From contig NZ_CP012369.1 of the NCBI RefSeq assembly GCF_001267405.1, positions 336,001-400,000 on the forward strand: a stretch of 64,000 bases of DNA, written 5' to 3'. Shown one piece after another: positions 1-64,000 of this stretch. The notes under the pieces are model-generated. The model made no database searches and was not told the DNA's origin. It saw nothing but the letters and a program-made list of their open reading frames with translations. Every line of letters starts with the position of its first letter. Within the stretch, counting starts at the first letter, position 1. The position numbers and the translations under genes are program-made. This DNA comes from Moorella thermoacetica. Lineage in GTDB: Bacteria; Bacillota; DSM-521; Neomoorellales; Neomoorellaceae.

Positions 1-1
1 T

Positions 2-1024
2 TTATCGCTGTACCCTGCCGGAAGCGTCGCCGCGCATAAGGCTCAAAACTTCTTCGCGGGTGACATGGTTAAAATCGCCTGGGATGGTATGCTTCAGGCA
101 GGAAGCAGCCACGGCAAATTCCAGGGCCTCTGCTGGGGCAAAGCCTTCCGTCAGGGCGTAGATTAAGCCGCCGGCAAAGGCGTCACCGCCGCCGACCCGG
201 TCCACAATGTGGATCTGGTAACGGCGCGAGCGGTAAAACTCCTGGCCATCGTAGATGAGGGCCGACCAGCCGTTATCAAAGGCTGAAAAGCTCTCCCTTA
301 AGGTGATGGCTACTTTTTGCAGGTTAAAGCGATTTAATAGCTCCCTGGCCACCTGGCGGTAACCTTCTTCGTTAATCTCCCCTTTGGTAACATCGGAAGC
401 AGCCGCTTTAATGCCAAAAACCTTCTCCGCATCTTCTTCGTTGCCGATGGCTACATCAACATAAGTCATTAATTCCGTCATGGTCGCCCTGGCCTGCTCA
501 GGAGTCCAGAGGTTCTTGCGGTAGTTAAGGTCACAGCTAACTGTAAGGCCCATTTCTTTCGCCTTCCGGGCAGCTTCCAGGGTGACAGCGGCTACATTTT
601 CTCCCAGGGCGGGGGTAATACCGGTAAAGTGAAACCAGGAAGCTCCGGAAAAAATCCTGGCCCAGTCAAATTCACCCGGCTGTACCCCGGCGATACTGGC
701 GTACTTACGGTCATAAACAACTTTTGAAGGTCGCTGGGAGGCCCCGGTTTCCAGGAAATAGATCCCCAGGCGTTCGCCTCCCTGGAGGATATGGCTGGTA
801 TCCACGCCGTAACGGCGCAGGTGGTTGATGGCTGCCTGGCCCAAAGGGTTGGCCGGGACTTTGGTGACGAAAGCGGCCTCGGCACCATAATTGACCACGG
901 AACAGGCGACGTTGGCCTCGCCGCCCCCGTAAGTAACGTTAAAGGATTCTGCTTGAACAAAACGCTGGTACTCCGGCGTCGATAAACGCAACATGATTTC
1001 TCCAAAGGTAATAATCTTGGCCAT
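2..1024 (-). CDS. kdgK: 2-keto-3-deoxygluconate kinase (PfkB family)
   Basis: A complete 340-residue PfkB/ribokinase-family sugar kinase; the stop codon lies at the very edge of the window. The N-terminal glycine-rich substrate segment (GGGEANVACSVVNYGA, about residues 33-48) and the C-terminal signature GGGDAFAGGLIYAL (about 278-291), whose Asp is the catalytic base, are both intact. The ATG follows a GGGAGGT ribosome site nine bases upstream. Expected reaction: ATP-dependent phosphorylation of 2-keto-3-deoxygluconate to KDPG in the cytosol. The assignment over generic fructokinase rests on context: the next gene upstream on the same strand is KDPG aldolase, and a hexuronate-to-KDG pathway lies a few kb away. 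Confidence 0.88.
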   Translation of the reverse strand: MAKIITFGEIMLRLSTPEYQRFVQAESFNVTYGGGEANVACSVVNYGAEAAFVTKVPANPLGQAAINHLRRYGVDTSHILQGGERLGIYFLETGASQRPSKVVYDRKYASIAGVQPGEFDWARIFSGASWFHFTGITPALGENVAAVTLEAARKAKEMGLTVSCDLNYRKNLWTPEQARATMTELMTYVDVAIGNEEDAEKVFGIKAAASDVTKGEINEEGYRQVARELLNRFNLQKVAITLRESFSAFDNGWSALIYDGQEFYRSRRYQIHIVDRVGGGDAFAGGLIYALTEGFAPAEALEFAVAASCLKHTIPGDFNHVTREEVLSLMRGDASGRVQR

Positions 1025-1211
1025 GGAAAACTACCTCCCTTGTTTTTCGAAAAAATTATTTACCACTTCCATGCATCTGGGCTTCCTGGCATTCATCCTG
1101 TTTCGGTTGGACCCTTCTAAAACAACCTTAGTGGTTGCAACAACGGTTAACTGAGAGGCCAGTTGTTAGTAACTACCAGTGTATGGACCATTTGCCGTAA
1201 CCGGATGCCCC

Positions 1212-1856
1212 TTATAATCCTCTGGCGGCCCGGATGGCGGATACAAACTTCCGGGCTGTTTCTTTTACCAGCTCGTAATTGCCGGTTTTGGCTCCTTTGA
1301 TCAGCTCGCCGCCAACTCCTACAGCTTCACATCCGGCTTTGATCCACTGGGCGACGTTTTCCAGGCTGACACCGCCGGTGGGTATAATTGGCGCCTGGGG
1401 CAATGGCCCTTTGATTGCTTTAACCATTTCCGGCCCAAAAGCGCTGCCCGGGAAAAACTTGACGAAATCACTGCCGGCTTCCATAACTTCGACTATTTCT
1501 CTTATGGACATCGCCCCGGCCATGCAGACCTTTTGGTAGCGGTTGCAAGTCTTTACCATCTCCACGTCCAGGCAGGGGCTAACGAGGAATTCGGCTCCAG
1601 CCAGGATGGCCATCCTGGCGGTAGTGGCATCCAGGACTGTACCGGCACCAATTAAGATTTCACCTTCCCGGTAGGTGGTGGCCAGTTCCCGGATAACATC
1701 CAGGGCCCCCGGTATAGTCAAGGTAATTTCAATTGCTTCCACTCCTCCTGTTTTAACCGCCTCGGCAATCTTTAATGCCTGCTCAGGATTCTCAGCTCGT
1801 ACTACTGCTACAATGCCGCAGTCAATAATTCGCTGCATTACTTTTAGTTTTTGCAT
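1212..1856 (-). CDS. kdgA: KDPG/KHG aldolase
   Basis: A 214-residue class I aldolase of the Eda family that splits 2-keto-3-deoxy-6-phosphogluconate into pyruvate and glyceraldehyde 3-phosphate. The Schiff-base lysine is in FVKFFPGSAFGPEMVKAIKG, the catalytic Glu in VEAIEITLTIPG, and the phosphate-binding segment IIPTGGVS is present. An in-frame codon six bases upstream (GTATGG) is only two bases from the AGGAGG site, so the ATG at 1856, eight bases from it, is preferred. It is read in the same direction as the KDG kinase, 187 bp apart, and probably cotranscribed with it, giving the last two steps of hexuronate breakdown. Confidence 0.9.
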   Translation of the reverse strand: MQKLKVMQRIIDCGIVAVVRAENPEQALKIAEAVKTGGVEAIEITLTIPGALDVIRELATTYREGEILIGAGTVLDATTARMAILAGAEFLVSPCLDVEMVKTCNRYQKVCMAGAMSIREIVEVMEAGSDFVKFFPGSAFGPEMVKAIKGPLPQAPIIPTGGVSLENVAQWIKAGCEAVGVGGELIKGAKTGNYELVKETARKFVSAIRAARGL

Positions 1857-1862
1857 TGCCAT

Positions 1863-2286
1863 ACCCTCCTTGGTTCATTATATAAAACAACGGTTTACTA
1901 TGATAAATATATTCTCTGTCCGGTAAAAAACTCCTTCTGTTTTAGCAAAAATTTTTAGCGACCATTTTTAGTTACTTCAATTTATAAACAAACTCGGGCC
2001 CCTTTCAATTTCTTTCTTATACAAAAAAACCTTCTTAACAAGCAAGCATAAAAAATTAAGTACAAAAAATTTATAAAGGGTGTAAAAACTAGCAGGAAAA
2101 TGATGATGGACGTCGAATATAATAAACACTGTTAAAAAAGTCATCATAAAATCGTCATAAAAACGACTAAAAGCATATCTAATAAAGACAAAGCCACTCA
2201 ATAAAATAAAATTAATTAATTAAATAGCTCTACCTTAAGAACCATTTGGGTGATAGAGCTATTTATGCCGAGAGGAATAGTTGTGG
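1863..2286. other. Divergent intergenic region, AT-rich
   Basis: This 430-bp gap separates the leftward KDPG aldolase gene from the rightward ROK regulator. It is very AT-rich and has no convincing coding frame. Its one clear structure is the inverted repeat listed separately at 2222-2264. Promoters for both directions must lie here, but none stands out well enough to name. Confidence 0.5.
2222..2264. promoter_or_regulatory. Inverted repeat upstream of ROK regulator
   Basis: Two perfect 11-bp arms, AAATAGCTCTA at 2222-2232 and TAGAGCTATTT at 2254-2264, flank a 21-base loop. The right arm ends 22 bases before the chosen ROK start codon. There is no T-tract after it on the plus strand, so an operator or 5'-UTR stem is more likely than a terminator. 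Autoregulation by the ROK protein is an inference. Confidence 0.55.
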
Positions 2287-3519
2287 ATGAGCAATGAGGT
2301 AGGGAACCTACAGCTAGTAAAAAAGCTAAACAGGATTAGCATCCTCAATATTATCAGAAAGCATAATACCATTTCTCGACAACAATTAGCCAAGTTAACT
2401 GGCCTTACGCCGGCGGCGATAACAGGGATTGTACGCGACCTAGTAGCATCAGGTTACGTTATTGAAAAAGGCCTGGGAAAATCTAACGGTGGAAGGCGCC
2501 CTGTTAAGTTGCAATTTAACCCGGATTCCGGATATGTACTTGGGGCAGAAATAACAAGAAACAGTACCACACTGGGCATGGTTAACCTCGATGCAAAACC
2601 ATTAATACTTAAACAATACAATATTGACATGACCGATCCTCAACAAGGTCTAAGTCGACTAGCCGACGAGGTTACAAAAATGATAATTGAAAGTGGCATT
2701 GAAAGCAAAAATATCTTGGGCATGGGAGTAGCCTATCCGGGATTGGTTGACATTAGTACAAGGGTAGTGAAACGTTCGCCCAATTTGGGTAAAAAATGGC
2801 GGGATATCCCGATTGAAAATTGGTTACAGGAAATGACTGGAATTAAGATTTTTGTCGAAAATAACTCTAATGCAGCGGCGATGGCTGAATATTGTTTTGG
2901 CCGGGGTAAGGAAACTAAAAATATGGCTTATATTAACTTGGGTGAAGGCATTAGTGCGGGTATTATTCTGAATGGTATGTTGGCATATGGATTCCGGGGC
3001 TATACTGGTGAAATCGGCCATCTCGTGATCGACGAAGACGGACCTCTTTGTAATTGTGGTAATAATGGTTGCCTTGAGAGTTTGTGTGCAGTCCCGGCAT
3101 TGGTTCGCAAGGCCAATAATGAACTCTCGTTATATAACCAAAAAGATCCCTTGAAAGCAATTTGGCTAGAGAAAGGCGAAGTAAAAATAGAAGATATTAT
3201 GGCAAATGCTAATAATGTAGGATCATATGCTCAAAAGTTGATTAGGCAGGCTGGCTGGTATATTGGTAAAGCTATTGCCGCTATTATCAATGTCTTTAAT
3301 CCGGAAGCCATCTTTATCGGGGGCATTTTGGCCGAAGCAGGTAATAGTTTATTAGACCCCCTGATTGAAAGCGTGCAAAAACATGCTTTCCCTGAGCTGG
3401 TGCGGGAGGTGAGAATTGAACTTTCGTCCATGAGGAAGGATACTGGTTTTTATGGTGCATGCGCTATAGCGATTCGAGCACTGTTTGAGGGAGGGGTCGA
3501 TGCACTGCTGGGTGTTTAA
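2287..3519 (+). CDS. ROK-family transcriptional regulator (NagC/XylR type)
   Basis: A 410-residue ROK repressor with an N-terminal winged helix-turn-helix (around TISRQQLAKLTGLTPAAITG, residues 25-45) and a C-terminal sugar-kinase-like ROK fold. The ROK zinc motif CNCGNNGCLESL and the phosphate-loop segment INLGEGISAGI are present. ATG 2287 is preferred over the in-frame TTG two codons upstream. The gene is divergent from KDPG aldolase and directly precedes the TRAP transporter and uronate genes, so it is the obvious candidate regulator of both, responding to a uronate or an intermediate. The ligand cannot be read from sequence. Confidence 0.85.
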   Translation: MSNEVGNLQLVKKLNRISILNIIRKHNTISRQQLAKLTGLTPAAITGIVRDLVASGYVIEKGLGKSNGGRRPVKLQFNPDSGYVLGAEITRNSTTLGMVNLDAKPLILKQYNIDMTDPQQGLSRLADEVTKMIIESGIESKNILGMGVAYPGLVDISTRVVKRSPNLGKKWRDIPIENWLQEMTGIKIFVENNSNAAAMAEYCFGRGKETKNMAYINLGEGISAGIILNGMLAYGFRGYTGEIGHLVIDEDGPLCNCGNNGCLESLCAVPALVRKANNELSLYNQKDPLKAIWLEKGEVKIEDIMANANNVGSYAQKLIRQAGWYIGKAIAAIINVFNPEAIFIGGILAEAGNSLLDPLIESVQKHAFPELVREVRIELSSMRKDTGFYGACAIAIRALFEGGVDALLGV

Positions 3520-3915
3520 TAGCTTTACGTTTTATATTTTTGCCTTTACGCCCCAAATTCTTGGCACATTGATACGGGAAATGACTTTAACCGGCATTTG
3601 CAGAGGTTCGATATGGTGTTAATTGGGGAGTGTTTCAAGAAGACTATCAAGTTTGCAGGCGGATGGAGATCATCCTGTACATAAAAAATATATAGGCATA
3701 TAAAAAGCAAAATGAATGATATAGTTTGCAAGCTTATTGAACTAATCAATATTGGGTAAAGCAATTCTTTTAAGGGGGGATGCATAGAAAAAATTTAGCA
3801 TATAGGAGGTGAGAGGGTTTAACTCAAAAGTAATGTAAGAGGTGTTGAACGTCGAATTTAAAGCAAAAAACAGGCACTCAATATGGTAAATATAACCTAG
3901 AAAGGAGAAATAAAA
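3520..3915. other. 396-bp leader before the TRAP operon
   Basis: AT-rich sequence between the ROK gene and dctP with no coding frame I can support. It probably holds the operon promoter and an operator. A ribosome site (AAAGGAG) precedes the dctP ATG. I see no riboswitch or strong hairpin. Confidence 0.4.
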
Positions 3916-4923
3916 ATGTTTAAGTGGAAAAAATTAATTCTACCATTATTATTGTTAATAGCAATGCTAATTATGAGCGCATGTGGTAAATCTCCGGCAG
4001 ATAAACAACAGGATAGCAACACATATACCCTTAAAATTCATATGGTAATAAATGAGCAGGATCCTATATATCAAGGCTATGCTGAGTTCAAAAAGGGGGT
4101 AGAAGCACGGACAAATGGCAAAGTAAAGGTTGAGCTTTATCCCAACGGTGTGTTGGGTAACGATGAAGATTTACTTCAACAGGCAATGCTAGGCGGGAAC
4201 GTAGCGGTTAATTCGGACGCTGGACGGCTAGGAGTATGGGTACCGGAGATGGGTATTTTGTTAGCGCCGTATCTTACCGACAATGCAAACGAGATGCAAA
4301 AATTGCTAAAATCTGATCTTGTAAAGAAATGGACGGATGAACTTGCCCAGAAAAAAGGGTTAACTGTACTTTCGTTCAATTATTACGCTGGTGCTCGCCA
4401 TTTTATAACTAAAAAACCAATTTCTACACCTGAAGATCTAAATGGATTAAAAATAAGAACTCCTGGCTCACCTGTTTGGCAGGAAACTATCAAAGCTATG
4501 GGGGCCACTCCTGTTGCTTTACCATGGACTGAAACTTATCCTGCTATAGAGCAGGGAGTCATTGATGGCGCCGAAGCCCAAGATTCTGCGACTTATGGTG
4601 CTAAAATTTATGAGGTTGCCAAGTATATCACGAAAACCGGCCATATTCAGCTCTGGAATTGCTTAGTGGTAGGAACAAAATGGTTCGAACAACTTCCCAA
4701 AGAATACCAGCAAATCCTGATAGAAGAATCAATTAAGGCCGGAGACTTTACTACTAACAAGGTCTTGGCGAGTGAAAAAGAATTAGAAGATAAAATGGCT
4801 GCAACTGGCGCTATAATTAAAGAAGTAGATATTAAACCCTTTAAAACAAAGTCAGAAATAGTATATAGCAAATTAAACTACCAGGATTTGCGCCAGGAAG
4901 TCAATAAAGTGTTAGGGAAATAA
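3916..4923 (+). CDS. TRAP transporter substrate-binding lipoprotein (DctP family)
   Basis: A 335-residue extracytoplasmic solute receptor. The N-terminus is a lipoprotein signal peptide (hydrophobic run ending in lipobox MSAC at about residues 20-23), so the mature protein should be anchored to the outer membrane face, as usual in Gram-positives. The DctP fold is recognisable from GVEARTNGKVKVELYPNGVL near the start and from the ligand segment DLNGLKIRTPGSPVW, in which the conserved Arg normally binds a substrate carboxylate. With DctQ and DctM next door and uronate enzymes downstream, import of a hexuronate is likely. A 16-bp-stem hairpin follows the gene. Confidence 0.9.
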   Translation: MFKWKKLILPLLLLIAMLIMSACGKSPADKQQDSNTYTLKIHMVINEQDPIYQGYAEFKKGVEARTNGKVKVELYPNGVLGNDEDLLQQAMLGGNVAVNSDAGRLGVWVPEMGILLAPYLTDNANEMQKLLKSDLVKKWTDELAQKKGLTVLSFNYYAGARHFITKKPISTPEDLNGLKIRTPGSPVWQETIKAMGATPVALPWTETYPAIEQGVIDGAEAQDSATYGAKIYEVAKYITKTGHIQLWNCLVVGTKWFEQLPKEYQQILIEESIKAGDFTTNKVLASEKELEDKMAATGAIIKEVDIKPFKTKSEIVYSKLNYQDLRQEVNKVLGK

Positions 4924-4940
4924 TCTAATGTTTTATTAAA

Positions 4941-4985
4941 TCATTATGGTGGTATGTCGATTGTTCGAGCATACCACCATAATGA
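4941..4985 (+). promoter_or_regulatory. Strong intercistronic hairpin between dctP and dctQ
   Basis: Perfect 16-bp arms, TCATTATGGTGGTATG at 4941-4956 and its complement at 4970-4985. The loop itself can pair further through two TCGA segments. There is no T-tract after it. Such stems between a binding-protein gene and its membrane partners commonly stabilise the upstream mRNA or cut read-through, raising receptor over permease levels; that role is inferred here. Confidence 0.75.
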
Positions 4986-5013
4986 CCCAAATGGGAAGGG
5001 GAAGATAGATAAA

Positions 5014-5481
5014 ATGCAACGATTTGCCCGGATGGTTGATAAAATTGAAAGTTTTTTATCGATATGGTTATTGGGTATTATAGTGTTGTTAATATTTTTT
5101 TCATCGTTATTACGTTATATAGGATTTCCTATTAATGGAGCTGATACTATTGCTGAAACTTTGTTTGTTTGGCTTATATATATTGGCGCTGACCAGGTTT
5201 TGAGAAAGGATAGACACTTGGGTGTAGACTTTTTTACGCAGCGTTTACCTGTCAGGATTAGAAATTTTATATCGATAGTTGTTCTTTTAGTGATGTTGGC
5301 ATTTCTAGTTTTAGTTACCTATTTTGGAATGTCTCTTACCCTTGCAAATAACGGAAGGATTTTAGGTGATTTGCCGATTAGCTACTCGTTTGTTGCTATG
5401 GCTATTCCAATTGGAACATTTTTAATGTGTCTAACGATAATAGTTAGGATACTGGTTTTAATATGGGACCTTAAGAATTAA
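5014..5481 (+). CDS. TRAP transporter small membrane subunit (DctQ family)
   Basis: A 155-residue protein with four predicted membrane segments (about residues 15-38, 50-70, 85-108 and 125-150), the usual DctQ layout. ATG 5014 is chosen because a purine-rich GGAAGGGGAAG site precedes it. A longer frame from 4954 would begin inside the intercistronic hairpin and lacks a ribosome site. DctQ couples the periplasmic-type receptor to the DctM channel. It sits 25 bp before dctM. Confidence 0.85.
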   Translation: MQRFARMVDKIESFLSIWLLGIIVLLIFFSSLLRYIGFPINGADTIAETLFVWLIYIGADQVLRKDRHLGVDFFTQRLPVRIRNFISIVVLLVMLAFLVLVTYFGMSLTLANNGRILGDLPISYSFVAMAIPIGTFLMCLTIIVRILVLIWDLKN

Positions 5482-5506
5482 TTCTAAGAGGAGCGGGGAG
5501 AATAAA

Positions 5507-6787
5507 GTGTTACTCGTAGTATTAACGTTCATCATTTTACTTTTATTAAACATGCCTATAGCATTTACGCTTGGAATATCGGGAATAATATACTTTTTAA
5601 CTCAGGTCAGCGTGCCTTTACCGGTGGTAGTTCAGCGGATGATAACAGGTACGCAATCTTATCCACTCCTGGCGGTACCCTTCTTCATTTTAGCGGGCCA
5701 TATCATGAACGCGTCTGGTATAACCTCGCGCTTAATGAAATTAGCCGACGCGTTAACCGGACACCTGGTAGGAGGAATGGCGCATGTTTCGATTGTTTTA
5801 AGCATGCTCATGGGTGGCGTATCTGGTTCTTCTAATGCCGATGTAGCCATGCAAACCCGAATTTTGTTGCCGGAAATGCGCAAAAGAGGATACGATGATG
5901 GGTTTTCAGCGGCAGTTTTAGCTTGTGGGTCCTTAAGTACGGCGATTATACCGCCCAGCATCGGCTTAGTATTATATGGATTTGTCGGCCAGGTTTCTAT
6001 TGGGAAATTATTAATTGCAGGGATTATTCCAGGGATCCTTATGAGTTTAATAATGATGTTTACAGCCTATATATATGCAAAAAAAAGAGGCTATGACGCT
6101 GATGGAAAGAACAAAAAGAAGTCTTTTAAAGAATTAATTTCTGCCGTCAAAGAGAGTTTTTGGGCATTGCTATTTCCTGTGTTTTTAGTGATGACTATCA
6201 GATTCGGCATCTTCACCGCGACTGAAGCAGCGGCTTTTGCGGTAGTTTACGCATTTTTAGTCGGTAAATTTATATATCGTGAATTGGACTGGTTAAAATT
6301 AAAAGAGGCCTTAAAAAACTGTGCGGAAGATAACGCGATGATTATGCTTATCATTTCAATGGCGGCAATCATAAGTTATGTGCTGGCATATGAAAAAGTC
6401 CCGGTGAAGATGGCAAGCTTTATCGTCGGGATATCTGACAATCCTTTTATTGTCATGGGTACAATTATCGCTTTTCTTTTGGTAGCCGGGATGTTGATGG
6501 AAGGTACAGTTAACATTTTATTGTTAACACCTATTTTCCTTCCGATTGTAACAAAACTAGGTTTTGATCCCGTGCATTTCGGTATCATAATGGCGATAAT
6601 GATTCAGATTGGCGGGATTACACCCCCTGTAGGGGTAAATATGTATACAGTTTGCTCTCTTGGCAATATCCCAATAGAAGATTTTGTAAAAGAGAGTTTG
6701 CCTTTCCTTCTTGCGTTAATGATTTTAATTGCTATATTAATTGCATTTCCAAAGCTAAGCTTATTTCTACCGGGATTAATGAAATAA
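5507..6787 (+). CDS. TRAP transporter large permease (DctM family)
   Basis: A 426-residue, very hydrophobic integral membrane protein with about twelve segments. It carries the DctM family stretch GGVSGSSNADVAMQTRI (about residues 105-121) and a C-terminal repeat-like PPVGVNMYTV segment typical of the ion-transporter superfamily. It forms the Na+- or H+-driven translocation channel fed by DctP. The start is GTG with an AAGAGGAGCGGGGAG ribosome region. Confidence 0.9.
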   Translation: MLLVVLTFIILLLLNMPIAFTLGISGIIYFLTQVSVPLPVVVQRMITGTQSYPLLAVPFFILAGHIMNASGITSRLMKLADALTGHLVGGMAHVSIVLSMLMGGVSGSSNADVAMQTRILLPEMRKRGYDDGFSAAVLACGSLSTAIIPPSIGLVLYGFVGQVSIGKLLIAGIIPGILMSLIMMFTAYIYAKKRGYDADGKNKKKSFKELISAVKESFWALLFPVFLVMTIRFGIFTATEAAAFAVVYAFLVGKFIYRELDWLKLKEALKNCAEDNAMIMLIISMAAIISYVLAYEKVPVKMASFIVGISDNPFIVMGTIIAFLLVAGMLMEGTVNILLLTPIFLPIVTKLGFDPVHFGIIMAIMIQIGGITPPVGVNMYTVCSLGNIPIEDFVKESLPFLLALMILIAILIAFPKLSLFLPGLMK

Positions 6788-6818
6788 CTATAATGCTTGC
6801 TAGGGAGGACCCTTAACT

Positions 6819-7850
6819 ATGAATTTATCTCAATGGTCTATTATCAAAAAATGTGTTAATATGGAAGAACTCATTCAGGTACCGGTCGGCTTAATCGTTG
6901 ACAGCCCATGGATTCCAGGATACGTAGGCATATCTACAATGGATTATTTCACAATACCTGAGAAATGGTTGGAAGCAAACATAAAAATTATTAAAGATTT
7001 TCCAGAGATAATCTTTTTACCCGGTTTCTGGGTTGAGTATGGGATGGCAACAGAACCGTCCGGCTTTGGCTGTAAAATAAATTTTTATCCTGACAGGACG
7101 CCAACGATAAATCATATAATTAATTCTCCTGAGGAAGCGGAGGATATATTTGTTCCTAATCCCCAGACTGACGGCTTGATGCCTTTTGTGCTAAATATTT
7201 ACAGGAATATCGAACCCAAGGTGAAAGATCTCGGCCGGTGTATAAAAGTAGTTGCTGCTAGGGGACCTTTGACCATTGCTTCCCACCTGATGGGTGTCAC
7301 CAACTTCTTGATAGGGCTGAAAACCGATCCGGCCAACACCCATAAATTGTTGAAAAAGACTACCACGCTTGCTAAAAATTGGTTGGAAGCACAGGCCGAG
7401 GTTTTGAGTGAAGTTGAAGGTATTATGGTTTTGGACGATATAGTCGGTTTCCTTTCTCAGGATGATTATCTGGAGTTTGCGCATCCTTACCTAAAAGAAA
7501 TTTTTGATGCTTTTCCTCAGTGCATAAAAATGTATCATAACGATTCGGACAATATAGTTTGTTTTAGCTACTTACAGGATTTGTCTATAAATATTTTTAA
7601 CTTTACCCATCTGCAGGATATAGCCAAGGTAAGACAGTTAGTAGGTAATAAAATATGCCTATTGGGAAATATTCCGCCTCTTGATGTACTCACCAACGGC
7701 ACGCCTGATATGGTAGCAGAGGCGGCTGTGAATTGCTTGAATCAGCATGGTAACAAGGCGGGGATTATCTTATCAGCTGGTGGCGGCACTTCACCCGGAA
7801 CGCCAGGAAGAAATATCCATGCCCTTATTAAAGCTACAGCTAATTATTAA
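6819..7850 (+). CDS. Uroporphyrinogen decarboxylase-fold protein of unknown substrate
   Basis: A 343-residue protein of the URO-D superfamily, which also holds the MtaA/CmuA/MtbA corrinoid methyltransferases. Family-like segments are AARGPLTIASHLMG in the middle and GNIPPLDVLTNGT near the end. The methyltransferase zinc motif His-X-Cys is only partly kept: the region reads MYHNDSDN, with His but no Cys two residues later, so a classic zinc-dependent methyl transfer is doubtful. It lies in the uronate operon, 31 bp after dctM, with no corrinoid protein or activator nearby. It could act on a methylated or acidic sugar; I cannot assign a reaction. Confidence 0.7.
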   Translation: MNLSQWSIIKKCVNMEELIQVPVGLIVDSPWIPGYVGISTMDYFTIPEKWLEANIKIIKDFPEIIFLPGFWVEYGMATEPSGFGCKINFYPDRTPTINHIINSPEEAEDIFVPNPQTDGLMPFVLNIYRNIEPKVKDLGRCIKVVAARGPLTIASHLMGVTNFLIGLKTDPANTHKLLKKTTTLAKNWLEAQAEVLSEVEGIMVLDDIVGFLSQDDYLEFAHPYLKEIFDAFPQCIKMYHNDSDNIVCFSYLQDLSINIFNFTHLQDIAKVRQLVGNKICLLGNIPPLDVLTNGTPDMVAEAAVNCLNQHGNKAGIILSAGGGTSPGTPGRNIHALIKATANY

Positions 7851-7872
7851 AGAAGGAGGTCGAATAAAGCAG

Positions 7873-8634
7873 ATGTTTTCTTTTGAAGGAAAAATTGTCT
7901 GGATAACAGGTAGCAGCACTGGCATTGGTCGGGCTATGGCTTTAGGTTTTGCCAGAAATGGGGCTAATGTTGTAATCCATTATAACAACAGTGAAAAGGC
8001 TGCGCTAAGTCTGGCGCAAGAAATTGAACAGATGGGAAAAAAATCACTAGTAGTGAGGGGCGATGTCTCTGATAAAAATCAAGTAGACGCTATGGTTAGT
8101 AAAATTAAAGAAAGATTTGGCCGGATAGATGTCCTTATAAATAACGCAGGCTCGATGATAAAAAGGGCTAGATTTGAAGAAGTTGATGAAGCATTGTGGG
8201 ATAGGATTATAAATGTAAATTTAAAATCCGTATTCCTGGTGACAAAGGCTGTTTTCCCTATGATGAAAGCTCAGGGTAAAGGGAAGATAATTAATATAAC
8301 ATCTGTGGCCGCTAAGAATGGTGGCGGTGCGGGGAGTATTACCTATGCAACGGCCAAAGGGGGGATTAGCACTTTTACCCGCGCCCTGGCCCGGGACCTG
8401 GCAGACTATAATATACTTGTGAATGCTATTGCCCCTGGCCTAATACGTACACCATTTCATAACCCCGAGATTACTCCACCGCAGGTGTTTGAAAAAATGG
8501 CGTCAGAAATCTTATTGAAGCGTGCGGGAACACCAGAGGATATTGTTGGAGCGGCTTTGTTTTTAGCTTCTGATTATGCCGATTATATAACTGGTGAAAC
8601 TATAGATGTTAATGGTGGATTATTTATGAGCTAG
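7873..8634 (+). CDS. Short-chain dehydrogenase/reductase (FabG/KduD-like)
   Basis: A 253-residue classical SDR. The NAD(P) motif TGSSTGIGRA is at about residues 11-20, NNAG near residue 91, the catalytic Ser in ITSVAAKNG, and the Tyr-X3-Lys pair in YATAKGG. ATG 7873 is used, preceded by GGAGG about 13 bases upstream; a longer reading from 7747 would overlap the previous gene by about 100 bp. In this operon it may oxidise or reduce a uronate or 2-keto-3-deoxy acid, but substrate specificity is not visible. Confidence 0.85.
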   Translation: MFSFEGKIVWITGSSTGIGRAMALGFARNGANVVIHYNNSEKAALSLAQEIEQMGKKSLVVRGDVSDKNQVDAMVSKIKERFGRIDVLINNAGSMIKRARFEEVDEALWDRIINVNLKSVFLVTKAVFPMMKAQGKGKIINITSVAAKNGGGAGSITYATAKGGISTFTRALARDLADYNILVNAIAPGLIRTPFHNPEITPPQVFEKMASEILLKRAGTPEDIVGAALFLASDYADYITGETIDVNGGLFMS

Positions 8635-8661
8635 TTTACCAGAGAAACTAGAAAAGGTTTA

Positions 8662-9927
8662 ATGGAGGAGAATAAAATGCCGGTGATCACACAAGAAAAT
8701 TTAGCATTGGTAGTGACCAAGGAAGTAGAGCAGGTTCGTGTAACAGATATCCATACCCATCTTTATCCACCCAATTTTGGAGATCTATCATTATATGGAA
8801 TAGACGAGCTGTTAACCTATCATTATCTTGTTGCCGAGTTTTTTAGATATTCTACCATGGACTATGAAGATTTTTTTAATCTATCCAAAACACAGCAGGC
8901 TGAACTAATCTTCCAGACATTATTTTTAGAGCACTCACCTGTGAGTGAGGCTCAGCGCGGTGTTTTAACGACGTTGAAAGAACTGGGGATGGATTTAAAT
9001 GTAAGGGATTTACGTGTCTTCAGGGAACAAATCAACTCGATTCCGGCATTTGATTATGTTGATAGGATTTTTGCGATAGCTGGAATAAAAGAAGTTGTTA
9101 TGACTAATGATCCCTTTGATCCCAAAGAAAGACAATTATGGGAAACGAAAGGCAATAAAGATCCGAGATTTAAAGCTGCCCTAAGACTTGATGTACTTTT
9201 GAATAACTATGAAAAAAACTATGAGTACTTAAATCAAATGGGTTTTTTGGTTGATAAGAAGCTGGATGAGAATACATTAACTGAAATAAGACGTTTTCTT
9301 CGTTATTGGATTGAAAAAACCAATGCCATCTATTTAGCGGTCTCATTACCACCAGATTTTATGGTTCCTGAAGATTCCTGCCGCTCGAGAATACTAGAAA
9401 AATGCGTCCTCCCAATTTGCAGGGAATTAAATATTCCCCTGGCTTTAATGATTGGGGTGAGGAGATCAATAAACCCCAGGTTAGGCCTGGCGGCGGATTC
9501 TTTAGGAAAAGCTGATATAAGGGCAATCGAATACTTGTGCAGGACTTATCCTGAAAATAAATTTTTAGTAACCATGCTATCTAGGGAAAATCAACATGAA
9601 CTTGTAGTAACAGCAAGGAAATTTAGGAATTTAATGGTATTTGGTTGCTGGTGGTTTTTAAATAATCCCATGATAGTTGAAGAGATTACAAATATGCGAT
9701 TGGAAAATTTGGGTTTGTCATTTATTCCCCAGCACTCAGATGCTCGCGTCCTGGAACATCTCATCTATAAATGGGTACATGCCAGGAAGATAATAGCCGA
9801 TGTTCTGACTAAAAAGTACCTAGATCTTTTAGAAAGCGGTTGGAGAGTAACAGAAGAAGAAATTAAGAGGGATATAGAGGATTTGTTTGGCAATAATTTC
9901 TGGAAGTTTGTCGGGCGAAATGTTTAA
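8662..9927 (+). CDS. uxaC: Glucuronate/uronate isomerase-like amidohydrolase
   Basis: A 421-residue member of the uronate isomerase branch of the amidohydrolase superfamily. The metal-binding motif near the start is VTDIHTHLYPP (about residues 27-37), as in UxaC, and the C-terminal part contains a conserved-looking FGCWWFLNNP segment. UxaC converts glucuronate to fructuronate (or galacturonate to tagaturonate), feeding the reductase at 10403. The sequence is divergent from enterobacterial UxaC, so the symbol is by fold and context. ATG 8662 and a second in-frame ATG six codons on are both possible starts. Confidence 0.78.
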   Translation: MEENKMPVITQENLALVVTKEVEQVRVTDIHTHLYPPNFGDLSLYGIDELLTYHYLVAEFFRYSTMDYEDFFNLSKTQQAELIFQTLFLEHSPVSEAQRGVLTTLKELGMDLNVRDLRVFREQINSIPAFDYVDRIFAIAGIKEVVMTNDPFDPKERQLWETKGNKDPRFKAALRLDVLLNNYEKNYEYLNQMGFLVDKKLDENTLTEIRRFLRYWIEKTNAIYLAVSLPPDFMVPEDSCRSRILEKCVLPICRELNIPLALMIGVRRSINPRLGLAADSLGKADIRAIEYLCRTYPENKFLVTMLSRENQHELVVTARKFRNLMVFGCWWFLNNPMIVEEITNMRLENLGLSFIPQHSDARVLEHLIYKWVHARKIIADVLTKKYLDLLESGWRVTEEEIKRDIEDLFGNNFWKFVGRNV

Positions 9928-9989
9928 TGGTATTAATAGTAGACATATATGCCGCTAACGCGGAGCCTGCAGAATGAAAATCTTTAGGG

Positions 9990-10240
9990 GAGTATTGTGG
10001 CTTGCGTAATCACCACCGAAGGGAAAGAGATTAAGACCTTTGGTAACAAGACTGATGATATTTTGGCATTGATAGACTGGCTGAAAGAGAAGGGGTGTAC
10101 TCATGTGGCCCAAGGAAAGCGCCGGCATATATTGGAACCGATTTATAAAATGTTGGAGCCAGAACTAGTACACCCCTTGGTAGTTAATGGCCAGCATATC
10201 AAAGAAAGTGCTCGAATTTCGGCCTTTAAATGAGTAAATT
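9990..10240 (+). pseudogene. IS110-family transposase remnant
   Basis: A fragment resembling the N-terminal DEDD domain of IS110-type transposases: HVA/VACVITTEGKEIKTFGNK, then GCTHVA, then EPIYKMLEPELVHPLVVNGQ. Between the last two the usual MESTGVYW signature is out of frame. Read one frame over it gives KESAGIYW near 10110-10135, so two compensating single-base shifts have scrambled the active-site region. The start domain and the C-terminal two thirds are missing. It is a dead relic between two uronate genes. Confidence 0.8.
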
Positions 10241-10402
10241 ACCCGCCTAGATAAGGCTAGCCTTTATTGATATGAACCGTTTCCCCCTACCGCTAATTTT
10301 ATGTTGAAATATTTAAATAGCCCAAGAAGCTGCTATTCGGCGAGCATGTAATATATTGTAAAATCGACAGATATTAAATATTTTAAGGAGTGACAAACTA
10401 AC

Positions 10403-12019
10403 TTGCTGGACTTAGACAAAGATAGCATTAAGTATAAAAAGGCCTGGCAGGATGCAGGAATTGAACTACCGGAATTCGATTATGAAAAAATGGTGGCGGA
10501 TACCAAAGAAAACCCCACATGGGTACACTTTGGGGCCGGTAATATATTTAGAGGATTTATTGCCATGCTGCAGCAAAAGCTTCTCAATTTGGGAAAAGCC
10601 AAAACGGGAATTGTGGCGGTAGAGACATTCGATTTCGAAATCATCGATAGGATTTATGTTCCGTATGACAATTTGAGCCTCCTTGTCATCATGAACTTCG
10701 ACGGAACCCTGGACAAAAAAGTAGTTGCAAGTATAAGCGAAGGTTTGATTGGAGACGTTTCGCGAGAACATGACTGGAACCGGTTAAAGGAGATTTTTGC
10801 AAAGCCTTGTCTACAGATGGCGAGTTTTACCATAACAGAAAAAGGATACAGCCTGAAGAATGCATCAGGAGAATACTTTGATGATGTTCTCAAGGATATG
10901 CAGAACGGACCAGGACAGCCTAGGCATGTAATGTCCAAGGTTGCTTCATTGGCCTATACCAGATATAAAAGCGGGAAGTTACCCATTGCATTTGTAAGTA
11001 TGGATAATTGTGCTCATAACGGGGAAAGGCTTTATGAATCTGTTAAAACGATTGTAAAAAAATGGGTTGACAACGGATTGGTAGAAAGCGGTTTCTTAGC
11101 GTATATCAATGATGTAAGCAAAGTAAGCTTCCCCTGGACCATGATTGATAAGATTACACCAAGGCCTTCTGATATTGTTAAGGACTCATTACAATCAATA
11201 GGCTTCAAAAGCACCGAGATCGTTCACACTAAGAAAAATACTTACATTGCACCTTTCGTTAATTCAGAGAGATCCCAATATTTGGTTGTGGAAGACAATT
11301 TTCCTAATGGCCGTATGCCTCTTGAATTGGCTGGGGTACTTTTTACTGACAGGCAGACGGTGGACAAAGTTGAAAAGATGAAGGTCTGTACATGCTTAAA
11401 TCCTCTCCATACAGCTCTGGCGGTATTTGGATGCCTGTTGGGCTATAATCTTATAGCTGATGAAATGAAAGATAGTCAATTGAAGAAGCTGGTAGAGAAG
11501 ATAGGGTATGAAGAAGGCCTACCTGTTGTTGTAAATCCGGGTATATTGAGTCCTGAAAATTTTATACGAGAAGTCATAGAACAAAGGTTGCCCAATCCTT
11601 ATATTCCTGATACACCCCAAAGGATAGCCACAGATACTTCGCAAAAAATGAGTATAAGATTCGGCGAGACTATCAAAGCCTATCGCGACAGGAAAGATTT
11701 AGATCCTGCAAATCTCACCTATATTCCTCTGGTTATTGCGGGTTGGTGCAGGTATTTGCTGGGCTTGGATGACAAAGGTGAATCAATGCCACTTAGCCCA
11801 GACCCCATGCTGGATGTGCTGCAATCGTACCTTTCAAGAGTAAAGCTGGGTGACAGTGAATCTGTAGGGGATAGCCTGAAGCCCATTCTGTCAAATGAAA
11901 GTATTTTCGGTTTAAGCCTTTATGATGTAGGGTTGGGAGAAAAAATCGAGAGTTATTTCAAGGAAATGGTATCCGGACCTAACGCTGTAAGGAATATATT
12001 ACAAAAGTATTTAGGGTAA
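10403..12019 (+). CDS. uxuB: Mannitol dehydrogenase-family oxidoreductase, probable fructuronate reductase
   Basis: A 538-residue polyol/uronate dehydrogenase of the mannitol dehydrogenase family, which includes UxuB and UxaB. The N-terminal nucleotide-binding region contains HFGAGNIFRGF (about residues 44-54), and the family C-terminal domain is complete. The expected reaction is NADH-dependent reduction of D-fructuronate to D-mannonate, the step between the isomerase at 8662 and the mannonate dehydratase at 12090. The start is TTG after AAGGAG. It is longer than E. coli UxuB (about 490) but in line with clostridial forms. Confidence 0.82.
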   Translation: MLDLDKDSIKYKKAWQDAGIELPEFDYEKMVADTKENPTWVHFGAGNIFRGFIAMLQQKLLNLGKAKTGIVAVETFDFEIIDRIYVPYDNLSLLVIMNFDGTLDKKVVASISEGLIGDVSREHDWNRLKEIFAKPCLQMASFTITEKGYSLKNASGEYFDDVLKDMQNGPGQPRHVMSKVASLAYTRYKSGKLPIAFVSMDNCAHNGERLYESVKTIVKKWVDNGLVESGFLAYINDVSKVSFPWTMIDKITPRPSDIVKDSLQSIGFKSTEIVHTKKNTYIAPFVNSERSQYLVVEDNFPNGRMPLELAGVLFTDRQTVDKVEKMKVCTCLNPLHTALAVFGCLLGYNLIADEMKDSQLKKLVEKIGYEEGLPVVVNPGILSPENFIREVIEQRLPNPYIPDTPQRIATDTSQKMSIRFGETIKAYRDRKDLDPANLTYIPLVIAGWCRYLLGLDDKGESMPLSPDPMLDVLQSYLSRVKLGDSESVGDSLKPILSNESIFGLSLYDVGLGEKIESYFKEMVSGPNAVRNILQKYLG

Positions 12020-12089
12020 CAACTCAAAAGATAAAAAAGGTAACATTGCAAAGCTGTAAAGGTAGCATTTAGAGAGGACGTGAGAAGAT

Positions 12090-13169
12090 ATGAAAATGAC
12101 ATTTAGATGGTTCGGAGAGGGCTATGATAGTATCTCTTTGGATAAAATCAGGCAAATACCGGGGAAGCCCGGGATTGTAAGCGCTATTTATGATGTACCT
12201 GTGGGCGAAGTATGGCCTGAAGAAAAAATAAAAAAATTAAAGGAGACAGTAGAAAATGCGGGACTGGAATTAGAGGTCATAGAAAGCGTTAATGTCCATG
12301 AGGATATCAAACTTGGACTTCCCAGTAGGGACCGTTATATTGAGAACTACCAGCAGACCTTGAGAAATCTGGCTAAATTCGGCATTAAGGTCGTGTGCTA
12401 CAATTTTATGCCCATATTTGATTGGACACGGTCGGATTTAGCGAAAGTCCTGCCAGATGGTTCCACTGCTCTTTCCTATGAAGAGGAAAAGGTACAGAAG
12501 GTGGACCCCAATAGGATGGTGGAAGAAGTAGAGGCCAACTCTAACGGCTTTGAGCTGCCTGGCTGGGAGCCTGAAAGACTTAAAACACTAAAGGTGCTGT
12601 TTGAACAATACAAGAGTGTGGATGAGGAAAAGCTATTAAAAAACCTGGGGTATTTTTTAAGGGCAATTATTCCTGTGGCTGAAGAAGTTGATATAAAAAT
12701 GGCCATTCATCCCGACGATCCGCCGTGGTCTATATTTGGTCTTCCCAGGATTGTAAAATCCAAAGAAAGCCTGGAAAAGATCATGGCCCTGGTAGACAGC
12801 CCCTACAATGGTATCACACTATGTAGTGGTAGTCTTGGGGCAAATCCGGACAACGATATTCCTGCTCTTATACGCTATTTCGGCGCTAAAGGAAGAATAC
12901 ACTTCGGTCATGTAAGGAATATTAAGATACATTCACTCCGCAATTTTGATGAGTCTTCTCATTTGTCTTCGGATGGATCTTTGGATATGTTTGAGATTAT
13001 GAAGGCATACCATGATATTGATTTCAAGGGATATATCAGGCCGGACCATGGTCGAATGATCTGGGGAGAAGTAGGCAGGCCTGGGTATGGCCTGTATGAC
13101 AGGGCTCTTGGGATCGCCTATCTGAACGGGTTATGGGAAGCAATTGGTAAAATGAAAAAGGTATGTTAA
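12090..13169 (+). CDS. uxuA: Mannonate dehydratase
   Basis: A 359-residue UxuA-type enzyme that removes water from D-mannonate to give 2-keto-3-deoxygluconate, the substrate of the KDG kinase at 2-1024. The opening [20 protein letters not shown] is the family start, and metal and substrate ligands are visible in [29 protein letters not shown] and [13 protein letters not shown]. The ATG follows GAGAGGA. It is the last gene of the uronate set; GC content rises sharply after it. Confidence 0.93.
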
Positions 13170-13192
13170 AATACTATACTGCCATGGTATCC

Positions 13193-13297
13193 TTAACGTA
13201 CGTATCTTCTCCGCGGCAATATATAGTGGCCACCGGCGCGCTGGAGATAGCGTAGGTTATCCTCCTGGGCAAAATCCGGGTCGACCACGGCTATCAC
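13193..13297 (-). pseudogene. Transposase remnant, IS1634-like
   Basis: On the minus strand a 34-codon piece reads VIAVVDPDFAQEDNLRYLQR followed by AGGHYILPRR and a stop. The pattern of an Asp near a segment 'N-L-R-Y-L-x-x-A-G-x-x-Y-I' is typical of the DDE core of IS1634/IS4-type transposases. No flanking transposase sequence survives in frame. It marks the right edge of the AT-rich uronate island. Confidence 0.55.
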
Positions 13298-13605
13298 ACG
13301 TCACAGTTACCACCCTACCAGGTTTTTATTGACTTCTTCAATTACCGCATATCTGCGTTGTTGCCCGGCCAGACCCAGCAACGTATCAGAAAGCTGTCAC
13401 TGTAAGGTAAAATGGTCGAGGAGAAGTATGCCTCGAAGCATCCCCCACATCACAGAGCCGTGCTGGCGTAATTAACACACACGGCTCCTTAAGGAATTCT
13501 TTACGCAATGTATGCCCACAAAACCGATGTTGGGAAAAATTTTACCAGGCTGCCCTGCTGAATGGCTTATGCCACCGCAGGGGCTGGCGGAGGCAGGGGT
13601 GCGTC
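13298..13605. other. Non-coding stretch before sfsA
   Basis: No gene is supported here. A hairpin with perfect 8-bp arms (GAGCCGTG 13455-13462, CACGGCTC 13480-13487) is the only notable structure; it resembles a transcription stop or a decayed intron domain V but has no T-tract and no bulge pattern to decide. Confidence 0.4.
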
Positions 13606-14304
13606 ATGGTCGAACTACCCGCCAATTTGATTAAAGCTACCTTTCTTTCCCGGCCGAACCGTTTTACAGTGGTGGCTGCCAGGGAAGGGGAGAAGCTGGT
13701 TGCCTTCCTGGCCGACCCGGGGCGCTTGACGGAACTGTTGCTGCCCGGGGCTGAGGTCTACTTGGCCCCGGCATCACGGCAGGGGGATAGGAAAACGGCC
13801 TACGACGTGGTCCTGCTCCGCCAGAACGGTACCTTTATTTCCCTGGACAGCCGCCTGCCCAACCGCCTCTTTGCCGCCGCCTTACAGGCCGGGAGCCTTG
13901 AACCCTTCAAAGGTTACCGGCTGCGGGCGACCGAGGTCCGGGCCGGTTCCAGCCGCCTGGACTTTTTACTCCAGGGTGATGGACACCCCCCCTGCTACGT
14001 TGAGGTAAAATCGGTAACCCTGGTAAGAGGTGGGCTGGCCCTTTTCCCCGATGCCCCGACTGCTCGCGGCAGCCGTCACCTGCGGGAGTTGATGGCCCTG
14101 CACTCCCGGGGCTACCGGGCGGCAGCCGTTTTTATCATCCAGCGGGAAGATGCTATCAGCCTGGCCCCCAACGAGGTTACCGACCCTTGCTTTTCCAGCA
14201 CCATCAGAGAAGCGGCTGCCGCCGGGGTGGAAATCTATGCCTACCGCTGCCATATCGACCCGGTGACAGTCAGCCTGATCGCTCCCGTAATGGTAAAACT
14301 TTAG
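13606..14304 (+). CDS. sfsA: SfsA family protein
   Basis: A 232-residue SfsA homologue, close to the usual length of about 230. Family-typical segments are FLSRPNRFTVVA, LADPGRLTELLLPG (OB-like N-terminal half) and the nuclease-like core SSRLDFLLQGD with YVEVKSVTLV, followed by SRHLRELMAL. The E. coli protein was named for stimulating sugar fermentation and binds DNA; the core resembles restriction-endonuclease folds, and its precise role is unsettled. The ATG follows GGAGGCAGGGG. Confidence 0.92.
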   Translation: MVELPANLIKATFLSRPNRFTVVAAREGEKLVAFLADPGRLTELLLPGAEVYLAPASRQGDRKTAYDVVLLRQNGTFISLDSRLPNRLFAAALQAGSLEPFKGYRLRATEVRAGSSRLDFLLQGDGHPPCYVEVKSVTLVRGGLALFPDAPTARGSRHLRELMALHSRGYRAAAVFIIQREDAISLAPNEVTDPCFSSTIREAAAAGVEIYAYRCHIDPVTVSLIAPVMVKL

Positions 14305-14644
14305 GAAAAATGAGGGTCAGTATATACTATAGCAAGGGAGCCACGTATACGGTTCGAAACGAGTTATACCACCATTGCGTCCAGGTGTGTTACTCCTCAG
14401 GTCCCGCAGGGAAACGGCGAGCCCCATGACTATTATCACCACCTTAACCCCCGGCTCAGATAAGGCCGGGTTTTTTTGCGTAAGGGCGTTAGTAATCGTA
14501 CTGGGGCGGCCCCCTGCCGGGAAAGAAAATTTTCCGGGTGCAAAGGAATATTTTCACCTTGACGGGCACAAGAGTTCATGGGATAATGAAATTAATAATT
14601 TAAAGATCATTAATCTATTCATATAACTCCCGAGGAGTACAAGA
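14305..14644. other. Intergenic region between sfsA and the sulfur island
   Basis: Non-coding apart from a terminator-like hairpin at 14444-14477. The last 70 bases are AT-rich with two ATTAAT half-sites (about 14588-14612) just upstream of the ArsR gene, a reasonable place for its promoter and operator. I could not match the segment 14340-14440 to a known RNA. Confidence 0.4.
14444..14477 (+). terminator. Rho-independent terminator
   Basis: A GC-rich stem formed by AACCCCCGGC and GGCCGGGTT, with a short loop, runs straight into seven T residues. It would end transcription from sfsA before the sulfur island. Confidence 0.75.
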
Positions 14645-14980
14645 ATGCTTTCCAAGTCTGAATGCACCCTGGTGGCGGAGTTCCTCCAGGGCCTCGCCAA
14701 CCCGGTGCGGGTAAAGATCCTCTGCGCCCTCCGGGAGGGCGAAAAGAGTGTCAGCGAGATTGTCCGCGAAACCGGGGAAAAACAGTCCAACGTCTCCCAG
14801 CAACTGCAAATACTCCTGCACAAAGGCTACCTCAGCCGCCGGCGTGAAGAGCGCAACGTCTTTTATGCCATAAAGAAACCCGAACTTTTTACCCTGATGG
14901 AGCAAATTCGTACCCTTGTCCTGGCTGAAAAAAGGGGGGAGGAGGCAAAGAGGCCTGAAGAGGCCATTCTAGAAGAATAA
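14645..14980 (+). CDS. ArsR/SmtB-family regulator of the sulfur island
   Basis: A 111-residue winged-helix repressor. The helix-turn-helix is SEIVRETGEKQSNVSQQLQI and the preceding helix reads ANPVRVKILCALREGE. The Cys in ILCAL (residue 27) sits where SqrR/BigR/sHdrR-type persulfide sensors have their first redox Cys. The usual second Cys near the C-terminus is absent; the only other Cys is residue 7. It lies 20 bp before a DsrE-like gene and in the same direction, as sHdrR-type regulators do in sulfur-oxidiser clusters. Sulfide or persulfide sensing is likely by context but with an altered Cys arrangement. Confidence 0.82.
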   Translation: MLSKSECTLVAEFLQGLANPVRVKILCALREGEKSVSEIVRETGEKQSNVSQQLQILLHKGYLSRRREERNVFYAIKKPELFTLMEQIRTLVLAEKRGEEAKRPEEAILEE

Positions 14981-15000
14981 AGGGAAGGAGGGGAGAATGC

Positions 15001-15354
15001 ATGGCACAGCTTTGCCTGGTAGTCCAGACCGGCCCCTATACCTACCAGAATTTAGATACGGCCTATGGCCTGGCCCGGGCGGCCCTGGCCAAAGGGCATG
15101 GCGTCAGCCTTTTTTTGTACATCGACGGGGTAGTGGCCGCCAATAAAAATATCGACGCCCCCGGTGAGCGCAATATTGCCGCTATGCTCCAGGAACTGGC
15201 CGCCGCCGGTGTCCGCATCGCTTCCTGCGGTGCCTGTTCCAAGTTCCGGGGCATTACCGACGAGATGTACATCGACGGGGCGGAAATGGGTAGCCTGGTT
15301 GATATGGCTGATATGATCCAGGAGGCCGATGTCTTGATTAACTTTGGATTTTAA
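15001..15354 (+). CDS. DsrE-like sulfur carrier
   Basis: A 117-residue DsrE/TusD-fold protein. The family's sulfur-binding Cys region is visible as SCGACSKFRG (Cys76 and Cys79), followed by the usual acidic stretch and the hydrophobic C-terminus ADVLINFGF. It heads a DsrE-DsrF-DsrH-like trio. In Dsr and Tus systems such proteins relay sulfane sulfur between TusA and a downstream acceptor in the cytoplasm. The ribosome site is GGAAGGAGGGG. Confidence 0.82.
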   Translation: MAQLCLVVQTGPYTYQNLDTAYGLARAALAKGHGVSLFLYIDGVVAANKNIDAPGERNIAAMLQELAAAGVRIASCGACSKFRGITDEMYIDGAEMGSLVDMADMIQEADVLINFGF

Positions 15355-15384
15355 TAATTGCCATAAGAGGCAGGTGACAGGAAA

Positions 15385-15735
15385 TTGCAAAAAGTGATGG
15401 TTTTGATTCCTTCCGCCCCTTACGGGACAGCGGCTATGGTCGAGGGCTACCGCTACGCCATCGGCATGGCGAGCCTGGAGGTAGATACCACCGTGGTTCT
15501 CCTTGATGACGGTGTCTGGGCTGTTTACCCGGGTCAGAACCCGAAAGCCCTGCAGATGAAATCCCTGGGAGAGGCCTTTGCCAGCATTGAAGATATGGGC
15601 GTAAAACTCCTGGTTTCCAGGGAATCTTTGGAAGAACGGGGCATACCCGAAGACAAAATCCTGGCCGGCCGGGTGGTCGACCGGGCAGGCCTGGGTGAAG
15701 CCCTGGCGGGAGCAGAAGGTATTATCCAATTTTAA
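15385..15735 (+). CDS. DsrF/TusC-like protein
   Basis: A 116-residue protein of the DsrE/F-like fold: N-terminal VMVLIPSAPYGTAAMVEGYR, middle VVLLDDGVWAVYPGQNP (as in TusC, LLxDGVxAA), and C-terminal AGAEGIIQF. It contains no Cys, so it is probably a structural partner of the DsrE-like subunit and not a carrier itself. The start is TTG. It lies between the DsrE- and DsrH-like genes with short gaps (30 and 14 bp), which supports one heteromeric complex. Confidence 0.75.
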   Translation: MQKVMVLIPSAPYGTAAMVEGYRYAIGMASLEVDTTVVLLDDGVWAVYPGQNPKALQMKSLGEAFASIEDMGVKLLVSRESLEERGIPEDKILAGRVVDRAGLGEALAGAEGIIQF

Positions 15736-15749
15736 GGAGGAAGGGCCCC

Positions 15750-16055
15750 TTGTTGGTATTGTTAACGCGTTCCCCATTTCAGCGGCAGGATTACCGGCGC
15801 AACCTCCAGCTGGCTATGACCCAGCCGGGTTCGGAGGTTATCCTGATCCAGGATGCCGTCCTGGCCCTGCATAAAGCACCGGCTGACTACCAGGAAATGG
15901 TCGATCAGGCCCGCGTTCAGGGGATAAATTTTTACGCCCTGGCGGCCGACCTGGAAGCCCGGGGCTTGGATACAAAAGCTACTTACCCGGGAACCAGGGT
16001 CATTGATTATGGCGAAATGGTTGACCTGGCCGTAAAGCACGGGAAGGTTTTGTGA
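15750..16055 (+). CDS. DsrH/TusB-like protein
   Basis: A 101-residue TusB/DsrH-family protein: LTRSPFQRQDYRRNLQLA and VILIQDAVLAL match the family pattern (KSPF near the start, LLIQDGV in the middle). Like the preceding gene it has no Cys, while some DsrH proteins have one. TTG start after GGAGGAAGGG. Third member of the trio. Confidence 0.75.
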   Translation: MLVLLTRSPFQRQDYRRNLQLAMTQPGSEVILIQDAVLALHKAPADYQEMVDQARVQGINFYALAADLEARGLDTKATYPGTRVIDYGEMVDLAVKHGKVL

Positions 16056-16094
16056 AAGTCACCCCGCAATATTTTTTCTAAGGAGGTCATCACC

Positions 16095-16322
16095 ATGCAG
16101 GCCGATGCAGTTTTAGACGCCAGGGGGCTGCTCTGCCCCATGCCCATCGTCAAGCTCTCTCAAAAAATCAAGGCCATGGATTCCGGGCAGGTCCTGGAGG
16201 TTCAGGCCGACGACAAGGGGGCGGCAGTGGACATCCCGGCCTGGTGCCAGAAGACGGGTAACATCTACCTGGGGTCCGAGGCCGGTAGCAATTACACCAG
16301 CTATTATGTAAAGAAAAGTTAG
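16095..16322 (+). CDS. tusA: TusA-family sulfur transferase
   Basis: A 75-residue TusA protein. The active-site motif is LLCPMPIVKLSQKI with the persulfide-carrying Cys at about residue 14, and a short conserved WCQKTG near the end. TusA accepts sulfane sulfur and hands it to DsrE-type or Hdr-associated partners. AAGGAGG precedes the ATG. This is the first of two TusA genes in the island (see 26433). Confidence 0.92.
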   Translation: MQADAVLDARGLLCPMPIVKLSQKIKAMDSGQVLEVQADDKGAAVDIPAWCQKTGNIYLGSEAGSNYTSYYVKKS

Positions 16323-16334
16323 GAGGCACAGGTC

Positions 16335-16811
16335 ATGGCTGAAGACAAGATGGCCATCATTTGCTTCAGTGGCGACCTGGACAAAGCCCTGGCCACCTTT
16401 AACCTGGCCACCGGGGCGGCGGCTTCCGGCATGGAGGTAACCATCTTTTTCACCTTCTGGGGCATCAACCTCCTCAAAAAACCCCGGGGCCGCAGGGGTG
16501 CCAGTTCCCTCCTGGGCAGGATGTTTGACTGGATGATGCCCTCCGGCCCTGACAGGCTGCCCCTCTCCAAATTTAATATGGCCGGCCTGGGTCCCTTTTT
16601 CATGAAGAAGCAGATGCGGAGCAAAAAGGTCCAGGCGGTCAGCGAGTTCCTGGCCCTGGCCCGGGAAATGGGGGTCAAATTTGTGGCCTGCATCATGTCC
16701 ATGCAGGTCATGGAGATTCCCGAGGAAGACCTTATCGACGGGGTCGAATTCGGCGGCGTGGCTGCCTTTCTCCAGGAAGCGGCCAATGCGAAGATCAGCC
16801 TGTTCATTTAG
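16335..16811 (+). CDS. dsrE2: DsrE2-type sulfur carrier
   Basis: A 158-residue DsrE2-family protein (larger DsrE/F/H-like type). Recognisable pieces are AIICFSGDLDKALATFNLA at the start, TIFFTFWGINLLKKP, and VKFVACIMSMQVMEIPEEDL with the conserved sulfur-binding Cys, ending in FLQEAANAKISLFI. In sulfur oxidisers DsrE2 pairs with TusA and LbpA-Hdr. It follows TusA by 12 bp, the same tusA-dsrE2-lbpA order known from shdr loci. Confidence 0.9.
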   Translation: MAEDKMAIICFSGDLDKALATFNLATGAAASGMEVTIFFTFWGINLLKKPRGRRGASSLLGRMFDWMMPSGPDRLPLSKFNMAGLGPFFMKKQMRSKKVQAVSEFLALAREMGVKFVACIMSMQVMEIPEEDLIDGVEFGGVAAFLQEAANAKISLFI

Positions 16812-16861
16812 TCAGTGCTTTCACCCATCAATACTTTGCGGGAACGGAGGGGAACTGGAAA

Positions 16862-17278
16862 GTGCAAATTGCCACCTACAACTTTCCCGACGAGCTCTAT
16901 TACGACGACAAGCACAGCTGGGCCAGAATAGAAGGTGACGTTGCCACCGTCGGGTTGACCGACTTCTCCCAGCAACTGGCTGGTGCCTTCGTCCATATCA
17001 ACCTGCCCAAGGCAGGCAAAACCGTGGCCCGGGGTAAACCGCTGGCAGCCGTGGAATCCGGCAAGTGGGTGGGCCGGGCCTATGCCCCGGTGAGCGGGGA
17101 AGTCATTGCCGTCAACGAAAATCTCAAGAAGCAGACCGGCCTGATCAACAGCGATCCCTACGGGGAAGGATGGATTGCCAAAATCAAAATGAGCAACCCG
17201 GCAGAGGTGGCCGGCCTCTTACAGGGAGAGGCCCTCAAGGCCTTTATCGAGCAGGAAATAGCCAAACACCAGAAATAA
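16862..17278 (+). CDS. lbpA: Lipoate-binding protein LbpA (GcvH-like)
   Basis: A 138-residue GcvH-fold protein with the lipoylation site in AAVESGKWVGRAYAPV (Lys68, preceded by the Glu-Ser of the recognition loop). No glycine cleavage genes are nearby; it sits between dsrE2 and hdrC, the position of LbpA in sHdr clusters, where lipoyl-bound sulfur is presented to the Hdr-like complex. Start is GTG at 16862, just in front of a GcvH-like N-terminus (YNFPDELYYDDKHSWARI), with GGAGGGG upstream. Dedicated lipoate synthesis genes follow in the same operon. Confidence 0.93.
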   Translation: MQIATYNFPDELYYDDKHSWARIEGDVATVGLTDFSQQLAGAFVHINLPKAGKTVARGKPLAAVESGKWVGRAYAPVSGEVIAVNENLKKQTGLINSDPYGEGWIAKIKMSNPAEVAGLLQGEALKAFIEQEIAKHQK

Positions 17279-17366
17279 GGGTGTAACCGGCCTATTCCCT
17301 CATGGGGGGTGCTTGCCAATAGTAACCATTTTGGCAAAACCCTATTTTCGGAGGAGCGCGAAAGGG

Positions 17367-17837
17367 ATGCAGCAAGGGAACGACCCCTTGAACGGCTGGC
17401 CAGCCTTTACGACAATGCGGGCCTGCTACCAGTGTGCCAGGTGTACCTCCGGCTGCCCGGTAGCCACCCTGGATCCGGAGTATAACCCCCGCCGGATCTT
17501 TCGCCTGGCGGTCCTGGGTGAGAAAGAAGCTGTCCTCAAGGATGAAAAGCTCTGGTACTGCCTGGCCTGTTATACCTGCCAGGAGCGCTGCCCGGAGGAG
17601 GCCCGGCCGGCGGAAGTCCTCCTGGCCCTGAAAAACCTGGCCTGCGAGCGGGGTTTTGCCCCGGCAGCCCTCCTGGCGGCAGCCAGACTCGTGGCTGAGG
17701 ACGGCCGCCTCTACAATATTGACGAGTTTCATAATGAATACCGGGAGGAAGAAGGCTTACCGGCCCTGGATGAAGAGACGGGGATTCTCGGCAAGCTCCT
17801 GGCCCTGACCGGCTTGCAGGGGAGGCTGGTAGAATGA
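17367..17837 (+). CDS. hdrC: HdrC-like iron-sulfur subunit
   Basis: About 156 residues with two cubane [4Fe-4S] motifs, CYQCARCTSGCPV and CLACYTCQERCPE, the hallmark of HdrC. The ATG at 17367 has a GGAGGAG site ten bases upstream; a TTG 54 bp earlier (17313) is possible and would add 18 residues. It carries electrons between the HdrB disulfide/persulfide site and HdrA. The end overlaps hdrB by four bases, showing translational coupling. Confidence 0.9.
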   Translation: MQQGNDPLNGWPAFTTMRACYQCARCTSGCPVATLDPEYNPRRIFRLAVLGEKEAVLKDEKLWYCLACYTCQERCPEEARPAEVLLALKNLACERGFAPAALLAAARLVAEDGRLYNIDEFHNEYREEEGLPALDEETGILGKLLALTGLQGRLVE

Positions 17838-18712
17838 CGGGCCGGCGTTACGCGCTTTTTCTGGGCTGCAATGTACCGGTCCGCAACCTGGGTTATGAAC
17901 TGGCGGCCCGCCGGGTAGCCGCTGCCCTGGAGATCGAACTGGTCGACCTACCCGGGTTTCGTTGCTGCGGCTATCCCTTAAAGGCCCTGGATAGTTATGC
18001 CGCCCTCCTGGTAGCGGCCCATAACCTCTGCCAGGCGGAAGCTGCCGGCCTGCCCATTGTCACCCTTTGCAACGCCTGCAGCGGTACCCTGACGGAAGCC
18101 GACCTGGAACTCAAAGAGGATGCGGACCTCCGCAAGCGGGTAAACGGGGACCTGGCCCGGGTGGGTCTCCGTTACCAGGGTACAACCAGGGTCCAGCATT
18201 TCCTCCGCGTTCTGGACAGCTCCCCGGGACGGCAGGAGATCCGTCGCCGGGTGAGCCTTCCCCTGGACAGCCTGCAGATTGCCGTCCATTACGGCTGCCA
18301 CTACTTCCGGCCCACCAGGGTCTATCACCGGTACGGGGTAGACCCCAGGGAGGACGCTGAAGCCCCGGAGGCCCTGGACCGGCTGGTCACCGCTACCGGA
18401 GCCGCCAGTATCAGCTATGAAGGTAAAAATGATTGCTGCGGTGGCGGGTTGATGGGCCTGCGGCCCGACCTGGCGCGGGAACAGGCGGGCCGGAAGGTCA
18501 GGGAGGCCCAGGGGGCCGGGGCCGACGCCCTGCTGGTTGCCTGTCCCACCTGCGGCCTGAATTTCAGCAACAGCCAGCCCGATGACCAGGAATTGACCAT
18601 CCTGTATTTCCCCCAGCTCTTGGGGCTGGCCCTGGGGTTGGACCCGGACGAACTAGGCCTGGAGCTAAACCAGATTTCCGCCGACGGGGTGCGGGAAAAG
18701 TTGGGGGTGTAG
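17834..18712 (+). CDS. hdrB: HdrB-like catalytic subunit
   Basis: A 292-residue HdrB with both CCG-domain cysteine sets intact: LGCN, RCCGYP and CNACSG in the first half, YGCHYFRP, DCCGGG and ACPTCG in the second. These bind the paired non-cubane [4Fe-4S] clusters that act on a disulfide or, in sHdr proteins, probably on a sulfur atom held by lipoyl-LbpA. ATG overlaps the hdrC stop. Only one HdrB is encoded, whereas some sHdr operons carry two. Confidence 0.92.
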   Translation: MTGRRYALFLGCNVPVRNLGYELAARRVAAALEIELVDLPGFRCCGYPLKALDSYAALLVAAHNLCQAEAAGLPIVTLCNACSGTLTEADLELKEDADLRKRVNGDLARVGLRYQGTTRVQHFLRVLDSSPGRQEIRRRVSLPLDSLQIAVHYGCHYFRPTRVYHRYGVDPREDAEAPEALDRLVTATGAASISYEGKNDCCGGGLMGLRPDLAREQAGRKVREAQGAGADALLVACPTCGLNFSNSQPDDQELTILYFPQLLGLALGLDPDELGLELNQISADGVREKLGV

Positions 18713-18715
18713 CCT

Positions 18716-21262
18716 TTGTCAGGAAAACTGGACGTCCTGGTTGTAGGCGGCGGGCCGGCGGGTATGGCGGCGGCCCTGGACCTGGCCCGGGCGGGCCTGC
18801 AGGTGATGATCGTAGAAAAGGAAGCTGTACTGGGGGGCAGGTGGCTGGATTACGGCTGTAAAGCCGGGGAGGACTGCAGCCGTTGTAATATCTGCCTGGG
18901 CTTCCCTTTATTGGAGGAAGTCACCAGCCGGGAGAATATTACCCTGGTCACCGGGATGGTGGTGGTTGGTGTCACTGGTACAACGGGAGCTTTCACCGCC
19001 AGCCTGAGGGCGACCGGGCCCCGGATTGACTGGCAAAAATGCGATCACTGCGGCCGTTGCCGGGAGGCCTGCCCGGCGGGGGCTATCCTGCCGCCCCACC
19101 CGCGGGGGCTTCCGCGGGCCTATCGCCTGGATCATTCCTGCTGTCTGCGGGCGAAAGAAGACTGCCAGGCCTGTGTTGCAGCCTGTCCCCGTGCAGCCAT
19201 TGAGCTGGAACCGGCGTCGCCGGAGTCCATCCGCGCCAGGGCAATCGTGGTAGCCACCGGTTTTGCACCCTTTGACGCCGCCGGCCTGCCGGAATATGGT
19301 TACGGCTTTTACCCCCGGGTTACGACAGCCATGGAACTGGAAAGTGCCCTCAGCCAGGGGGACCTGGATGCTCCCGGTTGGGAACGGCTGTCCTTTATCC
19401 AGTGTGCCGGTTCCCGCAGCCGGAAACTGGGCCATGATTACTGCTCCCGCGTTTGCTGCGGTTATTCCCTGCGCCTGGCCAGGGCCTTAAAGTACAGGGG
19501 GCTGTCCCGGGAGATAACCATTTTCTATATGGACCTGCAGCTAAATGATGCCAGGTTGCAGGAACTTTACCGGGAGTTACGGGCGACTCCGGGCCTGAAG
19601 CTGGTCCGGGGCATGCCTTCAGAGATACGCCGGGGGCGGGATGGCCGGGTCAGTATCCACTATGAAGACCTGAGCACCGGCACCCTGGCTACGGAGGAAT
19701 TTGACCGGGTAGTCCTGGCCGTAGGGATTACCCCGGTTAGGGGCGAGATTTTACCAGGCCTCTCCCTGGAAAGGGATCCTGCCGGCTTTCTGGCCGCCGT
19801 TGATGGACCGAACGGCATCCAGGCCAGTACCCCCGGCGTGTTTTTGGCCGGCACCTGCCAGGCCCCCCGGGACATCCAGGAAAGTATCACCCACGGCCGG
19901 CTGGCGGCGGCCGGTGTCCGGAAGCTGCTGGAGGGCAGCGGAGAAAAGGCAGGAATGTCGGATATAAGTTCCGGGGCCGGCAGGTCGGCCGCTGCTGACG
20001 TCCTGGTATCAGGCCGGGGAGCCAGTGCTTTGCTAGCGGCCCGGGATTTGATGAGGGCAGGCCTTCGCGTCCTGCTCCTGGACGATGACGGTGATTTCGA
20101 CCCTGCCGACCCGGCGGGCGAACTGGCGGGGCCCCTCTGGTCGGAGCTTACAGATAACTCCAAGGTTACCTATCTCCCCGGCCGGGAGATCCTGGGCGTA
20201 AACGGTGATGCCGGTAGCTTCAGCGTCCAGGTGGGAGATGGCCGGCGGGTGGCCAATCTCCAGGTCAGGGCTATCCTCCTGGCCAATCGCCTCGCTGCCG
20301 GCCTGCCGGCAGGTATAGCGACGGGGGCAGTACCCATCCTGACCCAGCAGCAGTTAGCGGCGAAACTGGCGGCAGGGGGAAGGATACCGGCCTTAACCTC
20401 TCAGGGAGTTACTGGTACTGCCGACGGTGATCTGCTGGCTGGGATCAGGGGCGGGGGTGAAGTGGTTTTCTGGCTGGACGCGGCCGGCGACCTATCCCTC
20501 GCTATCCATGCCCTGGCCTGGCAGAATATAGCGGCTTTAAAGGAGAGGTTGGAGCCGGATCGTACCATTTACGTCCTGGCCCGGCAGGTGCGGGTAGCAG
20601 CTTTGCCGGAATTGGAAGCCCTTTACGGGCGCCTGCGGGAGGCCGGGGTGATCTTCATCAAGCCCCAGGAGGTGCCGTCCTGGGACGGAGCCTGCCTGGA
20701 GGTGAGCGACCCTACCCGCCTCACCCCCGGCATGCCGGAAGTAACCAGGCTCCACCCGGACCTGCTGGTAGTAGGTGAGGAACTCGCGGCCACTCCCGTC
20801 ACCCGCAGGCTCTGGCAGCGCCTGGGGCTTAAGGCAGTTCAGGGAGAAGCGAACGGGCCGGCCGGGATGGATAGCCTCTATTACCGGGCGGTGACCACCA
20901 ACCGCCGCGGTATCTTCCTGGTGGCCGCCGGCAGGGAACCGGTACCGGCGGGGGAAGCCGGGACAGCGGCCTCCCTGGCGGCGGCGGCTGTCGTTTCTTT
21001 CCTGAAGGGTGAGGAGCCGGAGGCGGCTCCGGTGACCCTGGCCTTCCGGCCCCTCGACGGGGCCTGCGCCGCCTGCCTGACCTGCGTCCGTACCTGCCCC
21101 CACGGGGCTATGGTCGTCCAGGGCAAGGCTCTGGTCCGGACCCGTTCCTGCCAGGGATGCGGCATTTGTGTAGCCGAGTGCCCGGCCCATGCCCTGGAAT
21201 TGCCGGAGTATACCGATGTTCGCCTGCTCCAGGCGGCAGCCGGGGATAAGGGGGGCAATTGA
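18716..21262 (+). CDS. hdrA: Double-length HdrA-like flavin/iron-sulfur protein
   Basis: An 848-residue protein, roughly an HdrA plus a second, degenerate HdrA-like half. Residues 7-27 hold the FAD motif LVVGGGPAGMAAALDLARAG. Cys48, 54, 57 and 60 form the HdrA-specific cluster motif, and two ferredoxin motifs follow (Cys109-119 region, CDHCGRCREACP; then CQACVAACP). From about residue 425 a second Rossmann motif (VLVSGRGASALLAARDLMRA) starts a flavoprotein-like domain with a weaker glycine motif. Two more ferredoxin motifs close the protein (CAACLTCVRTCP, CQGCGICVAECP). It is the expected electron hub of the complex. Start TTG, four bases after hdrB. Confidence 0.9.
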   Translation: MSGKLDVLVVGGGPAGMAAALDLARAGLQVMIVEKEAVLGGRWLDYGCKAGEDCSRCNICLGFPLLEEVTSRENITLVTGMVVVGVTGTTGAFTASLRATGPRIDWQKCDHCGRCREACPAGAILPPHPRGLPRAYRLDHSCCLRAKEDCQACVAACPRAAIELEPASPESIRARAIVVATGFAPFDAAGLPEYGYGFYPRVTTAMELESALSQGDLDAPGWERLSFIQCAGSRSRKLGHDYCSRVCCGYSLRLARALKYRGLSREITIFYMDLQLNDARLQELYRELRATPGLKLVRGMPSEIRRGRDGRVSIHYEDLSTGTLATEEFDRVVLAVGITPVRGEILPGLSLERDPAGFLAAVDGPNGIQASTPGVFLAGTCQAPRDIQESITHGRLAAAGVRKLLEGSGEKAGMSDISSGAGRSAAADVLVSGRGASALLAARDLMRAGLRVLLLDDDGDFDPADPAGELAGPLWSELTDNSKVTYLPGREILGVNGDAGSFSVQVGDGRRVANLQVRAILLANRLAAGLPAGIATGAVPILTQQQLAAKLAAGGRIPALTSQGVTGTADGDLLAGIRGGGEVVFWLDAAGDLSLAIHALAWQNIAALKERLEPDRTIYVLARQVRVAALPELEALYGRLREAGVIFIKPQEVPSWDGACLEVSDPTRLTPGMPEVTRLHPDLLVVGEELAATPVTRRLWQRLGLKAVQGEANGPAGMDSLYYRAVTTNRRGIFLVAAGREPVPAGEAGTAASLAAAAVVSFLKGEEPEAAPVTLAFRPLDGACAACLTCVRTCPHGAMVVQGKALVRTRSCQGCGICVAECPAHALELPEYTDVRLLQAAAGDKGGN

Positions 21263-21672
21263 TGACTAACAGCCAGGAACAGATTATCGCCTTTTGTTGC
21301 CGGCATTCGGCCCGGCGGGCTGCCGACCGGGCGGCCCTGGAGGGCCTGGCCCTCCCTGGGGCAGTCCGGCTGGTTAACGTGCCCTGCTCGGGCCGAATCA
21401 GCATGGAGTTGATTCTCAAGGCCCTGGAGGATGGCGCTCCGGGGGTCCTGGTCCTGGGCTGCCACCCGGGGGCCTGTCACCACCTCTATGGCAGCGACCG
21501 GGCCCGGGAACGGGTCACCGCCGTGCGGCAACGCCTGCAGGAGGCCGGCCTGAACCCGGCCAGGGTGGCCTTTGCCAGCCTGGGCCCCGACAACGCCGCC
21601 GACCTGACCCGCCTCCTGGCCGACTTCGTAGAGTCCTCATGGGTGCTAACACCCCTCGCCAGCGAACCCTGA
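21262..21672 (+). CDS. mvhD: MvhD-like [2Fe-2S] electron-transfer protein
   Basis: A 136-residue MvhD/HdrA-partner protein. Cysteines lie in AFCCRHSARRA, VNVPCSGRIS and VLGCHPGACHHLYG, the pattern of the F420-non-reducing hydrogenase delta subunit. ATG overlaps the hdrA stop (TGATG), so the two are coupled. MvhD normally links HdrA to a hydrogenase or formate dehydrogenase; no such enzyme is encoded beside it here, so its outside partner must be encoded elsewhere or be the neighbouring redox modules. Confidence 0.9.
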   Translation: MTNSQEQIIAFCCRHSARRAADRAALEGLALPGAVRLVNVPCSGRISMELILKALEDGAPGVLVLGCHPGACHHLYGSDRARERVTAVRQRLQEAGLNPARVAFASLGPDNAADLTRLLADFVESSWVLTPLASEP

Positions 21673-21701
21673 AAGAACCCTATTTTTGGAGGAGAGGCTG
21701 C

Positions 21702-23294
21702 GTGCGCCAGTGGCGTTTGCTGGATACCGGCAGCCGGACGGCGGCCGAGAATATGGCCCTGGACGAGGTCCTGTTAACAGCCCGTTCCCAGGGGCAGGCC
21801 CCGGATACTTTGCGCTTCCTGCAGTTTAACCCGCCCTGCGTCCTGGTGGGCTTTCACCAGGTGGTAGAGCAAGAAGTAAGGCTGGAGTACTGCCGCCGGG
21901 AGGGGATAGAGATCAACCGCCGCATTACCGGCGGCGGCGCCCTTTTCTGGGACACCAACCAGCTGGGATGGGAAGTTATAACCACCCTCGACTACCCCGG
22001 GGTTGCCAGGCGGCTGGAGGGGCTCTATGCCCAGCTCTGCGGCGCCGTGGTCCGGGCCCTTAAGCGGTTGGGGGTACCGGCGGCCTACCGCCCCCGCAAC
22101 GACATCGAGGTCGGGGGCCGCAAGATCTCCGGTACCGGCGGGACAGAACTGGGAGGAGCCTTTCTCTACCAGGGCACCCTGCTCATCGACTTTGACGTCG
22201 AAACCATGCTCCGGGCCCTGCGCATTCCCACAGAAAAGCTTAAGGCCAAGGAGATCGCCTCCCTTAAAGAGCGGGTAACCTGCCTCAAGTGGGAACTGGG
22301 CCGGGTGCCACTCCTGGAGACTATCAAACAGGTTATAGCCGAAGAGTTCTGCCGCGAGTTCGCCATGGAACTGATCCCCGCCGGCCTGACGCCGGCGGAA
22401 GAAGCTCTCCTGGCCCATCAACTGCCCTATTTCCAGTCGGAGGAGTGGATTAACGCCGTCCAGGGGCCGGAGGGGCGGACGGAACTGCGGTCCAGCCGGC
22501 GCACCCGTGGTGGTTTCTTGCGCAGTTCCCTGGTCCTGGGGCCGGGCAACAGCCGCATCGAGAGCCTCTACCTGACGGGGGACTTCTTCGCCCATCCCAG
22601 GCGGTCCATTTACGACCTGGAGGCGAGGCTTAAAGGCCTGCCGGCCGACCCGGTGCTTATCAGCCGGCAGGTAGAAGAATTCTTCCGGGAAAGCGGCGCC
22701 CGCCTGCCGGGCATTAAAGCCGCGGAGGTGGCAGCTGCCATCAACGACGCCCTGGTCAAGAAGGATTACCCCCGGCAGGGGATACCGGCGGCGGCTGTCA
22801 ATGACGTCTTCACCGTCGTTAAACCCCTGGAGGAAATAACGGCGGCGCCGGTAGTCCTCTTGCCCTATTGCGCCAAACTGCCCACCTGCCGCTTCCGCGG
22901 CCGCCAGGGGTGCAGCGAGTGCGGCCGTTGCGACATTGGTACAGCCTATGCCCTGGCCAGGCAATATGGCCTGGAACCCCTGACCATCCAGAATTACGAA
23001 ATGCTGGCCCGGGTCTTACGCCGGCTGCAACGGGAGGGGGCGCCGGGATTTCTGGGCAGTTGCTGCGAGGCCTTCCTGGCCAAGCACCGGCGGGACCTGG
23101 AACGGATCGGCCTGCCGGGTATCCTCCTGGATATTGACAGCTCCACCTGCTACGAACTGGGCCAGGAGCGCGCCGCCCATGCGGGCCGTTTTGAAAACCA
23201 GACTACCCTCAAGCTGGATCTCCTGGAGCTCCTCATGGCCCGGGTAGCCCCCGGTAAGGCCCGGCGGCAGGTGGCGGTGGCAGCCCATGCTTAA
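21702..23294 (+). CDS. Lipoate-protein ligase fused to a DUF116-like Cys-rich domain
   Basis: A 530-residue two-part protein. Residues 1-250 form an LplA/LipB-type catalytic domain (INRRITGGGALFWDTNQLGW, then GGRKISGTGGTELGG with the adenylate-binding Lys), and about 255-365 match the small accessory C-terminal domain of lipoate ligases. The rest is a separate domain with CRFRGRQGCSECGRCDIG, GSCCEAFLAKH and DSSTCYELG, resembling DUF116. GTG 21702 with GGAGGAG seven bases upstream is preferred over ATG 21639, which would overlap mvhD. Expected job: attach octanoate or lipoate to LbpA. The Cys-rich domain may bind a metal cluster. Confidence 0.85.
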   Translation: MRQWRLLDTGSRTAAENMALDEVLLTARSQGQAPDTLRFLQFNPPCVLVGFHQVVEQEVRLEYCRREGIEINRRITGGGALFWDTNQLGWEVITTLDYPGVARRLEGLYAQLCGAVVRALKRLGVPAAYRPRNDIEVGGRKISGTGGTELGGAFLYQGTLLIDFDVETMLRALRIPTEKLKAKEIASLKERVTCLKWELGRVPLLETIKQVIAEEFCREFAMELIPAGLTPAEEALLAHQLPYFQSEEWINAVQGPEGRTELRSSRRTRGGFLRSSLVLGPGNSRIESLYLTGDFFAHPRRSIYDLEARLKGLPADPVLISRQVEEFFRESGARLPGIKAAEVAAAINDALVKKDYPRQGIPAAAVNDVFTVVKPLEEITAAPVVLLPYCAKLPTCRFRGRQGCSECGRCDIGTAYALARQYGLEPLTIQNYEMLARVLRRLQREGAPGFLGSCCEAFLAKHRRDLERIGLPGILLDIDSSTCYELGQERAAHAGRFENQTTLKLDLLELLMARVAPGKARRQVAVAAHA

Positions 23295-24312
23295 ATACGA
23301 TGCCGTCGTCGCCGGAGCCGGGCCGGCGGGGAGTACGGCAGCCAGGGTAGTTGCCGCCGCCGGTGCCAGGGTACTGTTGATAGAAAAGCGGGCCCGGGTT
23401 GGTTACCCCGTCCAGTGTGCCGAATACGTCCCGGCCCTGATTGCAAGTGAAGTTGATTTTGGGGAAAAAAGCATTGCCCTGGCTGTCGGCACCCTGGTAA
23501 CTTTCTTTCCCGACGGTACCGTGACCTCCACCCCCGCCCCGGGCTATATCCTTAACCGGGAGGTCTTTGATGCCTCCCTGGCTGAAGGGGCCGTAAAGGC
23601 CGGGGCGGAGCTCTGGCTAAAGGCCACGGTAGAAGACCTGACTGATACCAGCCTGATCATCCGGCAAGCAAACGGCCGGCGGCAGGAAGTGGAGGCGGGG
23701 GTCATCATCGGCGCCGACGGTCCCCTCTCCCTGGTGGCCCGTACCCGGGGCTGGCCGCGGGCTACCCTGGCTGCGGCGGTCCAGGTGGAAATGGCCCTGC
23801 CGGAACCCATGCAGGTTACCCGGGTCTATTTCGACCCCCTTTACCGGGGCGGTTACGCCTGGGTCTTTCCCAAGGGGAAAACGGCCAACGTCGGGGTGGG
23901 ACTGGTGCCGGGAGAAATCACCCCGGCTGCAGCCCTGACCCATTTTCTCAGACGCCTGGGCTGGCAGCAACAAAATATTGTCCGGCGCACCGGGGGACTT
24001 ATTCCCGTCGCTGGCCCTTACCAGGAAGTCCATCGGGGCCGGGTGCTCCTCTGCGGCGATGCCGGCGGCTTCACCCATCCGGTTACGGGAGCCGGCATCC
24101 TGACGGCCATCCTGAGTGGCCGGCTGGCCGGGGAAGCAGCCGCCGCCTATCTCGGCTCGGGAGCACCCCTGGCGACCTATGAAGAGAGCTGGCGGGACCT
24201 CCTTGGTCCTGCCCTGGCCCGGGGCCAGGCCGGCCGCCGCCGCTGGCAGGAAGAATGGGCCCGGGACGGAGCCGCTTTAAGCAAGCTCCTGCGCCAGACG
24301 TGGATGGTTTAA
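23287..24312 (+). CDS. lipT: FAD-dependent oxidoreductase, LipT-like
   Basis: A 341-residue flavoprotein of the geranylgeranyl-reductase type. FAD motifs are VVAGAGPAGSTAARVVAAAG at the start and CGDAGGFTHPVTGAGI near residue 260. In lipS1/lipS2 clusters a flavoprotein of this type (named LipT) is regularly present and is thought to act in lipoyl assembly, perhaps supplying electrons. ATG overlaps the ligase stop by eight bases. An isoprenoid reductase is the alternative by family alone, but no isoprenoid genes are nearby. Confidence 0.75.
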   Translation: MLKYDAVVAGAGPAGSTAARVVAAAGARVLLIEKRARVGYPVQCAEYVPALIASEVDFGEKSIALAVGTLVTFFPDGTVTSTPAPGYILNREVFDASLAEGAVKAGAELWLKATVEDLTDTSLIIRQANGRRQEVEAGVIIGADGPLSLVARTRGWPRATLAAAVQVEMALPEPMQVTRVYFDPLYRGGYAWVFPKGKTANVGVGLVPGEITPAAALTHFLRRLGWQQQNIVRRTGGLIPVAGPYQEVHRGRVLLCGDAGGFTHPVTGAGILTAILSGRLAGEAAAAYLGSGAPLATYEESWRDLLGPALARGQAGRRRWQEEWARDGAALSKLLRQTWMV

Positions 24313-24334
24313 GTTAAATGGAGGGAATAAATCA

Positions 24335-25384
24335 ATGCCTGCAACCAGTCCGGAGTACGTTAAAACCAGTACCGCGGCGGCCATAACCCTGGGCTTTCAG
24401 CCCGGTAGCTTTCACCGCGACGCCCGGCTCACCGGCCTCAACCTCCTTCTGACTTATAACGAACCCTGTGCCGGCCGCTGTGCCTACTGCGGTCTCTCCG
24501 GTAACCGCCTACCTGACGCCGAACCGACCTTTATTCGCGTTGACTGGCCGGTTTATGCCCTGGACGCGATCCTTAAGGAAGTCCGGCGGGACTCTCGCGG
24601 CCTGGAGCGGGTGTGCATCGGCATGCCGACCCACCGCCGGTCGTGGGATGACCTCCTTAAAGTCGTCAACCGCTGGCACCGGGAAAGCGATCTCCTCATC
24701 AGCGCCCTCCTGACTCCTACCGCCTGCCGCGGCCGGGATTTTTTTGAACTGCGTGCAGCGGGTGCGGACATGGTCGGTATTGCCATCGATTGCGCCACAC
24801 CGGAACTATTTGAACGTTACCGCGGCAGGGGGGTCAAAGGTCCCCATCGCTGGGAGGAGTACTGGGAGGGGGTCTCCCGGGCCGTAACCGTCTTTGGCCG
24901 CGGCCGGGTCGGCATCCATCTTATCGTTGGCCTGGGGGAAACCGAGGCCGAGATGATCCAGACCATCCAGAGGGCCCAGGATATGGGGGTCAGAACCCAC
25001 CTCTTCAGCTTTTTCCCGGAAACCGGCACGATTCTGGCCCGCCGCCGCCAGCCGCCCCTGGGCCAGTATCGCCGGGTCCAGCTGGCCCGTTATATCATTA
25101 ACGAGGGCCTGGGGCGGGCTGAGGACATGACCTTTAATGACGCCGGCCAGGTGATGGATTTCGGGATGGATATCACCCCCCTGGTCAAAGCCGGGGAAGC
25201 CTTCCGGACCTCCGGTTGTCCGGGGAAGGATGGTCGCACAGTAGCCTGCAACCGGCCCTACGGTAACGAACGTCCCTCCCAGGCCATCCGCAATTTCCCT
25301 TTTGCCCCGGAACCCGGGGATATCCGGGCCGTCGAGCGCCAGCTCCGGCAGGGTCTTAAGGGGGCCGTTGCCCATGCCGGTTGA
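24335..25384 (+). CDS. lipS1: Radical SAM protein, lipoyl synthase component LipS1-like
   Basis: A 349-residue radical-SAM enzyme with the cluster motif CAGRCAYC (about residues 47-54) in a biotin-synthase-like TIM barrel (VGIAIDCATPELFERYRG, GIHLIVGLGETEAEMI). Two extra C-terminal Cys (SGCPGKDGRTVAC) could hold a second cluster, the sulfur source in lipoyl synthases. It is paired with another radical-SAM gene, a flavoprotein and a lipoate ligase beside lbpA, the set described for the two-protein lipoyl synthase LipS1/LipS2. Which of the pair is LipS1 is assigned by order only. Confidence 0.75.
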   Translation: MPATSPEYVKTSTAAAITLGFQPGSFHRDARLTGLNLLLTYNEPCAGRCAYCGLSGNRLPDAEPTFIRVDWPVYALDAILKEVRRDSRGLERVCIGMPTHRRSWDDLLKVVNRWHRESDLLISALLTPTACRGRDFFELRAAGADMVGIAIDCATPELFERYRGRGVKGPHRWEEYWEGVSRAVTVFGRGRVGIHLIVGLGETEAEMIQTIQRAQDMGVRTHLFSFFPETGTILARRRQPPLGQYRRVQLARYIINEGLGRAEDMTFNDAGQVMDFGMDITPLVKAGEAFRTSGCPGKDGRTVACNRPYGNERPSQAIRNFPFAPEPGDIRAVERQLRQGLKGAVAHAG

Positions 25385-26351
25385 ACTGCGCCGGCAACTG
25401 GCCGAGGTCTATCACCTGCCCCTGAAAGAACTGCTGCCGGCTGCCTGGCGGCTGCGCTTAAAGAATTTCCCCCCCGTCCTGGGCCTGGCCACACCGGGAA
25501 GTAAACACTACGACAGCGGCGATCACCGGAACCATCGCCGTCTTTTTGTTACCATTAGTATTACCGGGCAGGGCTGCCGCCTGCAGTGCGAGCATTGCCG
25601 GGGGGAACTCTTAAAGAGCATGTACCCGGCCACTACGCCAGCGGCACTTCTCGAACTGGGCCGGCAACTGAAGGACGGTGGCTGCCGCGGGGTGTTGGTC
25701 AGCGGCGGTGCCGACCTTGGCGGCCGGGTGCCCCTGCTACCCTACCTGGAGGCCCTGGCCGGTCTCAAGGGCCTGGGGTTAAAGGTAATCGTCCACACCG
25801 GCCTGGCCGACCCGGCCACTGCCAGGGGATTAAAAAATGCAGGTGTCGATCAGGTGTTGCTGGATATTATCGGTGACCGGGAAACGGCGCGCCGGGTTTA
25901 CCATTTGGAAATGGACCCGGCTGACTATGGTGCCGCCCTGGAAAACCTCCTGTCTGCCGGCCTGAAGGTCGTACCCCATATAGTCGCCGGGTTAAACTTC
26001 GGCCGCCTGGCCGGGGAACTTGAGGCCCTTTACCAGGTCTTGAGCCGGGATTGCCGGGACCTGGTCCTGGTGGTTTTAACACCCCTGCCGGGCACCCCGA
26101 TGGCCGGCATTACCCCGCCACCTCCGGCGGCGGTGGGCCGCCTCCTGGCTACGGCTCGTCTGGCCGGGCCCCGTTTAAATATCCTTCTCGGGTGCGCCCG
26201 GCCGGCCGGCCGGCACCGTCTGTGGACGGAACTTTATGCCCTCAGGGCCGGGGTAAATGGTATGGCTTACCCCCATGAAGCAACTGTTGCCCGGGCGCGG
26301 CGCCTGGGCCTTAAGCCTTTTTTTAGCGATCTCTGCTGTAGCTTGCTTTAA
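25374..26351 (+). CDS. lipS2: Radical SAM protein, lipoyl synthase component LipS2-like
   Basis: A 325-residue radical-SAM protein with CRLQCEHC as the cluster motif and barrel segments GVLVSGGADLGG, GVDQVLLDIIGD and LVVLTPLPGTPMAG. The C-terminal Cys pair in FFSDLCCSLL and Cys in LLGCARPAG could serve a second cluster. ATG 25374 is preferred: it overlaps the previous stop by eleven bases, whereas a frame open from 25302 would overlap by over 80. With its neighbour it would insert two sulfur atoms into octanoyl-LbpA. Confidence 0.75.
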   Translation: MPVELRRQLAEVYHLPLKELLPAAWRLRLKNFPPVLGLATPGSKHYDSGDHRNHRRLFVTISITGQGCRLQCEHCRGELLKSMYPATTPAALLELGRQLKDGGCRGVLVSGGADLGGRVPLLPYLEALAGLKGLGLKVIVHTGLADPATARGLKNAGVDQVLLDIIGDRETARRVYHLEMDPADYGAALENLLSAGLKVVPHIVAGLNFGRLAGELEALYQVLSRDCRDLVLVVLTPLPGTPMAGITPPPPAAVGRLLATARLAGPRLNILLGCARPAGRHRLWTELYALRAGVNGMAYPHEATVARARRLGLKPFFSDLCCSLL

Positions 26352-26432
26352 AAGCCCCGCCGATGGGGAGGATTTGCCGGGGCAGGGGACGAAAAACTTT
26401 AAAGAAGGAAAGCGTTAAGGCAGGGGGCGGGG

Positions 26433-26657
26433 ATGGCTGTTTTCCGGATGGATACCTGCGGCGAAATGTGCCCCATACCCATTGTCAGGGCCAGGGTGAA
26501 ATTGAAACAAATGGCCCCGGGGGATATTCTGGTTGTGACCAGCGACCATAGCTGCACCAGCCAGTCCCTGGCTGAAACAATGGCGAAAATGGGGCACCGC
26601 GTTGAAGTAAGGGAAGTGGCCAATGGTATCTGGGAGGTTACCATCAAGAAGGTTTAA
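26433..26657 (+). CDS. tusA: Second TusA-family sulfur transferase
   Basis: A 74-residue TusA with the motif GEMCPIPIVRARVKLKQM and the family end SHSCTSQSLAETMAKMGH-like stretch (here DHSCTSQSLAETMAKMGH). It differs clearly from the TusA at 16095 and may have another partner. It lies 81 bp after lipS2 and is immediately followed, tail to tail, by the LysR gene on the other strand. Confidence 0.9.
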   Translation: MAVFRMDTCGEMCPIPIVRARVKLKQMAPGDILVVTSDHSCTSQSLAETMAKMGHRVEVREVANGIWEVTIKKV

Positions 26658-27560
26658 TTAGCAGAAGGCCTTCTTGTTGGCCAGCAAGAAACGGAAAAAC
26701 TTTTTCTGGAGGTTGGTGGCCGGTTTTCCCGCCGGATAAACGATGGTAAAGGTGCTGCGGAAGGAAATGCCCTTTACCTGCAGGGCCTTGAGACTACCGT
26801 TGTGGATTTCCCGCCGGGTGGCCAGGCGGGAAAGGAGGGAAACCCCGTGGCCGGCCGTGATGGCCGATTTGATGGCGTCGTTGGAGTTCAACTCCAGGAC
26901 GACGTTTAGATTGGCTATACCCAGGCCATGCTCGGCCAGGGCCCGGGCGATGACCTGGCGGGTACCGGAACCCTCTTCTCTGAGGATGAGGGGCAGACGG
27001 CAGAGTTCTTCCAGGGTGATGCTTTCCTGGCCCTGCCAGCCGGCGGGGACAATTAAAAGTAATTCATCCTCGGTTACGCCCCGGGTGGCCAGGCCGGGCT
27101 GGTCTACCGGACCTTCGATGAGGCCGATATCGATGGTTTTATCCAATAGTTTCTGGATGGTTTCTTCCCGGTTGCCAACCAGTAGCTTGACATTGGCGTC
27201 GGGGTATTTTTCTTTAAAACTATAAATGGTACATGGCAGGGCATAGCTACCGATGCTGCTGCTGGCGCCGACGATGAGATGTTCCTGGCGTTCCTGGCCG
27301 CTTTTCCAGTTATCCAGGTCACGCCTGAGGTTTTCTGCCAGCTGGAGAAAGGTTTGCCCATACTCGTAAACAATTTCCCCCATCTCCGTCAGCTCCACCC
27401 CTTTCGTTGTGCGGGTGAAGAGCTCGACATCCAGGTCTTTTTCCAGTAATTGAATCTGGTAACTCAGGGAAGATTGGGACATATGCAGGATACGGGCTGC
27501 TTCGGAGATCGACTTCACCTGGGCTACGGTGCAAAAGGCCTCCAGGTGGTTGATGTTCAC
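26658..27560 (-). CDS. LysR-family regulator (CysB/CysL-like)
   Basis: A 300-residue LysR regulator: N-terminal helix-turn-helix (VNINHLEAFCTVAQVKSISE, then LHMSQSSLSYQIQLLEKDL) and a periplasmic-binding-like effector domain (GASSSIGSYALP, LREEGSGTRQVI). The GTG at 27560 has AGGAGG seven bases upstream and starts the standard LysR N-terminus; longer frames add an unrelated tail. It is divergent from the sulfur-compound permease at 27640, the classic LysR arrangement, and the effector domain resembles sulfur-assimilation regulators. Control of the permease is inferred. Confidence 0.88.
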   Translation of the reverse strand: MNINHLEAFCTVAQVKSISEAARILHMSQSSLSYQIQLLEKDLDVELFTRTTKGVELTEMGEIVYEYGQTFLQLAENLRRDLDNWKSGQERQEHLIVGASSSIGSYALPCTIYSFKEKYPDANVKLLVGNREETIQKLLDKTIDIGLIEGPVDQPGLATRGVTEDELLLIVPAGWQGQESITLEELCRLPLILREEGSGTRQVIARALAEHGLGIANLNVVLELNSNDAIKSAITAGHGVSLLSRLATRREIHNGSLKALQVKGISFRSTFTIVYPAGKPATNLQKKFFRFLLANKKAFC

Positions 27561-27639
27561 AGGGCAACCTCCTTTAACGGAAGTTACGGTTTTATTATAA
27601 CATAAGAGCCGATAAGATGGTGGTAAGGCAGGGATTGTT
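27561..27639. promoter_or_regulatory. Divergent control region, LysR / permease
   Basis: A 79-bp gap between the divergent LysR and YeeE/YedE genes. It must contain both promoters and the LysR operator. AT-rich TTTTATTATAACAT at about 27590-27603 is a plausible promoter element. Confidence 0.5.
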
Positions 27640-28824
27640 GTGGCCCCGGATACGCAACTGGCACATATTAACTTGAAGCCCAAATCCCAGGAGCCCTACG
27701 CCCTGATACTGGCCCTGGCGGCGGCTGCTATATTCTGGCGGCTCCAGGGGCAGGGAATCGGCCTGGGTACGATGTGGCTTTTTGGCCTGGCCCTGGGCTA
27801 TGTCCTCCAGCGCAGCCGCTTCTGCTTTGTAGCCTGTTTCCGTGACCCCTTTATCACCGGCAACACCTCCCTGAGCCGGGCCGTAGTCCTGGCTCTGGCG
27901 GTGGCTACCGCCGGGATGGCCCTGCTGGTCCTGGCCGGCGGTTCTCCGGTGGAAGTCTACCCGGCCGGCTGGCATAACCTGGCCGGCGGTCTCCTCTTTG
28001 GAACAGGTATGGTCCTGGCCGGGGGTTGTGCCAGCGGTACCCTGATGCGGGCAGGAGAGGGACACCTGCTCCAGTGGCTGGCCCTGGCCGCCTTCATAAT
28101 GGGCTCCCTCTGGGGAGCCCATGACTTCGGTTGGTGGCAGCAGGTCAGCCTCAGTTGCTCCCCGGTGCTCTTTTTACCCCGGCTGGTTGGCTGGGGGCCG
28201 GCCCTGGTACTCCAGTTGCTGATCCTGGGTCTGATTTACCACGGCCTGTGGCGGATAGAAAAACAGGCCTTTCCAGATTTCAGCCCTCCAGGGAAGGGAC
28301 GGTATGCCTTCAAACTGCGCCACCTCTGGTCGCGGCCATGGCCCTATTGGGCCGGCGGGGTCGTCCTGGCCGTCCTGGACGTGGCCCTGGCCTGGTGCAC
28401 CGGCCGGCCCTGGGGGATTACCACTGCTTTCAGTTACTGGGGGGCCTGGCTCTGGCAGGCCTTTACCGGCCACCCGCCCGGCTGGTACTACTACTCTTTG
28501 CCGGAACACACCCGGGCCCTGGGCCTCGGTTTTCTGGCCGAACCCGGGACCATCCTCAACCTGGGGACCATCTGGGGGGCCGGGTTGTCGGCCCTGGCAG
28601 CTTTTGAGTTTCGCCTCCACCTGCCCCGGCGCTGGCAGGTAGTTCCCGCCGCCCTGGCCGGCGGCATAATGATGGGTTACGGCGCCAGGATTGCCATGGG
28701 ATGCAATATCGGTGCCTTTTTCAATGGTATAGCCTCCCTCTCTCTCCACGGGTGGCTCTTTGGCCTGGGGCTGGCGGGGGGAGCCTACCTGGGGGGAAAA
28801 CTGCTGCTCCGCTTTCTCGTCTGA
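27640..28824 (+). CDS. YeeE/YedE-family sulfur-compound permease (TsuA-like)
   Basis: A 394-residue membrane protein with about nine to ten segments. The family Cys motifs are all here: QRSRFCFVACFRD, GGCASGTLMR and GCNIGAFFNG. In TsuA-type proteins such Cys line the path for thiosulfate uptake. The start is GTG. Placed beside two TusA genes and a LysR regulator, it most likely imports thiosulfate or another sulfane-sulfur compound for the island. A strong 13-bp hairpin follows. Confidence 0.87.
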   Translation: MAPDTQLAHINLKPKSQEPYALILALAAAAIFWRLQGQGIGLGTMWLFGLALGYVLQRSRFCFVACFRDPFITGNTSLSRAVVLALAVATAGMALLVLAGGSPVEVYPAGWHNLAGGLLFGTGMVLAGGCASGTLMRAGEGHLLQWLALAAFIMGSLWGAHDFGWWQQVSLSCSPVLFLPRLVGWGPALVLQLLILGLIYHGLWRIEKQAFPDFSPPGKGRYAFKLRHLWSRPWPYWAGGVVLAVLDVALAWCTGRPWGITTAFSYWGAWLWQAFTGHPPGWYYYSLPEHTRALGLGFLAEPGTILNLGTIWGAGLSALAAFEFRLHLPRRWQVVPAALAGGIMMGYGARIAMGCNIGAFFNGIASLSLHGWLFGLGLAGGAYLGGKLLLRFLV

Positions 28825-28911
28825 AGTGGGGCTTATCGAAAGGTCTGGTAGCCCTCGAAATTACCGTTAAACAATTTATCACCCGCGGGGCTGTTAACCC
28901 GCATCATTCCT

Positions 28912-28944
28912 GGCAAAGGGGAGCTTTTATAGCTCCCCTTTGCC
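28912..28944 (+). terminator. Terminator-like hairpin after the permease
   Basis: Perfect 13-bp arms, GGCAAAGGGGAGC at 28912-28924 and GCTCCCCTTTGCC at 28932-28944, with a seven-base loop. There is no downstream T-tract, so termination strength is uncertain. Confidence 0.6.
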
Positions 28945-29044
28945 GTTCCAGGAGCCTAAGAGGGGGGGCAGGAGATGGGGAGGGGGGAGAGTAAAAAATA
29001 TATTGTGAAAGTAACATTGTGAGCAAATTTCAAAGTAGCAGCAT

Positions 29045-29060
29045 GTGTTAGCGCTAACAC
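29045..29060. promoter_or_regulatory. 16-bp perfect palindrome, probable operator
   Basis: GTGTTAGCGCTAACAC is a perfect palindrome in the 460-bp non-coding region between the permease and the molybdoenzyme operon. Its form (central GC, TTA/TAA flanks) is like LacI/GalR-type operators. No such regulator gene is in the window. The rest of the region, 28945-29284, shows no gene. Confidence 0.5.
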
Positions 29061-29284
29061 GTAGTAAACAAGAGGAAGCACATGTTGCGGCTGGCATCCC
29101 TTTTAACGAGACCATGTTTGTCTAATAGCGAGCCTCTAGCGGACGGGAAACGGCAGGCACTCAACTGGCAATGGTTTTTAGTTAAGTGCTGCAGAACATA
29201 GAGCGAAGGCAAACAAAGCCGGCCGGGGAAAGAGATGTTAAAGGGATGTTTTACGTGAGGAAGTATTTATACGGAGGTGAGGGC

Positions 29285-31453
29285 ATGTTAGAACAAAAAA
29301 TAACGCGGAGGACATTCCTCAAGGGATCCCTGGCGGCCGGAGCTCTGGCAACCTTTGGCGGCAAGCTAATCCCCATTGAACCTGCCAAAGCCGCGGCAGC
29401 AGGGCAGGCTGAGACCAGGGTGGTTCCCACCCTTTGCGAAATGTGTGGTGTTAAATGCGGCGTCCTGGCCCATGTTCGGGACGGCCGGGTCTGGCGCCTG
29501 ACAGGGAACCCCAGAGACCCCCAGAGCGGCGGTCGCCTTTGCGCCCGGGGCAACGCCGGTACCAAAACCCTCTATGACCCCGACCGCCTCAAGGGCCCGA
29601 TGAAAAGGGTAGGGGAAGGCCAGTTCCAGCCCATTAGCTGGGAGCAGGCTTTCCAGGAGATCGGCAGCAAATTAAAGGAACTGAAGGAGCAGTACGGGCC
29701 CCAGTCCCTGGTCTGGCTCGCCCACCCGGAACTGATCTCACCCCTGGAAAAACACTTCATGGCTGCCTTCGGCTCCCCCAATTATACCGGTCACGGCCCC
29801 ACCTGTTACAGCAGCCGTAACGTGGCCTTCGAGCAGATGTACGGCGGCGTACCCGGGGTGGACTACCGCAATGTCAGGTACTATATCGCCTTCGGCCGTA
29901 ATCTCACCGGTGGGATTAAGAACCCGGATGTGCAAAAGATCGTGGCCGCAAAGGCAGAAGGTGCCCACCTGGTGGCCGTGGACCCACGCCTGAGTGACTT
30001 TGCCTACTTTGCCGACGAGTGGCTGCCCATACGGCCGGGAACCGACCTGGCCATGGTCCTGGCCATGATTAATGTGCTTATCAACGAAAACCTCTATGAC
30101 GCCGCCTTTGTGGCCGCGTATACTACAGGCTTTGAAGAGCTAAAAAAGGGGGTTAGCGGTTATACCCCTGCCTGGGCGGCCGGGATTACGGGCATCGAGG
30201 CCGGGACCATCAGCCGTATCGCCCGGGAACTGGCGGCGGCCAAACCGGCGGCAGCCGTTGACCCCGGCTGGCACGCCGTCACCGGTTCCCAGTACGGCAA
30301 CAGCGTCCAGGCCGGCCGGGCCATAGCTGCCCTCAATGCCCTCCTGGGTAACCTGGGTGCCAGGGGCGGCCTGTCCCTGCCGCCGACCATAAAGTTGGGC
30401 AGTCCCGCCGGGATTATGGGTCCCAAGCCTCCGGCGGCAACGGCACCCCGCTGGGACGGGGCGGGCAGCGAAAAATGGCCCCTCAACAAAGATCATGGTA
30501 TGATCCAGACTTTCCCCGAGAGGGTGAAACAGGACCAGCCCTATCCGGTTAAAGCGGTTATAATCCAGCACTTAAACCCGGTGCGCTCCAGCACCGATTC
30601 CCTCGCCTTCATCGAGGCCTTGAAGAAACTCGACCTGGTGGTGGCCATTGACATCCAGATGAATGACACCGCCTATTACGCCCATTACATCCTCCCCGAG
30701 GCCACCTACCTGGAGCGCTACGACCCCCTGATGACGGTGGGCAATAAAGTTCTCCTGCGCCAGCCGGCCATCAAGCCACTCTTTGATAATAAAGGCGCCG
30801 AGGAGATTATCGCCGGCATCGGCAGGGCTGCGGGCTTAAGTGAGTATTTTAACTTTACCCTGGAGCAGTATAACGACGCCCTGCTCGGCCCCCTGGGCCT
30901 CACCCAGGCCCAGCTGGCCCTGACGGGAGTGGCCGAGGTGGAGGCGAGCAAACCGGATTACAGCAAGCTGAAAACCCCCTCCGGGAAGATTGAGCTGGCC
31001 TGCCCGGCCTTCGTCAAGGCCGGCAGTACCCTGACCCCGGCCTGGGAACCGCCCCTGGTTGAGCCCCGAGATGATAGCTTCCGTTTAATTCAGGGCCACG
31101 TACCCATGCATACCCATACCACCACTGACAATAACAGTTACCTCCACGCCATCATGCCGGAAAACGAGCTCTGGATCCATACCAGCCGTGCCGGTAAACT
31201 GGGCATTAAGACCGGGGACCTGGTTGAGGTGGCTTCAAAGGTTGGTAAGGTCAGGGTAAAGGCCAGGGTGACGGAGGCCATCCACCCGGAGGCCGTTTTC
31301 CTGGCCCACGGTTTTGGCTGCCGGGTACCCCTGCGGCACCTGGCTTATAACCGCGGCGCCAACGGCGGTGACCTGATACCCATTATGACGGCGCCGGTCT
31401 CGGGGGCGGCGGCCCAGTGTGAGACCCTGGTAACGGTACGGAAGGCGGGATGA
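29285..31453 (+). CDS. Psr/Phs-type molybdopterin oxidoreductase catalytic subunit
   Basis: A 722-residue DMSO-reductase-family enzyme. The N-terminus carries a Tat signal (ITRRTFLKGSLAAGALATF), so it acts outside the membrane. The [4Fe-4S] motif is CEMCGVKCGVL followed by CARGN, and the probable Mo-ligand Cys is in GHGPTCYSSRN (about residue 172), as in polysulfide and thiosulfate reductases. The molybdopterin-dinucleotide domain is near the end (HVPMHTHTTTDNNSYLH). ATG 29285 has GGAGGTGAGGGC ahead. With the next two genes it forms a quinone-linked complex; the substrate could be thiosulfate, polysulfide or tetrathionate. Confidence 0.88.
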   Translation: MLEQKITRRTFLKGSLAAGALATFGGKLIPIEPAKAAAAGQAETRVVPTLCEMCGVKCGVLAHVRDGRVWRLTGNPRDPQSGGRLCARGNAGTKTLYDPDRLKGPMKRVGEGQFQPISWEQAFQEIGSKLKELKEQYGPQSLVWLAHPELISPLEKHFMAAFGSPNYTGHGPTCYSSRNVAFEQMYGGVPGVDYRNVRYYIAFGRNLTGGIKNPDVQKIVAAKAEGAHLVAVDPRLSDFAYFADEWLPIRPGTDLAMVLAMINVLINENLYDAAFVAAYTTGFEELKKGVSGYTPAWAAGITGIEAGTISRIARELAAAKPAAAVDPGWHAVTGSQYGNSVQAGRAIAALNALLGNLGARGGLSLPPTIKLGSPAGIMGPKPPAATAPRWDGAGSEKWPLNKDHGMIQTFPERVKQDQPYPVKAVIIQHLNPVRSSTDSLAFIEALKKLDLVVAIDIQMNDTAYYAHYILPEATYLERYDPLMTVGNKVLLRQPAIKPLFDNKGAEEIIAGIGRAAGLSEYFNFTLEQYNDALLGPLGLTQAQLALTGVAEVEASKPDYSKLKTPSGKIELACPAFVKAGSTLTPAWEPPLVEPRDDSFRLIQGHVPMHTHTTTDNNSYLHAIMPENELWIHTSRAGKLGIKTGDLVEVASKVGKVRVKARVTEAIHPEAVFLAHGFGCRVPLRHLAYNRGANGGDLIPIMTAPVSGAAAQCETLVTVRKAG

Positions 31454-31458
31454 GTTAG

Positions 31459-32154
31459 ATGGCGCATTATGCAATGCTTGTCGACCTGACGCGCTGTGTA
31501 GGCTGCCACGGCTGTACCGTGGCCTGCCAGGCCAAGTGGGACCTGTTGCCGGAAATCCAGTTTACCAAGGTGCACCGCTATGAGATAGGTAGTTTTCCCA
31601 AAGTCAAGGGTGGGGTGGTTACCACCCAGTGCATGCACTGCGACGATCCCCCCTGTGCCCGGGTCTGCCCTACCGGGGCCACCCAGAAAAGACCTGACGG
31701 TATTGTCATCGTCGATGAGAGCAAATGTATCGGCTGCCGTTACTGCCAGTCGGCCTGCCCCTATGACGCCCGGAGCTTCAACCCCCAGCGGGGTATCGTC
31801 CAGAAGTGTTATTTCTGTTACGACTTTGTAGCTCAAGGCCGGAAACCGGCCTGTGTGGATACTTGCATGGCCGCGGCCAGGGTCTTTGGTGACCTGGAAG
31901 ATAAAGGCGGCGAGCTAAGCCGGGCTCTGGCCGCTAAAAAAGCCGTCCAGATAAAGGGGACCTCCATCTTTTACGTACCGCCGCGCAACCTGGATGCCTC
32001 GTACCTCCCCCCGGATTTCCGGGAGCCCGGCGCCGTACGCATCTGGCAGGATATCGTCCACCCCGGCGGTAAGACGGTCATGGGCCTGGCAGCCGGCGCC
32101 GTCGTCGCCGGCCTGGTAATCAATAATATCAAAGGAGGCGGGGCCAATGCCTGA
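31459..32154 (+). CDS. Four-cluster ferredoxin subunit of the molybdoenzyme
   Basis: A 231-residue DmsB/PsrB-type subunit with four [4Fe-4S] motifs: CVGCHGCTVACQ, CMHCDDPPCARVCP, CIGCRYCQSACP and CYFC...CVDTC. The C-terminus has a hydrophobic segment (VMGLAAGAVVAGLVI), suggesting membrane anchoring as in FdnH-like subunits. It follows the catalytic gene by five bases and overlaps the next gene by eight. Confidence 0.92.
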   Translation: MAHYAMLVDLTRCVGCHGCTVACQAKWDLLPEIQFTKVHRYEIGSFPKVKGGVVTTQCMHCDDPPCARVCPTGATQKRPDGIVIVDESKCIGCRYCQSACPYDARSFNPQRGIVQKCYFCYDFVAQGRKPACVDTCMAAARVFGDLEDKGGELSRALAAKKAVQIKGTSIFYVPPRNLDASYLPPDFREPGAVRIWQDIVHPGGKTVMGLAAGAVVAGLVINNIKGGGANA

Positions 32155-32827
32155 GGAGAGGGTAGAACGCTTTAACCTGGCCGAACGCCTGGGCCACTGG
32201 AGCCACGGCATCTCCTTTGTCGTCCTGTTGCTGACGGGTTCAGCCCTGGTGTTCCACGGCTTCGGCGGCCTGCTGGGACCCGGGGGCCTGCGCCTTTTCC
32301 GCAGTGTCCACCACCTCATGGCCTATCCCTTCACCTTCCTGACGGTCCTTATCCTTCTTCTGGGAACGCCGCGGACCGCAGGCCAGTGGCTAAAGGAATG
32401 CCTGACCTGGCGGGCCGACGATTTGCGTTTTATCGCCGCTTTCCCCCGGGAGTTCTTCGGCCTTAAGGTCCAGTTGCCCGAACAGGGTAAGTTTAACGCC
32501 GGCGAGAAGCTAAACTCCCTGCTAACTATTTTCGGGTCGATTTTAATGGCCTCAACGGGCTGGATCTTGATCTTCCGGGACAGCGTCTCTCCGGCAGTTG
32601 CCGCCTGGGCCCTGCCCCTGCACTCAGCCGGTGCTCTGGTAATGGGGGGTGTTCTCCTGGGGCATATCTACCTGGCCCTGGGTCATCCCAACTCCCGGGA
32701 GTCCATCAACGGCATGATTTCCGGCCGGGTATCGGCCCAATTCGCCCGGCAACACCACCTCATCTGGTACCGGGAACTCAAGGAAAAGGAAAAGGACTCC
32801 CGGGGAAAGAAACAAAAAATAGCCTGA
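32147..32827 (+). CDS. Cytochrome b membrane subunit (FdnI/PhsC-like)
   Basis: A 226-residue integral membrane cytochrome b of the formate dehydrogenase gamma/PhsC type with four segments. Probable haem-ligand His are in LGHWSHGISF, FRSVHHLMAY and LPLHSAGALV with LLGHIYLALG. It would exchange electrons between the menaquinone pool and the exported molybdoenzyme. The charged C-terminal tail is cytoplasmic. Confidence 0.88.
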   Translation: MPEERVERFNLAERLGHWSHGISFVVLLLTGSALVFHGFGGLLGPGGLRLFRSVHHLMAYPFTFLTVLILLLGTPRTAGQWLKECLTWRADDLRFIAAFPREFFGLKVQLPEQGKFNAGEKLNSLLTIFGSILMASTGWILIFRDSVSPAVAAWALPLHSAGALVMGGVLLGHIYLALGHPNSRESINGMISGRVSAQFARQHHLIWYRELKEKEKDSRGKKQKIA

Positions 32828-32843
32828 AAAAATCCCCTGCATG

Positions 32844-32880
32844 TTGCCCTGGACTAATTCCAGGGCAATAATTATTATAT
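32844..32880 (+). terminator. Terminator-like hairpin after the molybdoenzyme operon
   Basis: Nine-bp arms TTGCCCTGG (32844-32852) and CCAGGGCAA (32860-32868) followed by an AT-rich TAATTATTAT tail. Confidence 0.7.
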
Positions 32881-33000
32881 AGGAAGGATATCCTTAACCT
32901 GGTAGCGAATTATAAAAGCCTGTACCTTTGGAGCGACGTAGACAAGGCCATTTAATGAAAAAGCATTTTCAGGGAAATAGTCATTTGCGGAGGATAGTAT

Positions 33001-35082
33001 ATGGGCGTCAGTGCCGTGATCCCGGCTTATAACGAAGAGACCACCGTAGGCAGAATTATTGACACCCTGAAACAAGTAGCTGCAGTTACCGAAATCATCG
33101 TCGTCAGCGACGGTTCCGAAGATGATACCGCTGCCGTGGCCCGCCACCACGGGGCCAGGGTACTGGAGCTGGCCGTAAACAGCGGCAAAGGGGCAGCCAT
33201 GACTGCCGGCGCCAGGGAGGCCAGGGAGGACATCCTCCTCTTCCTGGATGCCGACCTGGAGGGACTGCTGCCGGACCACGTCCAGGCCCTCATCGAGCCC
33301 CTGCTGGCGGGCCGGGCCGAGATGAGCGTGGGCATCTTCAGCCGCGGCCGCTCCATGACTGACCTGGCCCAGGTAGTGGCTCCCCACCTTTCCGGCCAGC
33401 GAGCCATCCGCAAAGATCTGTTTTTAGCTATCGGCGCCGACAGGAGCCGTTTCGAGGTAGAGGTCCAGCTCACCAGCGAGGCCAGAGCCCGGAATTGGCG
33501 GGTAGAGAAGGTACCCCTGGTCAACATGACCCATATTATGAAGGAAGAAAAAAGGGGCCTGTACCGGGGGGTAGTAGCCAGGATGGGTATGTATAAAGAT
33601 ATTGCCGGCTTTTTCTGGCGCCTGACCAGGAAGAAGTTAAAGGCGCGGCCGGTAGCCGTGTTGCTGCTCCTGCTGTCGCTGGGGGTGACCTTTAACTACG
33701 ACACCCAGCGAGTGGCTTCCGCGGAAGCCGGCAGGATGCCTGATTTAAACCTGCCGGCAGCAGGACAGCGCCTGCTGGTCGTTTCGCCCCACCCTGATGA
33801 CGAGACCCTGGGCGCCGGCGGCTTGATTGCCAAGGCCAGGGCCCGGGGGGATACCGTGAAGGTAGTATTTATGACCAACGGCGATGGCTTCCGCCGGGGG
33901 GTAGAGACAACCAGGGGCATTTTGCCGACCAGTGCCGGTGATTTTTTGACTTACGGCGAGAGACGCCAGCAGGAAGCCATCACCGCGCTGGGGAACCTGG
34001 GGGTGGGGCCGGCGGATATTATCTTCATGGGTTACCCGGACGGGGGGCTGGCCGCCATCTGGAGTAATTACTGGCAGGAAGACAAACCCTACCGCTCGGC
34101 CTGCACCCACAAGGAGGCCGTGCCCTATAGACTGGCCTTTAAACCGGGCGAACCTTATGCGGCCCCGGCCCTCCTCGCCGACCTGGAGGAGATTCTCCGG
34201 GAGTACCGGCCTACAGATATTTATGTTACCGACACTAACGACAGCCACCCCGACCACTGGGCCACCGGGGCCTTCACCTTGGCGGCAGTGGGGGAGCTAA
34301 AGGGGGAAGACCCTACCTTCAACCCCCGTATCTATACCTTTGTCATCCATACCGGCATGTGGCAAATGCTGCCGGTATTTGACCGGGACCATAAACCCCT
34401 CCTGCCCCCGGGGTATTTCCTGGCCCGGGGTACGCCCTGGTATAAATTGCCTCTGGCGCCGGCAATCCTGGAACTGAAAAAACAGGCTATCGCCGCTTAC
34501 CGGACCCAGGAAATGGTCATGCCCACTTTCCTGGCCAATTTTGAGCGGCCCAACGAGGTCTTCTCCCGCCTGCCGGACCAGGAGGTGATTACCACAGCGA
34601 CGGGCATGAGTGTCGACGGTTGGGTTAAGGAATGGCCCCGGGATGCCGTCATTGCCCTTGACCCCGCCGGTGACCTGGTGACAAAAAAAGTAGAGCGGGG
34701 CGGCGATCTCAAGGCGGCCTACCTGCTCCAGTCTGGCCGGACCACCTATTTGCGCCTGGACACCTGGGGCCGGGTCGGTTTTCCGGTAAATTACACCCTG
34801 AGCATCTACCTGTTGCCGGCTTCTCCCGGGGCCGGTAGCCAGCGCTTTACCTGGTCCTGGGCACCCGGCGAGAAACAGGTCAGGTGGCTGACCCGCCCGG
34901 CCGGTTACGACCCGAATGCCATCCGGGTAGCTTCCGGAGGCGACAGCCTGGAGATGGCCCTGCCGGACCTTATTCCTCCCGGCGAGCACTACCTGATGTT
35001 CACCGCCGTCACCTCTATCGGCAGGCTGCCCCTGGACCGGATCCCCTGGCGCCTCGTAAAGATTAAGGGAAGCGATTTATAA
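33001..35082 (+). CDS. GT2 glycosyltransferase fused to PIG-L/LmbE deacetylase
   Basis: A 693-residue fusion. Residues 1-210 are a family-2 glycosyltransferase (VIPAYNEETTVGRIIDTLKQ, LELAVNSGKGAA, LLFLDADLEG). A hydrophobic segment at about 215-232 (VAVLLLLLSLGVTF) follows. From about residue 255 comes a PIG-L deacetylase (VVSPHPDDETLGAGG with the zinc-binding HPDDE, then DSHPDHWATG), and residues 510-693 form a beta-rich tail. If the hydrophobic segment spans the membrane, the transferase is inside and the deacetylase outside. PIG-L enzymes deacetylate GlcNAc-type sugars on lipids or thiols. The next gene starts directly after its stop codon. Confidence 0.85.
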   Translation: MGVSAVIPAYNEETTVGRIIDTLKQVAAVTEIIVVSDGSEDDTAAVARHHGARVLELAVNSGKGAAMTAGAREAREDILLFLDADLEGLLPDHVQALIEPLLAGRAEMSVGIFSRGRSMTDLAQVVAPHLSGQRAIRKDLFLAIGADRSRFEVEVQLTSEARARNWRVEKVPLVNMTHIMKEEKRGLYRGVVARMGMYKDIAGFFWRLTRKKLKARPVAVLLLLLSLGVTFNYDTQRVASAEAGRMPDLNLPAAGQRLLVVSPHPDDETLGAGGLIAKARARGDTVKVVFMTNGDGFRRGVETTRGILPTSAGDFLTYGERRQQEAITALGNLGVGPADIIFMGYPDGGLAAIWSNYWQEDKPYRSACTHKEAVPYRLAFKPGEPYAAPALLADLEEILREYRPTDIYVTDTNDSHPDHWATGAFTLAAVGELKGEDPTFNPRIYTFVIHTGMWQMLPVFDRDHKPLLPPGYFLARGTPWYKLPLAPAILELKKQAIAAYRTQEMVMPTFLANFERPNEVFSRLPDQEVITTATGMSVDGWVKEWPRDAVIALDPAGDLVTKKVERGGDLKAAYLLQSGRTTYLRLDTWGRVGFPVNYTLSIYLLPASPGAGSQRFTWSWAPGEKQVRWLTRPAGYDPNAIRVASGGDSLEMALPDLIPPGEHYLMFTAVTSIGRLPLDRIPWRLVKIKGSDL

Positions 35083-36069
35083 ATGACGCCCCTGCGTTTT
35101 GGCCTGGAAGAAGAAGTCTTTATAACCGAACCCGACAAACCCACCCTCCAGTCCCTCTATTACCTGGCCCGGTTACTCTGGCTTGACCCGGGCTACTACT
35201 ATACCCATACCGCCTGTAACTTCAACCGCGGTAAGGACCTGCGCTGGGGTCTTATGAGCGGCATTGAAATTTCTACCGGGGTTTTCCCGGACACCGGGGA
35301 CCTCGTCGCCGACCTGCGTCGCCGGCGCCGGGAACTGGCCGCCGTTTGCCAGGGGCTCATTGTTCCGGTTGGCCACCTCTTTGACCAGGTCGCCCCCACC
35401 AATATCTGCGGCATGCACGTCCATGTCAGCGGGTTTCCCGACCGGGAACGGGCCTACCGCAACCTGGTCTACTTCTTACCCCTCCTGGCCCTGCTGGTAA
35501 TCAACTCACCCATAGCCGGCAGCAGGCGCTACGGCCAATCCTACCGCTGGGCGGAAGCCTTTGCCATCGGGCCGCTGCGGGAGGACAGGCTTTATCGCTT
35601 TCAGGACCTCATTGAGTCCAAACGGCTGGGGACCCTGGAAATCCGGGTTTTTGACCCGGTATGGGACCTGGAGCGCATCCGCATCTTGCTGGAATGTATC
35701 CGCGCTGTCCTGGAGGCCGGGGTAGATTATCCGGGGGATATTGAAACCTACAATCGCCTGCGCCGGCAGGTGGCCCTGGAGGGTTACATCCAGGAACTAC
35801 AGCCTATTTACCGGGAACTCTCCAAGCTCCTGCCGGTTCCCGAAGTATATTTCCAGCAAACTCCAGCTGATGCCCTGGGCCGGCTCTGGAAAGAGCAAGG
35901 GACCCTGGCCACTTATACGGCCCTGGATAACGCCTATCGCAACGGCATCCTTCAACCCCGGCCGCTGAAAACGATGCGCGTCCGCTGGCCCTTGATGCTG
36001 GCCGGGTTTTGCGGTTATTATTTACCCAGGATGCCCTATAGTATAAAGAAGGTGTTATCAGAATGGTAA
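35083..36069 (+). CDS. GCS2-family carboxylate-amine ligase
   Basis: A 328-residue member of the glutamate-cysteine ligase type 2 (YbdK-like) family. The N-terminal FGLEEEVFI metal/ATP segment, NICGMHVHVSGF and TLEIRVFDPVWDL are family hallmarks. These enzymes join an amino group to a carboxylate with ATP. The start codon directly abuts the stop of the GT2-PIG-L gene and its end overlaps the next gene by seven bases, so its substrate is probably made by the same operon, not glutathione. Confidence 0.83.
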   Translation: MTPLRFGLEEEVFITEPDKPTLQSLYYLARLLWLDPGYYYTHTACNFNRGKDLRWGLMSGIEISTGVFPDTGDLVADLRRRRRELAAVCQGLIVPVGHLFDQVAPTNICGMHVHVSGFPDRERAYRNLVYFLPLLALLVINSPIAGSRRYGQSYRWAEAFAIGPLREDRLYRFQDLIESKRLGTLEIRVFDPVWDLERIRILLECIRAVLEAGVDYPGDIETYNRLRRQVALEGYIQELQPIYRELSKLLPVPEVYFQQTPADALGRLWKEQGTLATYTALDNAYRNGILQPRPLKTMRVRWPLMLAGFCGYYLPRMPYSIKKVLSEW

Positions 36070-36827
36070 CTTTTTCTATGGCCCTGGCAATCCTGCCCGC
36101 GCTCTTCGTGGGTTTAAACCTTTTAAAGATCCTTCTCCTCCTGGCGGCTGTTATCACCGCCATTATGTGGTTTTTGCGCCGGGTATGGTTCTACCGCGAC
36201 CCGGTCCGGGTGCCTCCAACAGAAGCGGGCACCATCCTGGCCCCGGCCGACGGCAAGATAGTTTACATCAAGCCTTTCCGTAACGGCGAGGTGGTGGCCG
36301 AAAAGCTGGGCCAGGCCATCCCTGTCCGGGAAATAATGAAAGCACCGGGCCTGGGCGACCGGGGCTGGATCATGGGGATTTATATGTCGCCCCTGGATGT
36401 CCACTTTAATTACGCCCCCATTGCCGGTAGGGTGGAGGATATGGTCCATACCCGGGCCAGGGTTAATCTGCCTATGGTGGATCTCTGGGAATACATCCGC
36501 TTGACCTACTTCCGGAGGGCGGTGGACCTCTTTTGCCACCGCTACCGCCTGGTAAATGAGCGCTTGACCATCTTTCTGGATGGTGAGGGCATTAAGATAG
36601 CTATGGTGGAGATAGCCGATAAGTTTGTCAACAAGATAAATAGTTTCATCAAGCCGGGCCAGGTAGTCGACCGGGGCCAGAAGGTATCCTTTATCGAGCG
36701 AGGTTCCCAGGTGGACCTGGTTATCTTTAGCGAGGACGTTGAGTTTACCGTCCGGGTGGGACAGCAGGTATACGGCGCCAGGACGGTAGTGGCTCGCTAC
36801 CGGCCTCCGGGCGGGGTGGTGCCTTGA
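36063..36827 (+). CDS. Phosphatidylserine decarboxylase-like protein
   Basis: A 254-residue PSD-family protein. Two hydrophobic segments at the start (about 4-40) anchor it to the membrane. Then come FYRDPVRVPP, LAPADGKIVYIKP and MSPLDVHFNYAPIAG with the conserved His. The site of self-cleavage, LGST in typical PSDs, reads ERGSQVDLVIF here, keeping the Gly-Ser pair that would form the pyruvoyl group but with Gln in place of Thr. Decarboxylation of a seryl-type lipid head group is likely. The gene overlaps both neighbours. Confidence 0.85.
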   Translation: MVTFSMALAILPALFVGLNLLKILLLLAAVITAIMWFLRRVWFYRDPVRVPPTEAGTILAPADGKIVYIKPFRNGEVVAEKLGQAIPVREIMKAPGLGDRGWIMGIYMSPLDVHFNYAPIAGRVEDMVHTRARVNLPMVDLWEYIRLTYFRRAVDLFCHRYRLVNERLTIFLDGEGIKIAMVEIADKFVNKINSFIKPGQVVDRGQKVSFIERGSQVDLVIFSEDVEFTVRVGQQVYGARTVVARYRPPGGVVP

Positions 36828-37426
36828 CGGCCCTCCATGCTTACCTGGCTCTTTTCGGCCTTCTGGCTATTGAAGGAACGGGTTTACCGGGTGTACCCTT
36901 TGAACCGGCCTTCCTGGCCGCCGGCTATTTGATTGAACGGGGCGAAATGAGCTTCTGGGGAGCGGTGCTGGTCGGGACTGCAGGCAACCTCCTGGGGAAC
37001 CTAATCGGTTACTGGCTGGGAGCCAGGCCCGGTCGCGGGCTGATTGAACGCCTCCTTCACCAGGGATGGGGTGAAGGAGGTATGACAACCGCCCGTTACT
37101 GGCTGGCCCGTTACGGGGCGGCGGTAATTATCCTGGCCCGCTGGTTTGGCCCTATCCGCACCCCCACCATCCTGGCTGCCGGGGTGGTTGGGATGGAGAC
37201 CGGAATCTATGCCCTGTATTCAACCCTGGGTGCCTTTACCTGGACGTTAGCCTGGCAGTATGCCAGTTGGAAGGGGACCCATTACCTTTTGGGGTGGTGG
37301 CAGGTCTACCGCCGGTACGCCACCTGGTGGATGGACGCCCTGTTGATCCTGGCGGGATTGGCTATTACCACCATTTCTGTTTATTATTGCTGGCGGCGCT
37401 GGCGCCGGGATAAGGAACCTGCCTGA
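36824..37426 (+). CDS. DedA-family membrane protein
   Basis: A 200-residue DedA/SNARE-associated-type protein with about five membrane segments. Characteristic stretches are EGTGLPGVPFEPAFLAAGYL, AGNLLGNLIGYWLG (G-x-x-x-G-x-x-x-G) and ARWFGPIRTPTILAAG with the conserved Arg residues. DedA proteins are linked to lipid flipping across the membrane. TTG start overlaps the PSD stop. It completes a four-gene overlapping set. Confidence 0.88.
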   Translation: MTALHAYLALFGLLAIEGTGLPGVPFEPAFLAAGYLIERGEMSFWGAVLVGTAGNLLGNLIGYWLGARPGRGLIERLLHQGWGEGGMTTARYWLARYGAAVIILARWFGPIRTPTILAAGVVGMETGIYALYSTLGAFTWTLAWQYASWKGTHYLLGWWQVYRRYATWWMDALLILAGLAITTISVYYCWRRWRRDKEPA

Positions 37427-37462
37427 TTGACAGGCGCTTATCATCTATGTTAGAATAGTAAT

Positions 37463-37616
37463 GAAAACTAAATAAGCGAGCGCTGAATCCCTGAATAGGG
37501 AACGGGGGAACCACTTCTTGGGGTGAATCCTTTTTCAGGTAGGGTTAACTTTCGACCCGAACCCGGCAGCTAACTTCGTAAGCGTAGAAAGGTGAGGTGT
37601 AATACCGTTAGTTTTC
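37463..37616 (+). ncRNA. c-di-AMP riboswitch (ydaO/yuaA type)
   Basis: The conserved ydaO elements occur in order: CGCTGAATCC, GGGAACGGGGGAACC, TTGGGGTGAATCC, AGGTAGGG, then CCCGAACCCGGCAGCTAAC and CGTAAGCG. A perfect 9-bp closing stem pairs GAAAACTAA (37463-37471) with TTAGTTTTC (37608-37616). The segment AACCCGGC inside the aptamer can pair with the right arm of the terminator that follows, giving a plausible switch: ligand binding frees the terminator. It controls the aminomutase at 37682. Confidence 0.9.
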
Positions 37617-37625
37617 TATGCCAGC

Positions 37626-37656
37626 AAAACCCCGGTTCAGGCCGGGGTTTTATTTT
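37626..37656 (+). terminator. Riboswitch-controlled terminator
   Basis: AAAACCCCGG (37626-37635) pairs with CCGGGGTTTT (37642-37651), followed by TATTTT. It sits ten bases after the riboswitch closing stem and 26 bases before the gene, the place expected of an expression-platform terminator. Confidence 0.88.
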
Positions 37657-37681
37657 ACCCTCAGGAAGGAGGAAATAGGTA

Positions 37682-38959
37682 ATGAGTATTTACCCGGAGA
37701 AAGGCAGGTTGATGGGAAGGGAAGCTAAAAGGGAAATTGCTCTTGACCGGGCAGCCGAATTGAAAGCCAGGATTGTCGATTACCTGGAAGAAAGGGAGAA
37801 GATCGCCAGCGGCCTGGAGGCGGCAGCCGAGATCGAAGCCAGCAAGCAACGTATCCTGGCTTACTTTGGCGCCGGGGAAGCCGAGTGGCAGGACTGGCGC
37901 TGGCAGTTGACCCACCGTATCACCTCGGTGGCAACCCTGGCGGAACTGATTCCCCTGACAGAAGCTGAAAAGGAAGCCATACTAAAGGTAGAACGTACCT
38001 ATCGCTGGGCGGTTTCTCCTTACTACCTGAGCCTGATGGGACCGGAACCTGATTGCCCCATCCGGCGCCAGGCTCTGCCCAGTGCCGCCGAACTGGAGGA
38101 TAACCATGGCGTCCTGGACCCCATGGATGAAGAGTTGACCTCCCCGGCGCCGGCTATTACCCGCCGTTATCCGGATCGTTTGATTATCAACGTAACCAAC
38201 CAGTGTGCTATGTACTGTCGTCACTGCCAGCGGCGTCGCAATATCGGTGAAGTCGACCGCAGTCGCAGCCGCCGGGAACTGGAGCAGGCCCTCCAGTATA
38301 TCCGCCAGAATGAAGAGATCCGCGATGTCCTGATCACTGGCGGTGACGCCCTGATGCTCAGCGATGCCATGATCGACTGGTTGTTGACGGAACTCGATAA
38401 TATCCCCCACGTAGAAATTAAGCGCCTGGGCACCAGGGTGCCGGTCACTATGCCCCAGCGGATTACCCCGGAGCTGTGCCGGGTTCTGGCCAAGCACCCG
38501 CCCATCTATCTCAATACCCAGTTCAACCACCCCCGGGAGGTTACCGCGGCCGCCAAAGAAGCCTGCGATCGCCTGGTCCAGGCCGGGGTGGTCCTCGGCA
38601 ACCAGGCGGTTTTGTTAAAGGGCGTCAACAACCATCCCTTTGTGATGCGTAAATTAAACCAGGAACTCTTGAAAATAAGGGTACGGCCCTACTATATCTT
38701 CCACGCCAAGCCGGTGAAGGGGACCACCCACTTTATTACCTCCATTGAGGAGGGCGTGGAGATCATGGATAAGCTCCGGGGCTATACCTCCGGCCTGGCC
38801 GTGCCTACCTATATAATCAATGCCCCCCACGGTCTGGGCAAGACCCCCATCTTGCCACAGTATGTAATCGCCCGTAATGATCACCAGGTGATCCTGAGGA
38901 CCTGGGAGAAGCGGATTATTTTTTACTCCAACCTGGGACGCCAGAAGGAACAGGCCTAA
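37682..38959 (+). CDS. eam: Glutamate 2,3-aminomutase (radical SAM/PLP)
   Basis: A 425-residue enzyme of the lysine 2,3-aminomutase family. The cluster motif is CAMYCRHC, and the PLP-lysine segment is near the end in HGLGKTPILP. In lysine enzymes two Asp residues 37 apart bind the substrate side-chain amine; here those positions are Lys343 (YYIFHAKPVKG) and Asn380 (TYIINAPHG), the Lys/Asn pair of characterised glutamate 2,3-aminomutase, with the same 37-residue spacing. The product would be beta-glutamate, a compatible solute. No acetyltransferase (AblB) follows. Expression is under the c-di-AMP riboswitch just upstream. Confidence 0.88.
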   Translation: MSIYPEKGRLMGREAKREIALDRAAELKARIVDYLEEREKIASGLEAAAEIEASKQRILAYFGAGEAEWQDWRWQLTHRITSVATLAELIPLTEAEKEAILKVERTYRWAVSPYYLSLMGPEPDCPIRRQALPSAAELEDNHGVLDPMDEELTSPAPAITRRYPDRLIINVTNQCAMYCRHCQRRRNIGEVDRSRSRRELEQALQYIRQNEEIRDVLITGGDALMLSDAMIDWLLTELDNIPHVEIKRLGTRVPVTMPQRITPELCRVLAKHPPIYLNTQFNHPREVTAAAKEACDRLVQAGVVLGNQAVLLKGVNNHPFVMRKLNQELLKIRVRPYYIFHAKPVKGTTHFITSIEEGVEIMDKLRGYTSGLAVPTYIINAPHGLGKTPILPQYVIARNDHQVILRTWEKRIIFYSNLGRQKEQA

Positions 38960-38979
38960 AGAATAGTATGGAGAATAGA

Positions 38980-39010
38980 AGCGCCGGGTGTTTCACCTGG
39001 CGCTTTTTAT
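38980..39010. terminator. Bidirectional terminator between eam and motB
   Basis: AGCGCCGGGTG and ACCTGGCGCT arms with a TTTC loop, then TTTTTAT on the plus strand; the convergent motB gene ends two bases further on. Confidence 0.8.
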
Positions 39011-39011
39011 A

Positions 39012-39764
39012 TTACTTCTCGCCCTTATGGGGCTCGGTGACGTTGTAGGCTTCCTTGAGGACGACGATATCCACCCGGCGGTTGCGGGCCATATCAGCCT
39101 CGCTATTATTGGGGGCCACCGGGCGATATTCTCCGTAGCCGGTGGCCGAAAGGCGTTCCGGTTTGATCCCGGCTTCGCTGATTAAAACCTTGACCACGTT
39201 GGTGGCCCGGGCCGTGGAGAGTTCCCAGTTGGATGGGAAGGCCGGGGTGTTGATGGGGAGATTGTCGGTGTGGCCTTCAACCCGTAAATAATTGGGTAGG
39301 CGGGCCAGGGCCCGGCCGACCTGGCGCAGGAGGTCCCGGGCTTCGGGGGTCAAATCGGCGGAACCCTTGGGGAAGAGGACGGCATCGGCCACACTGACCA
39401 CCAGGCCCCGTTCCTCGGTATTGAGGGTCACCTGGCTTTCCAGGCCTTCCTGCTGGATATACTGCTGTAGTTCCGCCCTGGCCCTGGCCAGTTCGGCCCC
39501 TTCATCCCCCTGGCCCGGTGCCGGGGCGATACCAGGTACTATAGAGGTCAGGCCTCCGGACGTTAAGATTCCAGTCGTCGGGGCGCCAGTTAGGGTTTGA
39601 GCCAGGGAGTTGGCCAGGGCGGCCATTTTCTGGGCGTTGGTATCGCTGATGGCATACATTACGACAAAGAAGATCATCAACAGGGTAATCAAGTCGGAAT
39701 AGGTCAACAGCCAGCGCTCATGGTTATCCTTGCTGGCGTGCCCTTCCCTGCGGACCGGCACCAT
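39012..39764 (-). CDS. motB: Flagellar motor stator protein MotB
   Basis: A 250-residue MotB. The N-terminal membrane segment HERWLLTYSDLITLLMIFF contains the proton/sodium-binding Asp. A linker follows, then an OmpA-like peptidoglycan-binding domain (VEGHTDNLPI, NRRVDIVVLKE). Its start overlaps the end of motA by about 40 bp. No other flagellar gene is in the window, so this is a detached stator pair. Confidence 0.93.
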   Translation of the reverse strand: MVPVRREGHASKDNHERWLLTYSDLITLLMIFFVVMYAISDTNAQKMAALANSLAQTLTGAPTTGILTSGGLTSIVPGIAPAPGQGDEGAELARARAELQQYIQQEGLESQVTLNTEERGLVVSVADAVLFPKGSADLTPEARDLLRQVGRALARLPNYLRVEGHTDNLPINTPAFPSNWELSTARATNVVKVLISEAGIKPERLSATGYGEYRPVAPNNSEADMARNRRVDIVVLKEAYNVTEPHKGEK

Positions 39765-40557
39765 CGCTCACCTCCCGCTCTTCCTTCCCGGCACCTGCCC
39801 TTTCCTTACCCGGGGCCAGGAAGGCCGCCAGGGTGTTGCGGATCAAGGTGGGGTTCTTGCCTGCCTGGAGGGCCAGGACGCCCTCCAGGATCATCTCCTG
39901 GTACAGGCGTTCCCGGGCGTCTTTATTTTTGAGCTTGGTGGCGATGGGCAACCATAAGAGGTTGGCCGAAGAGACGCCGTACAGGGTAGCTATAAAGGCC
40001 ATGGCAATGGACGGTCCCAGCTTATCGGGGGTACTCAGATTGCTGAGGACGTGGACCAGACCCATGACGGTGCCGATGATGCCCATGGTCGGGGCGTAGC
40101 CGCCGGCGGCCTCGAAAAGGCTGATACCGCTGTGATGGCGTTCGCTGGTAGCATAAATGTATTGCTCCAGGACGTTACGGGTCTGTTCGGGGTCGGTACC
40201 GTCTACCACCAGCTGCAGGGCGGTGCGGAGAAAGTCGTCCTTGACACCGTCGAGTTCTTTTTCCAGCCGGACGAAACCTTCTTTGCGGGCCAGCACGGCG
40301 TAGTTGACGATGGCGTTGATGGTTTCATTTAAGTCCAGGGGTTTTTCCCGGAAGGCGACCTTTAATAGCCTGGGGATATTCAGGACCTCTTCCCGGCGCA
40401 AACCAATAAGGGTAGCACCTATAGTCCCGCCGAAAACAATCATGGCCGCCGTAATGGCCAGCAGGGCCCCCGGACTGCCTCCCTCCAGGATGAAGGCTGC
40501 AATCAGGGAGCCAAAACCTATCAACAGGCCCAGGATTAGATTGAGATCCAAGAACAT
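39724..40557 (-). CDS. motA: Flagellar motor stator protein MotA
   Basis: A 277-residue MotA with four membrane segments. LGLLIGFGSLIAAFILEGG is the first; the cytoplasmic loop contains EEVLNIPRLLKVAF and FVRLEKELDGV; the pore region GGYAPTMGIIGTVMGLVHVL carries the conserved prolines and glycines. The C-terminal tail is longer than usual and overlaps motB in another frame. Together the two form the ion-conducting stator that drives the flagellum. Confidence 0.93.
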   Translation of the reverse strand: MFLDLNLILGLLIGFGSLIAAFILEGGSPGALLAITAAMIVFGGTIGATLIGLRREEVLNIPRLLKVAFREKPLDLNETINAIVNYAVLARKEGFVRLEKELDGVKDDFLRTALQLVVDGTDPEQTRNVLEQYIYATSERHHSGISLFEAAGGYAPTMGIIGTVMGLVHVLSNLSTPDKLGPSIAMAFIATLYGVSSANLLWLPIATKLKNKDARERLYQEMILEGVLALQAGKNPTLIRNTLAAFLAPGKERAGAGKEEREVSDGAGPQGRARQQG

Positions 40558-40624
40558 ACCGCCTTTCTTAGACCATGTTTTACCAAATATCTAGCATATT
40601 CGGCACAAAGAAACAAAATCCTTG

Positions 40625-40652
40625 TTAAATCTATATTAAATTGACCTTTAAT
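40625..40652 (+). promoter_or_regulatory. Possible Pho boxes upstream of the deaminase-like gene
   Basis: TTAAAT (40625), TTAAAT (40636) and TTTAAT (40647) lie exactly 11 bp apart, the spacing of PhoP boxes seen at pstS (53652) and at 50179. The fourth box and -10 position fit less well, so support is weaker than for those two. Confidence 0.4.
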
Positions 40653-40735
40653 TTGTCCTGTGGTAGGATAATATTTAGATTTAATTAAGATTAAATAAAA
40701 AATAAATGATACAATTCACGGGAAGGGAGATAAAA

Positions 40736-41959
40736 ATGAATGATTTGCTAATCCGAAGAGCAAGGCTCATGGACGGCCAGGGGACAGTGGATATAGCCAT
40801 CAAAGACGGATATATTGTTGCTGCCGGCAATAATGTGGCGGGGTCGGCCCGGCAGATGGTTGATGCCTCCGGCAGGCTCCTGATACCGGCCTTTGTCGAC
40901 ACCCATACCCACCTGGATAAAGCCCTGACGGCGACAGACGGCGGCGCCGGTTCCCTGGAAGCAGCCATCGAAGACTTCCAGCGCCGGAGTAAAGATATAG
41001 ATAAAAACGACCTGCTGGCCAGGGGCCGCCAGGTACTGCGGTTGGCCCTGCGCCACGGTACCACAGCCATGCGCACCCACATCACCGTCAGTGAGAACCT
41101 GGGCCTGCGGGGCATTGAGGCTGCCCTGGAATTGAGGGAAGAGTTTGCCGGTAAGGTTGACCTCCAGGTGATTGCCATGTTCAGCGGTCCGGAGCCGGAG
41201 CCGGCACCCCCTTTAAAGGAACTCCTAGAGGAAGCCCTGCGGCTGGGGGTAGACGGCCTGGGCGGGGCACCCCATCTCTCGCCTGGTATGCAACAATGGG
41301 TGGACTATATCTTCGAACTGGCCGGCAAATACGATGTTCCCATTGACCTGCACGCCGACGAGACTGACGCTCCTTCGGTGGCTTCCCTGGAGTATATAGC
41401 CAGTAAGACTATTCAGGCAGGTTACCAGGGCCGGGTGGTTGCCGACCACTGCTGTGGCCTGGCGGCAGTTGATGAAGCTACTGCCGGCCGTACCATAGCC
41501 GCCGTCAAGGAGGCCGGCCTGAGTATCATTACCTTACCCTCCTGCAACCTCTACCTGATGGGCCGTAACGATAAAGGACTGGTCCGCCGGGGGGTGACCC
41601 GGGTACGGGAACTCCAGGCCGCCGGCGTCAATGTCGCCTACGCCTCCGACAACATCCGCGATGCCTTCCGGCCCTTTGGTAATGCCAACATGCTGGAGGA
41701 AGGCCTGATCACCGCCCAGGTTTTGCAGATGGGTACCCCGGCGGAGCTCGAACAGGTCATGAAGATGGGCACCTATAACGCCGCCGCTGCCATGGGATTG
41801 CAGGATTACGGCATCAAGGTCGGCGCCAGGGCCGACCTGGTCCTCCTGGATGCCACCACCCCGGCCGGGGCGATTATAGGCCAGGTGGAGAAGGTCTGCG
41901 TCATTAAAGGCGGCCGGGTGGCCGTGCGCAATGATAAAAAATCCGATATCATTATCTAA
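40736..41959 (+). CDS. Cytosine deaminase-like amidohydrolase
   Basis: A 407-residue CodA-type amidohydrolase. Metal and active-site residues are in VDTHTHLDKAL (His-X-His), LHADETDAPS, ADHCCGLAA and YASDNIRDAF (catalytic Asp). The segment GTTAMRTHITVSENLGL is close to CodA. It should hydrolyse the amino group of cytosine or a related base; isoguanine or another cyclic amine cannot be excluded. ATG 40736 has GGGAAGGGAG in front and is preferred to a GTG-less frame starting ten codons upstream. Confidence 0.78.
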   Translation: MNDLLIRRARLMDGQGTVDIAIKDGYIVAAGNNVAGSARQMVDASGRLLIPAFVDTHTHLDKALTATDGGAGSLEAAIEDFQRRSKDIDKNDLLARGRQVLRLALRHGTTAMRTHITVSENLGLRGIEAALELREEFAGKVDLQVIAMFSGPEPEPAPPLKELLEEALRLGVDGLGGAPHLSPGMQQWVDYIFELAGKYDVPIDLHADETDAPSVASLEYIASKTIQAGYQGRVVADHCCGLAAVDEATAGRTIAAVKEAGLSIITLPSCNLYLMGRNDKGLVRRGVTRVRELQAAGVNVAYASDNIRDAFRPFGNANMLEEGLITAQVLQMGTPAELEQVMKMGTYNAAAAMGLQDYGIKVGARADLVLLDATTPAGAIIGQVEKVCVIKGGRVAVRNDKKSDIII

Positions 41960-42029
41960 AAGGTTGCACCGGTGAGAAGCAACGGGTATACTACTAGATA
42001 GCCAGTCCCACTTTTTTACTCCTGGGGGA

Positions 42030-42830
42030 ATGAATTTGCTAGTTGACCTGAATCCCATAGCCTTTCACCTGGGACCCCTGGCGGTCCGCTGGTACGGCAT
42101 CTTTATGGCCCTTTCCTTCCTGGTGGGGTCCTGGTACCTCTACCGGGAGGGTCTGCGGCGTGGCCTGGACGAGGACTTTCTCCTCAACCTGGCTATTATC
42201 GTCATTATCTCCGGCGTTATCGGGGCGAGGCTAGTATTCGTCCTGGCCAACTACCCCGGCTGGTTCTTGACTGACCGCTTGCAAATTCTGAAGATCTATG
42301 AAGGGGGCCTTTCTTGGCACGGCGGTCTCCTGGGGGGCTTTCTGGCCGGATGGCTCTACGCCCGCAGTAAGAGGGTCGACGTCAACCAGCTGGCGGATAT
42401 GGTCATACCGGGCCTGGCCTTCGGTTACTTTTTAGTACGGATCGCCAATATTTTTAACCAGGAGGTCCTCGGCAGGCCGACAGATTTCTGGTTTGGTCGC
42501 TGGCCGGCCCAGTTAATCGGTTCGGCCATCGGCCTGATCCTTCTGGCCCGTTACTTTTACGTCCAGAGTAAGAACCCCCCTTCAGGTTATCAGTTCTGGT
42601 CCTTCATTTTTTACCATCAGATCCTGCGGGCGGTGATCGAGGAGTCCGTCCGGGATAATCCCCTCTCTGTTCTGGGTTATGTCGTTCCCCACTGGGGCCT
42701 GGGTTTCTTTACCCTGACTCAGGTTACCACGCCACCTATCCTTATCCTGGCTTATTACTTCATGTGGCGTTCCCGCCGTTTGGGCAGGGGCGGCCAGGAT
42801 AGTTATCGCCTCGACCTTACCCCTCGCTAA
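42030..42830 (+). CDS. lgt: Prolipoprotein diacylglyceryl transferase
   Basis: A 266-residue Lgt with seven membrane segments. Diagnostic stretches are LAVRWYGIFMALSFL, GGLSWHGGLLGGF and the signature region VRIANIFNQEVLGRPT, slightly varied from the usual GRIGNF. It transfers diacylglycerol to the lipobox Cys of exported proteins, including the lipoproteins encoded at 3916, 47490 and 53760. Confidence 0.93.
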   Translation: MNLLVDLNPIAFHLGPLAVRWYGIFMALSFLVGSWYLYREGLRRGLDEDFLLNLAIIVIISGVIGARLVFVLANYPGWFLTDRLQILKIYEGGLSWHGGLLGGFLAGWLYARSKRVDVNQLADMVIPGLAFGYFLVRIANIFNQEVLGRPTDFWFGRWPAQLIGSAIGLILLARYFYVQSKNPPSGYQFWSFIFYHQILRAVIEESVRDNPLSVLGYVVPHWGLGFFTLTQVTTPPILILAYYFMWRSRRLGRGGQDSYRLDLTPR

Positions 42831-42872
42831 AATATAATAAAATAATAAAGGGGCCCTGCAGGCCCCGGTCCA

Positions 42873-42906
42873 GTACCCTCCGGGTCAGGCCGGAGGGTAC
42901 TTTTTT
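42873..42906. terminator. Terminator between lgt and the convergent amidohydrolase gene
   Basis: Perfect 10-bp arms GTACCCTCCG (42873-42882) and CGGAGGGTAC (42891-42900), then TTTTTT. Confidence 0.9.
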
Positions 42907-42914
42907 ATGGGCTA

Positions 42915-44120
42915 TCAATTATCAATAAAAACCATTTCGGGTTGCGCCAGGACCCTTAAATTCTCCAGGGGGTTACCCCGGACGGCTATCAGGCAGGGCC
43001 GGTAGCCGGGACGGATTTGCCCCAGTTCCCCGTCCAGGCCCAGGGCAGCGGCAGCCGTGACCGTAGCCGCCCGGAGGATGGCCGCCGCCGGGATACCGGC
43101 CTGGTACCAGTACAACAGTTCATCCAGGTAGGATTCCCCGTGGTAGACACCGGGGGCACCGGCATCGGTGCCTACCACCAGCTTTACTCCCAGGCGGTGG
43201 GCCCGGGCAACCATCTCCTGCTGGGATTCCTGGGTCCGCCGGATTATATCAATTTCCCTTTCCGGGTAGACCTCTCTTTTCGCGGTGTGCAGGCGGTTGG
43301 CGATAGCGGCTACCGTCGGTACCCAGAAAGTACCCCTGGCAGCCATAGTCTCCAGCTGGGCCGTCGTGAGGAAATAGCCGTGCTCGATGCTATCTACCCC
43401 GGCGGCCAGGGCCAGGTCTACGCCGGGGGCCGAGTTAACATGGGCCATCACCGGTCGCCCGGCGGCATGGGCCGTCTTGACGGCTTCAACCAATTCAGCA
43501 GTAGCAAACTCCAGACTGCCAACCTCCCCGTAACGGTGGAAGGTAACCAGGCCGGAAACAACCACTTTAACCTGGTCGACGTTCCGGTTTACCAGGCTAG
43601 TAACCAGTTCCCTGATTGAGGCCGGGTCAGTGGTGCCAGGGCCAAGGAAAGAACCATATTTTCCTTTTTTATGGACGGCCATTCCTGTCGCTACCACCCG
43701 GGGGCCCGGGTACTTGCCGGCACGGACCCATTCCCGGGCCTGGAGGTTGAGACCTTCCCGGTCGCTGCCGTCCCTGATGGCCACCAGGCCATGCTCCAGG
43801 GTGACCCGCAGGGCCCGGGCCAGGACCCTCTCCCTGAGGAGCGGGTCCTGCCAGCGGTCCAGGGAAGCCTGAAAATCGATGCCATCGAGGGCCAGGTGGA
43901 CGTGGGCGTCGATTAAGCCGGGCAGGACCGTAAGTCCTGTAAGGCGCATCTGTTGGGTACCGTTTCCCGTTCCCTGCATTTCTCTGGGCTGGACAGCAGC
44001 GATCCGCCCCCGGCGGATGCTGATGACTACCTGCTGCCGGTACCCTTCCTGCTGGCCGTCCCAGAGGTTGTCAACCAGGAGGTCCAGGTTGGTCTCCGGG
44101 CTAATGTGGAAGAGCTTCAT
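42915..44120 (-). CDS. Amidohydrolase, imidazolonepropionase/prolidase-like
   Basis: A 401-residue metal-dependent hydrolase of the imidazolonepropionase-like branch. Active-site pieces are LIDAHVHLALDG, PVMAHVNSAPG, SIEHGYFLTT and VGTDAGAPGVYHGES. The ATG at 44120 has GGAGG seven bases upstream; an in-frame GTG two codons earlier is too close to it. Substrate unknown: enzymes of this branch act on cyclic amides, dipeptides ending in Arg or Lys, or pesticides. It is read in the same direction as adenine deaminase but separated from it by a terminator. Confidence 0.78.
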   Translation of the reverse strand: MKLFHISPETNLDLLVDNLWDGQQEGYRQQVVISIRRGRIAAVQPREMQGTGNGTQQMRLTGLTVLPGLIDAHVHLALDGIDFQASLDRWQDPLLRERVLARALRVTLEHGLVAIRDGSDREGLNLQAREWVRAGKYPGPRVVATGMAVHKKGKYGSFLGPGTTDPASIRELVTSLVNRNVDQVKVVVSGLVTFHRYGEVGSLEFATAELVEAVKTAHAAGRPVMAHVNSAPGVDLALAAGVDSIEHGYFLTTAQLETMAARGTFWVPTVAAIANRLHTAKREVYPEREIDIIRRTQESQQEMVARAHRLGVKLVVGTDAGAPGVYHGESYLDELLYWYQAGIPAAAILRAATVTAAAALGLDGELGQIRPGYRPCLIAVRGNPLENLRVLAQPEMVFIDN

Positions 44121-44207
44121 GGCCACACCTCCAAACAGTAACTATCCTACACCTTTAAAGGGGTAGGAAGCAAGGGAGTTCCGGATAATCCGGAGCCCCG
44201 GGCAGCT

Positions 44208-44236
44208 AAAGAAAAGCCCCGGCCAGGGGCCGGGGT
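44208..44236 (-). terminator. Terminator of adenine deaminase gene
   Basis: On the minus strand, CCCCGGCC and GGCCGGGG arms (44217-44235) are followed by CTTTTCTTT. Confidence 0.85.
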
Positions 44237-44244
44237 GAGGAGAT

Positions 44245-46035
44245 TCAACCGGTTATCAAGTCAACCATTTTAAACTGCAGGGTGTCTACCAGGCCGCGGT
44301 TGGTCAGGCGTAACTCCGGCAGGACCGGCAGGGAAAGGAGGGCCATGGTCATAAAGGGCGACACCAGCCGGCACCCCAGTTCCTGCCAGGCCCGGTGGAC
44401 GGCTGCCAACCGGGCGGCCACCTCTTCCACCGGCCTGTCCGACATCAGGCCGGCAATGGGCAGGGGCAGGAGGGCCAGAACCTGGCCGTCCCTGACGGCC
44501 ACCATACCACCGCCGCATCCAGCCAGGGTGTTGCCCGCCAGGGCCATATCGGCGTCATTCATACCAACAATGAGGAGGTTGTGGCTGTCGTGGGCCACCG
44601 TAGAGGCCACGGCGCCGGCTTTAAAGCCGAAACCCCGGACAAAGCCCAGGCCGATACTGCCGTTGCCGCCGTGGCGCTCGACAACCGCCACTTTGGCCAG
44701 GTCGGCCTCGACCCCGGCTGTGACCTGGCCGTCCACCACCGGTACGGTGACTGTCAGGTGGCGGGTGTTGACATTGGCTTCAATAATTTCCATTACCCGG
44801 ACCTGAACCCGGCTTTTGCCGGCCGGGGCGTTGATCCGGAAATGCCAGGGGGTCAGAGGTTCCTTTAAGTGTACCGAATGGCGCACCCTATCGGGGTAGG
44901 CGACTGCCGGCAGGTCCACCAGGAGCCTGCCCCCGGCGGCAACCACCCGGCCGTCGACCATAACCTTATCTATCGCTACCCGGGCCAGGTCCTTCAAGAA
45001 GAGGATATCGGCATAACGCCCCGGCGCAATGGCCCCCAGGTCCTGGGCTACGCCAAAGCACTCGGCCGTATTAATGGTTACCGCCTGGATGGCCCGGATG
45101 GGGTTCAGGCCCTCTTCGATGGCCCGGCGGACCACATGGTTTAAGTGCCCGGTGGATAACAGGGTTTCCGGGTGGGTGTCGTCGCTCACCAGCATGGCCC
45201 GGCGGCTGTCGACCCGGGTTTCTGTCAGACTCTTAATGGTGGCCTTGATATCGTGCCAGGCCGATCCCTCCCGCATCATGGCATACATGCCGAGGCGCAG
45301 GCGGTTGAGGGCGTCTTCGGTACGGGTGGATTCGTGGCAGGAAGAGATGCCGGCGGCCGTATAGCCGGCCAGGCCCTGAAAGTCGGCGGGCATGGCGAAG
45401 TGTCCGGTGATGGGTTTACCGGCCGCCAGGGTGGCCCTTAGTTCGCCGTGGACGGCCGGATCACCGGCCAGGACACCGGGGAAGTTCATCATTTCCCCCA
45501 GGCCGCAGATACCGGGCCACTGCATGGCGGCGGCCACCTCTTCCGGCCCAAAGCTGGCACCGGCGTCCTCAAATCCGGGCGCAGCCGGAACACAGGAAGG
45601 CATGGTGGCAAAGACCTTTAAGGGGAGTTCCCGGCCCTCGTCCACCATCAGCTTTACCCCGTCCATCCCCAGGACATTGGCAATCTCATGGGGGTCCATA
45701 AAAATCGCCGTGGTGCCGCCGGGGAGGACGGCCCGGGCGAACTGGGTCACCGTCACCATACTGCTTTCCACATGGACATGGCCATCCATGAAACCCGGGC
45801 AAAGGTAATAGCCGCTGGCGTCAATCACCTCCGTTTCCGGCCCCACAGCCGCGGATACGTCACCGACGCTGGCAATGCGGCCATTTTTGATGGCGATATC
45901 CCAGGGCAGTATTTCGCCGGTAAAAACGTTTACTACTTTGCCGCCCTTGATAACGGTGTCGGCAGGGAGTTTTCCAGTAGCCACAGCCACCAGTTCTCTG
46001 GTGACTTCAGCCAGGGGACGCCTGGTTGGGAGCAC
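44245..46035 (-). CDS. ade: Adenine deaminase
   Basis: A roughly 596-residue adenine deaminase of the bacterial Ade type, converting adenine to hypoxanthine with metal ions. Signatures are CPGFMDGHVHVESSM, SDDTHPETLLSTGHLNHVVR and, in the C-terminal domain, VGMNDADMALAGNTLAGCGG. The GTG at 46035 is nine bases from AAGGAG and is preferred to the ATG seven codons upstream, which lacks a ribosome site. It supports purine salvage together with the deaminase-like gene at 40736. Confidence 0.92.
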   Translation of the reverse strand: MLPTRRPLAEVTRELVAVATGKLPADTVIKGGKVVNVFTGEILPWDIAIKNGRIASVGDVSAAVGPETEVIDASGYYLCPGFMDGHVHVESSMVTVTQFARAVLPGGTTAIFMDPHEIANVLGMDGVKLMVDEGRELPLKVFATMPSCVPAAPGFEDAGASFGPEEVAAAMQWPGICGLGEMMNFPGVLAGDPAVHGELRATLAAGKPITGHFAMPADFQGLAGYTAAGISSCHESTRTEDALNRLRLGMYAMMREGSAWHDIKATIKSLTETRVDSRRAMLVSDDTHPETLLSTGHLNHVVRRAIEEGLNPIRAIQAVTINTAECFGVAQDLGAIAPGRYADILFLKDLARVAIDKVMVDGRVVAAGGRLLVDLPAVAYPDRVRHSVHLKEPLTPWHFRINAPAGKSRVQVRVMEIIEANVNTRHLTVTVPVVDGQVTAGVEADLAKVAVVERHGGNGSIGLGFVRGFGFKAGAVASTVAHDSHNLLIVGMNDADMALAGNTLAGCGGGMVAVRDGQVLALLPLPIAGLMSDRPVEEVAARLAAVHRAWQELGCRLVSPFMTMALLSLPVLPELRLTNRGLVDTLQFKMVDLITG

Positions 46036-46337
46036 TGACAGCCATCTCCTTATCATAGAGTTAATTTCAGTATAGAGCTACATCAAAAAAATGACAAGAT
46101 TTATTTAACAATACTTTACTGCAGGTTTATTTTTACTCTTACCCGCCGGCAGGATTCCCGCCTTCCGCGACGAATATATCTCTGTTATGGTAAAGTATTA
46201 GAGCGTTAGAGGAACAATTTATGGCGCTGAGTCGGGGATGTTCCGAAGCTACGAAACATAAGTGCCGGTAAAGGGACGGGCAGAGGGGGGTCATCCCCGG
46301 CCTTATGAAGTCGGAGGGTTAACAGGAGGCACAAAAA

Positions 46338-47429
46338 TTGCTGGAACGAATTATCGCCCCCGGGAGCTACCTCCGGGGTCCGGCTGTCATTGAAAAAGCC
46401 GGCCAGGCTCTGGCAAGGCTGGGCGCCAGGGCCTGCCTGGCCGGAGGCCACCGGGCCCTGGCGGCGGCAGCCCCGGCCCTGCAGGAGGCCCTATCTTCAG
46501 CCGGGGTAGAACCGGCGGGGCAGGTCTGGTACGGGGGAGAATGTTGCCCGGAAAATATTGCCAGGGTAGCGACAACTGTTAAGGAAACAGGAGCCGATTT
46601 CTTGATAGGGGTTGGCGGCGGCAAGGCCCTGGATACCGCCAAGGGAGCCGCCTGGCAGGCAGGGGTGCCCCTGGTGACGGTGCCGACCATCGCTGCTACC
46701 TGCGCCGCCTTTACCTCCATTGCCATCATCTATGATCGGGAGGGCCACTTCTTGGCTATATCCCACGAGGCGGCGAATCCGTCTCTGGTCCTGGTAGACA
46801 GCCGGATCATCGCTGCCGCCCCTGGCCGTTACCTGGCTGCCGGCATGGGGGACACCATTGCCAAGTATATCGAACTGCGTGCCACCAGCACGGCAGCCGC
46901 CCGGCATCTAGCCCTGGAAGGCGCCCTGGAGTTGGCTCGCCTATGCTATGACAGCATCCTGGCCGCCGGGCCAGGTGCCAGGGCAGCGGTAGATGACCGG
47001 GCAGTCACCCCGGATCTGGAGAAGGTCATTGACGCCGTGATTCTTATCAGCGGGTTGGTCAGCGGCCTGGGAGGCGATGACGGGCGGACTGCCGGCGCCC
47101 ACGGCGTTTATGAAGGCTTAACCGCTTCCCCCCTGACCCGTTCTTACTGCCATGGAGAACTGGTAGCCTTCGGCAACCTGGTCCAGCTGGTCCTGGAAGG
47201 GAGAGAGAGGGGGGAAATCAGGGGAGTGGCTGATTTTAACCGCCGGGTCGGCCTGCCGGTAACCCTGGAAGGTGTGGGGCTATCCCCGGAGGACGGGCCT
47301 TCCCTGGACCTGGTCAGCCGGGCGGCGGCAGAGAGCCCGGATATGGCCAACATGCCCTTCCCGGTGACGGCCACCATGATCCGGGAAGCCCTGCTGGCAG
47401 CCGACCGCCTCGGCCGGGAGACAGCTTAG
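46338..47429 (+). CDS. Iron-containing dehydrogenase, glycerol dehydrogenase-like
   Basis: A 363-residue GldA-family enzyme. The NAD motif is GVGGGKALDTAKG; the metal ligands are Asp in GMGDTIAKY and His in AHGVYEGL and YCHGELVAFG. The start is TTG eight bases after GGAGG. GldA oxidises glycerol to dihydroxyacetone, but relatives act on other small alcohols or glycerol phosphate, so the substrate is open. It precedes an ABC transporter by 60 bp. The 300-bp gap upstream holds no motif I recognise. Confidence 0.8.
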   Translation: MLERIIAPGSYLRGPAVIEKAGQALARLGARACLAGGHRALAAAAPALQEALSSAGVEPAGQVWYGGECCPENIARVATTVKETGADFLIGVGGGKALDTAKGAAWQAGVPLVTVPTIAATCAAFTSIAIIYDREGHFLAISHEAANPSLVLVDSRIIAAAPGRYLAAGMGDTIAKYIELRATSTAAARHLALEGALELARLCYDSILAAGPGARAAVDDRAVTPDLEKVIDAVILISGLVSGLGGDDGRTAGAHGVYEGLTASPLTRSYCHGELVAFGNLVQLVLEGRERGEIRGVADFNRRVGLPVTLEGVGLSPEDGPSLDLVSRAAAESPDMANMPFPVTATMIREALLAADRLGRETA

Positions 47430-47489
47430 CTGTTTTCGGAGGCTGGTAGAACTTCATTGACAGGGTAGCTATTTAAGAGGAGGTTTATC

Positions 47490-48533
47490 ATGAAAAGAAA
47501 ACTAAAGCGAATCGCCATCTTGTTCCTGGCGCTGGCCCTGGCCGGCCTGGCCCTGGCCGGTTGCGGGGGCGGTAGCAAACAGCAGGCTGCAGACCAGCAG
47601 ACCGGGAGTAGCGGCCAGGGGCAACAACTCACCCCCGTCAAGCTCACCATGACCACCTGGTCGGGCTACGGTCCCCTCTTCCTGGCCCGGGATAAAGGCT
47701 TCTTCAAGAAACACGGCCTGGATGTACAGTTAATCGTCATCCAGGGCCTGGGCGAGCGCAAGCAGGCCCTGGCCGGTAACCAGGTGGACGGCATCGCTAC
47801 CACCCTGGATATTGAAACCCAGATTGTAGCTGCGGGCATACCCCTGAAACAGATCTGGGCCCTGGACGATTCCTATGGCGGCGACGGCATCCTGGCCAAA
47901 CCGGAGATCAAGACCATCAAGGACCTCAAAGGTAAAAACGTAGCCTACGACTTCGGCACCGCCAGCCACATCCTGCTCCTCTCCATCCTGGCCAAAAACG
48001 GCATGACTGAAAACGACATCCACCACGTCCAGATGTCAGCCAGCGACGCCGGGTCGACCTTCGTGGCCGGCAAAGTAGATGCCGCCGTCACCTGGGAACC
48101 CTGGCTGAGTAAGGCCGTTAAAGAGAACAAGGGTAACCTCCTGGCAACCTCCAAGGAGACCCCTGGGCTGATTATGGATACAGTCGCCCTCCGGAGCGAC
48201 TGGGCCGACAAACACCCCCAGGCTCTCCAGGCCATGGTCGACGCCCTGGCGGAAGCCATGCAGTACTGGGAAAGCAATAAGGCCGAAGCCAATGCCATTA
48301 TGGCCAAGGGACTGGGCATCAAACAGGAAGAGTTCGAGAGCAACCTGCAGACCCTGCGCCTCTTCAACCTGGCCCAGAACAAGGAGATGTTCGGCACGGC
48401 CGACAAGCCAGGAACCCTCTACACCTCCTTGCAGCAGGCAATCGACTTCGGCTTTAACAACAAAGTAATTAAATCCAAACCCGATGCTAAAGCCATGATC
48501 GACCCGACCTTTGTCAACAGGGCGAAAATATAA
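47490..48533 (+). CDS. ABC transporter substrate-binding lipoprotein (nitrate/sulfonate/pyrimidine type)
   Basis: A 347-residue SsuA/TauA/THI5-like binding protein. The signal peptide ends in LALAGCGGG (lipobox LAGC). The mature domain shows TWSGYGPLFLARDKGFFKKH, DGIATTLDIETQIV and FGTASHILLLSILAKNG, typical of this family. The ligand could be a sulfonate, nitrate, taurine or thiamine precursor; it cannot be chosen from sequence. Permease and ATPase follow, making a complete importer. Confidence 0.88.
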   Translation: MKRKLKRIAILFLALALAGLALAGCGGGSKQQAADQQTGSSGQGQQLTPVKLTMTTWSGYGPLFLARDKGFFKKHGLDVQLIVIQGLGERKQALAGNQVDGIATTLDIETQIVAAGIPLKQIWALDDSYGGDGILAKPEIKTIKDLKGKNVAYDFGTASHILLLSILAKNGMTENDIHHVQMSASDAGSTFVAGKVDAAVTWEPWLSKAVKENKGNLLATSKETPGLIMDTVALRSDWADKHPQALQAMVDALAEAMQYWESNKAEANAIMAKGLGIKQEEFESNLQTLRLFNLAQNKEMFGTADKPGTLYTSLQQAIDFGFNNKVIKSKPDAKAMIDPTFVNRAKI

Positions 48534-48559
48534 CTTCAGTGAAATTCGGTGTTATCTAG

Positions 48560-49348
48560 ATGGGCAAGTACTTTAAACTCAATACCCCCATTCCGGGGAA
48601 ACTATATTTTAGCCTTAGCGTGGCCGCTTTTGTCCTCCTTCTGTTAGCCTGGCAGCTGGGGGTAACAGTTGGCCACCTGCCGCCGACCCATCTGCCGCCG
48701 CCCGGAGCTGTGGCCCGGGCGGCCGTCGAACTGGCGGGGAACGGTTTAATTAACGATATCGGCATCAGCTTTTTCCGGGTGACCACCGGTTTCCTCCTGG
48801 CCGCAGCTATCGGCGTACCCCTGGGTATCCTCATGGGCAGCCTGAAGGTGGTCGAGGCTTTTTTTGAGCCCCTGCTGGCCTTTTTTCGTTATATGCCGGC
48901 TTCGGCCTTTATCCCCTTGACTATTATCTGGTTGAGCATTTTCGAAACCCAGAAGATTGGCGTCGTCTTTATAGGGATATTCTTCCAGCTCGTGCTGATG
49001 GTCATGGACGTTACCCATAACGTCCCCCAGGACCTCATCGACACCGCCTACACCCTAGGGGCGCGGCCCCTGGAGGTGTTCCGGCGGGTCATCCTGCCGG
49101 CAGCCCTGCCAGGAATCATGGATACCCTGCGGGTTGCCCTGGGTTGGGCCTGGACCTATGTTATCGTTGCCGAACTGGTGGCGGCCAGTTCCGGCCTGGG
49201 GTTCTTGATCATGAATGCCGGGCGGCAGCTGAGTACCCCGGATATGTTCGTAGGGATTTTGACCATCGGCGTCCTGGGGATTATCTGCGATATGAGTTTT
49301 AAAGTCCTCTATCGCTGGTTGTTCCCCTGGACGGAGAGGGAGGTGTAG
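48560..49348 (+). CDS. ABC transporter permease (SsuC/TauC type)
   Basis: A 262-residue permease with about six membrane segments and the EAA loop region DTAYTLGARPLEVFRRVILP, which contacts the ATPase. Two bases separate it from the ATPase gene. Confidence 0.9.
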   Translation: MGKYFKLNTPIPGKLYFSLSVAAFVLLLLAWQLGVTVGHLPPTHLPPPGAVARAAVELAGNGLINDIGISFFRVTTGFLLAAAIGVPLGILMGSLKVVEAFFEPLLAFFRYMPASAFIPLTIIWLSIFETQKIGVVFIGIFFQLVLMVMDVTHNVPQDLIDTAYTLGARPLEVFRRVILPAALPGIMDTLRVALGWAWTYVIVAELVAASSGLGFLIMNAGRQLSTPDMFVGILTIGVLGIICDMSFKVLYRWLFPWTEREV

Positions 49349-49350
49349 CT

Positions 49351-50175
49351 ATGGCCCTGGCGGCGGCGCCCCGGGCTTCCGGAAAAAAGCTGGTAGTTGT
49401 CAACCTGACCAGGGAGTTTACTTTGAAGCGCGAAAGGATTACCGCCCTGGACGGCATCTCCCTGGAGGTTCGGGAAGGGGAGTTTGTCACTATCCTGGGG
49501 CCTTCGGGATGTGGTAAATCCACCCTGCTGCGCATCATCGCCGGCCTGGCGGAAGCCAGCAGCGGCCAGGTCTATAAAGACGGCCGTTTGATCCAGGGAC
49601 CGGGGCCGGACCGGGGTATGGTCTTTCAGAGCTATACCCTCTTCCCCTGGCTGACGGTCCGCAAGAATATCGAGTTCGGCCTTACCCTGAAGGGGATGGA
49701 TGCCGCCCGGCGCCGGCAGATTGTCGATCACTACCTGGATATTATCGGCCTGGCCGCCTTCGCCGACGCCTTTCCCAAAAACCTCTCCGGAGGTATGAAG
49801 CAGCGGGTGGCCATAGCCCGGGCCCTGGCCAACGACCCTGACATTCTCCTCATGGACGAACCTTTTGGCGCCCTGGACGCCCAGACCCGCCTGGTCATGC
49901 AGGAACTGCTTTTAAAGGTCTGGGAGGAAACCCGGAAGACCATCCTCTTTGTCACCCACGATGTCGAGGAAGCTGTCTTTTTAGGGGATACAGTTTATGT
50001 CATGACGGCCCGGCCTGGTCGCCTCAAGGCCCGCATCCCCGTGCCCCTGGCTCGGCCCCGGTCCTTCGAGGTTAAGAATTCTCGGCCCTTCCTGGAGCTA
50101 AAGAGCCGCATCCTGGAACAGATCCGGGAGGAGAGCCTGAAGGCCGCCACCATGATGCCGGGAGGGTGCGGTTAA
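49351..50175 (+). CDS. ABC transporter ATPase (SsuB/TauB type)
   Basis: A 274-residue ATP-binding subunit: Walker A GPSGCGKST, Q-loop VFQSYTLFPW, signature LSGGMKQRVAIARAL, Walker B ILLMDEPFGALD and switch His in FVTHDVEEAVFLGD. It energises the importer encoded by the two genes before it. A Pho-box-like array follows the stop codon. Confidence 0.95.
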   Translation: MALAAAPRASGKKLVVVNLTREFTLKRERITALDGISLEVREGEFVTILGPSGCGKSTLLRIIAGLAEASSGQVYKDGRLIQGPGPDRGMVFQSYTLFPWLTVRKNIEFGLTLKGMDAARRRQIVDHYLDIIGLAAFADAFPKNLSGGMKQRVAIARALANDPDILLMDEPFGALDAQTRLVMQELLLKVWEETRKTILFVTHDVEEAVFLGDTVYVMTARPGRLKARIPVPLARPRSFEVKNSRPFLELKSRILEQIREESLKAATMMPGGCG

Positions 50176-50178
50176 ATC

Positions 50179-50232
50179 TTAATTGAGATCTAATTTCATC
50201 TTAACCTGACCTTAACCCCGGGGAGTTAGAAT
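50179..50232 (+). promoter_or_regulatory. Pho-box promoter upstream of a small gene
   Basis: TTAATT (50179), CTAATT (50190), TTAACC (50201) and TTAACC (50212) are spaced exactly 11 bp apart. A -10-like TAGAAT starts at 50227, nine bases after the last box. pstS has the same four-box array with the same nine-base gap, so both promoters are probably activated by a PhoB/PhoP-type regulator. Confidence 0.78.
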
Positions 50233-50271
50233 ATAAGCAAATAGAATGACAACCCAGGGGAGGTAGGAAAA

Positions 50272-50454
50272 ATGCTAAAGGATAAGCTGCTAACGTTACT
50301 TAAGGAGTGCCCCTGGCTCCTGGAAAAAACCGTAGAAGACCCCCAGGTGCGGCACAAGATGCAGGAGCAGGTATACAAAAAAATCGCCGAGTTGGAGGGT
50401 GCAGGATATGGAGGGAGTTGCCTTCCCTCCAGGGAGATTGAGAAAGTTGCCTAG
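50272..50454 (+). CDS. Small protein of unknown function, probable Pho-regulon member
   Basis: A 60-residue, helix-rich, soluble-looking protein (begins MLKDKLLTLLKECPWLLEKT; one Cys near the N-terminus and one near the C-terminus). I do not recognise a family. The ribosome site is good (GGGGAGGTAGG), a Pho-box promoter lies 40 bases upstream and a terminator just downstream, so it is a real single-gene unit. Confidence 0.65.
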   Translation: MLKDKLLTLLKECPWLLEKTVEDPQVRHKMQEQVYKKIAELEGAGYGGSCLPSREIEKVA

Positions 50455-50463
50455 GGATTATTG

Positions 50464-50508
50464 AAGGCGGAGTGCTGGCTAACCGGTCAGGACCCCGCCT
50501 TTTAATTT
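50464..50508 (+). terminator. Terminator of the small gene
   Basis: AAGGCGG (50464-50470) pairs with CCGCCTT (50495-50501) around a larger loop, followed by TTTAATTT. Confidence 0.7.
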
Positions 50509-50513
50509 ATCCC

Positions 50514-50732
50514 TTACTTGGGGACCCGGATTAGCAGGTCAAAGTGATCCGGGTCATACAGGTAATTGAGGCGGCTGGCGATAACGTTGCCGTCGCCGTT
50601 TACCCGGCCCACGCCGGTGTTGCCCTTGGAACGGTTCTGCCAGCCCCGCAGGGTGTTCTCGCCATAAAAGGCACCGGCGTTATTATTAACGCTGACTATA
50701 TTTACCCGGCCCAGGAAAATTTGCGTCTTCAG
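50514..50732 (-). CDS. GerPF-like small protein with apparent CTG start
   Basis: A 72-residue frame on the minus strand: N-terminus KTQIFLGRVNIVSVNNNAGA, later NTGVGRVNGDGN and NYLYDPDHFD. The layout (short beta protein, 'N-x-G-x-G-x-x-x-G-D/N' then 'D-P-D') parallels its upstream neighbour and GerPA/GerPF spore proteins. No ATG, GTG or TTG fits; the only start with a ribosome site is CTG at 50730-50732, nine bases after AGGAGG. Confidence 0.55.
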   Translation of the reverse strand: MKTQIFLGRVNIVSVNNNAGAFYGENTLRGWQNRSKGNTGVGRVNGDGNVIASRLNYLYDPDHFDLLIRVPK

Positions 50733-50749
50733 GACACCCCACCTCCTTT

Positions 50750-51007
50750 TTATTCCAGTAGCTTATGCAGGTATGGCTCCGCCAGCCATTCGTTACACAA
50801 CATATCCTGCCAGTCGGGATCATCGATCTGGAAAGCGGGGTCAACCATGGAGTTGTAATCCCCGCTCAGGCGGCCAAAACCGTTGTTTGTCTTACTGCAG
50901 GTATGCCAGTCATAAAAGTAGTTATTGCCAATGGCCACCGCCGAACCGGTGTCTACATCGGCAATCCGCAGGGTATGGATGTTGATCTGGAGGACAAATC
51001 GCCCCAT
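50750..51007 (-). CDS. GerPA/GerPF-like spore protein
   Basis: An 85-residue protein starting MGRFVLQINIHTLRIADVDT. GERP-like features are the short beta strands with 'SAVAIGNN', 'NNGFGRLSGDYN' and a D-P-x-x-x-D-D-P stretch (VDPAFQIDDPDW). ATG 51007 has AAGGATGG about nine bases upstream. GerP proteins help germinants pass the spore coat. The family call is by pattern only. Confidence 0.5.
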   Translation of the reverse strand: MGRFVLQINIHTLRIADVDTGSAVAIGNNYFYDWHTCSKTNNGFGRLSGDYNSMVDPAFQIDDPDWQDMLCNEWLAEPYLHKLLE

Positions 51008-51125
51008 GGCCCGGCACCATCCTTTCTTAATAAAGGTTATGGCGCCAGAATCCAAAGGGTGACGGCAATGTAGTTGTTCAAATCGCCGCGACCTGCATAA
51101 ACTGGTAGCATAGGGGGGCTAGCCC

Positions 51126-51383
51126 ATGGCAGTGGCTGTTATTACTGGCATTATCCGCATCAACCAGTTCCGTACCAATGCCGGTATGGGTCAGGGTAAA
51201 AACGTCTTTGAGCCCTGGACGATGAATACAAAATCAAATATGGCCCTGGGCCAGGTGGCCGGCAATCTTAATTTCTTTTCCACAGGGGCTAATATCATCA
51301 ATGATCCCGATATCATCGATAACCCCATCGTAGACAACGGCCTTAAGTCGAACTTTGCTCCTGCCAACCAAGAAGTCTTTTGA
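51126..51383 (+). CDS. GerPA/GerPF-like spore germination protein
   Basis: An 85-residue protein: VAVITGIIRINQFRTNAGMG, then ALGQVAGNLNFFSTGANIIN and DPDIIDNPIVDNGL. The end matches the GerPA/PF pattern of an Asn/Gly-rich strand followed by D-P-D-x-x-D-x-P. It is divergent from the two related minus-strand genes, with a 118-bp gap that must hold sporulation-type promoters. Confidence 0.6.
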   Translation: MAVAVITGIIRINQFRTNAGMGQGKNVFEPWTMNTKSNMALGQVAGNLNFFSTGANIINDPDIIDNPIVDNGLKSNFAPANQEVF

Positions 51384-51397
51384 GGAGTAATGCCGTG

Positions 51398-51841
51398 ATG
51401 TTCGGGCTAATCGGCAAGCGCTGCCGGGTTCCAGAGCGTTCCCCCGCGGGGGCGACGGTGCTAATCGGGCTCGAACGCCGGGTTGAAGAACTACAGGCCA
51501 CCGTTAATAAAATGGCTGCTGATTTGACGGCTCTCCTGGGGCAACTGGTAGGGCAGGATCTCAATGTTCACGTAGATAAAGTATGCATCGATAAAGTAAA
51601 CCTGGACCAGCTGACGTTTAACATTGATGGCATCGGGGTGAAAGACTTAAGCGGCTCCTTGAGCATTGGTCTTAATTATGGCGGCAGAGTTATCCGCCTC
51701 GGCCCACCAGCAAAACCACCCGGGGAAAAGAAGCCGGAAGGAAGCTCAATTCCTAACCCCCGCCCCCTGGGCGGGAAGCCTCCCCGGGTAAATTTTCAAG
51801 CCAGTCGCAGAGAGGGTGAAAATGATGACCGGGGAGTATAA
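51398..51841 (+). CDS. Hypothetical coiled-coil/beta protein, GerPC/GerPE-like by position
   Basis: A 147-residue protein with a short N-terminal coiled coil (LERRVEELQATVNKMAADLT), a beta segment (DKVNLDQLTFNIDGIGVKDL) and a proline-rich, charged C-terminus. No firm family. GerPC has a similar coiled-coil/beta layout, which with the neighbours suggests a spore-coat role. GAGGAG lies about nine bases before ATG 51398; the frame runs on upstream into the previous gene. Confidence 0.5.
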   Translation: MFGLIGKRCRVPERSPAGATVLIGLERRVEELQATVNKMAADLTALLGQLVGQDLNVHVDKVCIDKVNLDQLTFNIDGIGVKDLSGSLSIGLNYGGRVIRLGPPAKPPGEKKPEGSSIPNPRPLGGKPPRVNFQASRREGENDDRGV

Positions 51842-52289
51842 CCCCCTGGAGGCTTTAAAGAATATTCCCTATCTGGATGAAGACTTCTTTAAAGAAGTCA
51901 CCGGCATGAGCTGGCCGGGACCCGCCGGTTTACTGAATCGCCTGACCAGGGGCAAATGGCCACCGGTAGATATAGTAGAGACAGCCGGCGAGATTATCGT
52001 TACGGTGGCCCTCCCCGGCCTGCGCCAGGCAGGTGACGTCCGAGTGGAGTTAAATGGAAATATACTGCGCCTGGAAGGGGAGATCTATCCTGAGATCCAG
52101 CTCCTGCCGGTGGTAAAGGTACACCAGCAAGAAAAAAAACAGGGGAGATTTAGCCGTTCCGTTACCCTGCCAGTGGCCGTAAACAGCAAGAGCGCCCGGG
52201 CCACCTATCAGCGCGGCCTCCTTGAAATCCGCTTTATTAAACATCCTGGTTCTCAGGGTGAGACCTTGAATATCGAATTCTTTAAGTAA
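51822..52289 (+). CDS. Hsp20/alpha-crystallin family protein (CotM/CotP-like)
   Basis: A 155-residue small heat-shock protein. The alpha-crystallin domain spans about residues 45-150: VDIVETAGEIIVTVALPGL, then RFSRSVTLPVAVNSKSARAT and GLLEIRF. Spore coat proteins CotM and CotP of Bacillus belong to this family, and the GerP-like genes before it favour that role over a general chaperone. Either ATG (51822 or 51825) may be the start. It overlaps the previous gene by about 20 bp and ends at a terminator. Confidence 0.8.
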   Translation: MMTGEYNPLEALKNIPYLDEDFFKEVTGMSWPGPAGLLNRLTRGKWPPVDIVETAGEIIVTVALPGLRQAGDVRVELNGNILRLEGEIYPEIQLLPVVKVHQQEKKQGRFSRSVTLPVAVNSKSARATYQRGLLEIRFIKHPGSQGETLNIEFFK

Positions 52290-52309
52290 AATACCCTGTA
52301 ATTTGTCCG

Positions 52310-52336
52310 GGTTGCCTTCGGGGGCAACCATTTTTT
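52310..52336 (+). terminator. Terminator of the spore-type operon
   Basis: GGTTGCC and GGCAACC arms with a TTCGGG loop, then TTTTTT. Confidence 0.9.
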
Positions 52337-52475
52337 ATATCCTCATTCCTGACATTTCTGGCTTCGGCGACAATATCCTGCCATACCTGTCTCCAGTTGG
52401 CCTTGAGGTCACCCGGGCGGTCGCCGATGACTATACCATTTTTCACTCCCGTCACGGCGAGGGAGCGCAAGCCTT

Positions 52476-53618
52476 TACGGGCCGGCCCTGCGGGTCCTGG
52501 CCGTCGCCTATAGAGAGGATGGAGAAGCGGGCGCTCCCCTTATTTTTGCAGGCCTGGCCGGCATGCTGGACCCGCCCCGGCCCGGAGTTCGCCAGGCCAT
52601 CGCCCGCTGTCACGCGGCCGGCATTAAGGTGGTCATGATCACCGGCGATCACCCGGCGACAGCTACGGCTATCGCCAGGGAGCTGGGGATCCTGACACCA
52701 GGCGGCATGGTCCTGACGGGGAGGGATCTGGAGACCATGCCTGACGAAGAACTGGATCGCCTGGTACCTGTCGTCCAGGTTTACGCCCGTACCTCGCCCC
52801 AGCACAAGTCGCGTATTGTCAGGGCCTGGCAGCGAGCCGGCGGGGTGGTGGCCATGACCGGCGATGGCCTAAATGATGCCCCGGCCGTCAAAGAGGCCGA
52901 CATCGGCCTGGCCATGGGACAGAATGGTGCCGATGTCACCAAGGACGCAGCTAGCCTCGTCCTGGCTGACGATAACTTTGTCACCATTGTCGACGCGGTA
53001 GAAGAGGGACGCACCATTTATGCCAATATTCGCAAGGCCATCCGCTACCTGCTGGGGACCAATATCGGCGACGTGTTTCTGACAGCTACTGCCGTCCTGG
53101 CCGGCCTGCCTCTGCCCCTGCTACCCGTCCAGCTCCTGTGGCTAAACCTGGTGGGTGACAGCCTGCCGGCTCTTGCCCTGGTCAAAGACCCGCCGTCCCC
53201 CGGAATAATGAGGCAACCGCCCCGCCAGGTCCGGAGCGACTTTTTTGCCGGGGAGTTTAGCCGCCAGATCCTGACCCGGGGTGTTTTCATTGGCCTGGGA
53301 GGATTATTCCTCTTTGCCCTTAAGCTTTACCTGACCGGATCAGTGGCCGCGGCCCGTTCCCTGGCCCTGGCCGGTTTACTGGCCGGGCAGCTTTTCCACC
53401 TCTTCGACTGCCGCTTGATGGATGGCGGCGGTCAGGGTTACTTCAGCAACCCTTACGTCCTGGGGGCAGGGGTCTGGACCGTCGTAACCATGTGGCTGAC
53501 GTTTATGAGCCGGCCGGTGCGGGGCCTGCTGCACACCGTTCCCCTGACAGGGTCCGACTGGCTCCTGGCTACGGTTACGGCGGCGACTACCGGCGGGACA
53601 GCACTCCTCCTGGGCTAA
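52476..53618 (+). pseudogene. 5'-truncated P-type cation ATPase (C-terminal half)
   Basis: About 380 codons matching the second half of a calcium-type P-type ATPase. It begins at LRVLAVAYREDGE (end of the N domain), then MLDPPRPGVRQAI, VVMITGDHP, VAMTGDGLNDAPAVKEADIG (hinge) and the last membrane segments including LPLLPVQLLWLNLVGDSLPA. The phosphorylation site DKTGT, the actuator domain and the first membrane segments are absent; an in-frame stop lies at 52428 and unrelated sequence precedes. ATG 52563 could start a 351-residue fragment but it could not pump ions by the normal cycle. Confidence 0.85.
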
Positions 53619-53651
53619 CCCCGCTTTTGTTTACAACATTTTCCCCAAATC

Positions 53652-53705
53652 TTAATACAATTTTAATAACAGGCTAACACAAGCCTAACACCGAACTGTT
53701 ATAAT
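53652..53705 (+). promoter_or_regulatory. pstS promoter with four Pho boxes
   Basis: TTAATA (53652), TTAATA (53663), CTAACA (53674) and CTAACA (53685) repeat every 11 bp; TATAAT at 53700-53705 is the -10 element, nine bases after the last box, and no -35 is seen. This is the classic layout of a PhoP/PhoB-activated promoter. Confidence 0.88.
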
Positions 53706-53759
53706 TAAATTGTTCCGGCGAGCGCGGCCGGTAAAGTCTCTTACTGAGGAGGACGAAAA

Positions 53760-54689
53760 GTGCTGAGTAAAGGTAAATGGCTGGCGATCTTAGTGATTGC
53801 CCTGGTGGCGGTACTGGCTGTAGCGGGCTGCGGTAAGAAAGAGTTCCCGGCTCCCCAGCAGGGTAGCAGCCAGCAAAACAGCAACCAGCAGTCCGGCGGG
53901 AGCGGCGCCATAACAGCAGCGGGTTCTACGGCCCTGCAACCCCTGGTAGATGAAGCGGCCAAGCAGTATATGGAAAAGAACCCGGGTGTTCGCATCGTCG
54001 TCAACGGCGGCGGCAGCGGTAACGGCCTCTCTCAGGTGTTCCAGGGTGCCGTCCAGATAGGCAACTCCGATATCTTTGCCGAGGAAAAGGACGGTATCGA
54101 CGCCTCCCAACTGGTGGATCACAAGGTAGCCGTTGTGGGCATGGCGGCCGTTGTTAATCCTGACGTCAAAGTGGACAACCTTACCCAGCAGCAGCTTATT
54201 GACATCTTTACCGGTAAAATTACCAACTGGAAAGACGTCGGCGGTCCTGACCAGAAGATCAACATCGTCAACCGGCCCAAGGGTTCCGGTACCCGGGCGA
54301 CCTTTAAAAAATATGCCTTAAACGGTGCGGAAGAAGCCCAGGGTATCGCCATGGAGCAGGATGCCTCCGGTACCGTGCGCAAGACCATTGCCGAAACCCC
54401 AGGCGCTATCGGCTACCTGGTTCTCTCCTACATTGATTCCAGCGTCCGGCCCCTCAAAATTGACGGGGTTGAACCTACGGCAGCCAATATTGTGGACAAC
54501 AAGTACAAGGTCTGGGCATACGAGCATATGTACACCAAAGGCCAGCCGACGGGGGAAGTCAAGAAATTCCTGGATTTCATAATGAGCGACGAAGTCCAGA
54601 AGAACCTGGTAACCAAGATGGGCTACATCCCCGTAACCGACATGAAGGTTGAACGCGACGCCCAGGGAAATGTGACTCCCAAGAAGTAG
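53760..54689 (+). CDS. pstS: Phosphate-binding lipoprotein PstS
   Basis: A 309-residue phosphate ABC receptor. The signal peptide ends in VAGC (lipobox). Phosphate-binding pieces are AAGSTALQPLVDEA, NGGGSGNGLSQVF, GNSDIFAEEKDG and NRPKGSGTRATF. GTG start with GAGGAGG ahead. No pstCAB genes follow; a terminator and then an intron fragment do, so the rest of the transporter is elsewhere or was separated. Confidence 0.93.
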   Translation: MLSKGKWLAILVIALVAVLAVAGCGKKEFPAPQQGSSQQNSNQQSGGSGAITAAGSTALQPLVDEAAKQYMEKNPGVRIVVNGGGSGNGLSQVFQGAVQIGNSDIFAEEKDGIDASQLVDHKVAVVGMAAVVNPDVKVDNLTQQQLIDIFTGKITNWKDVGGPDQKINIVNRPKGSGTRATFKKYALNGAEEAQGIAMEQDASGTVRKTIAETPGAIGYLVLSYIDSSVRPLKIDGVEPTAANIVDNKYKVWAYEHMYTKGQPTGEVKKFLDFIMSDEVQKNLVTKMGYIPVTDMKVERDAQGNVTPKK

Positions 54690-54705
54690 CTCCTTACACT
54701 AATAG

Positions 54706-54728
54706 AGCCGCCTGCGGGCGGCTTTTTT
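54706..54728 (+). terminator. pstS terminator
   Basis: AGCCGCC and GGCGGCT arms with a four-base loop, then six T residues. The group II intron fragment begins four bases later. Confidence 0.92.
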
Positions 54729-54731
54729 GAT

Positions 54732-55110
54732 GTGCGCCTGGCATGGGCGTTAACCCGGTGGGGTGAAAGTCCACTGCAGACGAGGCAGCACCAATCTACT
54801 AGCCAAAGGCAATGCCCATCGCGAGGTGGAATCCGAAGGAAGCTGGAGACAAGGCCACGGCCCGATGAACAGGAACCCCATACGAGGCTGTACCGCCCGG
54901 ATGAGCTGGCACAACAAAGCGAAATCCGGGCTACGAAGGGGCGGTAGAGTATATGGGGCGGGCGCGGGGTATAGGTTAGCGATCTTATCGGGGTGGAGAC
55001 CCACCGAAGGAGGGTGCTGTCAGGTAAGCCAGGTAAAGCTGGTAAATCAGACCAGAAGGTCCAGAAGAACTAGCAGGGCCACAGGCACCTATGAGGAAAT
55101 CAACCTGTAT
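54732..55110 (+). mobile_element. Truncated group II intron (class C-like), 5' part only
   Basis: The sequence starts GTGCG and continues with group II domain I hallmarks (GGGGTGAAAGTCCACTGC, GAACCCCATACGAGGCTG, GGCACAACAAAGCGAAATCC, GGGGTGGAGACCCACCGAAG). It begins directly after the pstS terminator, which is where class C introns insert. No reverse-transcriptase frame and no domain V are found before the next hairpin at 55120, so at most the 5' ribozyme part remains. The 3' limit is approximate. Confidence 0.75.
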
Positions 55111-55119
55111 CTATATAAT

Positions 55120-55152
55120 AAGCGTCTGGGTATATCAGACGCTTTTCTTTTA
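55120..55152 (+). terminator. Terminator-like hairpin after the intron fragment
   Basis: Nine-bp arms AAGCGTCTG (55120-55128) and CAGACGCTT (55136-55144), followed by TTCTTTT. Confidence 0.8.
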
Positions 55153-55221
55153 CTGGGGGTAGAGGCTTTCTACAGGTCAAACTACACTTAAAGACCGGTT
55201 TCCCGGGACCACTGCTAATCA

Positions 55222-55450
55222 TCAATTGCAAGCGTCAAAAAAGCAAGCTCAAATATTAAGCTTCAACAACGAGAGCATATGAACGCAAAAAAAGTAATAA
55301 AGCAAGCAGGAATTATTAAAAACACGTAGAATAGATCAATTGTAATCATCAAAAAAGATTAGTTTCGCATATTAAGCTTCAACAATGAAAACGTATAAAC
55401 GTAAAAAAGCAGCAAGACCAGCAGGAATTATTAAAAACATGTAGAATAGA
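55222..55450. repeat. Two tandem copies of a 114-bp AT-rich unit
   Basis: Copy 1 (55222-55335) and copy 2 (55336-55450) share TCAATTG, CATCAAAAAAG-like, ATATTAAGCTTCAACAA, then AGCAGGAATTATTAAAAAC and TGTAGAATAGAT-like segments, with scattered differences. No open frame crosses them. They lie between the intron fragment and the aldolase operon. Confidence 0.85.
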
Positions 55451-55791
55451 TTCACTTAGCAACAGAAACGTTAAAGAAAAAATGGGTAAGTAGAGGAAAA
55501 ATGCGCATAAAAACATGCTAATAGTTGCAAATTGAAGTGCCAACGATATTATTACCGAAATAAATTCTAAATATAGGTAGTAGAAAAAATCAGAGAGAAA
55601 AATCAGGAGAGGGGAGGAGATGTAAATTAAAATGAACCGTTTAGTATTTAATATAATCTTTGGGCATCTGGGTTATGGTTAAGGTGCAGCGGCAATAAAC
55701 CGATTTGTTGTGGTATTTAGTTTTTAGCTTGGTGAAGTGATTGCCTTTGTAAAATCTAAATAAAAATATAATAAGAAAGGAAGATCTTTTA
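55451..55791. other. AT-rich leader of the aldolase operon
   Basis: No gene is supported. The segment is strongly AT-rich and presumably contains the operon promoter; the ribosome site AAAGGAAG precedes the aldolase ATG. Confidence 0.4.
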
Positions 55792-56595
55792 ATGATGCTA
55801 GGAAAAGAAATACGTTTAAGTAGGTTGTTGGATTCTGAATCAAAGCGTTTTGTTGGTATTACAGTTGACCATGCTATGGCCCGTGGTGTTTTACCGGGTT
55901 TAGTTAATATTAAAGAGACAGTTAGGAAAATAATCTTAGGTAAACCTAACGCATTAACGATGCATAAAGGGATTGCTGAAAAAGTATTTCCACCTTATGC
56001 GGGCAAAGTACCTTTAATATTAAAATCTACCACTTTTTCACCTTATCATCCAAAATATGACACGCCAGTGGCTGATGTTGAAGAAGCTTTAAGACTGGGA
56101 GCTGATGCCATTTCAGTTGGTGTTATAGTAGGTGGGCCAGAACAAGCAGAACAAATTACCCATTTAGCTCAAATTAGCAAAGAAGCCTCAGCTATGGGTT
56201 TACCCCTTATAGCTCATATTTATCCGCGCGGGTCCGAAGTAAAAGACCCCAAAAATGCTGATGCAGTTTCTTATGCTGTTAGGGTAGGAGCAGAACTTGG
56301 TGTGGATATCGTAAAAACTAATTGGACAGGTTCGGCAGAGTCTTTTGCTAAGGTAGTGGCTGCCTGCCCCAGCCGTGTAGTAATTGCTGGAGGTTCTTCT
56401 GGTAATGATTTATCATCTTATCTCCAGATGATTTGGGAAGGGATTCAGGTCGGTATGGCGGGGGTAACATGTGGACGTTTCGTTTGGGAAGATTCAAACC
56501 CGGCCGCTGTTATTGAAGCGATTAAGGCTATTGTCCATTCAGGTGCTTCAGTAGAAAAAGCCTTAGAAATTTATAGAGAATGCAAGGAGAGATAA
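55792..56595 (+). CDS. DhnA/FbaB-type class I aldolase
   Basis: A 267-residue member of the DeoC/FbaB (DhnA-type) aldolase family, which also holds LsrF and YihT. The Schiff-base Lys is in GVDIVKTNWTGSAESF; GITVDHAMARG near the start, LIAHIYPRG and VIAGGSSGND are family-typical phosphate and active-site segments. It should cleave a phosphorylated ketose or act on a related phospho-sugar. It is the first gene of a four-gene set with a dehydrogenase, an FGGY kinase and an MFS transporter. Substrate unknown. Confidence 0.83.
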   Translation: MMLGKEIRLSRLLDSESKRFVGITVDHAMARGVLPGLVNIKETVRKIILGKPNALTMHKGIAEKVFPPYAGKVPLILKSTTFSPYHPKYDTPVADVEEALRLGADAISVGVIVGGPEQAEQITHLAQISKEASAMGLPLIAHIYPRGSEVKDPKNADAVSYAVRVGAELGVDIVKTNWTGSAESFAKVVAACPSRVVIAGGSSGNDLSSYLQMIWEGIQVGMAGVTCGRFVWEDSNPAAVIEAIKAIVHSGASVEKALEIYRECKER

Positions 56596-56601
56596 GTTCT
56601 A

Positions 56602-57639
56602 ATGAAGGCTTTAGTGTTTGAGGGACCTAACGAGCTTAAGCTAAGAGATGTACCACTTCCGGAACCGGGAGAGGATGAGATTTTAGTAAAAGTTGCTGCG
56701 TGTTTAATCTGTGGTACAGATCTTAGAATTTTTAGGGGGGCCAAAACAAGAGGGGTCCGGATACCCTCTATTTTGGGCCACGAATTTGCTGGGGTTGTTG
56801 AGGCAACTGGAGTTAATGTAAAAGAATTTCATGTTGGTGATAGAGTAGGTGTGGCGCCTGTTATTCCCTGCCATACATGTTTCTATTGTAAAAATGGATT
56901 AGAAAACGTATGCGCTAATCGTACAGCCCTGGGTTACGAGTATGAAGGTGCATTTGCAGAATATGTATGTATTCCAGCCCCTGCGGTTAAAGGGGGGAAT
57001 GTGTATCACTTGCCTTCCAACATTTCCCTTGAGGAAGCAGCTTTAGCAGAGCCTCTTGCATGCTGTTTGAACGGACATCATAATTCTAAAGTAAAATTAG
57101 GAGATGTGGTTGTAATTTTAGGCGCGGGGCCAATTGGACTAATGCACTTGCAATTAGCTAAAAGTTCTGGGGCCAGTTATGTAATTATCAGTGAACCCAA
57201 TGAACATCGACGTGCTATAGCCAAAGAATTCGGAGCAGATCGTGTAGTAGACCCTCAGACCGAGGATCTAAATAGCATAGTTAAAAATGTTACTGATGGA
57301 TTAGGAGCAGATATAATTTTTTTGGCCATAGGCATACCGGCCTTAGCACAGGATGCCCTTACCCTTGTAAAAAAAGGAGGTACAATTAATTTCTTTGCTG
57401 GCTTTTCTGTTGGTGACAAAGCAGCACTTGATGTAAATCTCATTCATTATAACGAAATAAAAATCACTGGTACAAGTGCTGCAAGGCGTGATGACTATAG
57501 AAAGGCTCTGGATTTAATCGCAAAGGGTAAAGTAAAGGCTTCTAAAATGATCACCCATCGTTTCCCTTTAGATAAGGCGGAAGAAGCCTTTAGAATTGCA
57601 GGATCAAGTCAAGGTATTAAGGTGGCGATTATTCCTTGA
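56602..57639 (+). CDS. Zinc-dependent medium-chain dehydrogenase
   Basis: A 345-residue polyol/threonine-type MDR. Catalytic zinc ligands are in CLICGTDLRI and GHEFAGVVEATG; the structural zinc loop is CHTCFYCKNGLENVC; the NAD motif is GAGPIGLMHLQLA. It probably oxidises an alcohol of the imported sugar or polyol to a ketone before phosphorylation. It follows the aldolase by six bases and overlaps the kinase by four. Confidence 0.9.
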   Translation: MKALVFEGPNELKLRDVPLPEPGEDEILVKVAACLICGTDLRIFRGAKTRGVRIPSILGHEFAGVVEATGVNVKEFHVGDRVGVAPVIPCHTCFYCKNGLENVCANRTALGYEYEGAFAEYVCIPAPAVKGGNVYHLPSNISLEEAALAEPLACCLNGHHNSKVKLGDVVVILGAGPIGLMHLQLAKSSGASYVIISEPNEHRRAIAKEFGADRVVDPQTEDLNSIVKNVTDGLGADIIFLAIGIPALAQDALTLVKKGGTINFFAGFSVGDKAALDVNLIHYNEIKITGTSAARRDDYRKALDLIAKGKVKASKMITHRFPLDKAEEAFRIAGSSQGIKVAIIP

Positions 57640-59135
57640 AAAAACCACTTTTAATAGGCATAGATGCAGGAACAAGCAGCGTTAAAATTTGTATTTTTAA
57701 TATTAACGGGGAACTAGTTCGACAGGGCGAAGTCAAAATTGCTTTTTCGAGTCCACGACCCGGTTGGATAGAATTAGATTTAAAGCAGTATTGGGATGCC
57801 ACTTGCCGGGTTCTTCGGGAGATAACAACAGATTTAACAGGTTTTGCAGGATTGGGTTTTAGTGTAACGAGTCCTACCACTGTATTTTTAGATGATGAGG
57901 GTCTTCCGGTAAGACCTGCTATTCCTTATTTAGATATCAGGAGCAAAGAGGATGTCGAAGAACTAGTTAAATATTGGGGGGGAGAGGAAGATTTTCAATC
58001 TCATGTAGGGAATAAACCTATTCCGTCTACCTATTCTGCCGGAATAGTGCGTTGGATAATGAGAGAAGAAAATAATAGCTGGAATAGAACCAAAAAAGTT
58101 GGCTTTCTTAATACATTTTTATGTGGCCAATTAAAGGGGGAATGGGCAGTTGATCCTACTGTAGCATCTTTTTCTGGCCTGGTGCGTTTAGCCGAACCTT
58201 TTAAATGGTCAGATGAATTACGCGAACTCTTAGGAATTCCATCCTCGAAACTTCTTACAATTTTAACACCTTATACAAAAATTGGTGAAGTAACTCCTCA
58301 AGCGGCTAAGGAGACAGGATTGCCCACAGGACTTCCTGTCGCCCTGGGCTGTGCTGATACCGCGGCTGCTAGTTTTGCTCTGGGTTTATCACAGAAAGGC
58401 GACTGTTTTGAAAGTGCAGGGACCTCGGATGTGCTAACTTTTTGCCTTGATAGACCAGATTTTAATTCTATGTTTCTAAACAGATCTCACGTTTACCCGG
58501 GCCGTTGGCTTGCTCACGGGGCTATGTCTACTCCAGGTGCTGCTATCGAATGGTTGATAACTAATGTTTTTCCCGAATTAGGTACAGTGAGTGAACTAGA
58601 AAAAGAGGCAGAAAGATCCGAACCCGGTGCTCGTGGACTTATTTTTCTACCATATTTGGCGGGAGAAAGGAGTCCGATTTTCGATCCCAATGCCAAAGGC
58701 CTTTGGCTGGGTCTACGACTGGATACTAGACGAGCTGATATTATAAGAGCCGTATATGAAGGAATAGCTTTTGGTTTACGTCAAATCTTGAAATATGCTG
58801 AAGCACAGTGGGATTTAAAAATTAAAAGTTTACCTTGTGTCGGTGGTGCAGCTAAAAGCCAATTGGGATTAAAGATTAAAGCGGATGTATTAGGTTTAGA
58901 GTACCAGACAACAGATTTTCAGCATGTTGCAGCATTAGGTGCCGCATTACTTGGGGGTATAGCAGGGGGTGTTTATATGGGATGGGAGGATCCAGAAATT
59001 CCTTATCTTAAAAAATTCAACTCATGTTTTAAACCTAATTTCACAAATTACAAGATATATGACCAGTTATTTACTATTTATGAAAGGTTGTACCCTTCGA
59101 CAAAAGAAGCAATGCACGCGTTAAATGTATATTAA
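57636..59135 (+). CDS. FGGY-family carbohydrate kinase
   Basis: A 499-residue kinase like xylulokinase. The N-terminal phosphate loop is IGIDAGTSSVKICIF, and the C-terminal ATP-binding segment is PCVGGAAKSQLGLKI. GCADTAAASFALG and TPGAAIEWL are family-like middle parts. It would phosphorylate the ketose made by the dehydrogenase, giving the aldolase its substrate. LsrK is in the same family, so AI-2-type processing is an alternative. Confidence 0.88.
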   Translation: MKKPLLIGIDAGTSSVKICIFNINGELVRQGEVKIAFSSPRPGWIELDLKQYWDATCRVLREITTDLTGFAGLGFSVTSPTTVFLDDEGLPVRPAIPYLDIRSKEDVEELVKYWGGEEDFQSHVGNKPIPSTYSAGIVRWIMREENNSWNRTKKVGFLNTFLCGQLKGEWAVDPTVASFSGLVRLAEPFKWSDELRELLGIPSSKLLTILTPYTKIGEVTPQAAKETGLPTGLPVALGCADTAAASFALGLSQKGDCFESAGTSDVLTFCLDRPDFNSMFLNRSHVYPGRWLAHGAMSTPGAAIEWLITNVFPELGTVSELEKEAERSEPGARGLIFLPYLAGERSPIFDPNAKGLWLGLRLDTRRADIIRAVYEGIAFGLRQILKYAEAQWDLKIKSLPCVGGAAKSQLGLKIKADVLGLEYQTTDFQHVAALGAALLGGIAGGVYMGWEDPEIPYLKKFNSCFKPNFTNYKIYDQLFTIYERLYPSTKEAMHALNVY

Positions 59136-59336
59136 TGAATGTATCCAAAGGGGGGTAATTGATGTATTAAATGTTGTTACAGAGAGATTATAAGCAGTTT
59201 GGAAGGGGGAATATCGATTATAGAAAACAATAAAATTGAAGTGGATGGTAAGAACTAGCTGGCCAGGTCGCTTTCACAATTGCAAGTGCAGGGTAACATT
59301 AAGGCAAAAAATACAATTATGTGGGAGGGTATATAG

Positions 59337-60662
59337 TTGTCTCAGATAGTTACTGAAACGGGAAAAACACTTAAAAAATCAACTAATTATAGATGGATAG
59401 TTTTGCTCCTCATTTTTGTCGCTTATACTATAAACTATGCCGATCGATCAAATATAGGGGTAGTATTACCTTTTATTAAAAAAGATTTCAGTTTGTCCAA
59501 CTTAGAAGCCGGTGCCTTAGCAAGTTTCTTTTTCCTCGGTTATGCCATTTCGCAAATTCCAGCAGGTTTTTGGTTTAGTAAATTTAGTACGCGTGGGTTA
59601 GTATCACTATCAATTCTTGGATTCTCTGCCTTTACCTATTTAATTGGTACCGCCCTCAATGCCACGGTTATGAAATGGTTTCGACTGGGTTTAGGGTTAG
59701 CTGAAGGCCCAACTCCTGTAGGGATGACTACAACTATTAACTCTTGGTTTCCTCCCAAAGAAAAAGCAACAGCTACTGGTGTTTATATTGCTGCAACAAT
59801 GTTTGCGCCGATAATTGTACCCCCTATAGGAATTTGGATTACTTTACATTTCGGATGGCGCTATGTATTTTATTTGTTTGCTATACCAGGTATTGTAATG
59901 TCTTTAATTTGGTATCTGTTAGTTAAGAGTCACCCAGAGGAGAGCCCTTTTTGTTCTGCCGCCGAAGTTGAATATATCCGCAGTGAAAGTAAGGTTACTT
60001 CAAAAGATAATATACAAAGCAATTCTTTAGGATGGTTGGACAAGTTAATCCGTGCCAAGAGAGTAAAGCTTATAGATTCGAACGGGAAAGTCTTTACTTC
60101 ATGGAATATTTGGGGTGACACGCTTGCATATTTTATGATGGTAAGTGTCCTTTACGGTCTAATGACCTGGATTCCATCGTATTTGGTTAATACTAAAGGA
60201 TATTCATTTATGAAAATGGGATTTGTAGCAAGCACACCATGGATCGGTGGTTTTTTGGGCTCAATTATCGGTGGGTGGTTATCGGATAAAGTGTTTCTTA
60301 AGCGGCGTAAGCCAACTATGATTATTACTGCCTTAACTACAGCCATCATGATGGTTGTAATAATATCATTACCTCAAAACGTTTTTGCCGTATCTATTGG
60401 CTTATTCATGACAGGTTTTTTACTAAATATAGGTTGGCCTGCATTTACAGCCTATCCTATGGGTGTGACTAATGCTAACAGTTATCCCGTAGCCATTGCA
60501 CTAGTGAATAGTGGAGGCAACCTTGGAGGTTTCTTTTCTCCAATGATCGTAGGAGCTTTACTGGATGCTTTTAAAAGTTATAATGCTGCATTCCTGTATT
60601 TCGGGCTATGTGCTATTATAGGCTTCATATTAATTTTGACGTTGGATGAACCTATATCGTAG
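59337..60662 (+). CDS. MFS transporter (anion:cation symporter family)
   Basis: A 441-residue, twelve-segment major facilitator of the ACS type, which imports organic anions such as hexuronates, galactarate and glucarate. Typical stretches are YTINYADRSNIGVVLPFIKK and GLAEGPTPVGMTTTINSWFP. TTG start after GGGAGGG. The 200 bp before it has no gene. The family hints that the operon's substrate is an acidic sugar. Confidence 0.88.
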   Translation: MSQIVTETGKTLKKSTNYRWIVLLLIFVAYTINYADRSNIGVVLPFIKKDFSLSNLEAGALASFFFLGYAISQIPAGFWFSKFSTRGLVSLSILGFSAFTYLIGTALNATVMKWFRLGLGLAEGPTPVGMTTTINSWFPPKEKATATGVYIAATMFAPIIVPPIGIWITLHFGWRYVFYLFAIPGIVMSLIWYLLVKSHPEESPFCSAAEVEYIRSESKVTSKDNIQSNSLGWLDKLIRAKRVKLIDSNGKVFTSWNIWGDTLAYFMMVSVLYGLMTWIPSYLVNTKGYSFMKMGFVASTPWIGGFLGSIIGGWLSDKVFLKRRKPTMIITALTTAIMMVVIISLPQNVFAVSIGLFMTGFLLNIGWPAFTAYPMGVTNANSYPVAIALVNSGGNLGGFFSPMIVGALLDAFKSYNAAFLYFGLCAIIGFILILTLDEPIS

Positions 60663-60747
60663 CCTTTAATCCAGGCAGTGATCAGTCTTTAAAAACTAAG
60701 CACTATAATAAATATTAGATATACCTTTATTAACTTTTTTATATAAT

Positions 60748-60790
60748 ATGACCAACAGGGTTAAATTTCCAGTTGGTCATTTATTTTTAA
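60748..60790 (+). terminator. Terminator of the aldolase operon
   Basis: Nine-bp arms ATGACCAAC (60748-60756) and GTTGGTCAT (60772-60780), then TTATTTTTAA. Confidence 0.88.
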
Positions 60791-61107
60791 TCCGCATCAT
60801 GGCTGAAGCCGATACGTGTAGTAACGTAACCCACATTTCGTACTCTGCATTGGCACCTCGGTATGAAGCCTGGAACCAGATTTCTGGTCACACTCTGGCG
60901 TTTCGGCTCATTTTTGTGGTATGATGGCATAGGTGGCGGTACATACGCATAGGGGCAGGTGGCCGCTACCTTTAAAAACATTTTGGCCTGGTTTTTCCTT
61001 GGGAGATGTTACGCCGTCCACCTAGGGTGTGGATGATATTTTTTCCCTTATTTGGCCTGAAACCACCTGGCTAGTTCGGTATGTAGCAGACGATTGGAGT
61101 GATCGGG
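60791..61107. other. Intergenic region before DeoR gene
   Basis: A change from AT-rich to mixed composition occurs here. A 64-codon minus-strand frame (60787-60981) has no recognisable family and no good ribosome site. The sequence may be decayed insertion-element DNA, but I cannot show it. Confidence 0.35.
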
Positions 61108-61872
61108 TTGTTGGCGGCACAGCGGCGAGAGGAGATACGGAACGCCTTACAGCAGAAAGGTTGGCTATCTGTAACCGAACTCGCCCAAATCGTGGGGGCA
61201 TCCCCCGCTACTGTCCGGCGCGATCTTAAGGAGCTTGAACGGGCAGGAGTATTGATAAGAACACGGGGCGGCACTTGCTTAGCTGACCGGCTGCCAGAAG
61301 AGATGACCGAGCACGTGCGGGCCCAAAAAAACTCCATGGAGAAGAAAAAAATCGGCCAGGTAGCGGCCAAGTTGGTGGAGAACGCAGGAAGCATTATTCT
61401 TGATGCGGGCACGACCACCTTGGAGGTGGCACGGGCTCTGAAACCTGCACAGCCGCTCCGCGTCATTACCGACAGCGTGGAGATTGCTTATGAACTCCGG
61501 GACAGAGAGAACATCGTGGTAATTGTGACCGGCGGTGTCATGCGCCCCCACGCCTACAACCTGTTCGGGGGGATGGGGGAACAAATGTTAGCCGGGATGC
61601 ACGCCCAAATCTGCGTAATGGGCTGCAGCGCCCTCAGCCTGGAAGAAGGGTTGACCAAACATGACATCGAATCCATGCCCATCCGCCGGAAAATGGTGGA
61701 GATCAGCCGCCAATTGATAGCCGTTGTGGACTCTAGCAAATTTGGTAAAACAGGTTTAGTTAGCATCTGCCCCGTGACCCGGATTAGCACGCTGATCACC
61801 GACAGCGGAATCGATCCCGTTTTCCGTAGTGCTTTGGAAAGCGCAGGCGTACAAGTGATTGTCGCCGAGTAA
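61108..61872 (+). CDS. DeoR-family transcriptional regulator
   Basis: A 254-residue DeoR repressor: LAAQRREEIRNALQQKG start, helix-turn-helix SVTELAQIVGASPATVRRDL, and the sugar-phosphate-binding domain with DAGTTTLEVARAL. TTG 61108 has GGAG eight bases upstream. Gene order (after the aldolase/kinase operon) makes that operon the likely target, with a phosphorylated sugar as effector. Confidence 0.88.
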   Translation: MLAAQRREEIRNALQQKGWLSVTELAQIVGASPATVRRDLKELERAGVLIRTRGGTCLADRLPEEMTEHVRAQKNSMEKKKIGQVAAKLVENAGSIILDAGTTTLEVARALKPAQPLRVITDSVEIAYELRDRENIVVIVTGGVMRPHAYNLFGGMGEQMLAGMHAQICVMGCSALSLEEGLTKHDIESMPIRRKMVEISRQLIAVVDSSKFGKTGLVSICPVTRISTLITDSGIDPVFRSALESAGVQVIVAE

Positions 61873-61970
61873 ATGAATCTAAGTATAGTGTAAGTCCTCA
61901 CATTAATTAAATCCAAAAATGCTCCATATCAGATTTCGTATTTAAACCTTAAATATAGGAGGTGGCACTG

Positions 61971-63095
61971 TTGTTCCGCGTCCTGCACCTGGCGGACCTG
62001 CACCTGGGGTACCGGCCTGACCTGCCGGCACCGGTCCGGGAGGAGGTCTACCGGGCGCGCAACAGGGTTTTGCAGGCGGCCGTGGACCTGGCCCTGGACC
62101 CCCGGCAGGGAATCAGCCTGGTCCTCATCGCCGGGGACCTCTTTGACAACCACCGGCCGGAGGCTTCCCTGGTGGAGGAAACCATCCGCCAGCTAACCCG
62201 GCTGGAAGCCGCCGGCATCCAGGTGATAACGGTGCCGGGGAACCATGATGAGATTACATATAACGATGCGGTATACCGCCGGGAAGCCGGCCGCTGGCCG
62301 GGCCTCCTGGTGACCGATCCCATGCCGGCTAAAGTGGCTACCCTAAAAGTCAAGGGCGACACCTGTCACCTAATGGCCATGGCCTACACCGGCGGTGTGA
62401 CCAGGGTTGACGGCCCGTTAAAGGCCTTCCCTCCGGCCGAGGGGGAAGGGGTGAACCTGGCGGTTTTCCACGGCTCCCTGGACTGGGACGGCGGGGAAAG
62501 GAGCTTGCCCCTGGATGGGGAAGCCCTGGCAGCCGCCGGGTATGACTACATAGCCCTGGGCCACATCCACCGCGGGGGACAAAGGAGGTTGGGCCGGGGA
62601 CTGGCCGTCTACGCCGGCATGGTGGCCGGCAAGGGCTTCGCCGATCCCGGGACCGGCTCTTGGACCATAGTCACCCTGGGGGACGGCCCGGCCCGGGTGG
62701 AGCAGGTACCGGCCCGGGTAACGCCCTGGCGGCTCGTTGACCTGGACGTTACGGCTTTCCAGGAACCGGAGGAACTGGAGACGGCCGTCAGGGACGCCCT
62801 TGACCCCGGTGCCCTGATGCAGGTGCGCCTGACGGGCAGCCTCGCCTTTGATCTGGACCTTGAGGGCCTCCAGGCCCGCCTGGGTCACCCCTGCCCATAC
62901 CTGGAACTGGTGAACGAAACGGCAGGATGGACGCCGGAAATCCTGGAGAGTATCGCCGCTGAACCAACCATCAGGGGCCTTTTTGTCCGCCGCCTGCAAG
63001 AAAAGCTTGCCGGCTCTGCGGGACCCGGGGAAGCAGAGGTGATCCGCCGGGCGATTTTTCGCGGCCTCCTGGCCCTGAAGGGGGGTAGCAGGTAA
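61971..63095 (+). CDS. SbcD/YhaO-like DNA repair exonuclease subunit
   Basis: A 374-residue calcineurin-like phosphoesterase of the SbcD/Mre11 type. Metal motifs are LHLADLHLG, AGDLFDNH, PGNHDEI, and ALGHIHRGG. TTG 61971 has AGGAGG eight bases upstream; a GTG at 61962 overlaps that site. Together with the next gene it makes a nuclease-ATPase pair like YhaO-YhaN, processing DNA ends. Confidence 0.87.
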   Translation: MFRVLHLADLHLGYRPDLPAPVREEVYRARNRVLQAAVDLALDPRQGISLVLIAGDLFDNHRPEASLVEETIRQLTRLEAAGIQVITVPGNHDEITYNDAVYRREAGRWPGLLVTDPMPAKVATLKVKGDTCHLMAMAYTGGVTRVDGPLKAFPPAEGEGVNLAVFHGSLDWDGGERSLPLDGEALAAAGYDYIALGHIHRGGQRRLGRGLAVYAGMVAGKGFADPGTGSWTIVTLGDGPARVEQVPARVTPWRLVDLDVTAFQEPEELETAVRDALDPGALMQVRLTGSLAFDLDLEGLQARLGHPCPYLELVNETAGWTPEILESIAAEPTIRGLFVRRLQEKLAGSAGPGEAEVIRRAIFRGLLALKGGSR

Positions 63096-64000
63096 TGCCA
63101 GCGGTAACCTGGCAGCGTCTGAGGCTGGCCGGTTTCGGCTGCTACCGGGAGGGGGTGACCGTTGTTTTCCAGGAAGGCCTCAACGTCCTCGTGGCCCCCA
63201 ATGAAAAGGGCAAGTCAACCCTGGTTGCCGGCCTGGAAGCCGTCCTTTTCGGCCTCCCCAATAGCGGCAACCCGGAGGCCTTTGGCAGCGCCCGTTTTGC
63301 CAACCGGGAAGAGCCGGACCGGTTTGAAGGCGAGTTGGAATTCCTGGTGGACGGCCGGGCCTATGCAGTGAGGCGTCAATTTAATAATAACCGGGTGACC
63401 ATTAGGACCAGGGGGGCTCATGGCTGGGAAGAGGTCTGGCGGGGGAGCCACAACCCGGCAGCCCACAAGCACAACCCGGTCTATAACGAGCACCTGGCTT
63501 CCCTACTGGGAATGACCTCCCGGGAACTCTTTGAAGCCACCTTCTGCCTGGGCCAGCCCCTGCCGGAAGGAAGGGCTTTAAGCAGTGAGGTGCAAAAGCT
63601 CCTTTCCGGCAGCGGCGGCCACTACCAGGAAGCCCTGAAAATGCTGGCTGACGACCTGAGGGCCCTGACCCGTTATTGCGGTGACCGGGGCGTGGGCAAC
63701 AACGGGCGCAAGGATGCCCGGCTGGAGGAATTGCAGGCGGAGATTGACTCTTTACGGGCGCAGCAGCAGGCTACCGGCAGTACCATTGAAGAACTGGCTG
63801 CCGTGCGTTCCCGGCTCCAGGAACTGACGGCAGAGATTAAAGCAGTCCGGGTGCAACTAAAAAAACAACAGGACCTTCTGGCAGCCTGGGACGGATGGCG
63901 CGCCCTGCAATTGAGGTACAAAAGCGCCCTGCGCGAACAGCAGCAGGCCGGGGCGGTCCAGGAAAGAGCCCGGGAACTGGAGGAGAAGATCTGCCGGCAC
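63095..64000 (+). CDS. SbcC/YhaN-like AAA ATPase, partial
   Basis: The first 302 codons of a large ATPase, cut by the window end. The Walker A is VAPNEKGKSTLV (about residues 33-44), followed by the lobe typical of YhaN/SbcC (FANREEPDRFEGELEF) and, from about residue 205, coiled-coil sequence (LEELQAEIDSLRAQQQATGS). ATG overlaps the stop of the exonuclease gene by one base (TAATG), a coupled pair. Confidence 0.85.
   Translation, partial: MPAVTWQRLRLAGFGCYREGVTVVFQEGLNVLVAPNEKGKSTLVAGLEAVLFGLPNSGNPEAFGSARFANREEPDRFEGELEFLVDGRAYAVRRQFNNNRVTIRTRGAHGWEEVWRGSHNPAAHKHNPVYNEHLASLLGMTSRELFEATFCLGQPLPEGRALSSEVQKLLSGSGGHYQEALKMLADDLRALTRYCGDRGVGNNGRKDARLEELQAEIDSLRAQQQATGSTIEELAAVRSRLQELTAEIKAVRVQLKKQQDLLAAWDGWRALQLRYKSALREQQQAGAVQERARELEEKICRH

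Follow-up and report, generated by a model that had tools for sequence, protein, structure and literature searches.

Organization of the four-gene locus

The window analysed in this study is a stretch of 64,000 nucleotides from a thermophilic acetogen of the Moorella group, whose genome consists of a single 2.53-Mb contig. The genes of interest and their flanking features, all on the plus strand, are as follows:

32842-32870, plus strand: terminator-like hairpin with a 12-bp stem (pattern scan only)
33001-35082, plus strand: GT2-PIG-L fusion gene, 693 aa
33001-33630, plus strand: GT2 domain, residues 1-210 of the fusion (PF00535, 1.1e-24)
33637-33693, plus strand: predicted single N-in hydrophobic stretch, residues 213-231 (hydropathy and charge, 21 homologues)
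33775-34287, plus strand: PIG-L deacetylase domain (PF02585, 3e-31; motifs HPDDE and HPDH)
35083-36069, plus strand: GCS2-like gene, 328 aa, beginning 1 base past the fusion-gene stop
36063-36827, plus strand: PSD-like gene, 254 aa, with a 7-nt overlap with the GCS2-like gene
36824-37426, plus strand: gene for a DedA/VTT-domain membrane protein, UptA-like (PF09335, 1.7e-15), 200 aa, TTG start, with a 4-nt overlap with the PSD-like gene
37427-37456, plus strand: promoter-like site (11/12) belonging to the next gene downstream of DedA
37471-37599, plus strand: c-di-AMP riboswitch belonging to the same next gene, glutamate 2,3-aminomutase

The initial annotation had described four head-to-tail genes at 33001-37426 with abutting or overlapping ends, and this arrangement was confirmed, with a gap of 0 nt followed by overlaps of 7 and 4 nt. 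The domain labels GT2, PIG-L, PSD-like and DedA were also upheld, as each Pfam match exceeded its cut-off. The terminator-like hairpin closes an upstream cluster of Mo-oxidoreductase, FeS and cytochrome b genes, and the promoter-like site and riboswitch (37427-37599) form the right boundary, so that the four genes are framed as one unit. The c-di-AMP-controlled gene after DedA concerns glutamate-derived osmolytes.

A predicted GCS2/GshA-fold ligase outside the known families

The GCS2-like protein, which is 98% identical to a homologue in M. thermoacetica DSM 21394, gave no Pfam match, Pfam GCS2 included, and only weak partial NCBIfam matches (PRK13515, E 1.4e-11, 43.7 bits against a cut-off of 371). 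Scores of 43.7/371 and 33.5/176 bits against the curated NCBIfam models place it outside the YbdK and glutamate-cysteine ligase families. The predicted structure (pLDDT 72) matched the folds of YbdK, plant GCL, GshA and PafA/Dop at Z 17–22, including Z values of 22.1/21.8 to 1tt4/1r8g, 19.6 to 2gwc and 18.5 to 4bjr over approximately 250 residues. YbdK-type structures ranked highest (Z about 22), followed by plant GCL, PafA/Dop, GshA and then glutamine synthetases. By its predicted fold, the protein is a member of the GCS2/GshA-fold carboxylate-amine ligase superfamily, and the earlier GCS2-type label thus holds at the superfamily level. GCS2-profile matches to designed repeat proteins in the PDB were dismissed as chance.

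The fold and the core motifs E-x-E, GxHxH and E-x-R (here GLEEE, GMHxH and GTLEIRVFD) are shared with GCS2, YbdK, GshA, EgtA and PafA ligases, whereas the Moorella protein differs in its short 328-aa form that scores under all family cut-offs, in an additional conserved C-terminal tail extending past the fold, and in its coupling to PSD in the genomes that possess it. In the GshA/GCL, PafA and glutamine-synthetase-type members that have been characterised, the activated group is the γ-carboxyl of a glutamate, and by analogy this may hold for the GCS2-like ligase.

A distinct subfamily of PSD-like decarboxylases

The PSD-like protein is the only PF02666 protein in the Moorella genome and is a clear member of that family (2.5e-38; 132.2 bits against a cut-off of 22). 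It retains the pyruvoyl-forming G214-S215 pair together with the catalytic Asp and His (D63, H114, RG-S215-QVD), and has a strong membrane segment at residues 20–38. PSDs from GCS2 genomes generally keep D63, H114 and the G-S cleavage site, although D63 appears to be missing from L062 and L065, which are two Armatimonadetes. These GCS2-type PSDs are fixed for Y117 (R or H in canonical PSDs), D186 and GSQVD, nearly fixed for R213 and N190, and further marked by Q216 and an insert at 135–151 that are absent from canonical PSDs; they do not show the residue pattern of PssA-linked PSDs (HxNR, FGS-C/T). This signature fits an unchanged chemistry acting on a different substrate, as judged from sequence.

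Phylogenetic analysis split the PSDs of GCS2 genomes, adjacent to GCS2 or not, from nine short PssA-linked PSDs along a long branch with a support of 100/100, the root being unsure owing to long branches and midpoint rooting. PSDs that were not adjacent to GCS2 (L110, L111) still belonged to the GCS2-type subfamily. The PSD of L102, from a genome with pssA and no GCS2, was intermediate and lacked the full signature; it sits among genes resembling B12/radical-SAM proteins.

PSD occurs with either the ligase or PS synthase

A total of 61 relatives were searched for the GCS2 protein, PF02666 and pssA (TIGR00473). PSD scored over its cut-off in 31 of them, namely 17 with GCS2 and 14 with pssA with zero overlap, while the other 30, which had neither GCS2 nor pssA, contained no PSD over the cut-off (Fisher p = 4e-18 for all 61 genomes). 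When pssA-negative relatives were counted at the genus level, the association remained at 8/8 versus 0/28 (p = 3e-8). One genome (G051) had a single PSD match below the cut-off that was riddled with stops. In 28 GCS2 genomes from many phyla, pssA (TIGR00473) exceeded the cut-off in none, and 27 of these carried PSD, one each, as the two matches in G087 were fragments of one gene. The remaining genome, a MAG that is possibly incomplete (G070, L039), possessed GCS2 and no PSD.

TIGR00473 matches over the cut-off were found neither in the Moorella genome nor in the 17 GCS2-possessing relatives, and the single CDP-alcohol transferase of the Moorella genome is PgsA according to its gene context. 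Our searches covered PS synthases of the CDP-alcohol type. The phyletic exclusion and the pgsA context together indicate that PSD is not fed by a CDP-alcohol-type PS synthase, the enzyme that a functional PS-to-PE assignment calls for in the same genome, and the exclusion leaves the ligase as the only constant partner of PSD in GCS2 genomes.

Conservation of the GCS2-PSD pair across phyla

Searching one-genome-per-species data with a GCS2-like profile (A1) returned 47 loci, mostly in MAGs and assigned to taxa by record titles, from Bacillota, Coprothermobacter, Caldisericia, Actinomycetota/Coriobacteriia, Armatimonadetes, Aminicenantes and Lithacetigenota. Of these, 39 had 1 kb or more of contig beyond GCS2, and in 34 of the 39, representing about seven phyla, a GCS2-type PSD started at most 400 bp downstream of GCS2. 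Mirror-tree comparison of GCS2 and PSD gave r = 0.82 for 36 loci, a value to which shared species history contributes.

Within the fetched loci, PIG-L was found near GCS2 in 20, DedA in 17 and GT2 in 13 of the 47, and other neighbours varied by lineage. The initial annotation had proposed conservation of the gene order as a check, and the order GT2-PIGL-GCS2-PSD-DedA was kept in Moorellaceae but shuffled elsewhere, appearing as GCS2-PSD-DedA-PIGL (L046, L052), PIGL-GCS2-PSD (L055) or, with gaps, GCS2-PSD-GT2 (L062, L065), the GCS2-PSD pair remaining together. No further conserved partner was apparent in the unscanned translations of Caldisericales and actinobacterial GCS2-PSD loci, where neighbours look like lineage-specific housekeeping or transport genes. 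As the arrangement recurs across phyla, it is far from chance; what is conserved of the four-gene set, however, is the GCS2-PSD core, with GT2 and DedA not being constant members.

GT2, PIG-L and DedA as possible accessory partners

The GT2 domain resembles GpgS and polyprenyl-P-hexose synthases, and GT2 occurs as a widespread stand-alone gene in Bacillota. Its subfamily (A3) was present in 24 of the 28 wider GCS2 genomes and in 49 of the 61 relatives, whether or not they had GCS2 (p = 0.15), and on this latter count GT2 was rejected as a core member.

The PIG-L domain is well supported as a PF02585 member (109 bits against a cut-off of 28.2) and shares the zinc motifs of PIG-L/LmbE deacetylases (MshB, BshB and eukaryotic PIG-L), from which it differs in scoring under the MshB/BshB cut-offs, in its predicted extracytoplasmic position and, in Moorellaceae, in its fusion to GT2. 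A bacillithiol/mycothiol (BshB/MshB) deacetylase function was rejected at 44.2/182.5 and 36.2/224 bits (NCBIfam). A hydrophobic stretch that is positively charged on its N-terminal side lies about 30 residues ahead of the PIG-L catalytic motif in 20 of 21 homologues, and as the domain is C-terminal to this single N-in stretch, it is predicted to lie outside the membrane, away from ATP and the ligase. The PIG-L of L055 lacks the stretch and is hence probably cytosolic. A variable C-terminal domain follows the PIG-L domain up to 35079, and single-sequence AlphaFold modelling of the whole fusion reached a pLDDT of just 39.7, too low for the model to be used.

Among the Bacillota relatives, the PIG-L subfamily was found in 17/17 genomes with GCS2 (truncated in G001) versus 3/44 without; it was undetected at E 1e-15 in 11 of the 28 wider GCS2 genomes. 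Two natural deletions are informative. In the Moorella genome G004, the catalytic part of PIG-L, GCS2 and PSD have been deleted as one block, with GT2 and DedA retained between the same flanking genes. G001 has lost the 3' part of PIG-L and the 5' part of GCS2, leaving a GCS2 without its first ~70 residues, and has retained GT2, PSD and DedA. Together these deletions indicate that PIG-L goes with GCS2-PSD and that GT2 and DedA can persist without the pair. DedA has the VTT domain and size of DedA/UptA undecaprenyl-phosphate translocases, but falls under the UptA cut-off (NF052604, 66.9/250 bits) and, being near GCS2 in just 17 of the 47 loci, is not universally linked to GCS2-PSD.

A proposed aminolipid pathway and its alternatives

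The pairing of GCS2 with PSD where PS synthase is absent points to an undescribed route to amine-bearing membrane lipids. From the computed gene pairing, PS synthase exclusion, PSD signature and ligase fold, we infer a direct hand-over of product between the two enzymes, glutamate as substrate, a lipid amine as acceptor and the roles of GT2, PIG-L and DedA given below. We give slightly better than even credence to a reading in which the GCS2-like ligase and then the PSD-like decarboxylase catalyse successive steps of an aminolipid pathway without phosphatidylserine. The ligase would replace PS synthase as the source of the PSD substrate by acting with ATP on the cytoplasmic membrane face, where it would join an α-amino acid through its side-chain carboxylate, likeliest the γ-carboxyl of glutamate, to the amine of a membrane lipid. 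The product would be PS-like in carrying a free α-amino-α-carboxylate, and the membrane-anchored pyruvoyl PSD would decarboxylate it to a terminal primary amine as a stand-in for PE. Since side-chain-linked glutamate keeps the α-amino and α-carboxyl groups that PSD needs, we favour γ-glutamylation and a subsequent decarboxylation that leaves a 4-aminobutanoyl amide, and the headgroup would be 4-aminobutanoyl if glutamate is used. That a lipid with this GABA-type amide headgroup replaces PE across seven or more phyla, in bacteria that lack PS synthase, is suggested only tentatively. PIG-L and DedA may have their place in the envelope, where they would act on the lipid after its export or on a lipid-linked amino sugar, and not at steps preceding the ligase. 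The loss of PIG-L, GCS2 and PSD as one block in G004 also speaks for the proposal. Counting against the proposal, the sole acceptor candidate in the cluster, a deacetylated amino sugar, is predicted to be across the membrane from the ligase, and the identity of the GCS2-like protein to characterised ligases is low, with no match to Pfam GCS2. Also to be weighed against it are the PSD kept in G001 next to a truncated GCS2, the GCS2 without PSD in the possibly incomplete MAG G070 and the apparent lack of D63 in L062 and L065.

The initial annotation had arranged the genes as a linear route. In it, the lipid glycosylated by GT2, here taken to be a GlcNAc-lipid, is deacetylated by PIG-L, receives an amino acid on the new amine from GCS2, is decarboxylated by PSD and is flipped by DedA. 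This route accounts for all genes and supplies the ligase with an amine acceptor, and it gains from the co-occurrence of PIG-L with GCS2 among Bacillota, their joint loss in G004 and the probably cytosolic PIG-L of L055. It is nevertheless unlikely as a whole, considering the predicted outside position of nearly all PIG-L homologues, the many GCS2 genomes without a detected PIG-L and an unspecific GT2. Its ligase-to-decarboxylase step stands, most likely on a lipid, given the adjacency in 34/39 loci and the restriction of PSD to genomes with GCS2 or PS synthase; its order of sugar transfer, N-deacetylation and ligation is doubtful. The operon is real, and the finding to follow is the PssA-replacing GCS2-PSD pair. 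Another reading, in which the PSD-like protein is a conventional PS decarboxylase that forms PE, its PS being scavenged or supplied by an unrecognised or phospholipase-D-type synthase, and GCS2 is an unrelated neighbour, agrees with the strong PF02666 match, the kept catalytic motifs and the restriction of our searches to the CDP-alcohol type. We regard it as quite unlikely, as GCS2 predicts the presence of PSD in all pssA-less relatives, the signature residues are altered and the adjacency extends across phyla.

The amines on which GshA and YbdK act are soluble, and the tryptophan decarboxylase PsiD is a PSD-family enzyme acting on a free amino acid. Both precedents would suit a soluble γ-glutamyl compound that is made by GCS2 and decarboxylated by the PSD-like protein, for example to a GABA amide serving as an osmolyte, thiol or signal, and the glutamate-derived osmolytes of the downstream gene point the same way. 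Such a soluble product is improbable given the strong membrane segment kept by PSD, the conserved extra tail of GCS2, the envelope-related neighbours PIG-L and DedA, and the promoter-like site that the riboswitch gene has of its own. Alternatively, the ligase could activate a lipid carboxylate and link a diamino acid such as ornithine or lysine to it through the side-chain amine, with PSD yielding a diamine-headed lipid. PSD would likewise be offered a free α-amino-α-carboxylate, but this chemistry is highly unlikely, because the characterised relatives activate the glutamate γ-carboxyl and no lipid acid is known.

The proposed ligase-PSD pathway resembles the PssA-Psd route to phosphatidylethanolamine, and that of the archaeal AS synthase and AS decarboxylase, in that a pyruvoyl PSD-family enzyme would decarboxylate an amino-acid-headed lipid and in that the two genes are often adjacent. 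GCS2 genomes differ in having a GshA-fold ligase instead of a PS synthase and in their distinct PSD signature. The initial annotation knew of no described pathway with this gene set, and none was found in the open-access library searched, which likewise contained nothing relevant on PSD combined with a carboxylate-amine ligase or on Moorella lipids. As Moorella thermoacetica is cultivable, the proposal is directly testable.

In a KEGG table (PMC8671834), just one of the compared genomes is marked for PE biosynthesis. PSD homologues routinely receive the annotation phosphatidylserine decarboxylase, which is then read as a sign of PE synthesis. This annotation is probably wrong for whole lineages here, namely Moorellaceae, Coprothermobacter, Caldisericia, and Coriobacteriia-like and Armatimonadetes MAGs. 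Should the ligase stand in for PS synthase, these anaerobes would make a different amine-headed lipid by previously undescribed chemistry.

Deletions and flanking genes

In other Moorella species the operon has been hit by two independent natural deletions, which are listed here with the features on either side of the operon in the window.

L166 (locus in G004) 8313-9813, deletion affecting PIG-L, GCS2 and PSD
L174 (locus in G001) 1004-4081, deletion affecting the PIG-L end and GCS2 start
Window 29186-32827, upstream of the operon, PhsA-like Tat molybdopterin oxidoreductase, FeS subunit and formate-dehydrogenase-gamma-like cytochrome b
Window 37427, near-consensus promoter ahead of the two features below
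Window 37471-37599, c-di-AMP (ydaO) riboswitch preceding the aminomutase gene
Window 37682-38959, glutamate 2,3-aminomutase, exceeding the TIGR04368 cut-off

The three upstream proteins each score under equivalog cut-offs. G004 (L166) also shows this riboswitch-like leader sequence.

Additional PSD copies

L112 (G009:C1) 5513-6283, strand -, second full-signature PSD of one Moorella, distant from the operon
L102 (G032:C31) 4487-5185, strand -, second PSD, of intermediate type

Genome G032 possesses pssA and lacks GCS2, and its intermediate PSD may decarboxylate a different product again. This gene is embedded in a run whose translations appear to resemble B12-binding/radical-SAM proteins.

Base composition

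GC content was 0.39–0.41 in window 4001-12000 and 56001-60000 in comparison to ~0.6 elsewhere, with strongly positive GC skew in both stretches, which are possibly foreign DNA.
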